A DNA stretch of 64,000 nt. Origin: Papaver somniferum (lineage: Eukaryota; Streptophyta; Magnoliopsida; Ranunculales; Papaveraceae). Positions 1 to 64,000 of the stretch are shown one piece after another. A program made the position numbers and the translations under genes. How positions within the stretch are numbered: position 1 is the stretch's first letter; each line of letters opens with the position of its first letter. Where the stretch lies: assembly GCF_003573695.1 (NCBI RefSeq), contig NC_039361.1:97900279-97964278 (forward strand), written 5' to 3'. Under the pieces are notes generated by a model. It searched no databases and was not told the origin of the DNA. It worked only from the letters and a program-made list of their open reading frames with translations.

Positions 1-734
1 TACTTCGTTCACTACTTCAAATAAATATCATCAAAAGGTCATTCGCCAAACTTGTAACAAAACTAAAAACACCTAAAATTACTTTAAAATCAATTAGATT
101 AATCTTGCAAAATCTGTTAGTATTAGAATTTATTTTTTCTCTTTAATATAAATTGTTGGCTTCCCAATTTACATAGATTTGTGTTTATTCATTTTCCTAA
201 AATTTATAATAATATTTAATTCTTATTTTATTTCTTTTCTTGTCTCTTTACCTATTATCATGAACTATTTCTCAAGCATGCATAATCACACGAAGTTGGG
301 GAGAAATGACAAAAACAGAAATCATGACAAAAAACGGGAATAAAGAGAGATGTGAGAAACTGAATCCATTACAATTATAACGCGTATCCTTGCATAATCC
401 CACGAAGTATGGAGGAAATAATGATAGAAACAGAAACCATAAAAAAAATGGAACAAAGAGAGATGTGAGAAACTGAACCGATTACAATTAATTCGCATGT
501 TTCCTTGTGTTTAGTCAATTTTTTTATAAGTTTCATTTTTCTTCCTACCCCCTACCCGGCAAATCTTAAAATCACAACATTTTTTTTTTTTTGAAAAAAT
601 CTGGCCTTTAAAAATTGTTTTAATTTTAAAAAATAAAAAAATAATAATTTGAAAACTAAAATCAAATTAAAACGAAACAAAAAAAAAAAATTAACCAAGG
701 GTGACTAAATAATTTACCTATCTTAGGACACCTT

Positions 735-1000
735 TTCTCACCCTATACTACCACTACTTCTTCCACCACCACATTATCGTCACCACTCCACCAGTCTCAC
801 CAATACCCACCACTATTATCCCCACCCCTGATCCACCACCACCACCCACCATCACAACCACCATTAATGCTTAATTTACCTATCTTAGGACCCATTTTCT
901 CACCCTACTATCACTACTTCTTCCACCACCACATTATTTTCACCACTCCACCAGTCTCACCAATACCCACTACCATTATCCCTACCACTGCCCACCATTA
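735..1000. repeat. CCACC-rich low-complexity blocks, duplicated
   Basis: Two successive blocks of imperfect CCACCA/CCACTA repeats (about 735-870 and 890-1005) share an intro of the type TTACCTATCTTAGGAC. Similar blocks occur at 2450-2580, 3290-3430, 4150-4265, 4840-4920, 13815-13930, 13975-14065 and 14695-14805. They appear to be a structural part of this Helitron family. Some frames read as Pro/Thr/His-rich peptides, but none is supported as coding. Confidence 0.7.
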
Positions 1001-2603
1001 CAGTCACCATTTGCTTACTGATATGGTTAATATCAAATAAATTTATTATGTATCAAAAAAAATATATTTGATTAATTAAAGAAACATTTATTATGAAATA
1101 TCAATTAAACATTTATTATTAAATTTTAATTAAACGTGATCATTTATAGAGGTAAATTTATGTTCTGCATAGTGGCGAATCCACAGTGGCGCCAGTAGGG
1201 TCAGTGGCCCCGTTAGTTTTTTGAAAAACAAAAATTACCATATAATTTTCGTTGAAAGTCACTTTTTGACCCCATAATTTTCTAAAACTAACTTCAGACT
1301 TTTCCTGTATCTACTCCACGATCCACAAAACTTCCCTAAGATTAAGGATTTCTTATAAATACAATCCTATTTTACTGAAAACAAAATGATTTGCCAGTTT
1401 TAGTTTTAAAGTTTAGGTATAAACAACCAAACACAGATCAAAAAACAGATGTCAGCACCAACCATAAGTACAACATACAACTGTTGACCTATAACAGGTA
1501 TCTTGGTCGTTATAAAGTATTACGTTTCTTTCTTCCTACTTTGCTGCCTAGTAAAGCAAAATCAACTATATTTTGGCAAATTTTGGTACATGTGTATGTG
1601 GTTGTATGAGGCAAGCCATATAGCCTTTCATGGAAGAAGTGTTTGCATTTTGAAAATATTCCCTGGCACTGCAATGCCTAATTATTATAATTTAAGCCAC
1701 GATCTACGGTACACTACGGGACCAATGTTATATAGACTGAGATATACCTGTGATATACTTAAATTAGTTCGTAATTTTGCTCTATTGTGAGACTGAGAGT
1801 ACAGTCGTATACGATCTTCGAAAATAGACTATGACCCCACTAAATTTTTGTTTTGGAATCGCCATTGGTTCTGCAAGTATAAATTTGATGGTTCTTTATC
1901 TAGTCTATTTGTCCAAACTTTGTTTTATATTCTGGAAATGTAATCAATTTTATTTTAATATTAAAAACCGTGATTTATTCGATCGGGTACTATAAATAGC
2001 TGGGATCCCATTTGAGTGATCCAGCGGTCATGATCATGTTGTCTTATACTCCGTCTGTTCCACTTTAGATGAATGTTAGGGTTATATTTTTGTTCCACAT
2101 TACTTGATAGTTTTCATATTTTTCTTACAAAACTACCAACAATACCCTCACAATTTGTCTTGGAACCATAAGTTTATTTTTAAACACACTAATAACAATT
2201 AATGTTTGAAGACTTTTCTCAAGAGCACAGATAGAATTTTTTTATATCTCTCTCAATTTCTTAATCTGCGTGAAAACTCTTAAAACATCATCTAAATTGG
2301 AACGGAGGAAGTATGATTTAGTATACATCTCAAAATATTTGTGTTTTGTTCTTACCAGTTGTGCTAAAAACAACCAACTACATCTATCACAATAAAATGT
2401 TGCCCACTTTTGTAAAGACACAAAACTATTATTGTCCACTACTATTCACTAACAACCACCGTACATAAAAACCACCCACGCCCACTACTTTTTCCACCAC
2501 CAGTAATGTTACCACCTTCGCCACTCACAAATATCCGCCACTGTTTCCACCACCCACTGCTTCTTTCACTACGACCATTAAAAATTATTAATATAATTTT
2601 TAA

Positions 2604-2694
2604 CCGTGATCACTGTAGTACAGTGGTAAAGTCATTGGGTGATGATACCAGTTACCTGAGTTTGAAACTCGCCAGCACCAAATTTTTTACCGAT

Positions 2695-2695
<1 letters not shown>
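2604..2695 (+). repeat. tRNA-like (SINE-type) module, copy 1
   Basis: A pol III-type A box (TAGTACAGTGG, 2616-2626) and a B box (GAGTTTGAAACTC, 2658-2670) lie about 32 bp apart, as in tRNA-derived SINEs. An AT dinucleotide tract follows (about 2697-2731). It is not a complete tRNA gene because no full cloverleaf can be drawn. The same module recurs at 5378-5465 and 14823-14915, each time inside a Helitron-family unit, so it probably travels with that family. Confidence 0.6.

Positions 2696-2696
<1 letters not shown>

Positions 2697-2731
<35 letters not shown>
2697..2731. repeat. (AT)n microsatellite
   Basis: Uninterrupted AT dinucleotide repeat directly after the tRNA-like module. Shorter AT runs sit at the same place in the other two copies. 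Confidence 0.9.
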
Positions 2732-2736
<5 letters not shown>

Positions 2737-2965
2737 TAATAAATTTATTTATTACTAAAAATATGTATTTATTAGATTCATTAAATGAACATTTATCATG
2801 AAAAATTAATTAATCATTCATCATGAGCAATTAATAGGACACTAATTAATAAAATATTTATAATGGTTAGTTGAAAAAACCATGGCCGTAGATTTATCCA
2901 TCCTAAACAAATCTCGTCCGCTCTTTATCTAGTCAAACTTAGTCAAGCTTTGTTTTGTATCTTGA

Positions 2966-4470
2966 CTAGGGCTTAACCCGTGTCGTAACGACACGAGAAA
3001 GGATATGTATTTCAACTATATCCTTCGTCTCATACATAACACAACTGTTGGCGAAAAATCGATCCAGTAGATCCAAGTCTAAATGTTTTTGAGGTGTTGG
3101 TTAATAAATATGTCCTTAGTCTCAAATCTTTTAATATTATGTCTGTAAGTCATACAATCCTTTAGGACAAACATAGTTAATCGTTAACAAACTTCTCAAA
3201 TTTCTCTGGGTCTATCGGTAATAGAAAAAAAATAATATCAAATAAAAAGAAATTAACCAAGGGTAACTAAATAATTTATCTACCTTAGGACACCTTCTCA
3301 TCCCACTACCACTGCTTCTTTCATCACCACCACTATTATCGTCATCACTCAACTATTCTCACCAACCCCCACCACTATTATCCCCACCGCCGATCCACCA
3401 CCCCGGCCCACCATCACAACCACCATTAATGCATACTAATTTAATATAAAATAAATTTAATATGTATTATATTAATAAAATATATTTATTTGATTAAAAA
3501 AAGGAACATTTTATTATGAAATATATCAGTTGAACATTTACTATTGAAAGTTAATTAAGCTAACCATTTTACAGCCTTAAAATTTATCTTTCCCAAGAAT
3601 GATCCGGAGTGTCCTTTATCTTGCGTAAGTTGTCTATCAATCAGATTAATCTTACAAAATCTGTTAGCTTCAGGTTTTGCTTTTTTTTTTTCCTTTGTTG
3701 GTATCAATTATTCCAAATTCACATAGATTTGTGTTTATTTATTTTCCTAAAATTTAATAATATGTATTTCTTGATCCATTTCATTTCTTATTTATTTATC
3801 TTCTATTTTTACATATTACCATGAACTGATTCTCAAGCATATGCATAATCACATGAAGTCGAAAAGAAATTACAGAAACAGAAATAATGACGAAAAATGG
3901 GAATAAAAAGAGATATGAGAAACTAAATTATCTATTACAATTGATTAGCATGTAGCCTTGACCAGACCCGACAAATCTTAAAACCACTGCTATTAATTTA
4001 TCTTCTCCCTAGAAAAATACGGCCTTTCTATTTATTTTGATATAAAAAAATTTAAAAAATAAAAGAAAAATAAATTTAAAAATTAATATCAAACCAAAAA
4101 AATTTAAACAAGGGTAACAAAATAATTTCTCTACATTATGACACATATCTCATCCCACTACAACCACTTCTTGCACCACCTCCACCATTAATGTCATCAC
4201 TCCACCGTTTTCATCATATCCCTATCACCGATCCACCACCCCAGCCCACCATCACAACCACCATTAATGCCTACTGATTTAATATAAAAAAAACTTATTA
4301 TGTACTGTATTGATGAAAATATATTTATTTGATTGATTGGAGAAACATTTGTTATGAAATTTAAATAGAGTATTAAACTAATCATTTTACAGTCATCGAT
4401 TTAACTTTCCCAAGAATGAATCCAGAGTGTTCTTTATCCTGCGTAAGTTTTCTAAACTTTGTTTTATAAG
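2966..4470 (-). mobile_element. Helitron-like unit H2b
   Basis: The 3' end on the minus strand is CTAG (2966-2969), preceded by the near-perfect hairpin CGTGTCGTTACGACACG (2979-2995). This abuts the TC start of H1. The 5' end near 4470 is decayed: the minus strand reads CTTATAAAACAAAG there, against TCAAGATACAAAACAAAG in H1. The body has the family CCACC-rich blocks (3290-3430, 4150-4265) and sequence shared with 1-540 and 13090-13600. No coding region is recognised. Confidence 0.55.
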
Positions 4471-5377
4471 CTGGTTTATAATTTCACATGTGTCATAGTG
4501 ACACGACCTCCCTAATAAGTAAAAGAAGAATTATGTCAATTTTGACCCTTGTCATTTTTTTTGTTGGCTCTATATATAGTGACAATTAGTTTGCATGGTT
4601 GTTTCTTTTAAAATTGCTAGGTTGACCGTAATAGGTGTCTCGAAGAAACCACCGAGTGAAACATGTAGCGGGACCAACTGAAAACCTTTACTATCCCAAT
4701 AGAAGACACGTTACTCTATCACGTTAAATTTTTCTCGGTTAGGAAATTGCGGTTAGCCAGTACAAATTTTTTTCTTTTTGTATTATAACCAGCTTATTTT
4801 CACATAGAATAAGAATTTCCCACTACCTGACTACCGCACTGACCACCTACACTACCACCACCAGAACCGCCCATCACCACTGCCTCATCACCATCATCAC
4901 CGGCTCCATGGACCACCACCGATATGACTATTAAAAAAATATTATTTGTTTTAATGAAAGTATTTATTAGGATAATCATAAGACATTTATAAGGAAACAT
5001 TAATAAAAATAATTAATGATGAAAGTATGTTCACGAAAAAAATTGTGAGACATATATAATGAAAGACTAATAAAATATTTAATGAAAGTTCAATTATGAA
5101 GATAATTATATATGAGATATTTATGATGTAAGAAGATATTTATAATGAAAAATTAATACAAATTTGAAAGTATATTTATCAAGATAATTATAAGATATTT
5201 ATAATGAAAGATTAATATAATATTTATTATAAAAAGTTAATGATGCAATAATAATGTAAAGAACCACAACCATCGATTTAATTTTCCCAAGAATGAATCC
5301 AGATCGTCCTTTATCTAAGCTAAGTTGTCCATGCTTTGTTTTATATTCTTGATAGAGTTAATTATTAATATAAATTT

Positions 5378-5465
5378 TAACCGTGGTCACTGTAGTACAG
5401 TGGTAAAGTCATTAGGTGATGATACCAGTAACCTGAGTTCGAAACTCGCAGCACCAAATTCTTTA
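5378..5465 (+). repeat. tRNA-like (SINE-type) module, copy 2
   Basis: The A box TAGTACAGTGG is at 5393-5403 and the B box GAGTTCGAAACTC at 5435-5447. This B box is the best preserved of the three copies. A short AT run follows. Confidence 0.6.
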
Positions 5466-5511
5466 CCGATCAATATATATAACTTTTAATAAACTTATTT
5501 ATTAATAAAAA

Positions 5512-8363
5512 CTAGTTTGTCACCCGTGCGGTCTGGTTTTTGCTTGTAGGAATATTGGATGCTTATTATAGTGACTATATTTCTTGGACTTATAGTTTTG
5601 GGCTTAAGTTTGGTAATTTGTTCCCAGATGACTTATGTTTTCTCTCTATTTTTTTCATTTTTTTCAAAATTGATTTTCAATCTTTTCCCAAAAAGTGAAT
5701 TGCTAAGCAACCTATGCGTCTTGGAGTTTTGGTGGTGTGCTTGTGTATCTGCAGAGGTTGTGTTATAAGCTTACTTAAGAATAAGAATTATATTCGCAAA
5801 GCAATGTTCAAACTTCAAAATAATACTGGCAAGTTTTCAAAATAATACTTGAGGTTAGAAACTTCAAACTTGCTAACACTTGTCTTTCAGTATTATTACA
5901 TGTTGAGATTAGAAATTTTAGCTTCTTATGTTTTCTTATAAATGAAAAGAATCACCTCACAATCAGCCTCAAATATCTAAACGGGAACCATTTATCCGTT
6001 TGGCCAAAATTAATTTAACACTTATTTGAGCTTCTCCAGTAGCGTGTCTTAAAAACCCCACATGGAGGTCTTAGTTAGATCCTTTGTTCTCGTAAAAATG
6101 AAAAAAGAATTTACTATCCGCAATGACTTTACAAATATGCATGGTGGTGATCCTAACATGGGGATAACGCGGAAGGACAAACTGAAGAGGAAAAATCTGA
6201 GATACTTACAGTCAGAAGTTCTCACTGATCTGGAAATCAATATTTCATGATATATATGATCTATCATGACAACATCTATCTCCATAAAAGTCCCCATCTT
6301 TGCAATTAGATAAAAAATGGTTAATTTTAATTGAAAGGTTGTACGTGATTTTATATATAATGTGATTAAATCCAAATAACCCGAGATATTGGATCAGAAA
6401 CTTTTTTTCATTTTTAAAGCGATATTGGATCGACTGCAAGGAGAAATTAATTACTTCAACATGCTAAAATTGCATAAGCATGGGGAAGAGAAATATGACC
6501 TTAAATGTTATATTGGAATATTGCTTTCGGCAGCGTAAGATGAATTCAAATAATGAATGTGATTACAAACACAATTAGAAAACAACAAAAAAAAACATAC
6601 CTGAGTTGGGAACCATTTAAGCCTCTAATAAGAAAGAGGGGAAAAAAACACAAGTGATATATTAAATCTTGATTTTTTTTTCCCGTATGGAACAGTGGCG
6701 AAAATCATGCAATTTATACAATAACTATAAACACGATAATAAAGAGAGACTTGAGCAAATGGACTTTTCACATCCTATTCATTTTTGTGGCTATCTTTTT
6801 GCTCACTGATTTTCCGGATCAATACCTTGTCTTAAGCCTTTGAGAGTTTGGTTCAAGTTTAATATAAAAAATAAATAAATACAAAAACAAAACCATCAAC
6901 ATTAACTTCTTCACCTCTAATGTCAGTACTGTATGAGCTCCAATTCCTTTCAATGCTGCATGCAAAACAAAAATAACAAAGAAGAAAATATTAGACAACA
7001 AAAACCTAAATAATAAGAAACAAAAGAAAAAGATCGATAAAATGTAAAAAACAACGTGCAAACAATGAGGTTAGGCTCTTGCTCAAATGCTTTATATAAT
7101 GAGTTACCAAACCCAAAAAATTCTATAAGAATTATTTTTTGGTTTGGAAATAATATCAACTGAAATCTTAAAATTTAGCAATTTTTATAATTTAGGGCAA
7201 ATAATATATTTTTTAGATAGCCATGCCTTGTTTAAGTATTTTTGTCAAAAAAATATATTAGGCATCATGCCCCCAGTAATAGAAATTATTTTATCTTATC
7301 TTTATTTTTTGCATATGGAATGAATGTTTTCTTATTTTATTTATTTTTTGGCAAAATGGAATGAATAATAGAAAATATTTTTTAATTTGTAAACATATCA
7401 ACCGAAATCTTAAATTCTAGTAATTTTTGTAATTTAGGGCAATTATATTATTATTTTTTAGATTATGGGCACGTTTACTTGTTAAGTATTTTTGTCTAAA
7501 AATATATCAGGCATCATAGTCCAATAATAGAAATTGTTTTATCTTATCATCATAGTTTTGTAAATGGAATGAATGTTTTCTTTTTTTATTTATTAATAGA
7601 TAAAATATGTAATGAATAATATTCCCAAGATAATTGCATCAAAAATTCCGCGATTTTTTTTCCTACTAATATTTTTAATGATTCCATTTTATTTTTTTGT
7701 CGCTGCTAAGGATCCATTTTTATTTCTATATCATATTGTTTTGTGATTTATGCTTAATTCCAATGTCCTAACACTTCCAACATGATCACTGATTTTTGTA
7801 TTATTTGTTTTTGTACAGGATAAACAAACCCTTTTATAAGCCAGAAGATTACTCGATTCATGTGTGACATCCACAAGTATTTTTCTTCTAATCGTTGATC
7901 TAAATTTAATCAATGATCCAGTTATTTAATATTATCTGAAAGTGTAATAGCAACAATTAAATTTAAGCATTCTTTTCTACCAGTAGTTTGTAGCTGTAAT
8001 TAGGCGAGTTCTATTATAAAAAGTGTAAACGGACATCGGACAATGGACATTGGATTTTTTTTTTAATTCTTATGATTGATGATTGATTTAATTTTATGAT
8101 AAAATCATGATGAATATTGCATATTTAATGAAATCATTTATTTATTGGTAATTTTAAAGTTGTTTCTACCTGTTTTGGAATGTTTTCAAGATTATATATT
8201 TTAAGTAATTATATTCTAGAATGTGATTGGCCGAATGATATACCCTGGGTCTCAAAGATTCTCCTTAATTTCTATTGGCCGAAATTTTTAACAGTGGGGC
8301 AAGAATCAACCAGAAGCTCCGATTAACCACGACGCTCGAAAAAACTCTATTTTTATATAGAGA
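5512..8363 (-). mobile_element. Nested non-autonomous Helitron E, 2.85 kb
   Basis: On the minus strand the element starts TCTCTATATAAAAATAGAG at 8363, a typical plant Helitron 5' end. It ends at 5512 with GCACGGGTGACAAACTAG followed by host T. Paralogous sites without the insertion exist at about 2750-2765 and 14955-14970 (TTTATTA, an A run, then TATGTATTTATTAG). They show that the whole 2.85 kb is extra and that no target duplication was made, as expected for Helitrons. No Rep/helicase is visible. The ORFs at 6049-6375 and 6819-7159 have no recognisable domain. About 7150-7600 contains an internally repeated segment (TTAGGGCAAATAATAT followed by AGTATTTTTGTC, twice). Confidence 0.75.
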
Positions 8364-9101
8364 ATATGTATTTATTAGATTCATTAAATGAACATTTATC
8401 ATGAAAAATTAATTAATCATTCATCATAAGCAATTAATAGGACACTAATTAATAAAGTATTTATAATGGTTAGTTGAAAAAACCATGACCGTAGATTTAT
8501 GCCTCCTAGACAAATCTCGTCCGCTCTTTATCTAGCCTAACTTAGCCAAGCTTTGTTTTGTATCTTATACTAGGGTATGACCCGTGACGTGACAGCACGG
8601 ATTTTGTTTTGTGTTTTTTATTTTATTTTTTTGTGCTGATAAGCATATCAATAAATCCAAGTTTGAAGCATTTATGGAACTGGAATCAGATAACATATAA
8701 AGAATTACTAAAGATTTTACATCGTTAATTGCAACCTCATTTCATAGTTTAGACATAAGAAGAGATGTTAGTAAGAGTTTAAATGCCAATTTTTTTTGGT
8801 TACGGCTGCCATAATTGTCAATTTTGTTACAGCTGCCATAGTCGCTTCAACCTCCGAATTTCCTGAAGAGCCTCGTTCTTCAAGCTCCTTTCATAATCAT
8901 CCAGTATTTTGTTATGCCTGTTTACCAAATGACAGAAAAACAACCACTAATTTGTTCAATTGGTTAAAACTAAAAGAACTACTGTATTTCTTTGTTGTCT
9001 AACCAAAAAATGACATTTTTTCCTTTTGTTCTGCTTCTCAAGCATAACCAAAAAAGAAAGTCATTTTCTTATGTTTTCGTTTTTTAGTTTGACCGACCAA
9101 A

Positions 9102-10036
9102 TTAAGGTGCAGATAATGCAAATAAAAACCTAAAGCATTGGCTTGTTTTTGTATAACGAATTGGATAATCTTGCGGGAAGCAATGCTCGCAGTCTTTAGA
9201 ACACATAATAACATTCAGTGAGCAACATTTATACCATAGTAAACTCTGACCACAACGGAAAAATTCCCCTGCGGCACACTTGGTAAAAGACTGCAAGCAC
9301 TTCGTTGGTTTGAGAGGGTTAGCAACGGTTGGTGGATTTGGACTCGTCTCAGGTGGGTATGAAGTTAGGATGTTTATACCACTAATATCTACTTTAAATG
9401 GACCATTACATAACATGAATGTAACCTTTCATCCCCAACTTGTTTCCCATGAGATTTTTAAGATCCAGTAATTGACCCCATTTTCAAACCCTTGCCCCAC
9501 AGTCAGCATAGCATGGTCCAAGTGCATTGAACATGATCTGCTGAAGCTCCCCTGATAAATAAGCAGCAAATATTTAGCCTTCAAGTTAGGTCATATTTGC
9601 TCGTTGTATTATAAGGTATTGTAACCATATAAAATGATAAATATTTCTCAAGTACTCACCTTCAGTAGATACAGTTGGAATGCCGCATCACTACCACATA
9701 TACCCACACTCACAGGTTGAGTTACAACATCTTTAAGTAATCCTTTGCCGTTTCTGGTATGTCGGCATAACCATCAATGGTTAACAGATATTTTTTTAAC
9801 TATAAAAACATATATCCATCAAGAACTCAGGCTAAATGAATTAGAAATAATTGTTTGGAAGAGCTAAGAGCTATGTCATACCTTTTTCTGATCGCAGGTT
9901 CTGTATGTCTCCAGTTTGATATGAATAATCTCCCTTGGTGTTGTTCCTCCATTCTTCATGACCCATTTATATATGTAATCCATGAGTCCACTATTGCACC
10001 CGCTATTGTAGGACCTGTCGCAATCAACTACCACAT
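9102..10036 (-). pseudogene. Captured papain-like cysteine protease with granulin domain (RD21/XBCP3 type), broken
   Basis: Three minus-strand exon-like blocks match the C-terminal half of plant papain-family (C1A) proteases. Block 1 (about 10036-9882) encodes VVDCDRSYNSGCNSGLMDY, equivalent to the family LVDCD..YNxGCNGGLMDY, and ends in a GTATGA donor. Block 2 (9799-9660) encodes TIDGYADIP and, after a one-base frameshift, VSVGICGSDAAFQLY, then a GTGAGT donor. Block 3 (9551-9102) has the catalytic-His region LDHAMLTVG, then [14 protein letters not shown]. The active-site Asn of the usual YWIxKNSWG is Ile here, and a stop follows. A Pro-rich linker (YPPETSPNPP) and a Cys-rich granulin-type domain ending in PQDYPIRYTKTSQC come next; several granulin cysteines are lost. 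The prodomain and catalytic-Cys exons are absent. Frameshift, stop and lost Asn make it a pseudogene. The intact relatives are vacuolar/secreted proteases. Confidence 0.85.
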
Positions 10037-10039
10037 ATT

Positions 10040-12840
10040 AAAAGAGTAATAAATCAGAGTGTTACCGAATTTTACCAGCACTTTGAGTATTTCTGAGTGT
10101 ACCCCATACTACATCTTAAAAGAGTAATACTTATCAATCCAAGAGATGTGCACAAAAACTTGCAAAACAGCAGATCTTGTTCGCAGATTCCTTTGTTTCA
10201 AATTCTGAAGCATCAAGCTGAAAAAACAGGTTCTAGGACAGTTGTATTGAATCTAAATTTTTTTCCAAAGTTCCAAAATTTTGTAGATGCATAAGCCGAC
10301 TAAAAATCATTAACGAACTCGGTCCTGTGAGAACTTATGCTCAACAAAGTAACCAAACGAAAAATCTTAAGAAACTGACTGCACAACTTCAAATTGAGCG
10401 TTTGTAAGCAAGCCCGAGGTTACAATTCCAAAATTGGAATACATAACGGTGAATCTAAGATTGAATCCCTATGTATAATAGAAATGGGTTCCTCACGATG
10501 AATTCAAACATCGCCTTCACTTTTCTGTCAGTTTTCTTTAAAAATAAACATAAAACTTTATCAATTATCATTCACATAATAATCATGGAAAGTGGTATAC
10601 TTTACCATTGAAAGTTGAAACATTCAACAATAGTATGAGAAATTGTTATAAAATGCTCTATAAATTCTACTAAAAGTTTTAGGTTTGATTTCTAAAATGA
10701 CGCACTTTGAGAAGGACGGGGTCCAAACATTCGATGTGATATAGTTCCATATATTTGGAGAAACTGGATAACTTTAAAACAATTTATGTAAACTAAGCTG
10801 TCAAGGCCCATAAAACACAAAATCTAAAAACTACCAAATAATTATGAATTTCTGCACTACTAAGAGATAATTTTCCCTTGGAAAGATGAAAGATTACCTG
10901 CATAAAGCGAAGAATAATTTCAGGAGGACGACATCAGGGCCTTCCACAGATCCCTCCTTGGTTGAATACCAAGCATCCAATCGAGATATCTCAATTGTAG
11001 TTCACCTGCTTCAATTATTTTACACAACAGTTATGATAATTAAGGAAGGATTAACGCTTAATTAACTTCCAAATAAGTAGTATATCAAATAAAAGGGAAA
11101 ATAATGAAGCACCCTCTAATGAAAATATATATAAAGCCGTCACTAATGGATTTAATGTTATACACGAACATTAAATCCAATGGAAAAGATAATGACTCCC
11201 TACAAATAGCTCAACATAAACGAACCACAGAAACACAGTTTAGCTTTACCTTACCAAGTTATCCACATATAGTATTTCAAGCTCTCCCTGTATAGCTTCA
11301 CTCAGGAAGCGGAAGGGTAAGGACATGAGGAGTTTAATGCACGATATGTTCAATCAAATCAATATTTTGGGGAAAATTTTTTTAAATCGAATCAAACATA
11401 ATCACTTAGAAGTTCAACGGAGAAAAGAAAACCCTAATCTGAATTAACCAAAATCGAGTATAAGTAAGAAAACCCTACGAGTAACCTTTTCTTCCTCCTT
11501 ATCTTGGTGCGTTATTCCATGAATGAGATTATGAATCAACAAATGATATCTAGTATCTTCAACAGAATAGAAGAATCTCGGGTATTATTAGATGATATCT
11601 ACGAAGTGATTGGTAGGTGAAGGATCATGTATTAGATGGTATCTTTAGATGTAAGATCTATATGGGTTCCTAAGCAATAAGCTCTCTAAGATAATATTAA
11701 GAAAACTCGAGAACTTGGTCATATCAATCAAAGATGTGCAAATGAGCTTATTGGATGAGCTTATCAATTCAGAATTATTAGAAGACAACAATTAGACTTG
11801 TACCTTCCCAGAATACCAAAACTCCTTCATCTGCGCCAATGACAAAATGCATGGAATGGCAATTTTTAGTCCCGACCTACAGGTATATAGTGGCGCATCA
11901 CATAAAAAGAAATTCCGCCTCATTGTGTTGCTCCCTAAACCTATTTATTCTTTGCCTAAAAAAAATCTCCTGAAATCAGAAAATGGAAGATTAGAGATGA
12001 CTTTCAATAAGCCCAGTTCATGTTTGTTGTGATAGGTAGGTATTGATACAGTATTGATAAAATGAAAACCTAAATCTCATGTAAGAAAAAATTCTGACAA
12101 ACAAAAAACAAAAATCATTTGCATAACTTGCACAATATACCAATATATTAAAAAAGAATTTTTAAAACTACGGCAGTAAATACCGAAATTAGAGAATCCA
12201 AAACATTTTGATTGAATTTTTATTTACATATAATCAATCTAAAGAGATCTTCTGTAAAATATTTTGGGTTAGGTTTGTATCTTTATACCTTTGCGAATTC
12301 AATTTTTCATTTCATCGGGTAAAATAAGAAATCATTCCGAAGAACTGGGAATCATCGATCAATTAGAAGTTCTTATAGAAACCCACAGTAGAAATGGTAG
12401 ATAAACCCACAGTTGAACGAAGTAGAATGGGTGAGAATAACATAAAGGCGTTTCATTGGGGAGAAGAAAAACATATGGCATTCAATGATGTAATAACTCA
12501 GCAGAATCAATGAGTTTAGAAGGCTGCTAATGGGGGTATCAATCTGATTGGGGATGTACCAATCCAAAGGCAAATGTTGTTTTGTCTTATTTATATTTTG
12601 GTACACCCCAAACAATCCGGTCCCTCCTATTAGCAACTATGGAGTTTAGGGTGCATGCGGGATATAAAAACGACCTGGAAAGGAGAGTGTAATCACGACC
12701 GTCTTTTATGTGCCGAAAATGTAAATCACTGTTGATCAGGAGAATTTCTTTAACTGGAATTCTGATGCGATCTCAATCGCTCTTTATATGTTCCAACTAT
12801 AGATGACCGTCCATATCGAAAAACACCACTGTCCCTTATA
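10040..12840. other. Helitron B interior without recognised gene
   Basis: Apart from the exon-like stretch near 10900-11010, I see only AT-rich DNA with short ORFs of no recognisable family. The end at 12650-12840 is the Helitron 5' region, shared in part with 19030-19330 in unit D (GTCCATATGGAAAAACACC-like sequence). Confidence 0.5.
10892..11010 (-). other. Exon-like stretch in Helitron B
   Basis: On the minus strand a GCAG acceptor-like site (about 11008) and a GCAG/GTAATC donor-like site (about 10898) bracket roughly 105 bp. I could not match it to the protease or to any other family. It may be another captured exon or chance. Confidence 0.25.
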
Positions 12841-14387
12841 ATATAGACTAGGTCTCAACCCGTACCATAACGACACGCGTAAGGATATGTGTTTCAAATG
12901 TATCCTTCAATTCATACATGTCGTAATTATCTGAGAAGAATCAAACCGATCGATCCAGGTCTAAATGTTTGAGGAGTTGGTTAATAAACATGTCCTTATC
13001 CTCGAATCTTCTAATATTGTGTGTGTAAGTCATACAACCCTTTGGGACAAACATAGTTAATCGTTAGAACAAATCCTATGGGCAATAGAACATTACTTCG
13101 TTCACTACTTCAAAAAAATATCATCAAAGGTCATTCACCAAACTTGTAACAAAATTTAAAGTCAATTATATTAATCTTGCAAAATCTGTTAGCATTAGAA
13201 TTTAATTTTTCTCTTTGATATAAATTGTTGGTTCTCAATTTACATAGATTTGTGTTTATTCATTTTCTTAAAATTTATAATAATATTTAATTATTAATCC
13301 ATTTCTTTTCTTGTCTCTTTACCTGTTATCATGAACTATTTCTCAAGCATGCATAATTCCACGAAGTTGAGGAGAAATGACAAGAACAGAAATCATGAAG
13401 AAAAAAAGGGGAATAAAGAGAGACGTGAGAAGCTGAATCAGATTACAATTAATTCACGCATAGCCTTGCATAATTTCACGAAGTAGGAGAGAAATAATGA
13501 CAGAAATAGAAGCCACGAAAAAAACGGGGAATAAAGAGAGATGTGAGAAACTGAACCGATTACAATTAATTCGCGTGTAGCCTTGTGTTTGGTCAATTTT
13601 TTTTATAGGTTTCATTTTTCTTCCTTCCTCCTACCCGACAAATCTTAAAATCACAACATCTTATTTTTTTGGAAAAATCTGGCCTTTAAAAATTGTTTTT
13701 ATTTTAAAAAATAACAAAAAAAGTAATTCGAAAACTAAATTAAAATTAAAACAAATCAAAGAAAAATTAACAAAGGGTGACTAAATAATTTACATATCTT
13801 AGGACACCTTTTTTCACCCCACTACCACTACTTTTTCCACCACCACATTATCATCACCACTCCGCCAGTCTCACCAATACCCACCACCATTATCCCCACC
13901 GCCGATCCACCACCACCACCACCACCCACCATTGGTGCTTAATTTACCTATCTTAGGACCCCTTTTCTCACCCTACTACCACTACTTCTTCCACCACCAC
14001 ATTATCTTAACCATTCCGCCAATCTCACCAATACCCACCACCATTATCCCCACCATTTCCTACCATTAATGCTTACTGAAATATCAATTGAACATTTATT
14101 ATTAAATTTTAATTAAACGCGATCATTTATAGCGATTTATGTTCTGCAAGTATAAATTTGATCGTTCTTTATATAGCCTAACTTGTCCAAACTTTATTTT
14201 GTATTCCGGAAATGTAATCAATTTTATTTTAATACTAAAAACCGTGATTTATTCTATCGGGTACTATAAATAGTTGGGATCCCATTTGGGTGATCCAACG
14301 GTCATGATCATATATGATTTAATATCCTCCTCAAAATATTTGTATTTTGTCCTTACCAGTTGTGTTAAAAACAGCCAACTATCTATT

Positions 14388-15045
14388 AATTGCTCATGAT
14401 GAATGATTAATTAATTTTGTATTTTTAAATATTCATTTAATGAATCTAATAAATAAATATTTTTATTAATAAATAAGTTTATTAAAAACTATATATATAT
14501 ATATATATTGATCAGTAAACATTTTATTGTCTTCTATGATTTAGTATCCTCCACAAAATATTTGTGTTTTGTCCTTACCAGTTGTGCTAAAAACAGCCAA
14601 ATACATCTATCACAATAAAATATTGCCCATTTTGTAAAGACATAAAACTATATTATCCATTACTATTCACTAACATCCACCACCGTACGTAAAAACCAGC
14701 CACGCCACTATTTTTTCCACCACCAGTAATGTTACCACCTCCACCATTCACAAATACCCGCCACTGTTTCCACCACTCACTACTTCTTTCGCTACCACCA
14801 TTAAAAATTATATCAATAATTTTTATCCGGGGTCACTGTAGTACAATGGTAAAGTATTTGGGTGATGATACCAGTTACCTGAGTTCGAAACTCACCAGCA
14901 CCAAATTGTTTACTGACCAATATATATATATATATAGTTTTTAATAAACGTATTTATTAATAAAAATATGTATTTATTAGATTCATTAAACGAATATTTA
15001 TCATGAAAAATTAATTAATCATTCATCATCAACAATTAATAGGAT
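14388..15045. repeat. Large inverted repeat, arms about 135 bp
   Basis: Bases 14388-14523 are an approximate reverse complement of 14905-15045. Both contain the TTATTAATAAATA, AT-tract and ATTAATTAATCATTCATCAT modules. The arms are separated by about 380 bp that includes the tRNA-like module, so a transcript could fold into a long stem-loop. The other family copies (H1, H2a) have only the right-hand arm. Confidence 0.65.
14823..14915 (+). repeat. tRNA-like (SINE-type) module, copy 3
   Basis: The A box TAGTACAATGG is at 14839-14849 and the B box GAGTTCGAAACTC at 14881-14893. An AT run follows, as in copies 1 and 2. Confidence 0.6.
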
Positions 15046-15582
15046 ACTAATCAATAAAGTATTTAAAATGATTAGTTGAAAAAACTACGGTCGTAGATTA
15101 TCCCTCATAGACAAATCTCAGCTGCTCTTTATCTACCTAACTTAGCCAAGCTTTGTTTTGTATTCTAGACTAGGATAAGACCTGTGCCGTGACGACACGT
15201 GATTTAATTTGTTCTCGGTGTTGCCGAATGATTGTTTCTTATCGTAATTCGACATATGTTGTTAAATCTAACTCTTGTGTTATTACATTGTGTCATTTTA
15301 TCCTAGTGTTATTAGATTTTACTTTTTACATACGTACGCTAGACACATTGTTCTGATGATGATCTCTAATAAACAATCACCTATTTTGACTTAAATTTGT
15401 TCTTTTTTTTTGGTTGAAGCATACTTAAATTTGTTTTGAATGCATAATTTTAGACTAATAATTAACCAAAAATATGTAAAGCTCTAATAAATATCGGAAT
15501 TGTGGAATTTTACGTAAATATTTGTAAAATATGGAAACATTAAAATTGAACGACAATAACTTTTACATGGTTACTACCCTAT

Positions 15583-15696
15583 ACTATTCCAATACCTTTA
15601 CAAAGTTCTTTGAAACTTTAGAACAGAAGTTCTAAAAATACTATTCCAATACCTTTACAAAGTTCTTTGAAACTTTGGAACAGAAGTTCTAAAAAT
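15583..15696. repeat. 57-bp tandem duplication
   Basis: The unit starting ACTATTCCAATACC occurs at 15583 and again at 15640 with only one or two differences. Each unit also has an internal inverted repeat (GTTCTTTGAAAC / GAACAGAAGTTC region). Confidence 0.9.
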
Positions 15697-16499
15697 TGTA
15701 TACAGTGGGAAAAAGAATATAAGAGATGATGCATATGCTGGTGTTCATGTTCCCAAAATCCAACATGTCGCTGTTCCCTACACACTTTTTCAATTTTACC
15801 TATGCAGACAAAAATATAGGATTAACATCTAACTTAGAAATCAAAGAAAATACATGTATGCACACCATTTTGTACATAACCTTGAAAGGAACATTAATGC
15901 TTGATGACTACAGGAGGCCAAATTTAACCTATGTCTAACCAACTATTTAAGATAGGCCATTACATACCGAGAATGATTGCCGATATATGTATAAGTGGAT
16001 TTTTGTTAGGAAAATATTTCATCGAGATCAACATGCCAACGATCAAACGAAAAAAAATTATTAGCAAAAGCATGAGTTCCAACAGTTCACCTGTATAATT
16101 TTAGAAAAATATCAATTCCACATTATATTAAAAAGACATGAAATTTAATAGCTTATTTAAAAGACTAGCTTGAAGTGAGATTGCCGCAACGACCAAATGA
16201 AAGAGAAAGTAAGTTTTAATATAAGATGGTAGTGTTGTTGGTGTTTCAAACTTTCTCCAGTTGCATATCCATATTCATTATGAAATAATGTTATAAATTA
16301 ACTTTTATAAGGAAAGATTGTGCCAAAGTAAATTCTTCATGGCTATCGTACATGCTTTCTAACTTGTTACAACATCAAAATAAATTACTCAACATAATTG
16401 ATTTCAAACGACTAATCTATAAGAAAGTGCCACACTAACTCAACATGATCTTATCCCGATTGAATCATAGGCACTTGAGAATAAAAAAAAGGTAGGGAA

Positions 16500-16793
16500 C
16501 TAAGTACGATATTGGATAGAGATGTAAGATTTAGTTTTAGTCTCATTAATTAACACGACACATGCCACCATATATTTGTTTTCATCCATCATTTTACCGT
16601 GAACATAAATCATCAAGCAACTGATTACTGATTTTATTCCCAAACAAAATTGAATTTTTATTGAACCAACCGACATTCGGCACCACAATCCCAATTCATA
16701 ATCGATGTTGCTATTGGACACTACCAACATATTTTTCATAAAATATTTTCTAGCTTTTCCTTGTTCGGCGAATTCCCAACAAACAGATTTCAC
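16500..16793 (-). CDS. Hypothetical 97-codon ORF inside Helitron D
   Basis: An open frame in the same orientation as the Helitron, starting MKSVCWEFAEQGKARKYF and ending YISIQYRT. I recognise no domain. It includes a short hydrophobic stretch around SVISCLMIYV. It may be part of a captured gene, since the neighbouring segment at 17457-17534 on the same strand looks like a spliced exon, or a chance frame in AT-rich DNA. No start context or splice evidence settles this. Confidence 0.2.
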   Translation of the reverse strand: MKSVCWEFAEQGKARKYFMKNMLVVSNSNIDYELGLWCRMSVGSIKIQFCLGIKSVISCLMIYVHGKMMDENKYMVACVVLINETKTKSYISIQYRT

Positions 16794-17456
16794 AGACCGA
16801 CATCGGTATAATTATTAGGTAACACACTAATAACACAAATTTTGACTTTCAGTTATCCTCTAAAAAATGAAATATAGAGACTATTGCAAGAACTAATGTA
16901 TTGGGTGTTGGTTCTCTAATAAAAAAATATCTTATTTCGAAGTGAATGCATAAATAGTTAAAAGAGCCAAATGATATGAGAAAACTTACAATTGTACAAC
17001 CTACTTGTGCATGTCAACATCTGTAGACCTTCTGTCAAAGCATTCACATAATTGACAATTTAAAATTGCTCCAACTTCTATGGTGATATACAAAACTGAG
17101 CTTAAAACTTATTGAGAATTGTACGAACTTAACATATAGTAGGTCCCTGGTAAAAAGTACCGAACTTTTATACTTTATCCAAGCTCAATTGGTATTAAAG
17201 GTCCAAAAGTAGCTTGCAGTGAGACCAAAAGTACAGAAACGCGAATAGACCTTTCACCCGACCTTATATATATATCTGGCAAACGAATCTAACCTTGCAC
17301 AAACCCCCTAAATAACATGTTAATAATAACGATATCCTATATTATACTTCGTGAACATTGCTACAATGGCCTCTAGCAGTGCTAAATTCATCCGGAATAC
17401 GTAATGAAAATATTTTTACCAAACCGCAATGTACGGAATCAAATATTGGCATTTAC

Positions 17457-17534
17457 CTCGACCGAGAAAACCAACTTGTGTCCCTTCTCCCTTGCTTTAT
17501 GTGGTATTTCATTTCCGAAAAAGTTTCGATGAAC
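17457..17534 (-). other. Putative captured exon, 78 bp with both splice sites
   Basis: On the minus strand a T-rich tract plus TTTGCAG acceptor (just above 17534) and a GAG/GTAAATG donor (just below 17457) bracket exactly 26 codons. The open frame begins VHRNFFGNEIPHKAREKG. The family is not recognised. The orientation matches the Helitron, as is usual for captured gene pieces. Confidence 0.4.
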
Positions 17535-17929
17535 CTGCAAATTTGAAAAATTGAAATGATAATACAGCTAAATGCAAAGGAAAGATTTTAAAATATTTTA
17601 TAAACTAACCTAAAATTCAGAAATTAATTAGACTGCTAACAGATCTAACTCAAGTAAGAAACGCACTAAAATCATCACATACACACAGAACAAAAAATAC
17701 AACAAAATAAAAACAACCTAAAGACTCCAACTTACCAATACAACAAAAATTGACCAAAGATTGTAAAACCAAGAGTGCCAAAGTAAACGGAGGACAATAA
17801 AGTAAGACTAATTTATATATGTTTGAAACGTCATTTTTGTTAAATCAAAGAACCTAATCGAAGAATTGATCGCCTCTATAATTATCCACATTACAATATA
17901 ATACTTAAAATAATTTATGCAGTTGGATA

Positions 17930-18010
17930 CATAAAAAGTCTATTTTTCGGTATTTGGTTAAGGGTTCAGTTGGATACAGAAAATGTTTATTTTTCGGTAT
18001 TTGGTTCGTA
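17930..18010. repeat. Short direct repeat
   Basis: CAGTTGGATACA followed by TATTTTTCGGTATTTGGTT occurs twice, about 47 bp apart. Confidence 0.8.
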
Positions 18011-18761
18011 GAATTAACTTCCATTTACCCATATTCAAGGTCTATAGAAAGTGAAAATTTTTGGATTAACTAAAGCAGACAAGATTATTATAAACACAAA
18101 AAGAAGTACGATGAACTAAAAGATAATTCAACTGGTAGTGCTCACGTATTAACACTTCAAGTGAGACTTGGAAATCATACCAAAAAGTAAATTTACAGGA
18201 TTAAGAATAAAATATAGAACTTGAAAAATAATCAACCTTTATAATTCTTGTGAAGAGGAAGTGGGATGCACAAAATCAAATTCAAACAAAACTTAATAAT
18301 CTAAAATAAAATTAATTGGGGAAAAATAAAAATATTCACCATACAATTTTAAAAATGAAATTCTAATTTAGGGAGCATAGAGAAATATAAACATAAAGTT
18401 AAAAACGCTGCAGCTACTGCGCTTTAAAACCATGTGATGAATCTAATGAGCGCTAATCTAATCTTTACACAAATTAACCCTAAAACCACAAAATAAAAAT
18501 CAAAAATCTGAAACATTTCTCAATAACTCAGATTTAAAAACATTAAGTTGGATGAAAAGAATTTTTGATGAAAATTAATAGAGTATAAAAAGTACAAACT
18601 ATAAGAGAACAAACATAATAACTAACCGTCTTTCCATTATGCAGTGGATGATAAAGAGATCTTCTTTGGTAGAAATATTTTACACATTGGAGAAATTAAA
18701 ATATTATTGGCATAAGAAGATCTTTTAAAAAAAATTGATGAAAAAAAAGACGATGAAGAAG

Positions 18762-18950
18762 ACGAAAGAAAATACTTTTTTTTTGAAGCATGAATTAAGA
18801 GGGAATTTAATTTACAATAAAAGAAACGGTTTCACATTGAATGTGAAGAAAAAAAAGAAGATGAAAGAAAATAATCATTTTTTTAATCATAAATTAAGAG
18901 GGAGTTTAATTTACAATAAAATAAACGGTTTCACATTGAATGTGAAGAAT
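18762..18950. repeat. About 95-bp tandem duplication
   Basis: Two copies of a unit containing AATTAAGAGGGAATTTAATT and CGGTTTCACATTGAATGTG. The inverted pair CACATT/AATGTG gives each unit a small hairpin. A lysine-rich frame spans both copies but looks incidental. Confidence 0.85.
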
Positions 18951-19040
18951 AACTCCAAATAAATGACACTGGGAGGGTGAAGTGGAGATTGAAATATGTG
19001 GCTTGATCTGGACCCTTGGAAATGTAGATTGAAAATCTTA

Positions 19041-19322
19041 AATCAGTGTCTCAATCTCAATCCTTCTTTATATGCTAAAAATGTAAATTGAAAAACCAAA
19101 ATATATGACTCAATCCGAATCGTCCTTTATGTGTCTGAAATGTAAATGACTGTCCATATGGAAAAACACCGTTGTCCCTTAAATCAATGTCTCAATCTCA
19201 ACCCTTCTTTATATGCTAAAAATGTAAATTGAAAAACCAAAATATATGACTCAATCCGAACCGTCCTTTATGTGTCTGAAATGTAAATGACTGTCCATAT
19301 GGAAAAACACCATTGTCTCTTA
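19041..19322. repeat. 141-bp tandem duplication at the Helitron D 5' end
   Basis: Two nearly identical copies start at 19041 and 19182. Each runs through TGTCCATATGGAAAAACACC and ends at the sequence that forms the Helitron 5' terminus. The 5' subterminal region was therefore duplicated, so the unit has two near-termini. Confidence 0.9.
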
Positions 19323-19331
19323 TAATATAAA

Positions 19332-19407
19332 TATTTTTCCATGTAACTATACTAATTCTAATCAATGTGAAAATCCTTATCTTTGTGCCTCTTTTATCTT
19401 TATCTAT
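19332..19407 (+). repeat. Ty1/copia LTR remnant, part 1
   Basis: This matches about 52160-52239 in the 3' LTR that starts at 52089 (shared CTTTGTGCCTCTTTTAT and ACTATACTAATTCTAATCAA-like sequence). It is cut on the left by the Helitron array and on the right by the TIR element at 19408. The LTR continues at 22950. It is probably the 5' LTR of the copia body seen at 46956-52088. Confidence 0.6.
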
Positions 19408-19433
19408 CAGGGTGTTAGTCCTCAAGGGAGTTT

Positions 19434-19605
19434 GGGGAGTTGGGTGTAATTGGGTTTTTTCCTGTTAGTCGTGGGGGAGTTCGAAGGAGTCTCTCAAAAT
19501 CCCCGTTAGTCGTGGGAGAGTTCATAAGAGTTTCCCAAACTCCCTAGAAAATCCCGTTAGTCGTGGGAGAGTTTGAAAAACACTCTTGAACTCCCTGTTA
19601 GTGAT
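19434..19605 (+). repeat. Subterminal GTTAGTCGTGGG repeats
   Basis: Within 200 bp of the left end, GTTAGTCGTGGG(G/A)GAGTT occurs three times, with further GTTAGTC/GTTAGTG variants, interleaved with GAGTT-CTCTC motifs in both orientations. Repeated subterminal motifs are typical transposase-binding arrays. Confidence 0.75.
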
Positions 19606-20062
19606 AAAACCCTAGAATGCTAGGGAGTTGGTTGTTTTGGGGAGTTCTGGAGAGTTGATAGTGTATTTTTGCCAGTACACAAATCTCTCAAAAGAGTAGA
19701 GATTTGGGAGGGAGTTTGGTCAGAGAAAAACATAGGAGAAAGAAGAGGAAACGCTTCAGCTTTCAGGTATGCTTTTTTTTTCTCATCTTTTTTTTTCTTC
19801 TTTGATCTCCATGATTGTTTGTTTTGATTGTTTATATTTTGTTTTGTGTAATATCAGTTTTTAGGGTTTATTCCGTAAAAGTAAAGGATTTATATAAACA
19901 ATTAAAACCCTCGTTTCTTTAAGCTGGTATTATTATGCATCCTTAGTTTATGAACTATTTAATGATCTTGGTTTCAGTAAATTTGATGTATGAGGATTTG
20001 ATCAAAAAGTTTGTTGCATGTATACCTGTTGTGTTTTATGCATCCTTAGTTTATGAACTAGA

Positions 20063-20347
20063 ATGATCTTGGTTTCAATGTTGGAGTGTTCTGTAGTGTT
20101 GATGCTTGAGAGTTTCATGTGTCTTAAATTTTGGTATGATTCGTGCTCAAATTTTGGTATTCAAGAACTAGATGTTTGCAGAATAGGTAATGGTGTAACA
20201 AACTTTCCCTTTAAGAACTTGCCTACTAAAAAGGAAAAACAAAGAAGATGGAATTTGAAACTAATGGGTTTGCTACTGGGATGTATAGTTCAGTCGGAGT
20301 TTGTGAAAGAAAATTATCAACTGTTTACAGTTCATATGAAAAAGTGA
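20063..20347 (+). CDS. Hypothetical 94-codon ORF in the TIR element
   Basis: An open frame starting MILVSMLECSVVLMLESF and ending FTVHMKK. No domain is recognised. The surrounding sequence (T-rich leader at 19740-19900, no catalytic DDE motif) could be the remains of a transposase gene's 5' part, but nothing proves it. Confidence 0.15.
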   Translation: MILVSMLECSVVLMLESFMCLKFWYDSCSNFGIQELDVCRIGNGVTNFPFKNLPTKKEKQRRWNLKLMGLLLGCIVQSEFVKENYQLFTVHMKK

Positions 20348-23300
20348 GCTGAACTTCAAACTGTGTTGTAATCTTATGTTTCATGTGAATATTTGATTCG
20401 CCAGTTGCGTGAAACCTTTTAATTGGTGTTAAATGTTTCCTACATCTCTTGTTTATGTATGGCCTTGCTTCTGCTGACTTTTCTCTTTTACCCCTTTGTA
20501 CGATGCCGAGTATTTATCATGATTATGATGTAGAAAATAGGGTCATCATTTGTAACCTGTATCCATAAGAGGCACGGGATATTGCTGGTTTGTCTATTTG
20601 TTAAGCTTCCCGGCTAAAATCTCTTCTTACCGGACCTCTAGAAACCTATAGCCTTTACTGCTCAACAACTGTCAGCTGCAGCTACATCTCTTACTGCTTG
20701 TTCTTCCTCAATTGAGCCTGACTTAGCCCTTCGCATCGTCCACATTCATTCAACTAAGCATACATTTCAGCTTCAATAGCAACAACTCAGGCCATTACAT
20801 TCAATGTCACCATGTAGTACTTCCATTTCCAACTGCAGCTGCACAGCTCAATCATCCATTCCATCCTACACATACATCTACTTCAGGTAGTATAATTAAT
20901 TCAGGCTATATCCTTTTCCATTGCGGCTGCACTTCTTCAAGGCCATCAGCTTCTGTAACTTCAATAAGACTCCACCATTGCATCAACCACCAACTAAATT
21001 ATAGGCCATTGCTTCTGCGATCAGTAAGTGCACCTCCAGATCCATATCCCGCCATTTTCCATAACATAACAACAACACCAGCAGTTCATCTTAATAACAA
21101 CTGCACCATTTTCTCTGCCAGATTATAACTTCACCACCTAGCTTAATCATCTGCTTCTTCCTTGTAATCCTTCTCGATCTTCCTGACCTAGTTCACTACC
21201 TAAGACAACAACAACAACTCCAATTGCCTGCACTTGAGCACCAGACAGATCCCATTACACACTAGTATAGCATCTCCTCCTTGACAAAAAAAAATAACCT
21301 GTGTCATGTTATCTACTGACTTATTATCTATTATATTGCTTAATTTGTTGCAGCAAATACGCTCCAAACTGGATGAACTGATCTAAGCTACGACCTATGT
21401 GGCTTATCTATTCCACTGCACTTAAAGTTTTGGATCAATAAAGAAAACACAATATAATTAGCACATGTTTACCACGGGATCAGGTACATAAACTCTTAAG
21501 ATCTCTATTTTTTGTATAAATAGAAATACACAACCTACTAGAATTTTTAAATTAAGGTGCTGTATTTTTTTTTTCCACAGATGCACTATAAGAGCATCTC
21601 CAATGGTAACTTGGTGTGCATCTTTTGGAACACATACTATGACAGGTTGTTGTATTTCTAATTCAGGTTGTTATGACAGGTTGGAACACTTTCAATTCTT
21701 TTGGAACACATGTTATGATTAAACTGAATTTCTAATTCAGTTTAACCATCTTTTGGAACCGATCAAACTACTTATATGCGAGTACAAGAATAGCAACAAG
21801 TCTGTGCTCCATGTCAAACTAGGAACATAATTACTAAATCACTGCTCACTAAAATGTGATATTACTGAAGAGTATTCATAATTCATAGATTCTGATGGTT
21901 CGTTTTACGATAGATTAGAGTGAATTTGCTTAACAATTGATAATTTAAGTGCGACTGGACAGAACAAGGGGTATAACTATAAACTAGAGAAAAACACTAA
22001 TGTGTCTGTGTATAGGGTGGCAGCATGGGTCCAAGTCAAGTGTCTTGTATCTTTTGACTCAGATGGGAAGCCATCCAAGAAACTGCAGTGTAAAAAAAGA
22101 CACAAGTATGTGAATGGTTTGACCGTGAAAACCCTCTTTGTTATATTCGAAATATGGATCCATTCATAATTGCTCCTTCCATTGCTTCATATAATGTTGT
22201 CATGTTTACATTTTCGTTGGCAGTACCTATGACAAGGTAATCAGTAACCCCTACAAACACATTAGGTTCTTTTATTTCTTTACCAGTTAGCTTGTTGTGC
22301 TAACTTTAATCTTTCATTGCATTATTTTTTGTAGGGGTGTTGTTCCAGTGATATTTACTTAGCCAATGGTTTTCACTACCGCAAACATAACATGCATATG
22401 GCAGCTGAATTGGAGTTGCTCTAAGTTGATCACTGAATTTCTCAAACCATGCGTAATGTGTTTGTGGGCATACAATATTGGTCTTCCGGGTATTAATCTA
22501 AATTTCCGTAAGGTTGTGTAATTCAGCGAATGATGAGTATGGCTTAATGGTAGAATTTATTTCGTCTATATCTTTTTTATTTGGTCCATCTGAGTTACGA
22601 GGGTTAGACTACAAGTTTACAACCTATATTCAATTTCAGTGATTTTAATTGTACTCATAAAAACCTATGGTTTATAGGATCATTTTTATTTATTTATTTT
22701 CTTTTGATTAAAGATCATTTTTACTTGCAAATGAGGATTTGTTGTTTCTTAAAAAGAGAATGAGTTAAGAATGAACTCTCGCAAACTCCCTCTAATAAAC
22801 TCCCTCAATCTCCCTACACTCCCCCAAACTCCCTGAACTCAAAAACACCAAACTCTCTCAAACTCCCTACACTCTCTCAAACTCTCTCAAAATCCCCGAG
22901 ATTCAAAATACACTCAACTCCCCCCAACTCACTCGAGGATTACCCCCTGTATATTTCTCCTTCAAAATGTTATCCGCACGAGCTCTTCCCTGTTGTAAGA
23001 TTTTTTTTTTCTTTGGTCGCATCAATCTCGTGAGTATAGTTTCACAAATCAGTAATCAATGGATTGAATTTGTGCTTCTGTGCTTGAATTTATTTTTAAA
23101 AAGGTATGCCTACAAACTTCTAAACCAACTGTTGTATACTATGATATGATTTGTTTGGATCTTCATGTAATGATGGTTTTCCTTTTTTATTTAATTGATG
23201 ATGATTGATATGCTTATGAATCTATGATCGTATTTTGTGGATCTACGATGGATTTATTTGATGATTGATATGCTCTTTTATTAAATTAAATCTATGTTGA

Positions 23301-23439
23301 TGAGTAATGGATTGATTTAATTGTATTGTGTATGTACCAAGGAAAAATCTGTCCGCTCAAAAAGAAGAAGAAAAAAACCAACTGCATGTTCGTAGCCTGG
23401 GAAAAGAGAAAAGAAGGAAATCCCGTCCAAGATCCATCT

Positions 23440-23570
23440 GTCCGATTTTGAAGTTTTTCGACCCACCTGTCTGTTTTTGAATTTTTCGACCAATCTGTTC
23501 GATTCTGAATATTTTCGACCCATCTATCCGATTCTGAACTGTTTCGACCAATCTGTCTGATTCGTTCCAA
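23440..23570. repeat. About 34-bp minisatellite
   Basis: Four to five units of the type TTTTCGACC(C/A)A(T/C)CTGTC(T/C)GATTCTGAA. On the minus strand an ORF (23292-23669) reads through them as a Trp/Asn/Arg/Asp-rich repeat. That frame is a by-product of the repeat rather than a known protein. Confidence 0.8.
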
Positions 23571-24279
23571 CCCAGTCCGGTCCATCCCAACCCTATTCTG
23601 TTCCGTTCTAGTGGTTGGCCGTGCATGTCCGAGCGGGCACCGATTCTGCGTATGTATATATGGAACCAAAGCTTGGCATGAGGTATGTAAATATTTGTGG
23701 GTTTTAAGGTTGGATATTTGTTGGGTTTATTTATTTGTTTTTAGAACATACCTAGTTCTATTTTTCTTTGTCTTAAGATAAATCCATATCTTATAAACGG
23801 TCAATTTAGATTATGACTGTTGATCTTAATCACTAAGAATTTTGGTCTTGTTATTTTGTTCTTTTGAATATGATATTGGCTATAGTTGAATGTGGTCTAT
23901 TGATACGTATTGATCTCTGTACCTTGGTGACTATTATTATAGAGGCGGAATTCATAATAATAATAGACGAAAACTAGAAAACAGAACACACTAGAAACCA
24001 AGTTCGAAAAAATATGTCTTCTCTAGATTATGAACAAGAATTTTTTTACAATTCTCTCTTTGTTACGCTCACAAATTTCTAGGTAAATAACCTTAAAATA
24101 TTTTCTAAGCTTTCTTTTACAATAACTAATTTCCTCACAAACTTCTCTCAAGGTGATTTTTCTCACAAACCTCCCTCTCTGATCTAGGTGTGTCTATATC
24201 ACAAACCACACTCTAGATGTCTTAGCTATGAGCTAAACATCTCTATTTATAGATTTAACGATTTTCCAAAACCTTCTAG

Positions 24280-24432
24280 GAGTCTATTTCCTTATCTAGG
24301 AATAATACCTTCTCTAGGTATATTTCCTTATCTAGGTATATTACCTTGTCTAGGAAGTATTCATTTTTTAGGTATATTTCCTTATTTATGAATACTACCT
24401 TGTTTAAGAATATTTCTTTATCTAAGAATACT
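24280..24432. repeat. CTAGGTATATTTCCTTAT direct repeats
   Basis: Six to eight imperfect 18-24 bp units (TCTAGGTATATTTCC, TCTAGGAATAATACC and similar) lie just left of the large LTR insertion. Confidence 0.75.
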
Positions 24433-24511
24433 GCCTAAAAATCAGTATTCCTTCCTGTTTGTACCCACTAAATATGGTGCACGTGCTAGGCGCACGGTGT
24501 GTCCCATAAAT

Positions 24512-24870
24512 AAAAATGGCTTATTAAAGAAGCCCGGCTGGGTTATCAAGGTAACCCAGTGGTTTATTAAGGAAACCAAAAATGACTTATTAAAGAAGCC
24601 CGTCTGGGTTATCAAGGTAACCCAGTAGTTTATTAAGGAAACCAAAAATGGCTTATTAAAGAAGCCCGTCTGGGTTATCAAGGTAACTCAGTGGTTTATT
24701 TAGGAAACCAAAAATGGCTTATTATAGAAGCCCGGCTGGGTTATCAAGGTGACCCAGTGGTTTATTAAGGAAACCAAAAATTGCTTATTAAAGAAGCCCG
24801 GCTGGGTTTATTAAGTAAACCCAGTGGTTTATTAGGAAAACCAAAAATGGCTTATTAAAGAGGCCCAATG
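24512..24870. repeat. 66-bp LTR minisatellite (5' LTR)
   Basis: Each unit reads AAAAATGGCTTATTAAAGAA, then GCCCGGCTGGGTTATCAAGG, then TAACCCAGTGGTTTATTAAG plus GAAACC. The pair CTGGGTTA / TAACCCAG forms an 8-bp stem in every unit. The last units diverge (GGGTTTATTAAGTAAACCC). Corresponding units are at 45943-46370 in the 3' LTR. Confidence 0.9.
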
Positions 24871-25233
24871 GTTTATTATGGAAACCATTAAAGATAAATA
24901 CAAATCTCAAAGGGATAAATATAGATCTTTTGAGATAATTATGAATCTGGGGAAGATAAATTTTCATCTCTCAAGATATATCCAGATCTATAAAGATAGA
25001 TATAGATCTTCTTGGGTAAATGCAAATCTTGACAAGATAGACATGAATCTTTCAAGATGTGTACAAATATGATGAAGATAAACATGAATCTTCCAGGATG
25101 TATGCAAATATTGGGGAGATAAGTACAAATCTAAGTGGTTATTTAAGATAAATGCAAATCTCATAAGATAAAGGTAAATCTTGGTGGTTATTTGAGATAA
25201 CTACAAATCATAACAATAAGATTTGTTTTCTGT

Positions 25234-25243
25234 CTATAAATAG
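25234..25243 (+). promoter_or_regulatory. LTR TATA box
   Basis: CTATAAATAG about 215 bp before the LTR end, with the same sequence at 46728-46737 in the 3' LTR. It is the likely retrotransposon promoter. Confidence 0.6.
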
Positions 25244-25458
25244 AGGCTGAAATCCAACTCAAAAGGTACACAATCACTATTACTTTTCTCCTCTAAAAAA
25301 TACCTGTTTAAAGCTCTCTCTGACTTAAGCATCGGAGTGTCTTTGCAGGTACCCTCTCATCTTTCATCAGCATTTCTGGAAAAATAAAGCAACGGTGGAG
25401 ATTCGATCAACATACGCAAATCTCGAAGATTGTTGGAGTGATTAATTTTGCACCAACA

Positions 25459-25480
25459 TCTTTTGGCTCCGACTAAGGAG
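25459..25480 (+). other. Candidate primer-binding site
   Basis: TTTTGGCTCCGACTAAGG directly follows the 5' LTR. TGG at the start of the motif fits the CCA end of a tRNA. I cannot name the tRNA with confidence. Confidence 0.45.
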
Positions 25481-26554
25481 AAAAGAATGAAAGAAACGTG
25501 CTTTCCCTGCAATGGAAGTATTTCAACAACTTAAAAGTTATGTTCGAGAAAAAAGATGTTTGTGTCCTTCAACAGCATAAGGAAGCATGAAAGAGATGAA
25601 ACCAAAGGAGTTCTCGATACGTCACATTGAAAAAGAGAAGAAACAAAAAAAATAAGACCGTTCCCCTTGGTTATTTTGGTCTTTCCTTTAATCAAAAGAT
25701 GGTGAGGTTTCACGGGAATCTCTTTGGTGTTCGTATTGTCAACGGTGGAAGGAGAAACACACATGAAAAGACAAACTTTTGGAGCAAAGCCTCACAATTA
25801 TACTACGGTCATCATCAAAGGATCAGATTTTCAAAAGAATAAGACCCGAGAAGATCGAGAAAATCGTTTCCAACATCTTCACTAAGGAGAGATAGGTCTT
25901 CGCTGGGAGGCGCTCCTGAATCAATAACACCGGCTGCAGTCATGGTTTTGGTAACAAGACCAAATAGCAACAAGCTCCGGAAGCAGCACATTAAAAGGGG
26001 ATAAGATTCTTCTATCCTTACTCTCCTGTTACTTTGTTTTAGTTCCATTCCATGCCAAACATGTTTTCACAACGGTGATATATAGAAATAAAAGAATGAA
26101 CACCACTTTTACATGCACCTTCCTGCATTAGGCGAGCACTAATGCACACAGATAGCACGCATATATGAACAAAGTTCAGGGCAATTATATATGAACCGCA
26201 TGTAATGGGGCTGCTTTTTCTCTACTAACGTCTCTTTCCAGGGAAATTCACTAATGAATTAATGATCACTACTGCAAAGAATAAGCCTCATTCTTGCCAT
26301 GACCACATCAAAGCCTCACCCTTGCTGTGAGCACCGGAAGTCTCACGTCTACACCAGACATGACCGGAACTGAATACGCCATGGAAGATCTGTACGATTG
26401 GATATAATATGCGATACAGCTTGCATGCTCGCAACTCACAGCCTATCTTGTACCAGTTAAAACCTCAAATCACCACAGCTCCAGTGGTGAGTTTATAATG
26501 CCGTTGCGTATCACGAACGTACAATCTGCAGCATTTCTCAACCTAATCCACACT
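25481..26554. other. Interior of the 22.5-kb element, no recognised gene
   Basis: Only short ORFs (25531-25764 minus, 25627-25842 plus, 25815-26048 minus), none with a known motif. The base composition is less AT-rich than the Helitron region. A decayed leader or gag is possible but not supported. Confidence 0.4.
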
Positions 26555-28440
26555 TGATCATTGGAATTGGCGTTCAAGAACCCAAAACAGGCTATTGGGA
26601 CACCAATGATACATCCAGGATGCAGGTTCACTATGCAAAGAAAAACCCAGTGCTATCCATCTCGACTAAATTTTTTACAAAGTTCCCATATACCAGCTCT
26701 ACCAGGATTTCCCCTTACCGCACCATCACAACAAAGTTGAATTTCATCAAGTTCTGGAGGATGCCAAAAACATTCCACCGGATGATGCATTTTAACCTTC
26801 CTATGACGCACCCTGAAGTAGTCCAAAAGAACAATGTCTTTTGAAGTATTCTTCATGTAGCTTTTAAGACGCCCTGAATAAGCTTCAAAACACGTTTAAA
26901 GAACATGCTCCAGTTCGGCTTCAAATGTTCAAACACTCCCTTATTCCTCAATGCCCAGAGTTCAGATTTTATCACCAAATTTGCAATGAACCATAGATCA
27001 CGCACCATTTGGCTTCTTCCCTTAGCTGCCTTAACTGAAAGCACAAGATTCACGTTAGATTGCAAATTAAAAATCCCGGAAATCCAATTCCAGGATCTAG
27101 CTGCAAAGCTGCAGTCATACAACACATGATCCAGCGTCTCTTCATCATTCCCGCAGATGCTACATTTGCTGGCTAGTTGAATTTTAAACCTTTCCTTAAG
27201 AAGATCATAAGTAGCACAAGCACGCCTGATAAATTTCCAATTCTGAGCAGCCAGAACTGGGTGCACCTGTTTCTCCAGATTAAATACATCCCCTCCAGAA
27301 TTGGATACTTTTGCTGGATAAGCTCTTTAGCTGAACTGATGCTAAAATCACCTTTGAAGTCAGGCATCCAAACCATGCTATCCTCCCCTCCAGTCGGTGT
27401 TGGCAATTGATTGACATCAACTCCAGCAGCAGCCAAACGCTCCAAATGAATAGCAGGAAAAACCCAATGATCATCGTTCCAAAAATCTCCAAGCATAATG
27501 GTTCTATCAAGGGTTTGGTCATTGACAATTTCTGCAAGACACACATCAGTACACCAAATATCATAATAAAGAGCAGTGTTCCTACCATCGCCTAAAAGAA
27601 CTCTAGTGTTATTCTCCACAAGCTGATACACCCATCGAATGCCTGGAAAAACAGTGGATTTAACTCCATAATTCTTGATGCAACCATTTCTGCCAAAGAA
27701 CTTTGCTCTAAGAAAACCCGCCCATTTCTTTTTAGAATTACAAATTTTCCACCACAACTTCATAATAAGTGCCTTGTTCATTGTAGCCATGCGAGTTAAG
27801 CCTAAGCCCCTCTCCTCAAAAGGGCAACAGACTTTATCAAACGCCACCACCACAACACGACTAATATTAGAATCACCCGACCAAATAAAGTTCCGAATTG
27901 CCCTTTCACATTGTAAAATGAATTTCCGAGGCCATTTGTAGACTGCCATGTTGTGAATAGGGTAGCTAGCTAAAACAGATTTAACAAGAACGATACGGTC
28001 ATGAAAAGAAAGTAATCTTCCTTTCCATCCAGCAAGTTGGGCTTTAATTCTCTCAATCACATTACAAATGTGATGATATCTCACTGTGCCATGCATGATT
28101 TGAATCCCCAAGTAACGATCAGGAAACGTGGCCACACTCATTCCCAAGAAATCAGCAAGGTAAGTTCTCTTACTCAAAGAGCCTCCTCCATAATAAATCT
28201 TGTTTTTTTGCCGATAAACGGTCTGACCCGAAGCATCTTAATATTTACCCAACAAATCTATCAGGTTATGCACACTTTTAAGATTTTCTTTGCAAAAAAT
28301 CATAATGTCATCAGCAAAAAAGAGATGAGCTGGGGAAATACCATTCCTTGTAACCATTGGACAGTGCCATACTTCAAATGCGGAATTAAGTTTCTACCGA
28401 AAAGAAATGAGTTTTACTTTCGGCCATAGGCGTACTACAA
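26555..28440 (-). pseudogene. LINE (non-LTR retrotransposon) ORF2 fragment, 5'-truncated
   Basis: Read on the minus strand. It opens inside the reverse transcriptase at about 28440, and the catalytic box HLFFADDIMIF is at about 28280-28340. The typical plant LINE stretch WKGRLLSFHDRIVLVKSVLA follows in a 334-codon frame (28177-27173). After a frameshift near 27270 come a zf-RVT domain (Cys-His pattern in CSICGNDEETLDHVLYDC, frame 27266-26853) and the start of an RNase H domain (LCCDGAVRGNPGRAGIW, frame 26856-26653). The endonuclease and most of the RT are missing, as usual for 5'-truncated LINE copies. At least two frameshifts and several stops make it dead. It lies antisense to the host LTR element. 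A poly(A) tail is not clear on the low-coordinate side. Confidence 0.9.
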
Positions 28441-29234
28441 ATATAGCTGCAACGTTACACCACCAAGCTCACTGCGCCAACCATCTTGCAACGTTATCGG
28501 AAAGTTACACTTTGAGGAATACCAACACAAAGGGTACCGACTGTCACGGAATCACCCAAGATAAGCTTCCCTCAATTCAAGGACGGGCAGCAGAGTGCAG
28601 AACCATTATACCATTATATCTAAAGAGCTACAAAAAGGCAACAAAATCATCCGCCAAATCCGTAGAGTTGGCATCCTGGATTCAAGCTCGTTTATAGCGA
28701 TTTCGCAAGGTTGCCAATATTACACCCGAGAACTTTCTATGGAGGACCTGTATGATGTGGCACAACCTGTAGTCCTTCTCGAATAGATGAGTCCCCGTTT
28801 TTTTACTAGAACGTCAATGAAGGACGGTGAACAAACTAAGGTCCAAGGACCACGAGCGGGAAAGATCTCACTTGCATGTTTGTTGCCGTAAGAGTAAACT
28901 CACAAGCACCACACCATGACGCGAAGATGAGGAACACTTCCTTGCCACTGCTACGATATCCCAAAAAGTACAACGCCACTTATATGAATGGTAAACTAGA
29001 GTTTGTATAAGTTTCAAATTCTAAAGGAAATCAAAATATGATTTGATTTGGTGGTTCTCCTTTAATCGATCCAAGGAAGAACATAACAGTACAAGTGTTA
29101 CCGAAGGCCACGTGTATTAGATAGAGAGGAAATTGTTCTCTTTGTCCGCAAGTACAGGAGTTTTACCAGCCGTATGGGGAAGCCACTACTAGTCACTCCA
29201 GAACACGCGTTTATGCATAAATACTTGGGATTGG
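28441..29234. other. Interior of the 22.5-kb element, no recognised gene
   Basis: Overlapping short plus-strand frames (28407-28697, 28595-28786) have no known family. One contains SMEDLYDVAQPVVLLE, and a similar phrase (AMEDLYD) can be read near 26380, so this sequence may be duplicated on both sides of the LINE. Otherwise I see nothing. Confidence 0.3.
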
Positions 29235-29242
29235 TTTCTGGT

Positions 29243-32200
29243 AAGGCTGGCAATGGATGACAGATATCCGGATTCTGTTTCCGATTATTCGAGATCCTAG
29301 AGGATTTTATCCATTATATCGGATACCGGATATCCGAATCCGATAACTTGTCGGATATTTCCTCCTTAACCTATCGGAATCGGATTGGGCTCTATCCGAT
29401 TGGTTAATATCCGATAGGGTAGGGGCGTACTAGTAATTTTAACATACCAATAACAGTGTCGAGGAGTCGAGAGAAGAGAAGAGAAGACATTTCCCTTTTA
29501 TTTTTTTCTTCTCCTCACTATGTTCTCAGTCTCGCTTCCCCCTCTCGATTAATCACTCAGTTCTCACTTCTCCAATAATTAATCTCTCAATCAGGTATTG
29601 ATTCGCTCCCCCTCTATGTTGTTAATGATTTCTCTTTTAATTTTTTCGATTTCTATGTTCAATTCTTATGAAATTAGGGTTTATGTGTTGCAATAAAAAA
29701 ATTAGGGCTTCTGTATGGATGAAAGATTTGAGATGGGTTTAAACTGAACTGGAATATGAGGCCGAAGAATAACTTGATACTGATAGTTAGGGGTTTGATT
29801 TTTCTATATCAGTTCGATCTAAATCCCTCCCTCTTCTAGGGTTTTCACTTTTCAGTTTGATTTTTCTAATTGATTCTCTAGAACAGATCTTTCTGTTTCA
29901 TGTTTGAATATAACCCATTGAAGTGATTGAATGATTTCTTGGTCATATAATTATTTGCTGGGTTCAATTTGATTTTTGTTTTCTAGGTTTGTGTAAATTG
30001 ATAGTAATATCTGGAAATTCAGATAATATCTATTAGAACTTCTAGAGAAGTTTAGGATACACAAGGGAGGGTCTGTGTAAGAGTCCTGTTCTTTTTTGTC
30101 TGTGCTAAGTACTGTGGGTGTAGATGGATGCTCGTGTTAGTTTTGGTTGTACTGTTGGTAGTCCGTTTTATAGTATATAAGGATGGGATGAATACTACAT
30201 CTTCTTTATGATCGTGTTCTCGTTTACATGTTCCTGATAAGCTTCCGTTGGGTCCTTTTCGTTAGATGCTTGCTAATGTCTACTGTATACGATAAGATGC
30301 TAGGATCCCATTGGTTGCCCTTTGTTGTCTAACCAAACTAATCAGTCCCACCCCTTTTCTACTGTTGTTTTGTAGTAAGTATACTAGGGCGCATTTATGT
30401 AAGCTTTTGCACTGTGCTTCTACTGTTAATTTGTGGACGTTAAAGATTTTAGGCCGACCATTTGCCCTACTGTAGGAAATCTTGTACATTAAGGGACTTA
30501 TCTGTGCGAGCGTGCTATTGTTTTATTTGTGACTTGAAAATGTGTACAGTTTTAGTTTGCACAACTAGGTACAGGATGATAATTTGAAGTAAAGGGGTTT
30601 TTCTTTGGCCTTTAGATGCTACATTTATGGTAATAGTCAGGATACGATACCCCATATTCTGTATAGTTCTGTCGCAGTGAGATAATTTGGAATTGTTTTG
30701 GAGGGCTATTTATAAACTTGCGAAATAGAATAATTATGGAAGCTTAGATGACTGGAGGTTGTGCAAAGAGGGAATTATGGTTTATTAGAAACAAAATTTG
30801 ATTCGAAGCTCTTCACTCTTTAACCTAATGTGAGTATGTTTAAGGCTAAAATTATATGATTTGCAAGTATTCAATTTCTTCGAATTGGGTATCAGGAAGG
30901 TGGTGAGCTCCTCCTGCCCTGCGGCTGCAGGTTGTGATGTTGCAAAAAGGGGTAATCCAGGAAATGTTGAGTATTCTTTCTTGTCTTACAGTACTTATTC
31001 ATTTTCTATCTCAAGCATATTGAATTCCTGCGTATACATACAGCTGGCTCAAGTGTTCTGAACCTTTCAGGATAATTTGAACGTTTCCTCATGTAATACA
31101 ACTTAAACTTGCTTAGTCAGCTTAATCAGCTTTGCATACAACTGAAAGGTTGAGCATATAACAACTAGTCTTACGCATTTTAGTTGAAAAACATAGGCAT
31201 TCCTTTCTTTATGTGTTTTGATGGTGGATATGCTTATGCCGAAATATCTGCTTGGGGGATTTCCTTAGAAGTGTTCTATAATTTCGAGTGCAATATTTCC
31301 TTAGAACTGTACTCTGTTTACTCTGCAGCTCCCTTTGTTTTCAGTGTAGACATTATTTCCCTTAACTGAATAGAAAAATGTCGTGGTAGTTTTTATGCCT
31401 ACATGGTATATACGCCAGAGAAAGAATGTCTGCATGCCTGGCAACTTCTGCAGGTTTTCAATCTTCACCACTCAGAAAATAGCCAAGTGTGTTTCTCCAA
31501 ATGCTTGCTTCAGTACAAACTTATTTCAACTGATTGCATACTAACCATGTTGGTGTTCTGATTGTGGCTGTTAGTTCTCTACCCTCATTGTTGCTCTCCT
31601 TTATCTCCCTGCACCTTGTTACCTCTGTGAATTTTCAGATTGCATATCTTTTGCTTGGTTTGTATGTGGGTATGTGTGTTGCACTGTTGCTTATAGTGGT
31701 GAAAGCTTTGAGAAACTGAAATGTTGGATGTCAGAATTTTCTAATCAAGTGATTCTTTGTGATTTGTGAATGCAGATACGGAAAACGTGGACTGAAGTGA
31801 AGCTGATGCAATGATACAACATGCCAGGCGGCCAAGCAAGATCACACTAAGTTTCACTACTCACTAGCGTGTTGACATTGTTAGCCTCTGTGACCGTTAG
31901 ACATTGTTTTCTTCTTTTTTTAGCTTTATTGTAGCCTGTTGTGTACTTTCTTTTGCATTCTCTGGACTGGGAGTAAACTCTTTAACTCACATTGTGCTTG
32001 TGTGGGTTTGTACTTTTCACAGAACATTTTGAACTTAAAAAAGACAAAGACTTTGTTTTTTTCAAGCTTTTAATTTTTTTTCCTAGTTATCGGATTTTAA
32101 TCAGTTAAAATCCTATATCCGGTGCTTAACCTTAACCTTATCGAATTGGATTTTTTGATATCCGTCGGATGTTATCGGATATCCGATAATTCTTAACCTT

Positions 32201-32253
32201 AACCTTATCGGAACTGCCAATATCCGCCGGATATTTATCCGTTGCCAGCCTTA
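29243..32253. mobile_element. Non-autonomous hAT-like element, 3.0 kb
   Basis: The inverted ends AAGGCTGGCAATGGAT (left) and TAAGGCTGGCAACGGAT (right, reverse complement) are flanked by an exact 8-bp duplication TTTCTGGT (29235-29242 and 32254-32261), the hallmark of hAT insertions. Both subterminal zones (29265-29420, 32085-32245) are crowded with ATATCCG/CGGATAT motifs in both orientations. The interior has a C/T-rich leader-like stretch (29480-29600) and T-rich intron-like DNA, but no transposase frame. Several small ORFs (30280-30489 minus, 31184-31369 plus, 31534-31719 plus) have no recognisable domain. Confidence 0.85.
29265..29420. repeat. ATATCCG subterminal motif cluster (left)
   Basis: At least six ATATCCG/CGGATAT occurrences, including the palindrome CGGATATCCG, in about 150 bp. 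A matching cluster is at 32085-32245. These are likely transposase-binding repeats. Confidence 0.75.
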
Positions 32254-32392
32254 TTTCTGGTCAAACATTCGGATGGAGCTAGCAAGTGGGTTCATACAAT
32301 TTTCTTAAACCAATACCAATTTGAAATTGGGGTACACGTGGATATCTATGAGGTTTGCGGGTGAATTTATAACCTTTCTTCATATATGCTAA

Positions 32393-32425
32393 CTAGGTAT
32401 CATCCCTGCCTACGGGCGGGGCTCA
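32393..32425 (-). other. Candidate Helitron 3' end
   Basis: The minus strand reads CCCGCCCGTAGGCAGGG (hairpin), ATGATAC, then CTAG (32393-32396) and host T. This is the same layout as the 3' ends in the array at 1-19331. A matching 5' end was not found, so the extent is unknown. Confidence 0.4.
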
Positions 32426-32444
32426 ATCTTTCGTTGAGCCTGTA

Positions 32445-32705
32445 GATCAGCCGGGATCATATGCAAATTCTCGTCTTTTATTGATCAGGTCGATTCAGCC
32501 GGGTCCTACAGTCTCGGCCATGGTTCTTTATTCAAGTTCTCGTATTTTGTTGGTCAGGTCAAATTAGACGGACCTGCATCCCCTGCCGTGATCCCTTTCG
32601 CAAATTCCAGTATTTTGTTGCTCGAGTAAAATTAGCCGGGACCTCCAGACTCGATCGTGGTCTCTTTTGTAAGTTCAATATTTTATTGGTCGAGTGAATT
32701 GGAAA
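32445..32705. repeat. About 68-bp tandem repeats, four units
   Basis: Units of the form TCAGCCGGG(A/T)CC, then CAAATTCTCGTATTTTGTTGG, TCAGGTC(G/A)A are repeated four times with substantial divergence. They lie just inside the candidate Helitron end at 32393. No coding function is seen. Confidence 0.7.
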
Positions 32706-33298
32706 TTAATATTTGGCATTAAGATTATCCGTTTTTAATTAAGTTAGTATAATCATGACAAACCTAAGTTGATTTTTAAGAGAGCAATGAAATTTGTTAA
32801 ATTGTGTTTTGTATTATTGGAATTAGAGGTTCCGGGTGCTGAAAAGGTCATTGAGCTTATGTTAGATATTTGCTTTAGAAACTTGCTCAACATGTCCTAT
32901 AGCGGGCCACCGTTGATTAGAAGCCTAAAATACCCATTCCAATACAACATAGAGGCATTTCCTCTTTAGTCCACTAAACCCGATCCATCTTAATCCCTAG
33001 TCCAACGGGGCAAACAATTTAATCGCTAGTCCAAAAAGGTTTGAAAACAGTAAAATTACTGTGCTAACCCTAATAACACGCGTGTCAGAGTCACAAACAG
33101 ATTAGGCAGAGAGAAAAAACACGCGTTATTCAGTTTCTCCTAGTTTTCATCGACCTTTTTTAGTTTTCATTCTTCTTCATCTACAGTTTTTCATTCTTCA
33201 GAGAATACAAAAATCAAAACTAGGTCAGTTCATCTTCTTTATTCAAAATCGAGATCTTCTTCTCCTAAATCGAAAAACGAAATAAAAAAACAAACCAG

Positions 33299-33540
33299 AT
33301 GTGTTTCATCTTCGTCAAAACCAAAACCAGGCATCTTCTTCATGAGATTCAATTGAAAGTTTCCAATCGAAAAACAAAATCAAAACCAAAAATGGTTACC
33401 AATCGAAAAACTAAACAAATAATTACGGAAGTAATTGTGGAAGAAAGTTCTTCATGCTCAAAAAGTAGAAGAAAAATTGTTGATGATTCAAACAACAAAA
33501 AGAAAAGCCTGCTTCTAATTCACCAACAGTACATAATATA
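33299..33540 (+). CDS. Putative first exon, lysine/serine-rich, unrecognised
   Basis: After a T/C-rich leader-like stretch (33110-33290), an open frame runs from 33299 (second Met at about 33391, in MVTNRKTKQIITEVIVEE). It encodes a basic, Ser/Lys-rich segment (SCSKSRRKIVDDSNNKKK) that could be a nuclear-localisation region. Beyond about 33540 the frame runs into the palindrome array and is unlikely to be coding. This may be the start of a captured or transposon gene. No family is recognised. Confidence 0.3.
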
Positions 33541-35435
33541 TCCAACAACAGTTTATGTTTTTTTTTTTATGTATCACATGCTTTTATGCTTTCATGTATT
33601 ACATAAGGTAAAAGATTTCATACATATTAGTATGTATTACATTGTTTTTTTTATGTATTACATGCTTTCATTCAGTAAAAATATTGGTATGTAGTGCATG
33701 TTGCTTTCATGTTTTTTTATGTACTAAATGGTTCCATGCTTTCCTAAATATTGGTATGTATTGCGCTCTTTCATAAAAAATGTCCTAAAAAAAGTACATG
33801 TCAATATGTACTAGGTAACCCCTAATTCATGCTTTGAATAAGTATCAGTGCATATCAACATGTACATATGTATTAGGTACATATCAATATGTATGCTACC
33901 TTGCAAAAGAAATAATATAATTGTTTTTGAGCTTATTGATATGTATTGATTGTGCTTATTGATATGTACTGATGGAGAAAACTGATTTATGATGATCGGG
34001 TACTAACAATTTGTCTTTGACCAAATGAACCTGTACATATTGATATGAATTTGGGGTTCATATTTTTTTGAGAATTTTTGTTACAACATTACTGCTATGA
34101 ATTTGGGGTTTTTGTCTGTGTAGTGGAATATTGGAAGTTTCACAATTTTTTTCAAGTTTTGGATATATAAATTTAGGAGTTTTCAGATTTCTGCTAAACC
34201 CTTAGTTCATGCTTGAATACATATAAATATGTAGTAAGACAAAGAGTGATTAGTTGATGATATGTACTGTATAAAATCCTAGCATAGTTTATGCTTGAAC
34301 ATATCCATATGTACTTAGGGAAAAGTGATTCGTTGATGTAATACATGTCAATATGTATCCTTTGAATACCAAAAAAATAATATGTAGTATGTGTTAATAC
34401 AATACATAGCAATATGTATTGTAGTGTTGAATACAAGTAGAACTCATCAGCGCTGTATATCAATATGTATTATCGAATACTTGGATTGCATATGCATCAT
34501 GTACATATCAATATGTATTGTCGAATACTAATGGATATTTGGTTGTACCGTGAATAACTGGATAGTTTTGATAGTGTCAACTGCCAGTACGTATTTGCCT
34601 GTATTGCGAAAAATGAAGTGCATATCACCATGTACTTGTTCATGTATTGTTGTTACTTTGTTTTCTTATGAATACCCTTGTTGATTATGCATGTGATATG
34701 AAATAAAAATCCATATGTACTGGTAAAAATTACAGTACATATTTGGTTGTACCGTGAAAAACTGGATGGTTTTTGATAGTGTCAACTTCCTGTATTGCGG
34801 AAAGTGGGTGGTTTTATTTTTCTTTCAATACATAATTGTTGCAACATTTTAGTTCTAACAATATGTTTGGTATTGCATGCCAGGTCACTTATTGTACTAC
34901 AATAACAAGGCATAATATTGGTTTCAGTAAACTCATGCTGAAAACTCGAATATAACAAAATGTTTGGGATTTCTGCCAAAAAAGGTGTTGCTTATAATTT
35001 TAAAAATACAATCTAATATGTGTAATGTTTTCAGTTTTATTTTTGTTGATTTTTTATACCAATTTTCTATATGCTCCTAGCATACATATCAGTGTGTACT
35101 GTTAAATTCTTGATATGTACTGCTTACCCCCTTCTACTGCATGTTTATGTATGATCTTACAATATATATCCATATGTACTGTATATATGTTGTGTATAAT
35201 CCTACAGAACATGCTGATATGTACTGCTAAAAGACCTAGTTTGTAGTTGATATATGTAATGTTGATGTACTTTGTTCTTGAATTAGTACATATCAACATG
35301 TATTGCTGGGTATATATATGACCACTGCAATAAATATGTTCTGGGTAAACCTTTTTATGCTTATTATGTACTATAGGTAAACCCCCAATACATATTGATA
35401 TCCAAAGCACACTATCTTGACATTGTTCATTCTTG

Positions 35436-35545
35436 TTGCGTTACCAGCTTTGGTGCAGGGTTCCTTGGTTCTTCATGATACGCCTGCATGGTTGGGATCA
35501 GTTGGGAAGGCTTGGCAGATGGATCTAGAGGGGCCATCAAGTAAA
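35436..35545 (+). other. Exon-like segment in the MULE interior
   Basis: This less AT-rich stretch has an open frame (ALVQGSLVLHDTPAWLGSVG, then KAWQMDLEGPSS) that ends near a possible donor AAG/TAAAAT. The family is not recognised. Another open stretch at about 36003-36105 reads ASDHVNILVGASNYAAVALT before a stop and could be a terminal exon on the same strand. Confidence 0.25.
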
Positions 35546-36793
35546 ATTTCTTTTCCTTTAAACATACTATGATCTTTTAACATCTTAAATTGCACAAAAT
35601 CACTATGTGCAGTAGTTGGTATAATTAGAGACATTATGTAACTCGTGATAAACCAAATACCAGTGGTCGTCTCTTCCTAGTTTTGGACACTGTGCAACAT
35701 CATACTTGATTTGGAAAACTTCTTTAGGAGTATTAACAAATGTTTAGGAGTATTAACAAATGTTTATATGCAGGGGTGCAATTGGGCAGCCAATAGATTG
35801 TTAGAATATTCCTATTTGTGTTGTTGAATTACATATTACAAAAGGAAAATAATGTGTAAAAACAATACATATTGGTACGAACTGACAGACTGTACGTATC
35901 CATCTGTACATATCAACATGTACAGTTGGATGTTAGTTACATATCATTATGTACTTTAGTTTTTGATGCTTGTTTATTATGTTGATACGAGAGGACCTGA
36001 AGTAGGAGACCATACAACTCCTTGAACTGGAGATTGCTTCCGATCATGTAAATATTCTTGTTGGAGCTAGTAATTATGCAGCGGTGGCGTTGACTGAGGA
36101 CTAATAATCTCCATTCCTTTGCTCTTCTCCACCTGTATTAGTTGCTGCTAATTCGAAATATTTACTTATGATAGCATATTGTAACCCGACTCCTGATTTT
36201 TTGCGACATCTCTGTACTCTTCCTTAGTTGAAGCTTTTTATAAACAACTTATCTTTTACTTGTTGCTTCAATTTGTAAGTAGTGCAGCAGATATGCAATC
36301 GATTTTTAAGCAGTGAAACAAATATATATTCTAGTTTTGGTAAACACTGCAGTGAAGCAAATATGTACTCTAGTTTTGGTAAATAGTGCAGCAGAACTAA
36401 CGTTGAGTTACTACTTACTAGAAGGAAACAAGCAGCGGAGCAAGTAGATATACTGAATTACATCATATGTAACAAAAATTAATGATCATTTTTGAAATTA
36501 TTTCATTGTAAATTGTTGTATTTGAAATTTCATCGTAAATTGTCGCATTCTTCATACAATGTTTCTGGCCGTTAATATATAAATTTTTTTTGTCAGTATG
36601 TAATTTGCAGAATACATTGTCCTCTATTGAAGTGATCCAACAGTATATATTGTGTTGTATTGAAAGAAAAAAAAAAGTCAATTTTGATAGTACCAAAGGA
36701 AGTACATATTGGTTGCACAGAAATATACATAGTCGGTCAAATTGATTTTGATATATTTTATTTAATTCAATCCGGCAACACAGAAAAAGCATA

Positions 36794-36995
36794 TCACATT
36801 CCAATCAAACTGCAAAATGTCGCAGCAATATAGTTTTCTGGGCGTGAATTTTTTGCAGCCAAAATAGTTTCAGATTGCTGTCGAAGCATTCTTCCATTAG
36901 CACTGCCCATTCTTCCTTCATAATTTATGGCCTCATCCGGGGAAGTCCCCTCTTTAAACTTTGCCTCAGCAGCATCTGCAAAGAAGAAAAAAGCG
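36794..36995 (-). other. Putative exon of a captured minus-strand gene
   Basis: On the minus strand a TTCTTTGCAG acceptor (just above 36995) opens a frame reading DAAEAKFKEGTSPDEAINYE, then GRMGSANGRMLRQQSE, continuing until a stop near 36794. A second minus-strand piece (38585-38670) ends at a TCTAG/GTATAT donor. Its phase allows direct joining to this exon. Its peptide is SPGKPGNLASGIGGKAKASP, then NLSDLIL. A 26-bp exon-like insert with splice signals lies between them (about 37425-37450) but would shift the frame. No protein family is recognised. Confidence 0.35.
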
Positions 36996-38584
36996 CAGAA
37001 TAAACAAACAATGAGCATAGGAAAAAGCACAGAATATACACATGTACTGACTGAAGCCATAGTATATATTGATATGTACTGAGTGAAACTCAATGAAAAG
37101 AAAAATCGAGACACTTCAGCTCACAAAAAATACAAAATGTTTTTCAACAATGGAAAAACAATACATATACACAAGTATTGAATAAAAACTGACAAAACAT
37201 AGTTTCCAAAGTGTGACCAAGGGAAAGGTAGAATCTACATTTAGTGTTGGAACCAAAACTATCAAGTGGTGTGCAAGGTTAATGCTAAAATACCCTTAAA
37301 GTTTGAGAGGTTAATGGTCTAAATACTCACAGTAGCACTTGGAAGGATGTACAAGGTATCACATCAATATATTGATAGTACTGCGAAATAAATGAACTGG
37401 AAAAGAAATTAGAAGTAAACATACCTGAATTTCTCCCCCTTGTCCTATACCTGTAATGCCGAAGAAATGAAATATATCAGGTACTCATCGTAAACACTCC
37501 ACGCAAGAAGGAAATTCTATACTTTTCTTATAATTTTCAGGCTCACTGTATGGCTAAGAGACATCTTGGTAATGCTGACTTGAACAAAATCAGAAATCAA
37601 TAACTTAAAACAAAAACCGCAAACCAAATGGTCAAGAGAAACTCGTTTAACTGCACATTTTTAAATTAGATAAACACATTTTAAAATTATCTTTATCACA
37701 ATACATGATGAGGAGGATTTATGGATCCAAGAGCCAAGCAGCAGGAGGAGGATTTCTGGATCCATATTGAGTGTCAATAAAGTACATATACACATGTATC
37801 GAAGAAGAAAAATAGTACATATATACATGTATTGAAGAAAACAAGTACGGAAAAACCAGTACATATTTTTATGTACAGAGTGAAAAGCACGGTAAACATG
37901 GATATGTACTAAGTAAAACCACAATATATATGGATATGTACCGAGTGAACACCTGACTACTGGAATATCTTCTCAACTCAAAAATACATTTGCCAGAGAA
38001 CTTGGAACAACTCTCTCAAGAACCAAATATCTTCTCAACTCAAAAAAATCCACTCAATTCATTAATAATACATCAAAATATCCCGTCAACACTCACAAAT
38101 ATGTCAGAATATCCACCAAATATCATAAAAATGAATCATTGTTCAAAATAGAACTACTAACATTATGATTATCTAGTTAGTGATCAAGAATTCTATATAG
38201 GACGATCATAAAATAAAGAATCAAAGTCCAAATAAGACCAGAGTGGATGAAAATTAGGTCATAATGCCAATCGAACTATTTTAAGAAAATTCTAGTGGGG
38301 TATGTAGACTAAATCATGCTACTCATCATTCTAAATCCACATTTAGGATCGGCATATAGTATTAAGTGATCAATAAATTATAAGTACAAGACTGGATCTT
38401 AAATATTTGTGGGAAAAAATCGAAACAATTTACACTAAAATGATGAGAACGTTAAGCTGATTACAAATATCCTCTCTAATTTCAAATCAGATAAATGAAC
38501 TGAAATAAAAATCAATGATTTTGATTTTCAATAAACCCTAAAATGAAATCTCCAGAAAAGTTTATTTTGAAACAACAAATATAC

Positions 38585-38670
38585 CTAGAATCAAATCAGA
38601 GAGATTAGGGGAAGCCTTAGCTTTTCCCCCGATGCCGCTAGCGAGATTTCCTGGTTTCCCCGGCGATAAT
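38585..38670 (-). other. Putative upstream exon of the same captured gene
   Basis: A minus-strand open frame, GC-richer than its surroundings, with a good donor at its 3' side (38583-38584 GT). No in-frame ATG is seen upstream, and a stop lies about 45 bp before the recognisable part, so the gene start is missing or non-canonical. Confidence 0.3.
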
Positions 38671-38926
38671 TTTTTCTGATTACACAGAGAGGTCTTCTTC
38701 TAGTCTATAGACTGAAAGAGAAAGTAAAACAGAATTTGGTTCGCAGCTTATGCGGAGGGTAATTTTTCCCTTTAGAAATTGACGTTTATATCACTCGCAC
38801 GTGTACAGGGCTTGTGGATAAGTTTTTTATTCCAAAAACATGTTTTCGGACCACCTAGTAATTGTTTTCTGGTGCTGGACTACACAGTAACCGGTTCTTC
38901 CTACAGTGGATTAACTAGTAATTCCT

Positions 38927-40716
38927 AGTACAACATATCTAACAAACAGTCCCTCTTACTTTACACGTACGTATATCATCGAGTGCAAGCTATAGGTAGT
39001 TTAGGAAATCAGAAATCAAAGGTTAGATTCAAGTAAGGAAAATCTTAGGCGGATTTTTTTTATGCGGTCACTTTTCTTTTTTTTTGGTGCTAACCAAGAA
39101 AATCGGCAACCAAGGTTGGTTATGTTTGGTCTGGGCGGCGACATAATCAGTACCATCCAAAATAATAAAATTTCAAGGGATCGGACAGACGTCTATATAG
39201 GACATATAACCAAACGATGCATGTCGTAGGATGCGATCACAAACCGGCGGACATAAATATCTCCCCAAAATTATATGGGACGGCCCGATAGAAACCTCGC
39301 CAAAATTATATTTGTTCATCTTGATTTTTTTTTTGCTTGCGGTTCCACAAATATTGGTAAGGTCAGGATTAAGGAGCCCTTTCGGGAGGGGACATGTTCT
39401 CAACCATTTACCAGTGCACCCTCTATTGTAACCGGTTACGGATGCATCCAATTGTTTTTTCCTATTTTAAGCTGAAGAATTTAACATACCTAAAAGCCTG
39501 AACACTCGTACATGTGAGGTAGCAAGAATAGGAGTAGCATTATTTTCAGAAAGATAAAGAGAACAGCATCACCATGTAGGCATATAAGAAAAACTTAATA
39601 ACTTCGGGACTTTTTCTTGCCTACCTCTTCGTATCCTCTCTCTTATTCGAGTTGTTTCTAGTGTAAAATTCTCTCCACCTCCAAGTATATATAGCCTATA
39701 TATTGTTTCTTTTATTAGTTTCTTAATTACTACACTTGGATGCCGTATTTCACCAACATAAAACGACAGTAAGGTTAGCCGTGTTAGCGGCTTTAGGTTC
39801 GTGCAACAATGACGTTTGGTCCGGCCCTTGGCATAATCTCCACCGTCAAAACTAATAAAATCTCAGCCACATATATCTTGCAAACTCCAACGGATGGTCG
39901 GATATATACCTAGTAAACACCAATGAACGGACGGATAGAAATCTCGCCAACACATATTTCCGGCCGCCGGATGGCCGAAATCAAGAGTCGTCTATTATCC
40001 AAGACAGACAACACTTCTTTTTATAATATAGATGTGTTCTCGGTTTTTATAGAAGGGAACGCAACTGTTGGTGACTTCGTTATGTTAGCTAGCGGCTGGA
40101 AGCTATTGGAACCGTATGAAGCGTGACGCTCAATTTGTGATCGTCACACCAAAAATTTAAAAGAAAAGTTTGGTCGGATATCGACCACCCAAGAAAGAAC
40201 TGCGAAGGTCCTGTCAAAGAGGGATTCAATCGGGTTGTGATATATTGTTTATCCTACAGAAGATGACTTGGCAACGTTTACACATATGTCAAGGAGGCTC
40301 TGTAAGGAAGTTAGTGAAGTTAGAAAGGTTGATACTGCTCTCGTAATATAGATATACAAGAATGCATTAGGTTATAACGTGCTTCGAATTTATATCTCCT
40401 AACAGTTCAACCAGTTAGAAACCTCAAAGAGTTGAGCGACAGGGCCGGCGGGTATGGGGGAGCTGAAAAAGAAAAGAAAGCAAAGTTAACACGTACGTCG
40501 AAAGGGTCTGGAACCGAGGGACACGCTACACCAAGATAATATTTCGATGACGATTCCGAAAAGAAAAATCATGATAGACCCAGAAATAGAGATGGCAACG
40601 GAAAAGATACCTAATTATAATCCCTGAATCATCTAGCAAGTGAGGAACGGATATCATAGATCTATTTCCTTTTTCATCTGGAGGCGTCTTTGCTATTTGG
40701 AAAAATCTCTACGGAT
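38927..40716. other. Interior of the 22.5-kb element, no recognised gene
   Basis: It contains spaced direct repeats around GAAACCTCGCCAAAATTATA and GAAATCTCGCCAACACATAT (39290-39310, 39930-39960) and several CGGACGGAT-like motifs. Short ORFs on both strands near 39173-39475 have no known domain. No gag or pol signature is seen. Confidence 0.35.
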
Positions 40717-40721
40717 AATGG

Positions 40722-42673
40722 TGTAATACATGTATTCTTAGCTACTGTTTCGGGTCGGGTTATATCCGATTTAGTTAACTTTGTGGCTTAGGTTGTTGTT
40801 CCTTAACCTTAGCCTAGGTGGGTGGTTTAAACTAGAAAGGCTACAAGTTAGTGTGAAAATATAATAATCAATAATAAATAAAATCAAGGAAAAATGAAAA
40901 GATAATTAAAATATTTAAGAAAAATAATATTTAATATATAGGTTTTCTATTAGTGTAAATGGAAAAGAATTTTAGAAGTTAGAAAAGTCTAAGGAGAAGA
41001 AGAAAGAGATGGAGTTAGAGATTTTTAGAGAAGAAATCAAGAGGAGTTTGTAGCAATTGAGAGGTAGAATGTTTAATTACTTTCTCTTTGTGTTTTTCTT
41101 TGGTAGACTTTGATTTTATATTTGTTTAATCTTATTTAATTAGAGTTCTGAAATTTATATGTATAATTTTATGACTCTTATTGATGAGCGGACTTTGGTT
41201 ATTGGTAGATAACATAATTGGGTATCTCTAGTTAAATTTTGAGAATTTTCCAATGTAACTTCACCGTTGAAAGTTTCTTGTAATTTGGATGATAGTTTAT
41301 GAAAATTCTGGACAGTTTCGTTTTGTTGTTTTGATGTTCTTAGGAAATCTTAATTATTTTAAAACGATTTGAGGTGTAAACAAAAGTTGTATATAAGTTT
41401 CTTATCTTTCACTATGATTTTGGTTTGCTTACTTTGAGATTAATATGAATTTATGGTGAATTGTTTGGTAATAACATGTAATCTGCCCAGTTTTTAGAAT
41501 TCCATTGTAAACTCAATATATTTTATTTGAACCGTTGGTTCGGTGTGAATTTTGGGTATGTTGTATATGAATGTGTCAAGAATGTTCCTGTAAAATTTGA
41601 GGATGACCATATAAAGTTATCACCATGAAATATATAATATAATATGGCTGCAGTTACCTTGTTTGCATAAATGCAAGAAAGAAATTCATGTTGTTAAGCC
41701 ATGGTTGCTTGTGTTGTTTCTGAAAATGATTTATAAAAGGAAATGAGTTCATGTTTTACCGTTATATGGAATATGTTTCATGATAACGACGGGTAATGAT
41801 CCTCGAGAGTTAAATGGGTAATGATCCCCATGGGAGCTTGTGTTTCCCGACCATCGATGGCGGCTGTCCGTGCCGGTAGACGATAGGTGGTGTACGAACC
41901 AAGGTTTTCGTACTGTGAATGAAACGAGTAATTATCCCCGAGATAATATGGGTACGATCCCCATAGGAACTTTTGTTCCTGATCATCGATGGAGGCTGTA
42001 TGTGCCGATAAACAATAGGTGGGTGTACGAACCAAGGTTTTCGTACTGTGAACTCATGGTCTGCCTGTGACTATATTAATATGTCAATAGATATGTTGAA
42101 TCATTGATGAATGACTTGTTAACAATTATTTTTGTATTGCAAACTCATAGTTTGAGGTGACTTATGAATATGGGAATAATGTGCTTGGTATCTAAATTAA
42201 ATGCGTTGTTGGAAACATAACCGGTGTTAAGAAATTATTTGTGAAATTCAAATGAATGAATTGTTAAAAACAATATTTTTCTTGTGAATTGAAAAGTTGA
42301 ATCCTAAATGGATGATTCGATAAATGATTTGTTGATAATATTGTAAATGTTGTGAACTCATGGTGTGTTGGTGAAATATTAATTTGTGAATCATGTGTTG
42401 AAAAATGATTTGTTGGAAACATAATTGGTGTTATGAACACGTGTGTGAAGTCTTACTGAAATGTAATTTGAAATAATATGTTCGTTGAAAATGTTGTTAA
42501 AGATGATTAGAGAATTTATATGTTTAAACTAATGTTAGAAAGGTTAAATTACGTTTGTTGTGATAAGGAAATTATAAGAGTTATATGCATAAGTCTCTTT
42601 TTTCCGACCCGTAACGCTTCGAGTTCGGATCTACATATGAGTTTGATCCTATTCCGGAACTCGGGGTGTTACA
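40722..42673 (+). repeat. 5' LTR of the Tekay-like element
   Basis: 1952 bp. It contains a duplicated cassette of about 130 bp (41846-41930 and 41977-42060) with CGATGGCGGCTGTCCGTGCC-like and GTACGAACCAAGGTTTTCGT motifs. Relative to the 3' LTR it lacks about 440 bp near 42450 (equivalent to about 44657-45100). Substitutions between the two LTRs are frequent, so the insertion is not recent. Confidence 0.9.
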
Positions 42674-42676
42674 AGT

Positions 42677-42688
42677 TGGTATCAGAGC
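42677..42688 (+). other. Primer-binding site, initiator-tRNA-Met type
   Basis: TGGTATCAGAGC starts 3 bp after the LTR. It is the standard complement to the 3' end of plant initiator tRNA-Met. Confidence 0.9.
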
Positions 42689-42910
42689 TCTAGGCTTTAG
42701 ATCTTACATGGGACGTTAAAAAAAATCGTATGAATTGATGAGCATGATTGTTTGTTATGATTGCCGGTGATGTTGCTTAATGTTTTGTTAATGAAATTTT
42801 TGTTTCGTCGAAAACCGCATGATAGGTAATTGTGTGCAGAATAGAATTGAATTGTCATGTTGTTTTGTATTAGATTATAAGAATGTTTTAATTTCGGAAC
42901 GAAATTTCTT

Positions 42911-42925
42911 TTAAGGGTGGTAGAA
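42911..42925 (+). other. Polypurine tract
   Basis: TTAAGGGTGGTAGAA directly before the 3' LTR start TGTAATACCC. It would prime plus-strand synthesis. Confidence 0.8.
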
Positions 42926-45318
42926 TGTAATACCCTGTATTCTTAGCTATTGTTTTGGGTTGGGTTATACCCGATTTAGTTAACTTTGTGGCTTAGGTTG
43001 TTGTTCCTTAACCATAGCCTAGGTGGGTGGTTTAAACTAGAAAGACTACAAGTTAGGGTGAAAATATAATAATCAATAATAAATAAAATTAAGGGAAAAT
43101 GAAAAGATAATTAAAATATTTAAGAAAAATAATATTTAATATATAGGTTTTCTATTAATGTAAATGGAAAAGAATTTAGAAGTTAGAAAAGTTTAAGGAG
43201 AAGAAGAAAGAGATGAAGCTAGAGATTTTTAGAGAAGAAATCAAGAGTAGTTTGTAGCAATTGAGAGGTAGAATGTTTAATCCCTCTCTCTTTGTGTTTT
43301 CTTTTGTATACTTTGATTTTATATTTGTTTAATCTTATTTAATTAGGTTTCTGAAATTTATATGTATAATTTTATGAATCTGATTGATGATCGGACTTTG
43401 GTTATTGGTAGATAACATAATTGGGTATCTGTAGTTAAATTTTGAGAATTTTCCAATGTAAATTCACTGTTGAAAGTTTCTTGTAATTTGGATGATAGTT
43501 TATGAAAATTCTGGACAGTTTCATTTTTTTGTTGTTTTGATGTTCTTAGTAAGTCTTAATTATTTTAAAACGATTTGAGGTATAAAAAAAAGTTGTAGAT
43601 AAGTTTCTTATGTTTTATTATGATTTGGGTTTGATTAATTTGAGATTAATATGAATTTATGGTAAATTGTTTGGTAATAACATGTAATCTGCCCAGTTTT
43701 TAGAATTCCATTGTAAACTCAATATATTTTGTTTGAACCGTTGGTTTGGTGTGAATTTTGGGTATGTTGTATATGAATGTGTCAAGAATGTTTCTTTAAA
43801 ATTTTAGGATGATCGGATAAAGTTATAACCATGAAATATATAATATAATATGGATGCAGTTACCTTGTTTGCATAAATGCTTCAAAGAAATTCATGTTGT
43901 TAAGCCATGGTTGCTTGTGTTGTTTGTGAAAATGATTTATAAAAGGAAATGAGTTCATGTTTTACCGTTATATGGAACATGTTTCATGCTAACGGCGGGT
44001 AATGATCCCCGAGAGTTAAATGGGTAATGATTCCTATGAGAGCTTGTGTTTCCCGACCATCGATGGCGGCTGTCCGTGCCGGTAAACGATAGGTGGTGTA
44101 CGAACCAAGGTTTTCGTATTGTGAATGAAACGGGTAATTATCCCCGAGATCATATGGGTATGATCCCCGTAGGAACTTTTGTTCCTGACCACCGATGGAG
44201 GTTGTCTGTACCGATAAACGATAGGTGGGTGTACGAATCAAGGTTTTCGTACCGTGAACTCATGGTCTATCTGTGACTATATTAGTAAGTCAATAGATGT
44301 GTTGAATCATTGATAAATGACTTGTTAACAATTATTTTGGTATTGCAAACTCATAGTTTGAGGTGACTTATGAATATGGGAATAATGTGCTTGGTATCTA
44401 AATTAAATGCGTTGTTGGAACATAACCGGTGTAAAAAATTTATTTGTAAAATTCAAATGAATGAATTGTTAAAAACAATATTGTTGTTGTGAATTGATAA
44501 GTTGAATCCTAAATGGATGATTCGATAAATGATTTGTTGATAATACTGTAAATGTTGTGAACTCATGGTGTGTTGGTGAAATATTAATTTGTGAATCATT
44601 TGTTGAAAAATGATTTGTTGGAAACATAATTGGTGTTATGAACACGTGTGTGAAGTCAAATTGAATGAAATGTTGAAATACTATTCGTGTTATGAACCGA
44701 TGTGTTGAAACTCAAATGGATGAAATTTTGAAAACGTTAATAGTAAATACCATTGATGTCGTGAACGCATGTTTAAAATCTTAATGAGATGATTTGTCAT
44801 AAATAATATTGGTACTATGAATTCATGATTGAATAGATGAACGAAATGATTTATTGAAAATAATACTTGTGTTGTAATCTTGTTGGTTCGATATATTATA
44901 ATTGATTGCTCGTAATCGTGTTGTATACCCATGTTGTATGCTACTTGACTCATTAATATTGTTATGCATGTTTGAGATTGGGAATGCATTCTAATGAGCT
45001 GTCATCTCACCCCAATTTACACCCTTGCAGATTTGTTAGAGTTGCGCAGCGGAAGCTAGGAATGTGTATCTTAGTGACTGCATTGTTTTCTAGTAAATGT
45101 TTGAAATGTAATTTTAAATAATATGTTCGTTGAAAATGTTGTTAAAGATGATTAGAGAATTTATATGTTTAAACTAATGTTAGAAAGGTTAAATTACGTT
45201 TGTTGTAATAAGGAAATTATAAGAGTTATATGCATAAGTCTTTTTTTTCCGGACCGTAACGCTTCGAGTTCGAATCTACATATGGGTTTGACCCTATTTA
45301 AAAACTAGGGGTGTTACA
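42926..45318 (+). repeat. 3' LTR of the Tekay-like element
   Basis: 2393 bp, same start and end as the 5' LTR, with the duplicated cassette at 44052-44135 and 44183-44265. The extra 440 bp (about 44657-45100) are probably ancestral and lost from the 5' LTR. Both breakpoints lie in similar GAAATGTAATTT-type sequence. Confidence 0.9.
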
Positions 45319-45323
45319 AATGG

Positions 45324-45873
45324 GGCGGCTAAAGTGTCTCCATACACGCAATCAAAGGCAACTTGTTTAAAAAAATCGAAAAATAGAAGACATATTTTTC
45401 AATAACAATTCAAGTATTGAGGGCGACTAAGGTTGAACGAACGAACGCCTGGGGAGTAAAGAGAGACAAAAACAAAGTATTTTGATTGCTAAGGAAACAA
45501 CTACAATGTCTATCTAATAAATAGAAAGGCGAAAGAAAAGTGTTTCAATATAATTAAATCGAAGCTAAAATGGAGCAAAAGGAGCAAAAGGAAAATATTA
45601 GAGAGCACATGGACACGTCAAGCCACACATGTCGGTACATGGTAAATTTATATATAGTACATTATTGGTACTTTGAACGTGTTTCCAGTGTGCTATGTAC
45701 TTGCAGTATGTGGGTGCATGGAAATTTTAAGTATAATTCCTATACTTAGAAATGTTGACATAAAACCGGGCGCACTCCGAAAAGTTAGCTACACTAGTAA
45801 TGAGGTCATCGTAGGCACGCTGCGAAGGACAGTCGGGATTATATTTTTCTTAACCCATCAACAAGTTGAGGAT
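45324..45873. other. 3' interior of the 22.5-kb element
   Basis: This is the last part before the polypurine tract. A 67-codon plus-strand frame (45673-45876) has no recognisable RNase H or integrase motif. I see nothing else. Confidence 0.4.
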
Positions 45874-45886
45874 TAAGAGGGGGCGA
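45874..45886 (+). other. Polypurine tract of the 22.5-kb element
   Basis: TAAGAGGGGGCGA immediately precedes the 3' LTR. Confidence 0.75.
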
Positions 45887-46950
45887 TGTTTGTACCCACT
45901 AAATATGGTGCACGTGCTAGGCGCACGGTGTGTCCCATAAATAAAAATGGCTTATTAAAGAAGCCCGACTAGGTTATCAAGGTAACCTAGTGGTTTATTA
46001 AGGAAACCAAAAATGGTTTATTGAAGAAGCCCGGCTGGTTTATCAAGGTAACCCAGTGGTTTATTAAGGAAACCAAAAACGGCTTATTATAGAAGCCCGG
46101 CTGGGTTATCAAGGTGACCCAGTGGTTTATTAAGGAAACCAAAAATGGCTTATTAAAGAAGCCCGACTGTTTATCAAGTAACCCAGTGGTTTATTAAGGA
46201 AACAAAAAATGGCTTATTAAAGAAGTCGGCTGGTTATCAAGGTGACCCAGTGGTTTATTAAGGAAACCAAAAATGGCTTATTAAAGAAGGTCGGCTGGGT
46301 TTATTAAGTAAACCCGGTGGTTTATTAAGAAAACCAAAAATGGGTTATTAAATAGGCCCAATGGTTTATTATGGAAACCATTAAAGATAAATACAAATCT
46401 CAAAGGGATAAATGTAGACCTTTTGAGATAGTTATGAATTTGGGGAAGATAGATTTTTATCTCTCAAGATATATCCAGATCTATAAAGATAGATATAGAT
46501 CTTCTTGGATAAATGCAAATCTTGACAAGATAGATATGGATCTTTCAAGATGTGTACAAATATGATGAAGATAAACATGAATCTTCCAGGATCTATGCAA
46601 ATATTGGGGAGATAAGTACAAATCTAAGTGGTCATTTAAGATCACTGCAAATCTCATAAGATAAAGGTAAATCTTGGTGGTTATTTGAGATAACTACAAA
46701 TCATAACAATAAGATTTGTTTTGTGCCTATAAATAGAGGATGGAATCCAACTCAAAAGGTACACAATCACAATTACTTTTCTCCTCTAAAAAAACCTTGT
46801 TTAGAGCTCCTCTGACTTAAGCATCAGAGTGTCTTTGTAGGTACCCTCTCATCTTTCATCAGCATTTCTGGAGAAATAAATCAACGGTGGAGATTCGATC
46901 AACATACACAAATCTCGAAGATTGTTGGGGTGATTAATTTTGCACCAACA
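45887..46950 (+). repeat. 3' LTR of the 22.5-kb element
   Basis: 1064 bp with about 6.5 minisatellite units (45943-46370), the degenerate AGATAAAT zone and a TATA box at 46728-46737. It ends GCACCAACA and is followed by the duplicated CTTCC. Confidence 0.9.
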
Positions 46951-48899
46951 CTTCCCAAATTACATTTCTATCCTCAATCAGTCTTGAGGATCATTAGTTC
47001 CCGGAGAGAGGAAGATACACATGTATCATCTATTGTTCAATTGGTTGTACCAACTCGATTACAGTGTATTCATTTGAGGTTTAGAAGTACTTGAGCAACA
47101 TTATTGCGTACATGATATTTTCTCCTCAAATTTGAATGTTTTGTGGGATGTAATCCACTTACTCGACTACTAAAGAGTCGGTAATTTCAAAAGATACGTT
47201 CAAATAAAATCACATGTATTCCAATTTTTGTGGAAGAACTCACAAAAGATTATATGAGTCAGGAAATTTCCATTTCTTTACTTCATCCATGATACTAACG
47301 AACCAGTACATGTTGAAGTATGACAACTAGAGAACTGTCTTTAGTTATATATTAAACCTAAAGTAAGTGGTTGACATGTGTAGTGATATTCTCTTGGCCT
47401 ATTGAGATAAAGAAATTTCTCAAATTAAGCTAATTGTAGCAAAATTGAAAATGGAAAGAACCCCGATGTAATGAGGGTTAGATGTACAGACTCATATAAA
47501 GAATGTGAAAAGGGACATATATATCATGAGACAAAAATGTACTTTTTTTTCCCACAACAGTAATGACACTAAAGTACAAGTATCAATTGAACATGGGATG
47601 AAGCTAAAATGTAATTCTATCTCCCATCATAAATGAAAGAGTTGGAAATGCACCTGGTCATGGGTGTTGGTATATACAATGCAATGTGTGTATCATAGTA
47701 GCAACCAATTTTCACATAAACTTTAATTTACAAAAGAACTTTTCCTGGCCAATTGAGTATTTAATGGAATTAGATCCCATGTTTGTGCTTATGGAATGAA
47801 AAATACATCATTCCCACGAGACATAAATTTTCTAATGCACTTGAGATATATTTGGATGAAAAATATATCATCCCCTTGAAACGTAACATATATTCACTCT
47901 AAAAGTACTTGAGTTGAATCCCACTTTTGTTACGCAATAAGGCCACACCACTTATTAAACCTCTCAAGACTCAATGTCTAACTGATAGTGGTTTTTTCTC
48001 CCACTAATTTAAGGAATATACACTAGTTTTTGAACTAATTCTTTATAATGTGACTACGATGATTGGATCATCGAGCAAAGCAATGCTCAAATTTTGTTTC
48101 CAAGATGGAACAAAGATTAAAAGTCACAAAAGCTCTATATGTAACAAGAGCCAATTACCTTGTTAAATTCCAAAGAGACCCATACAAGTGGATATCATAT
48201 GGAAACTCACAATAAAGAGAATGTAATTGATTGCATCTTTTATAGTCTCTAATATATTTGGAAGGAAATATATCTTAGAGAAACTACTGAGTCAATCTAT
48301 TGAAATGTAAATCACTATAATATTTGGATTATTAAATCCATATTGACTCCGACGATGAAATGTTGTGAATTGACTTATACGAGATTTGCGCATAACCATA
48401 AAGCAACTTTGGTTGTGACATGATGATTGTTTTGAAATAACTCATACAAACATCACTTTATTTGAGTGAAAAAAACGGGAGAAAGATTGATAGAATGCAA
48501 AATGATGGCATATCTCTCAATAAGTATTCTCTAAAGAACTAGAAGCAAAACACCCCCTTCCCATTATGCTTTTAGGTAAGTAAGCATATCACTCATTTTT
48601 ATAAAGTCTTCAGTAAAACAGGATCGAGATCATCCTAAGATGCAAATGGTAAAAATTCTATATTGCAAAGAAAACGAGGTAAAATTTAGGAAAATATTCA
48701 TACAGAATGCGAACCATTAAAGTGACTTATGGCTCTGGTGAACGTTTTGACATTTTGGACTAGTTATAGTCTAAATTTGCGTTTGGGAAACTACTACTAG
48801 CACATATTTTACATGTAAGGAATCACCACAACTTGTAAATGCTAGCGAGTGTACATCACAAGGACTTGATGTTTATTGCATGTTTAATAGGATCAATGC

Positions 48900-49330
48900 A
48901 AAGTATCCTATACCCCATGGACTCGCAAAGGATACCATCAAAGGTTATAGATGGTACCTAAGGCATGGTTATGCGTAAAAACCTACCTTTAACTGCTTGG
49001 AGAATATGCTATATTACACGCATCTTACTTAATTCGTTTTTAGAACCCAATATTAGTCAACCTTTTCTGCGTACCAGTTGGTAACTGGATTTAAGCCTGA
49101 TATTCGTGTTCTTACGATTTTTGGTTGCACTATATATGTGCCATTACGAATCCACATCGTACTATGATGGGTCTTCAAAACTGTTAAGTAGTTATGCTGG
49201 AAATGAGTTCCCAACAATTATCCGCATTTTAAAACTTTTGGCAGGAGATCTCTTACCGCTAGATTTACGGGTTATCACTTTAATGAGACAGTCTTCCCGT
49301 CGTTAGGGGGAGATAAGAAAAAGTATTTTC
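48900..49330 (+). pseudogene. Copia integrase C-terminal relic
   Basis: Successive matching pieces in shifting frames read HGLAKDTIKGYRWYLRHGYA, LPLTAWRICYITRILLNSFL, YQLVTGFKPDIRVLTIFGCT and GYHFNETVFPSLGGDKKK. They follow the order of copia integrases (NGLAE.., LP.SAWG.AILHAA, ..P.ISHLRIFGC.VYVP, ..FNETxFPxLGGDK). Confidence 0.8.
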
Positions 49331-49939
49331 TAAGGGAACGACAGGAATTGTCGTGGTGTGTTCCCACCGTGTCTCATATTTATTCTTGTAATCCACAAAT
49401 ATAAATGTGAAGTGATAAAAAATATTCGATTTTCAGAATGTACACTGATGTTGCTAATGTGATGAGATCACACATACCAACTACCTACCTGCAAAGTTAC
49501 AAATACTCAATACGGGATATACACCATATACTAAGGTGTTGCAACTACACTCAGTGGAAGTGTGGTTGAGGCCGTGGCGCCATAAAAAAAGTTGGAGAGA
49601 CCACTTGGTTCGATCAATCCTCACCTAGAAAGGAAGTAGGTGGCTAAGGAACAAATTATTTATATCATCATAAATTATCTCATAAGATTGTCTTTGAATA
49701 TGTCCATGAATTAAACTGGAGGACGCTCCGATGTTTTAAATGATTCTAAAAAATAATGAAATCCTGACGGATTATGAGAATGCATATGAGTCAATGGAAG
49801 GATCATGCGTGCATAATGATGATATAATCCATAAATAGTTTCTCTAGAAGTAGAGCACAATGAGATCGAACCATGATTTATTTTTATTAATTTCAAATAA
49901 ATATCATATTTGACATATGCAATCCAGACAGAACTTAGT

Positions 49940-50640
49940 TCTTTGAAAAATATACGGGTATTTGGTGTGGTAGTGCTAACCAACCTAGTGTAAAGCCTGT
50001 GGGACATATGTGGTTATTTGTCACAAAGTGTAGTGAGAAGAATGAGGTATTAAAGTATAACGAATCACCTTGTGGCGCGAGGTTTCTCACAAACCCCTGG
50101 ATTACTTACTCTTTTAAACATCATACTGTTCAGTTAATTAGTTTTCTTGGTAGTTTCAAAAGAACTTGAAAATAGTAGATTTTGTTATATCTCTGGATAT
50201 TTAAACTCAAAGATATTTTCAAAAGTGCATGATGGCCTTTTGCTTCCCAAGTCGAATGACTCTAAACCATGGAGTGTGTTTGCAATTATACTGGAACACT
50301 AACTTATTGATTTAAAAAATCAAGCGGATGTGGTATACCCGTCTAAGTGACTATTTGATTGGGAAGGGATAAACAAGTAAGGTTTCGTGCCATGCGTATT
50401 AAATAAGTTCCTGATTCAGAATTATATCTATCTATGTCGACGGTATGGACATGATAAGTACTCTTAATGGAATAAGAGATCTTACAAGCTATTTAAAATC
50501 TGAATTTGAGATGAAAATCCTGGGAAATCTCGATCTTATCTATGTTCTAAACTAGAAGACCGAGCTTGTGGTATATTATTCCATCAGTTTGTATATGTCC
50601 ATTGTCAGGCAATTTAACAAGGACGTGCATGCTGCTAGCA
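49940..50640 (+). pseudogene. Copia reverse transcriptase relic
   Basis: It retains KxxVFGxVVxT, VGHxWxFV, GFSQxPG-like (GARFLTNPW), WYxRLSxYLI-like, SEFEMKxLG and STPMxxR motifs across at least four frame changes. The second Asp of the active-site YVDD is Gly. No RNase H active-site core could be identified with confidence. Confidence 0.8.
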
Positions 50641-51144
50641 CTCCCATGATTAGTCGAGTTTCAAATGCACATAAATGACCAATTCGTATAACGGAAGATG
50701 ACGAAGTTGGGTCGGGAGATGAAATTTCCTTATCTAAGTATAATAGACGCATTATTGTACTCGACCAAATGTTACATCCTCAATGAATTTGTTAGCTAGA
50801 TACAGCTCAGCGCCAACGCAACGTCATTGGAATGGCATAGTGAATGCAATCATTTGCTTAAAAGTAACCACTGACATAAATTTGTTTTATCCATGCAAAT
50901 ACATAAAAAGGAATACTAACGAAAGTGCAATCCAAAGGTTGTTGATTATAAAGGAACAATAATCTCTTATCTAACGAAAGTAATCAGGGGGAGATACGGT
51001 AAACTATTTTATAGGTCATTACCGATATTCATTTTCGAAAAGTACATGACTAAAGGAACAGTCTGTAACAACTCTGAAAGTAATCAGGGGGAGATGCCGA
51101 CATCAGGGGGAGGATCCAGGGATATGATGTCGACATATTTTACT

Positions 51145-52015
51145 TCGAAATTGAAGATGTGTTGTACTCTTTTTCCCTTCAATCGAGAATAGTTTTTCCC
51201 AAGGGGTTTTGTGACTCGACAAGGGTTTTAGCGAGACAACACTAAAAACATCAAGTATGTTGAACATTGAAGACATAAAGATCGCGTTGATATTACTGAA
51301 AATATCTGAACCAAAGAAATGAAACATGATAGTATGTTAAGCAACGTAACTTCCAGAATAAACAACAGGGTCTTATAAACATTCAAGTCACCAAAGTAAA
51401 GTTTGACAAACTCCTTTTGATTGCATTAGACTAATGAAAGTTGTCTGAAATCAGGGGGAGCATCTAATGGTGTGTTGCAATATTTTCCTTCATCGAGGTT
51501 GCTTTTTCCCACAGGGTTTTGTTACTCGGCACGGTTTTTAATGAGACAACAACAAACACCTGGAATGTAATTTCCTAGCTAAGGCTATTGTCTTTCCCAC
51601 GAGGATTTTCTGCCTTAAGAGTTGTGAAGAAACTAGTCAACTTCAACGGAGTAAAGTGATCATTTGAAACGGATCACCTTTACTTGCATCTGTCACGTTG
51701 TACTCTTTTCCCTTCGTCAAGATTTTGTCCCACTGGGTTTTCCTTGTCAAGGTTTTAATGAGGCAACATATTCGTGTCTAACAATGTTCTAAGTTTTCTT
51801 AACATTGTACCCATTTTCTTTAGTTCAGGTTTTGTCCCTCTGGGTTTTCCTGACGAAGTTTTAACGAGTCAATTAACTTAGACTTGCCGGTCTTTGAAGA
51901 TCGTATTGCATGTGATGAACTACATGTAAATTACGAGACAACATGTGAAGAGTTGTACTAAGGTTTTATTCCACTGGGTTTTTCCTTGTCAAAGTTTTAG
52001 TAAGGTAATTGATTT
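51145..52015 (+). repeat. Repeated TGTACTCTTTTTCCCTTC / CACTGGGTTTT motif block
   Basis: Between pol and the 3' LTR, four to five diverged copies of a 70-80 bp cassette occur at about 51160, 51475, 51700, 51830 and 51960. The cassette runs TTGTACTCTTTTCCCTTC, TTTTGTCCCACTGGGTTTTC, then CAAGGTTTTAATGAGGCAAC. Similar cassettes are well known in plant copia 3' regions; their role is unclear. GGGGGAG purine tracts (51110, 51455) are interspersed. Confidence 0.8.
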
Positions 52016-52079
52016 TGTCACAAGGAGAGAACGACATTTGAAGAAGCACTATGAATAAATTTTTGTTATTGAACCGCAC

Positions 52080-52088
52080 AAGGGGGAG
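52080..52088 (+). other. Polypurine tract of the copia relic
   Basis: AAGGGGGAG directly before TGTTACAGGG. Confidence 0.8.
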
Positions 52089-52258
52089 TGTTACAGGGCC
52101 TACGGCCCATGGATGTGCGGTCCAAAAGGATAGTCTTTTGGTCTTCTTTTTTCCATGTATATAAAATATTTATCCATGTATATACTAACTCTAATCAATG
52201 GAAAATACTTCTCTTTGTGCCTCTTTTATATTTCTCTATATTTCTCCTTCAAAAGAAT
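52089..52258 (+). repeat. 3' LTR of the copia relic (right end truncated or unresolved)
   Basis: It starts TGTTACAGGGCCTACGGCCC with a GGGCC palindrome. Bases 52160-52254 match the split LTR at 19332-19407 plus 22950-22967. Similarity between the two copies stops after CTTCAAAA, so the LTR end here was cut by a later event. Confidence 0.75.
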
Positions 52259-53010
52259 GGACCAAGATTCCAAGTGGCAAAACATGGACTCAAATTGAAG
52301 AGAAACGGTAGTGATAATAAGGAGGAATTGGATTTGAAAAAGAAAGAGATAGAAAGTATTTGCGATGAAAGCAATCTAGAAAATAAAATGATAGTTTATT
52401 TCTTAAATGCAATTTAGGGAGTTCAGTTTTTGATGTCTTAATGTTTGACGAGGCAAACCTTTGTGAGAAAGAAAGCTCGGATTTTGTGGGAGGAATTATA
52501 GAAGTGAATGTTGCCAGTGGAGCAAGGAGGGGTTGAACGAAAGAAAAAAGAGAAGAAAGGGAGCCTTGGTTAAAATCAAAGGTTATCATAAGAGTAACCA
52601 GTAAAAACACATATACGATGCACATGCTTGAATTTATTCATTTAACAATTTAAATTTGAAAGCAGTGAAACTTTATGTGTAAAATGAAAATTTACTATTC
52701 TTATTTGTACTCGTTAGGTAAATAATTCGAAAAAATTTTCAAATATATACATTTTATAAAAATCGGGTATATACTTTGGAAGATATGAAGTTTTTAAATA
52801 TTTTGATATATTTTTAAAACAATGGCATTTTTGTAAATATGTACATTTCTAAGGGTTTTTTTTAACCCGGTGTTGTTTAATATACATTTCTACCCTTAAT
52901 TTTGATTCAAATTACATGATATAATAGAGCTTAGTAATTAAAATGAGGGCAACTTAGTAATTTAGGGGGTCTCCTACCAAAAATGCCTCTTTCTTTATAT
53001 TAGTATAAGA
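52259..53010 (-). mobile_element. Helitron 5' end (candidate Helitron F)
   Basis: On the minus strand the sequence begins at 53010 with TCTTATACTAATATAAAG after a host A, then AGGCATTTTTGGTAGGAGAC. This is a very typical plant Helitron 5' terminus. The 3' end on the low-coordinate side is not clear. I tentatively let it run to the LTR break at about 52258. No coding content is seen. Confidence 0.5.
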
Positions 53011-55662
53011 TAAGATATAAGATGGGTTGAACGTATGGCCATTATGGACCAAATCGGTTCCTAAAAGCCCATGTGTGGATCAGTATCTTCTTTGATAACA
53101 GAAGTTCTTGTTTCTGAAAATATGTTGATTCCTCAAAAAGGGATGAATTTCTAGTATCAGAAATAAATATCAAATATTTGTTTCTTCTACAAGTTTTTGA
53201 AATATTTTCGAATAAGATAAATATTATGATTTCTAAAAATATTCATGTTGACATGTCCACAAGTATGTTATCAAGGAAGGATGGCACCGAATGAAAACCT
53301 AAGAAGAAAGCAGACCATCATGGTTCTCACCAACAAACTTGCTCGCATGTTTAATGGAAAGTTTTCATATTCTCTATGATGTGAATGGAATAATTTGTCA
53401 AGAATTTGTCAGTGACTATTGTCTCGACAAGATTCAGAAATATCTTTACTCCTTAGAGACTAAGAGACTAACTGTATGCATTAAAACATGTCATCATTCA
53501 ATTCGTCTCTTATCTTCTTCAAGAGTGCATGCATCTAGTATGCTCCATGGTGTATTAGATCTAATCCGAAGAAGATTTCTACTTAACGAAAGAGTTGATG
53601 CTAAGTAGAAACATGTAAGCTCTTATGAAAAATTGTTAAGTATAACCTATGAGAACTCATCAAATTATATCGAGCATCTTTCCAACATTCTTAATCATCA
53701 TAAGAATGTCTTGATGAAGCTTCAGTCTCTACTCAACGAGATTTCTTCCTAAAACGGAATTGTTGCAAGAGGCATCCAGAAGATTCTTGCATGGAAACAA
53801 AGTAGAGAAAAAAAGCAAAATAAGATTAGGTTCTTATTTGGAGAAAATAAACATCAATGTGTTGATTTATTCAATATTTTGTATAAGGTCTATTTGAATA
53901 AAGCTATCAATATTTATTATGAATGAATAAAATTATTATTTTATAATCTTTGCTTCATTAGTTGATAGTTTCCGATTGCATAGCCTGTGTATGAATGTCT
54001 ATATTTTTGCTATGTACTTTCAGATTTATGAGATGTTTGATTTCGTTTTTATTAACCTAAATTTTCGATATCATATGATGATGGCCCTTATGGTTTGTGT
54101 GGCTTTTTGATTTAGCGGGATTAAGTACTGCCCCATGTTGGTTGGATTTATGAAAGGATCATAAGGTGTTCCGATTGAAACTCATATGTGAAAAGTCAAA
54201 ATATATTATTGATAATCAATTTATGTTTACATAAGTTGTGTTTATCATAAAATATGTGTTTCAGGTTTATTTGCTATTGGCACGCAATATTAGTTAAAAC
54301 TGATTCAACCTTTCTCTGGTAAAGGTTGCTTTTGTTGTTGTTCTTTTGTTCTTCCAAGAGAATTACAACACATAGGGGGAGAGTTCTTATTTGAAATTGC
54401 GCATAGTGATATATCTTTCTGGGGAGAAGTGGCTGCTTAAATTGAGGTAAAGATTTTTATTTGTTAGTTAATCGTTTTTTCTGTTTAAGAAAAGCCTGAT
54501 TATATTACATATATTTTTCTTTTGCTTAACAGAATTTCGGTACAATTGATATGTTCAATTATTGTGTACGAAATGATTTATATGATTTAGTTATTTCCGG
54601 TTAAGAAAAAATTTGTCAATTTTGGTATCTTCTTTATTGTTTTGTATCAAGTATTTTTGCTTAACGAAATTCGATGCAGTTGCGGTGCTACAATGTTTAT
54701 ATTTATTCAATTGCCTCTGGTTAACAAAAATAATACAAGTCAATTTCTTTTGGATTGTTTCTATTATTTTAGGCTTAACAAAAATTATGAGGTCATTTGT
54801 TTAGCCCATTTTATTCCGGATAAGAGACACTAACTTAATTCTGATCTTAGTTAGACTTATCAATTGGAGGATTCGGTTATTCAAGTTTAATCGAATGCCT
54901 TGACAAGAAAAACTAGTTAACTAACCTAGTGTTTGTCTTGTCTAAAGGGAAAGGGCTAAGTTATTTTCTGAGATAATTAGAGCCTAATCAAAGAAATAGA
55001 GTTAATTCTAATATCTATTTGTGTCTTGTCGAAATAAGCGATTGTACATATGCAATCGGTTCGACAATGGAATTAAGTATCTTAGTCAATTTGTTGAACT
55101 AAATGGGAAATTGCTTCGGGAAATTGTTTCCTTGATAACATATTGAAACTAAATTACTTTTGTAGTTTCGGTTTTAAATCTAAAATGGTATGTGAAACCT
55201 TCGTGCTTAACTCTTATAGGTTGTACAAGTCTTATAGATTTGTAAGATCCTTTCGGTTTGTCCTTTATTTGCTCGAACCTTTGTCATTTTTGTAACAAAA
55301 GGGGGAGAAATATATATGGAGTAAACAAGTGATTTTTAATTACTTGGAAAGGACATTTGTGCTTAAACGTTATATCATACGAAAGAGTAAAGCATAGACT
55401 AAGGAGGAGAAACATATCATCTCGTTGTGTAGTATTTTGTACTAAAAAAGGAGAATAACAAAGATGTTCAGATTGAGTATTTACCTAGCTTGCCTTTAGG
55501 GGGAGTAGAAGCTTTTTTTATTTAAATGTCAACAATGACATTTATTTATTGAATATATGAAGGTTATTGTGTTGTTGAAACTTGGAATAAAGCGTATGAA
55601 GAATGAGTTATTTTGTAATTCATTTAGCTCCATATGTATTACGAGTTTTTTCACTAAAATTG
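53011..55662 (+). mobile_element. SIRE/Maximus-like copia 3' internal region
   Basis: This long region precedes a polypurine tract and LTR and is peppered with GGGGGAG tracts (54376, 55295, 55497). It also has imperfect GCTTAACAGAATTTCGGTAC-type repeats (54520-54800). Both are features of the pol-to-LTR region of SIRE/Maximus copia elements. A decayed frame at 53330-53830 reads as a Leu/Ser-rich, probably coiled-coil protein (for example YENSSNYIEHLSNILNHHKN). It may be a remnant of the extra 3' ORF found in this lineage. No RT or integrase is visible, so the 5' part of the element is missing. Confidence 0.5.
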
Positions 55663-55676
55663 ACAAAGGGGGAGAT
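55663..55676 (+). other. Polypurine tract
   Basis: ACAAAGGGGGAGAT just before TGTTAAATCATAGC, the usual copia SIRE arrangement. Confidence 0.8.
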
Positions 55677-57529
55677 TGTTAAATCATAGCTCGTTTGAAC
55701 CCACCAAGTGTTGGTATGCTAAGTTTAGTTGTCATATTTTAGTATGAAAACTCATCTAGAGTCGCTTGATTGAATACTAGAGTGAACTTCGTTTAGGTTA
55801 TACTAGAAAGTCTAGGAATGTTGAGACGTACAAGTATTATTTCGAAGACCTGAAGAATAAGAAGAAGTAACGACTACAACGACGATATCATCCTTCCACT
55901 TGAGGTTAATAATATTGACTTGATCTTGTTTCCATTCCTAACGTATCTTTCAAGTCGTGCTATATTGAAGACATAACATGCGAAGCTGTATATATTGTGT
56001 ATAATACTCTAGTGATGAGACTTGGTGATAACAATATGATCAGAGTATAAAGGAAACCATATTACGAAGTATAAACGCTTATCTTTTGGAACTTCTAAAT
56101 ACGACATTGACATAATCTACTGTATATAGTTATTTGATTATGTGTGCATTATATAGGTGTGATTTCATCCTAAAAAATGATGTATCTTTACATTAGTTTA
56201 AGGAAGTGGATGTATTGTTTTCATAATCAAAGAGAAATCATGATTGGTCTTGTTAATCATTGAATATCTTTTGTATGACCAGTGGAAGATGACTATGGTA
56301 GAACTTATCTTAACTATGTTGAGACTTGAGGTATAACCGGTCATAGCCTATATAATATAGCTAGTTGGAACCGGTCACAAGTTATATTGAAAATCAAGGT
56401 GTGAAAAAGCGGGGGTCTAACAACCACACCAAATATTTCGTTTAGGCAATCTCTATGGACTAACTCCAATATAATTCCAAGAGAATCAACTAGACAGTCA
56501 GACTCAATCAAGGAAAATATATCCAAGAGTTATATCTCAATTTCTCAAATCAATCTCCAATGGAACAGATAAAAATCTGTGAGCCGGATTAATAAGAGAA
56601 ATAATTTGGATGGTACCAAAGACCAATATCCAAGCGTCAATCAATTTCAATCAACAACCAAAGGTTGGATTCATTAATTGATTGAACTACGCACAACTGT
56701 GATATTTCAATTATATAAAAATATAATGAGGAAAATAAATAACACAGACACAAAAAATTTTGTTAACGAGGAAATCGCAAATGTTGAAAAACCCCGGACC
56801 TAGTCCAGATTTGAACACCACACTGTATTAAGCCGCTACAGAATCTAGTCTACTACAAGTTAACTTCGGACTGGAATGTGGTTGAGCCCTAACCAATCTC
56901 CCACAGATTAAGGTACAGTCGCGTTTCTTACGCCTCTATATCCCAGCAGGACTCGACGCAGTTGATTCCCTTAGCTGATCTCACCCAAAACCAAAAGTTG
57001 CTACGACCCAAAGTTGAAGACTTGATAAACAAATATGTCTCGCACAGAAAAGTCTATTGAATAGATAAATCCGTCTCCCACAGAAATACCTACGAGTTTT
57101 TGTTCCGTCTTTTGATAAATCAAGGTGAACAGGAACCAGTTGATACACCAGACTTATATTCCCGAAGAACAACCTAGTAATATCAATCACCTCACAATAA
57201 TCTTAATCGTATGGTAGCGAAACAAGATATTGTGGAATCACAAAGAATGAGACGAAACGCTTTGTGATTACTTTTTATCTTACCTATCGGAGATTAAATC
57301 TCGATTAAATCATAGAGAAGATAGTACTCAATAGATAGAACAAAGTAAGATCAGAACACGCAACTACAGAGAAAATAGTTGGGTCTGGCTTCAGAATCCC
57401 AATGAAGTCTTTAAGTCGTTAACCTATAATGGTTTTAGGAAAAACCTAGGTTAAAGGAGAATCGACTCTAGTCGCAACTAGTATCATACTGGAGGTGTTG
57501 GGATTAGGTTTCCCAGTTGCTAGAGTTCT
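55677..57529 (+). repeat. 3' LTR of the SIRE-like copia element, interrupted
   Basis: It begins TGTTAAATC after the polypurine tract and runs at least 1.85 kb to the insertion of the next element at 57530. The remainder of the LTR should lie beyond the 3' LTR of that element, outside the window. The region near 56780-57300 contains long minus-strand frames with no recognisable domain. Confidence 0.7.
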
Positions 57530-58936
57530 TGATAGACGCATTTATGTGTCTAATATAGCCCAATTGTATATATTGTTAGTACCCATTTTTGTACTTATTA
57601 TGGTATTTTATTTATTTGTAGGTGTTTTTGGAAAAATAAGCTTTTGGAGCGAAATTGGCTCGAAAAGTTGTTAAAGGCACCAGGGAGGACATTTTCTATC
57701 CGGACTCTCGCTTTGGATAAGGGGTAACCCATTTCTAGGCATATGCTAAAGGGACTCCCAGTCTGGTTAAAGGGACACCCTTCTTCACGTTCAAATAATC
57801 GATTTTGGCGGGAAACTGGTTCACGTCTGCATGAATTTCTCTGAATGATTTTGGACGTGATTTCCTCTTGGATTTTCATCGGACCAAGTTGGTTTGGGCT
57901 TGGTTTGATCGTGTAGGAGAAGTGGTGGGCTTGGTTGAGTTAAGAGAAAGAGATTTTATCTCAAGTTCACGAAACAGAGACGCAAAATACTCGGGATTCT
58001 TTTGTGGGTTTAGGAGATTACGTGATATCTGGGAAAGTCTATTAACGGATAGGATGATATGCTGCTATCTCTGGAAAGAGTTTTCAAACACTGGAACTCT
58101 ATGTTAACGCGTAACAAAACAGAAAAAAAAAAAGGAAAAGAAAAAGCCGTGACTTTGAGAGAGAATAAAGGGAAGATTTGGTGGCCCTGGATGGTATAAA
58201 AAGAGTTTTTCGAGTCTTAGAGAAGTTTATCAAGAGTTTTGGGTCGAGCCAGAGCCAGGAGGAGCGAACAAGAAGGAAAAACAGCAATGTTCACCTGCTG
58301 CTGCTGCTGCCATTAAAAAGCTTCAAGAACACGAAGAACAGACTCTCCAGGGCAGACTTATTTTCAGCACGTCAACACATCAGCGAATGTCGCAGTTAGC
58401 TGCAGTTATCTTTGTCGTTCTTCTCTGGACGCCTTCTGTGAGTCTCAGAAACAATGTTTATAATTTTTAACTCTTTTAATCATACTTTGAGCATCAAATA
58501 TATTTGAGAATATGATTATTATGATTAGCTAAACCCCAATACTGGGATGATGGAAGAAGCCATATTTCACGCATATAATAATTTATTTAATTTTTTATGA
58601 CTTCTTGCACTTTTTATAAATAGTTTTATGATTTTTCTTAATTGATTGTCATTTCTTTTGATGGTTTATGCTTGGTCTTAGTACTTTTGATATGCCATGC
58701 TTTCGATTTACAGTTAATCTTCTAAAAATCTACCTTGGCAAGAATTAGAGTCCCTATTTTTATGTGAGCTATAATTGTTTGGAATAAATATATTGATTAT
58801 GTGAATGATTATGGTGGAATCCTGAGTCCTAGTGTCTCTTGATCCTGTGAAACGTTTGTATATATTTTTGTTTTTAAATCTTTACAAGTCCGAGCAACGA
58901 ACTCTTATTTACCGCATTAAAATTATTACTACAACA
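57530..58936 (+). repeat. 5' LTR of the Athila/Tat-like element
   Basis: 1407 bp, starting TGATAGACGCATTTATGTGTC-like sequence (TGATAG) and ending ACTACAACA. It has a TATA box at 58195-58203, a CTG microsatellite at about 58298-58312 (longer than in the 3' LTR), and frames on both strands that are also present in the 3' LTR. Confidence 0.9.
58195..58203 (+). promoter_or_regulatory. LTR TATA box
   Basis: TATAAAAAG within GGATGGTATAAAAAGAG, repeated at 63737-63745 in the 3' LTR. It is the likely start signal of the genomic transcript. Confidence 0.6.
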
Positions 58937-58939
58937 AAA

Positions 58940-58957
58940 TGGCGCCGCCGACGCGGA
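58940..58957 (+). other. Primer-binding site, TGGCGCCG type
   Basis: TGGCGCCGCCGACGCGGA begins 3 bp after the LTR. It resembles the TGGCGCCGTTGCCGGGG sites of Athila/Tat elements that use tRNA-Asp, with a changed 3' half. Confidence 0.75.
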
Positions 58958-60041
58958 CTTGTATATAGATTTGTTTTTAGGTTTAATTTTTTTTTTATTA
59001 TTATTTGTTCCTTTTTACGTTTCTTTTTGTGTCTTTGATTTACAGGTTCGAAGTGGAATACTAAGGACTTGGGAACAAAAAGCTTAAAGCTAAAAGCTAA
59101 AAGAGAAGAAAAAAAAAGACATAATTTTTTTTTAGGATTTAATTTTTATTATTATTTTATTTTTGTATATAGCTTTTATTTATTTATTTTTAGAATTTGT
59201 AAATAGGCTTTATTTTTCATAATTTTGTAATTTTGGACTTTTTATTTGGACTTTATTCTGGACTTTTGGACATTTTTTTATTTTTTTAACCCTACGGAAG
59301 GGTATTATAAAAAAAATTATTATATAAACTGTGTGCAGGGAAGGACGACGATTATGATATCGTCTCGGCCCCTCGGGTTCGTACATGACATAGGAGTCGT
59401 GGCCCGAGTCGACTTCAACGGTTCATCCCCCGTCTGGTACGGGAGGTAAGTCCATAAACACTCGCGAATCTCCTGTAAGCGAGTTACTGTATTCCTTAAG
59501 GTGATTCATTGTTGAGGACGAATTTGGACTGTTTTTAATTTCCTAGTAAAGGGCAAGGCCTGGCCAAATCAAGATAAGGACTCGGATTTCATCCGTTTCC
59601 TTCTTGCCCGCCTTAGGAAAACGAAACCTAACGCGAACCAAGCTTAAAACTTGACTAGAACGAGACCGATAGGGTAACGCGCTTATAGGAAAATTTCGAA
59701 GGATATTGGTTACTTTTTAAGCACACCTCAAAGTTCATGATGGTTTCTGTGAGTTGAATGCGTGACTGCGCCGCCTTGTGATAGCGGTGAGGCCTTGGGT
59801 ATCAAAGCTCCACTGAGCTTCCCTCGCCTCAATTCAACTTACTTTGACTCGGATTGATTCCAGAGGGGTGCTCAAACTGTAACGAATTCCTTCGAGAGAT
59901 AGAAGCTAGTCTAAAACAATCTAAGGGAGCCTTCATGCTTTTTTTTGCTAGATATAGGCTTGTCGTGGTCGAGTCAGCCTTCTTTGTGCTTGTTTAGAAT
60001 TCCCTGCATTAAAATGTCAAACTGGTATATAATAGCCATCA
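58958..60041. other. Leader region of the Athila/Tat-like element
   Basis: Untranslated leader: an A/T-rich stretch (58980-59330), then GC-richer DNA from about 59335 to 59900 with no long ORF. I see no promoter or gene here. Confidence 0.5.
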
Positions 60042-61255
60042 ATGAATAATTATCCAACTGAACAATATGGACATTATTATGACCATAGTGTAAATAGTGG
60101 TTGGGAACGCCAACCTTTTGAAGGTTATGGTCATACCATGGTGAGCCCAATTACTATCCACACGTGCATCAGTCATACGAGCAAGAAGATTATAATACTA
60201 GTTCTTCGTCTCTAGAGGATACAATCAAACTATTGAAAAGTAGTCCTTATTATGATCCTTCAGTTCCTATTCCTTCTCTAGAAGAGACTCTCAGGAATTT
60301 AGCTGAGTCATCACGTCAGTTAGCTGAATCGACGTATAAATTAGATGAGGTGAATAACGTAGTTATGGACGAAAGAACTGCAACAACAACTGAATCTGTA
60401 GAAGATATCCTCAATAGATTAACTCAAAACTTAGATCCTACACTAAGGGAACTTTCTTTGGAAGAGACCCTTGAGAGGATAGCTGAGTCGACACGTAGAC
60501 TTGAGTTAGAGACGAACGAAAGTATTGCTCGAAATAACTTGAATTGCCAATATAGTGTATCCAATAATACCCTTGAGAATGAAGATACTTTTTCACATAA
60601 TCAAGATAACGAGGTTATAATTGGTAACACTACTTATTTAGATAAGGTTCAATCATCTTCGTACTATTATGATGATGAGGATAGTAGTGATGAAGAATCT
60701 GAAATATGTAGGCATAGTGATCAGGAATCTAGTAATCCATTTGAGCTGTATAGTGATTATATTATTTCTAGTTCAAATCCAAATAATTTTTATGATTATT
60801 CACCTATTCAAAAGGACGAGGATTTGATTAGGGATACCACCGTTTTAGACGATGTAGTTTTTCCTTTTGATTACGAAGCCGATAGTGGTTTAGAGGAACG
60901 GGTTCATTTCGAAAATACTGTTTTAGAGTCTAGAGACTTAGAAACAATAGTCTTGGAAGAAGAAGATAGACCCGTAGAGATGAGTAAAGATGCACTACCT
61001 GATAATAACTTAGAAGAATCTCTTGAATATTTTAAGGACTCTGAAGATACGGAAATTCAAGAAATAATTAGAGGTCTATCTAGAGACACTGAAAACTCTA
61101 AGTTTGGGGGTGATTATCACTTCCCTAGTGCCTTACCTTTAACTCTCAGAAAGTCCCCACACTTAGGACTTGATATTGTGCCTCAACCATTTTACAGATT
61201 ACCTTCATACTCGTTTTCCCGAGCCTATGATGTCCAGGAAGAAGTTCAGTGTTAG
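60042..61255 (+). CDS. Gag-like acidic coiled-coil ORF of the Athila/Tat-like element
   Basis: The open frame 60164-61255 (363 codons) starts internally at MHQSYEQEDYN. The same protein reads back to ATG at 60042 (MNNYPTEQYGHYYDHSVNSG) across a one-base frameshift near 60140, so the original start is probably 60042. It is very rich in Asp, Glu and Ser. It has two copies of a heptad-like motif, SLEETLRNLAESSRQLAEST and SLEETLERIAESTRRLELET, as in the N-terminal part of Athila-type gag proteins (SLEE..KQ). The C-terminal stretch (SALPLTLRKSPHLGLDIVPQ) is conserved-looking but I cannot assign a fold. No retrotrans_gag core or zinc knuckle is seen. It probably packages or binds element RNA, but that is inference. 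Confidence 0.55.
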
Positions 61256-61640
61256 AAACCCATCCTCTGGTTGATGTGGTTTGCCCAGGCTATGATCCCC
61301 AGATTGACTTTGTTTTCCCACCAAATAGTTTTCTTCCAACTGTGGGAACGTTAGATTTCAAATGTGTCACTTATTAAGTTCTAAGACTAAGCCTAAGTAC
61401 TTTAGGAAATTAGAATCGACACATTTGCTTCAGAATGACCACTACTCTGACTGTGGTCAACTATGTAAGTCATACCTAATTGACTTAGAGGATCCTAAAT
61501 TATTTAGGTTATTTTGTGATTCCAGGTTCTTATCTGAGTTTTTCCAGACTCTAGGACCTAATAATTTGGATCCTACCTATGAGGAAATGCATCCGAGGAA
61601 AATAGTCTATTTAGACCCTTCATAGAACCTGAACCTGAAC
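61256..61640 (+). pseudogene. Continuation of the gag-like protein, frame-broken
   Basis: After the stop at 61255 another frame continues (HPLVDVVCPGYDPQIDFVFP, then PTVGTLDFKCVTY). A third frame, 61362-61625, encodes KPKYFRKLESTHLLQNDHYS, SYLIDLEDPKLFRLF and LGPNNLDPTYEEMHP. These pieces look like one ancestral protein broken by indels. No domain is recognised. Confidence 0.4.
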
Positions 61641-62376
61641 CGCAATTAGCGATAGTTATCCAGAAACTAGGTAAGGGCATGCAGTATTGTACATTTTCTT
61701 GGTTTACTGCAGTTTCCTTTTGTCAGCTCTTTTTGGTTTTAAAGACCCACAGTTATTCCGGCTACTGTTATACGGTTCGAGTTGACTAAACCTTTTCTAT
61801 GTCTGGCTGAAGACTTTAAACTTAGCACTTCTTGGGAGGTAACCCAAACTCATGCAACCAGGTAATATCTTTCCTTAACTCTTTTGCTTCGAATGGTAAT
61901 AGTTTCTCCTTGTTCATGTTTTTAATTTATCTTTAGAACATTGAGGACAATGTTAGATTTAAGTTTGGGGGTATGGGAGAAACTTTTTAGTTGCAATAAA
62001 TAAACTCCAGAGCTTAGAAATTATGCCTATTGAGGATTGCACTAACTAATCTAAGTGGATGGAAGCATTTTGATTGTAGGAGTTTGAGGAACCAATCTGA
62101 TTAGATGGAAACATCTAAAGAGTCTATTCATAAAAGCACAGAGCTCAGGTGTTAGAAATAACATGATAGTTTCACCATATCTCGTTGAGTCCTTTTCACT
62201 TCTATTTTTATTTTATTTTGTTTTTAAACTATGTTTCTCTAAGTGATAGGTGGGGCCCACGATTCAAGTTGTTACCAATGCTAGGGTGAATTAGAGTGAT
62301 TGAGATACCATGAAAAAAAAAAGTTGAAAAAGAAAAAGAGATGAAAAAAAAAGATGAAAAAAAATGGTAGTTACCA

Positions 62377-62382
<6 letters not shown>

Positions 62383-62409
<27 letters not shown>
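62383..62409 (+). repeat. Poly(A) tract, 27 A
   Basis: An uninterrupted A run within a longer A/G-rich zone (62310-62410). It is not obviously the tail of a LINE or SINE. Confidence 0.9.
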
Positions 62410-62413
<4 letters not shown>

Positions 62414-62452
62414 GACCAGACCATTTGACCAAAAGGAATAAATTCAATAAAG

Positions 62453-62542
62453 TCGACCACTGGTACCCTTGTATATGCCAGTTGTGTTGACCTAGAGTTA
62501 GGTTATCGACCACTGGTACCCTTGTATATGCCAGTGTGTTGA
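62453..62542. repeat. Direct repeat of about 38 bp
   Basis: TCGACCACTGGTACCCTTGT followed by ATATGCCAGTTGTGTTGA occurs at 62453 and again, slightly shortened, at 62506. Confidence 0.9.
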
Positions 62543-63060
62543 TATTAGTCAGACTAGTATCTCAATCCATTAGGATAGGTTCATTTTGGCGGAGGCCTTC
62601 AGACAGATATGGGAAACGTCGTTCACTTAGTAAACATCAAAACCATCTATGTTTTCTATCCATCTTCTTGATCTATCCATGTGATTAGTTTTGACTCCGA
62701 ATATGATGTCCATAGTGCAACTATCTGAGTAGAGCTCTGTCACTTTATATGAATTTTAGTATGCTTGAGTGCAAACTCGTGTACACAATTGGAATTTCGC
62801 ATCAGGGTACTTCTTCCTGTAGTCAATAAGTATGCCAACCAAGGAGATTCTTTAGTGCCTTCCAAGGTTCTGCGTAGATAGCTAAGGTCTGGAGTAAGGT
62901 TTTGTGGGTACATCTCTAGTAAGCCCTCCGGAGAACACTCCGCCACTAGGGCACCTAGGGGTTTAAAGGCTTATTGCATACGCAAATGCAATCGACGATG
63001 CCTGCGACAGTGAGTTAGGATTTTATTTCTATTTGATTTGCTCGGGACTAGCAAATAATA

Positions 63061-63074
63061 AGTTTGGGGGTATT
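63061..63074 (+). other. Polypurine tract of the Athila/Tat-like element
   Basis: AGTTTGGGGGTATT immediately before TGATAGACGC. The AAGTTTGGGGG form is typical of Athila/Tat elements. Confidence 0.75.
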
Positions 63075-64000
63075 TGATAGACGCATTTATGTGTCTAATA
63101 TAGCCCAATTGTATATTGTTAGTACCCATTTTTGTACTTATTATGGTATTTTATTTATTTGTAGGTGTTTTTGGAAAAATAAGCTTTTGGAGCGAAATTG
63201 GCTCGAAAAGTTGTTAAAGGCACCAGGGAGGACATTTGCTATCCGGACTCGCTTTGGATAAGGGGTAACCCATTTCTAGGCATATGCTAAAGGGACTCCC
63301 AGTCTGGTTAAGGGGACACCCTTCTTCACGTTCAAATAATCGATTTTGGCGGGAAACTGGTTCACGTCTGCATGAATTTCTCTGAATGATTTTGGACGTG
63401 ATTTCCTCTTGGATTTTCATCGGACCAAGTTGGTTTGGGCTTGGTTTGATCGTGTAGGAGAAGTGGTGGGCTTGGTTGAGTTAAGAGAAAGAGATTTTAT
63501 CTCAAGTTCACGAAACAGAGACGCAAAATACTCGGGATTCTTTTGTGGGTTTAGGAGATTACGTGATATCTGGGAAAGTCTATTAACGGATAGGATGATA
63601 TGCTGCTATCTCTGGAAAGAGTTTTCAAACACTGGAACTCTATGTTAACGCGTAACAAAACAGAAAAAAAAAAAAGGAAAAGAAAAAGCCGTGACTTTGA
63701 GAGAGAATAAAGGGAAGATTTGGTGGCCCTGGATGGTATAAAAAGAGTTTTTCGAGTCTTAGAGAAGTTTATCAAGAGTTTGGGGTCGATCCAGAGCCAG
63801 GAGGAGCGAAGAAGAAGGAAAAACAGCAATGTTCACCTGCTGCTGCCATTAAAAAGCTTCAAGAACACGAAGAACAGACTCTCCAGGGCAGACTTATTTT
63901 CAGCAGCGTCAACAGCATCAGAGAAGTGTCGCAGTTAGCTGCAGTTATCTTTTGTCGTTCTTCTCTGGACGCCTTCTGTGAGTCTCAGAAACAATGTTTT
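63075..64000 (+). repeat. 3' LTR of the Athila/Tat-like element (cut by window end)
   Basis: This is a near-identical copy of 57530 to about 58475. Differences include a 2-bp TA deletion near 63116, one CTG pair fewer near 63838 and a few substitutions. Confidence 0.9.

What the first reader, a model, noticed from the sequence alone, without database searches (positions are those of the whole stretch)
33600..37945. More than 30 scattered copies of the palindrome TACATATCAATATGTA inside one DNA element
This is the strongest unexplained pattern in the window. Units are short (16-18 bp), self-complementary, irregularly spaced rather than tandem, confined to the element bounded by 32964 and 38917, and run through both exon-like and intron-like parts. 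Many copies deviate by one base on one arm. Options are a spreading micro-hairpin, a dense protein-binding array, or template-switch amplification.
Basis: seen in the sequence. Interest (0 to 1): 0.8.

Follow-up and report, generated by a model that had tools for sequence, protein, structure and literature searches.

The report
Palindrome arrays marking poppy Mutator transposons
A 22-letter DNA palindrome repeated dozens of times inside one jumping gene turns out to mark a family of Mutator-type jumping genes in what is very probably the opium poppy genome, and most likely serves as a landing array for a protein that these jumping genes themselves encode.

Summary
The window element holds 33 copies (at most 4 of 16 mismatches) of a palindrome, consensus CARTACATAT-CA-ATATGTAYTG; at most 3 mismatches: 27 inside, 0 in the rest of the window, shuffle mean 0.12. 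The element, 32952-38928, is a non-coding Mutator-like element: 9-bp target duplication, degenerate TIRs, three further full-length copies at 97-98%. The 16-mer occurs 4,008 times in the 2.7-Gb genome, 2 in the reversed control. Of 20 loci picked by motif hits, 19 carry the same TIR family; the twentieth resembles a coding member. Seventeen elements form seven groups without masked-interior homology, all with arrays. Larger members encode a MuDR transposase and, on the opposite strand, a gene with an Ulp1-like domain; sites avoid coding parts. Arms do not compensate copy by copy in the window element. Best reading: binding-site array for a dimeric, element-encoded protein, comparable to VANC target arrays of Arabidopsis VANDALs. 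Binding and anti-silencing are inferred; DUF1985 and DUF287 were not detected in the second gene, and selective constraint on units is only suggested.

The parts
32943..32951 (.). target-site duplication TACAACATA, left copy
   Evidence: exact 9-bp direct repeat; 273 of 20000 random window pairs share any 9-mer
32952..38928 (.). 5,977-bp non-autonomous Mutator-like element carrying the array
   Evidence: three other copies match 1-5977 end to end at 97-98%
32952..33069 (+). left degenerate terminal inverted repeat (about 115 bp)
   Evidence: alignment to right end scores 20, 8 of 2000 random pairs reach it; family TIR profile hit 32956-33069, 5e-23, but the window's own ends seeded that profile
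33618..34754 (.). array block 1: 17 palindrome units
   Evidence: unit list
35080..35407 (.). array block 2: 5 palindrome units
   Evidence: unit list
35448..35540 (+). exon-like segment without units (marked by hand by splice-like signals)
   Evidence: sequence reading, open frame; no Pfam family, only a weak chance-level PDB match, E 0.18
35863..35956 (.). array block 3: 4 palindrome units
   Evidence: unit list
36794..36975 (-). exon-like segment without units (marked by hand)
   Evidence: open frame; nothing above cut-off in Pfam or convincing in PDB; no homologue in two protein searches
37060..37180 (.). array block 4: 2 palindrome units
   Evidence: unit list
37780..37943 (.). array block 5: 5 palindrome units, partly in 32-33-bp tandem repeats
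   Evidence: unit list; tandem rows 37779-37848 and 37870-37953
38808..38928 (-). right degenerate terminal inverted repeat
   Evidence: family TIR profile hit 38925-38808, 2e-22, with the same seed caveat
38929..38937 (.). target-site duplication TACAACATA, right copy
   Evidence: exact 9-bp direct repeat

Best explanation
The array is a set of binding sites, spread through the non-coding parts of a Mutator-like transposon family of (very probably) opium poppy. Each 22-bp palindrome is most likely read by a symmetric (dimeric) sequence-specific protein. The likeliest source is a coding family member: the transposase, or more probably the second gene on the opposite strand, which carries an Ulp1-like domain. 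The likeliest effect is the one known for VANC proteins of Arabidopsis VANDALs: binding many sites along the element removes DNA methylation and keeps the element expressible, in trans for non-coding members such as the one in the window. Shown here: array, element, family, coding members, non-coding placement, a subfamily with a different commonest letter pair at +-9. Inferred: that a protein binds it, which protein, that the coding members are autonomous, and that the effect is anti-silencing.
For: Array far above chance, with a sharp 22-bp edge. 4,008 exact 16-mers genome-wide against 2 in the reversed control. Of 20 loci chosen by motif hits, 19 have the family TIR; L067 has none in its 10 kb but is 93-96% alike to the coding element in L069 over long blocks. 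In the 13 loci and the window where both TIRs were found, 172 sites (<=3 mismatches) lie in 47,095 bp between TIRs and 6 in 146,905 bp outside, those 6 in L080 beside a single TIR of another element; the 7 loci without a TIR pair were not counted. Seventeen elements form seven groups (link: 10% of interior, units masked), all with arrays. Commonest pair at +-9: C..G in the L062 group, 14 of 37 distinct units; G..C in window, L073 and L074, 25 of 63. Coding members carry MuDR DBD, MULE, Transposase_mut and SWIM domains and a second gene with Peptidase_C48, 1.3e-6 in L066. Sites centred in coding-like parts: 2 of 21 and 1 of 23, P about 1e-4 each, intervals set by hand. Core identity between relatives 405/446 against 1272/1460 in flanks, P 0.02, four pairs pooled. 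VANC21 motifs likewise lie in VANC/VANB introns and upstream of VANA (PMC5735166 section 9).
Against: No binding or methylation data. The constraint signal comes from one pair (L069-L066, P 0.004); window against L082 and L084 shows none (P 0.49), window against L073 runs the other way (23/28 against 80/94), and a global alignment of L069-L066 gives P 0.21 over 9 sites. The simulation looks favourable but assumes neutral equilibrium, which a recent array violates, so I do not count it. The subfamily change at +-9 could be one ancestral change copied with tandem units. Window, L073 and L074 do share array-rich stretches at 67-82% before masking, so the groups are not wholly independent. No DUF1985 or DUF287 in the second-gene pieces; profile comparison with poppy DUF1985 proteins gives probability 0.1, with very shallow alignments. 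Five DUF1985 loci of 4 kb have at most 1 site each and no family TIR.
Confidence: 0.5

Rival explanations
1. Binding sites for another purpose: the element's transposase binding inside as well as at the TIRs, or a host transcription or silencing factor that the elements recruit or suffer.
For: Array and TIR family travel together; the transposase has a MuDR DNA-binding domain and SWIM finger. Subterminal repeats bound by transposition proteins are known from CACTA elements (recalled; search listing and abstracts).
Against: In the coding copy L069 sites run from 1352 to 9039, mostly in introns and other non-coding parts, rather than clustering near the ends.
Confidence: 0.25
2. Neutral by-product: the palindrome spreads as a tiny hairpin or through slippage and local segment duplication, and decays without function.
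For: Spacers share residual same-strand homology; neighbouring units are more alike than shuffled order gives, P 0.0025, although similarity does not fall with distance overall, P 0.36; tandem repeats of 23 and 32-33 bp contain units; the consensus folds to -8.9 kcal/mol as RNA; in the window element units change about as fast as flanks; small excess of short flanking direct repeats in 3 of 28 tests; in the coding group arms agree at +-9 more than shuffled, P 0.026. Selfish palindromes are known in organelle genomes (PMC2670323, listing and abstract only).
Against: No arm compensation in the window element (226 complementary pairs observed, 236 expected); elements with unmatched interiors carry the same unit while the surrounding DNA does not; core more conserved than centre and +-9, P 0.0017. 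Avoidance of coding parts fits either view.
Confidence: 0.18
3. RNA-level role: hairpins in element transcripts act in splicing, stability or small-RNA production.
For: Good copies can form an 8-9-bp stem; sites are mostly in non-coding parts of the genes.
Against: Stability varies from -0.9 to -8.0 kcal/mol over seven copies folded; arms do not compensate in the window element, and at +-9 the excess within groups is not significant overall, P 0.16.
Confidence: 0.07

Closest known systems
VANC target motif arrays of VANDAL Mutator-like elements (Arabidopsis)
   Same: Many copies of a short family-specific motif in introns and upstream regions of a MULE with transposase plus extra genes; motif variants differ between subfamilies; expansion by tandem duplication; VANDAL clade listed with 9-bp TSD and absent or short degenerate TIRs (PMC5735166 passages and section 9; PMC10398659 and PMC6446971 passages).
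   Different: Motifs named there are 8-9 bp (YAGTATTAY, AGTTGTCC, AGTTGTAC), and no word beginning with palindrom occurs in either paper's main text; here a 22-bp palindrome. DUF1985 and DUF287 of VANC not detected in the second gene.
Ulp1-carrying MULEs (Kaonashi/KIU genes; similar in grapevine, melon, rice)
   Same: Second gene with Ulp1 peptidase-like domain inside a MULE; a review says Ulp1-bearing VANC genes act on motifs in related elements (PMC13317346 passages).
   Different: Here TIRs of about 115 bp are still recognisable; no sequence comparison with KIU was made.
CACTA subterminal transposase-binding repeats
   Same: Short repeated motif bound by an element protein (recalled).
   Different: Subterminal there (recalled; listing and abstracts only); here spread through the interior of a Mutator-type element.
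Selfish palindromes of organelle genomes (Volvox and others)
   Same: Small palindromes scattered through non-coding DNA.
   Different: Organelle genomes there; here nuclear and tied to one transposon family in the loci read (listing and abstract only).

Membership tests
Mutator-like element (MULE) | 8-11-bp target-site duplication | tested here: met
   9-bp TACAACATA exact in window; of 15 elements with both TIRs, exact 8-10-bp repeats for 8 incl. window, some offset from the profile ends; one mismatch in 2, none found in 5
Mutator-like element (MULE) | terminal inverted repeats, or their degenerate remains | tested here: met
   TIR profile finds both ends of 15 elements, one end only in part for 4 (L070, L073, L074, L080); single or no TIR in the other 7 loci
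Mutator-like element (MULE) | MULE/MuDR transposase in coding members | tested here: met
   PF03108, PF10551, PF00872, PF04434 in L069; the window element has no tblastn match to these proteins at E 1e-5; intactness of the genes not checked
VANDAL/VANC anti-silencing system | short motif repeated in non-coding parts of the element | tested here: met
VANDAL/VANC anti-silencing system | element-encoded VANC protein with DUF1985/DUF287 | tested here: inconclusive
   Pfam scans of second-gene pieces show neither; DUF1985 occurs elsewhere in the genome, 149 matches among 150 scored of 1815 candidates; DUF287 0 matches but its control rang nowhere; remote homology not resolved
VANDAL/VANC anti-silencing system | protein binds the motif and causes loss of methylation | not testable with these tools
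   needs ChIP, EMSA, bisulphite data
Ulp1-carrying MULE (KIU type) | Ulp1 (C48) domain in a gene inside the element | tested here: met
   PF02902 28.8 bits against cut-off 20.7 in L066; 20.5 in L065 and 13.3 in L076, below cut-off
selfish micro-hairpin | arm-to-arm compensation that keeps the stem | tested here: not met
   226 complementary pairs observed, 236 expected in the window element; pooled over 17 elements only +-9 exceeds shuffling, within groups P 0.16 overall but 0.026 in the coding group

The most novel reading that the evidence does not exclude
Opium poppy holds a sequence-specific anti-silencing (or otherwise trans-acting) system of its own, in which an Ulp1-bearing protein without recognisable VANC domains reads a 22-bp palindrome as a dimer; both half-sites have switched together between subfamilies, and many otherwise different non-coding elements have joined by carrying the same TIR and array.
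Probability: 0.3. Interest if true: 0.75.

Novelty: new variant of a known kind. Interest (0 to 1): 0.6.

Why it matters
Sequence-specific anti-silencing by transposons is known in molecular detail from Arabidopsis (papers). A poppy MULE family with thousands of motif copies, coding members, and non-coding members that share mainly TIR and array gives a natural test of how such proteins and their targets co-evolve, and why a target must be repeated dozens of times. The palindromic form makes a structural prediction, dimer binding, that can be tested directly.

Tried and rejected
Chance in AT-rich DNA: rejected. Viral or bacterial origin: no support; 53 viral contigs hold one exact 16-mer each and at most 2 sites at <=3 mismatches, the exact 18-mer is in no viral contig, the 22-mer in no contig of the bacterial and archaeal collection, and 33600-37945 matches no plasmid or phage record. 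Known RNA family at curated thresholds: none. Micro-insertion with target duplication: no consistent excess, but 3 of 28 tests above expectation, e.g. 6 against 2.6 two-base repeats at +-11 and 3 against 0.8 four-base repeats at +-14. Helical phasing: neighbour R 0.07-0.21, no test made. Window element as carrier of a known gene: 16 of its 87 open frames of at least 35 aa were scanned against Pfam, none above cut-off; two exon pieces gave only weak PDB matches; one piece had no homologue in two protein searches, although that library holds poppy proteins. Motif letters in print: none of four long forms in 5.39 million open papers; subscription journals are not covered. simulation set aside because its neutral-equilibrium assumption fails; of the relatives aligned, L083, L085, L074, L081 and L086 were not pooled (unit against flank identity there: 0.905/0.936, 0.958/0.957, 0.861/0.748, 0.963/0.955, 0.986/0.983). 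Array as a mark of DUF1985 loci in general: not supported, 5 of 149 listed loci read. By eye the second-gene N-terminus resembles DUF1985 proteins, but the tools did not confirm it.
Full report
What was checked. A scan with up to two mismatches gives 26 rows (22 places, four matched on both strands), all inside the element; 100 shuffles of the window give at most 1. Allowing 4 mismatches gives 33 non-overlapping units. Positions +-10 and +-11 were not used to choose the units, yet lean to CA...TG (C 15, A 19, T 23, G 20 of 33); beyond +-11 the information falls to background. The unit is therefore taken as a 22-bp palindrome with a two-base centre. A blind scan of 14-mers in 6-kb blocks finds nothing comparable outside.

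What it sits in. A perfect 9-bp direct repeat TACAACATA flanks 32952-38928; about 1.4% of random window pairs share some 9-mer. The ends align as degenerate TIRs better than all but 8 of 2,000 random pairs. Searching the assembly with the 5,977 bp found three more copies matching base 1 to base 5977 at 97-98%, seven of 1-2693 or nearly so at 97-98%, and more distant relatives; 40 of 2,144 candidates were scored, so counts are lower bounds. The ends are therefore taken as exact. The element lies in an LTR retrotransposon at 24456-46950 with TSD CTTCC (read); its LTRs differ by K2P 0.049. The window element shows no transposase: 16 of its 87 open frames of at least 35 aa were scanned, none above a Pfam cut-off, and proteins of the coding members do not match it.

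Which genome. The LINE frame of the window matches 25 proteins; the best is unnamed, the other 24 are named Papaver somniferum. Three contig lengths of the assembly (216867838, 219560757, 204470928) equal contig lengths printed; contig C1 is 248497648 where one search prints 248500730. I take the genome to be opium poppy; its size is 2.715 Gb.

The family. The exact 16-mer occurs 2,071 + 1,937 times; its letters reversed, not complemented, 2 times. I fetched 20 regions of 10 kb from the first 100 listed places, all on one contig and favouring several hits. A TIR profile seeded from the window element finds the TIR in 19 of 20; the other, L067, is 93-96% identical to the coding element in L069 over long blocks. 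For the 15 elements with both TIRs (13 loci and the window), 172 sites lie in 47,095 bp inside and 6 in 146,905 bp outside; those 6 are in L080, beside a further TIR whose partner would lie beyond the locus. The 7 loci without a pair were dropped from this count. After masking units and trimming ends, 17 elements (three of them cut by the locus end) fall into seven groups at a link of 10% of the interior; every group carries the array. Before masking, the window element shares array-rich stretches with L073 and L074 at 67-82%. Five groups show GTACATAT..ATATGTAC or a one-letter variant, one group of six elements CTACATAT..ATATGTAG, and the coding group is mixed at +-9. Counting distinct units chosen by the core alone, C..G is the commonest pair at +-9 in the L062 group (14 of 37) and G..C in window, L073 and L074 (25 of 63).

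Coding members. L069, L075, L076, L066, L065 and L067 share long stretches of one element. No 10-kb locus holds both ends; overlap of L069 and L076 suggests about 11-12 kb (inference). L069 encodes a transposase with DBD_Tnp_Mut, MULE, Transposase_mut and SWIM domains. On the opposite strand lie successive open stretches that I read as exons of a second gene; one has the Ulp1 C48 peptidase profile (1.3e-6 in L066; 4.8e-4 and just under cut-off in L065, 0.074 in L076). A weak plant-mobile-domain match (0.01) is under cut-off. That these stretches form one gene, and that any copy is intact or autonomous, is inference. Of the sites, 2 of 21 (L069) and 1 of 23 (L076) are centred in coding-like parts that make up 51% and 41% of the sequence (intervals set by hand).

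Tests between mechanisms. Hairpin: in the window element 226 arm pairs are complementary against 236 expected when right arms are dealt anew. Pooled over 17 elements only pair +-9 exceeds shuffling (80 against 51.7); within groups the excess is not significant overall (80 against 74, P 0.16), though it is in the coding group taken alone (27 against 19.1, P 0.026). So most of the excess is a difference between subfamilies. This suits a symmetric protein better than copy-by-copy stem repair, but one ancestral change spread by duplication would look alike. Micro-insertion: no consistent flanking duplication, with 3 of 28 tests above expectation. Duplication: spacers show an excess of same-strand similarity and neighbours are more alike than in shuffled order (P 0.0025), without an overall fall with distance (P 0.36); part of the array grew by segment duplication, as reported for VANC targets. 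Constraint: over four pairs core identity is 405/446 against flank 1272/1460 (P 0.02), and core against centre and +-9 P 0.0017. Pair by pair the signal rests on L069-L066 (P 0.004) and is absent for L082 and L084 (P 0.49); for L073 it runs the other way (23/28 against 80/94); a global alignment of L069-L066 gives P 0.21 over 9 sites. I regard constraint as suggested, not shown.

Comparison with what is known. VANC21 binds YAGTATTAY, and its sites lie in VANC21 and VANB21 introns and upstream of VANA21, often in tandem repeats that differ between subfamilies (PMC5735166, passages and section 9). VANDALs lack TIRs or have short degenerate ones, with 9-bp TSDs listed (PMC6446971 passages). A 2026 review says that some VANC genes carry an Ulp1 domain and that such elements recognise motifs in each other (PMC13317346 passages); its source, which I recall as a 2022 EMBO Journal paper on eudicot Mu-like elements, is not held under the identifier I tried. 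The poppy family thus works like this system in layout. Membership is not shown at one point: DUF1985 and DUF287 were not detected in the second-gene pieces. DUF1985 does occur elsewhere in the genome (149 matches), but five such loci of 4 kb carry neither array nor TIR, and a profile comparison of the two protein sets gives no support, with alignments too shallow to decide.

Verdict. A real, strong pattern; a MULE family found wherever I followed the motif in the loci read, with coding members; most likely a protein-binding array, with a VANC-like anti-silencing role as the leading but unproven function.

Noticed in passing
24456-46950: LTR retrotransposon of about 22.5 kb, LTRs 24456-25458 and 45887-46950 with 66-bp tandem repeats inside them, TSD CTTCC, K2P between LTRs 0.049; own coding sequence not searched for in full.
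   Followed up: partly
29243-32253: hAT-like element (8-bp repeat TTTCTGGT at 29235 and 32254; ends AAGGCTGGCAA) nested in the same retrotransposon; family recalled, not searched.
   Followed up: no
57529-58459 and 63074-63999: Direct repeats of about 930 bp at 97.8%, possibly LTRs of a second, younger element cut by the window end.
   Followed up: no
40722-42479 and 42926-44684: Large tandem duplication at 94% containing 133-bp tandem repeats.
   Followed up: no
L062 1935-8404: Two 2.3-kb family members about 4.1 kb apart with the same flanking 9-mer ATTTGTGTA; exact-hit spacing suggests a longer tandem array of them on contig C1.
   Followed up: partly
G000 C9:19.22-19.44 Mb and C11:3.39-3.47 Mb: Clusters of DUF1985 matches in tandem, apart from many dispersed ones.
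   Followed up: no
window 34055-34794 (element 1104-1843): This array-rich stretch is matched at 86-93% at 15 other places over nearly its whole length and at two more in part (capped list), several with only TIR-like matches besides, as if array segments are exchanged between family members.
   Followed up: partly
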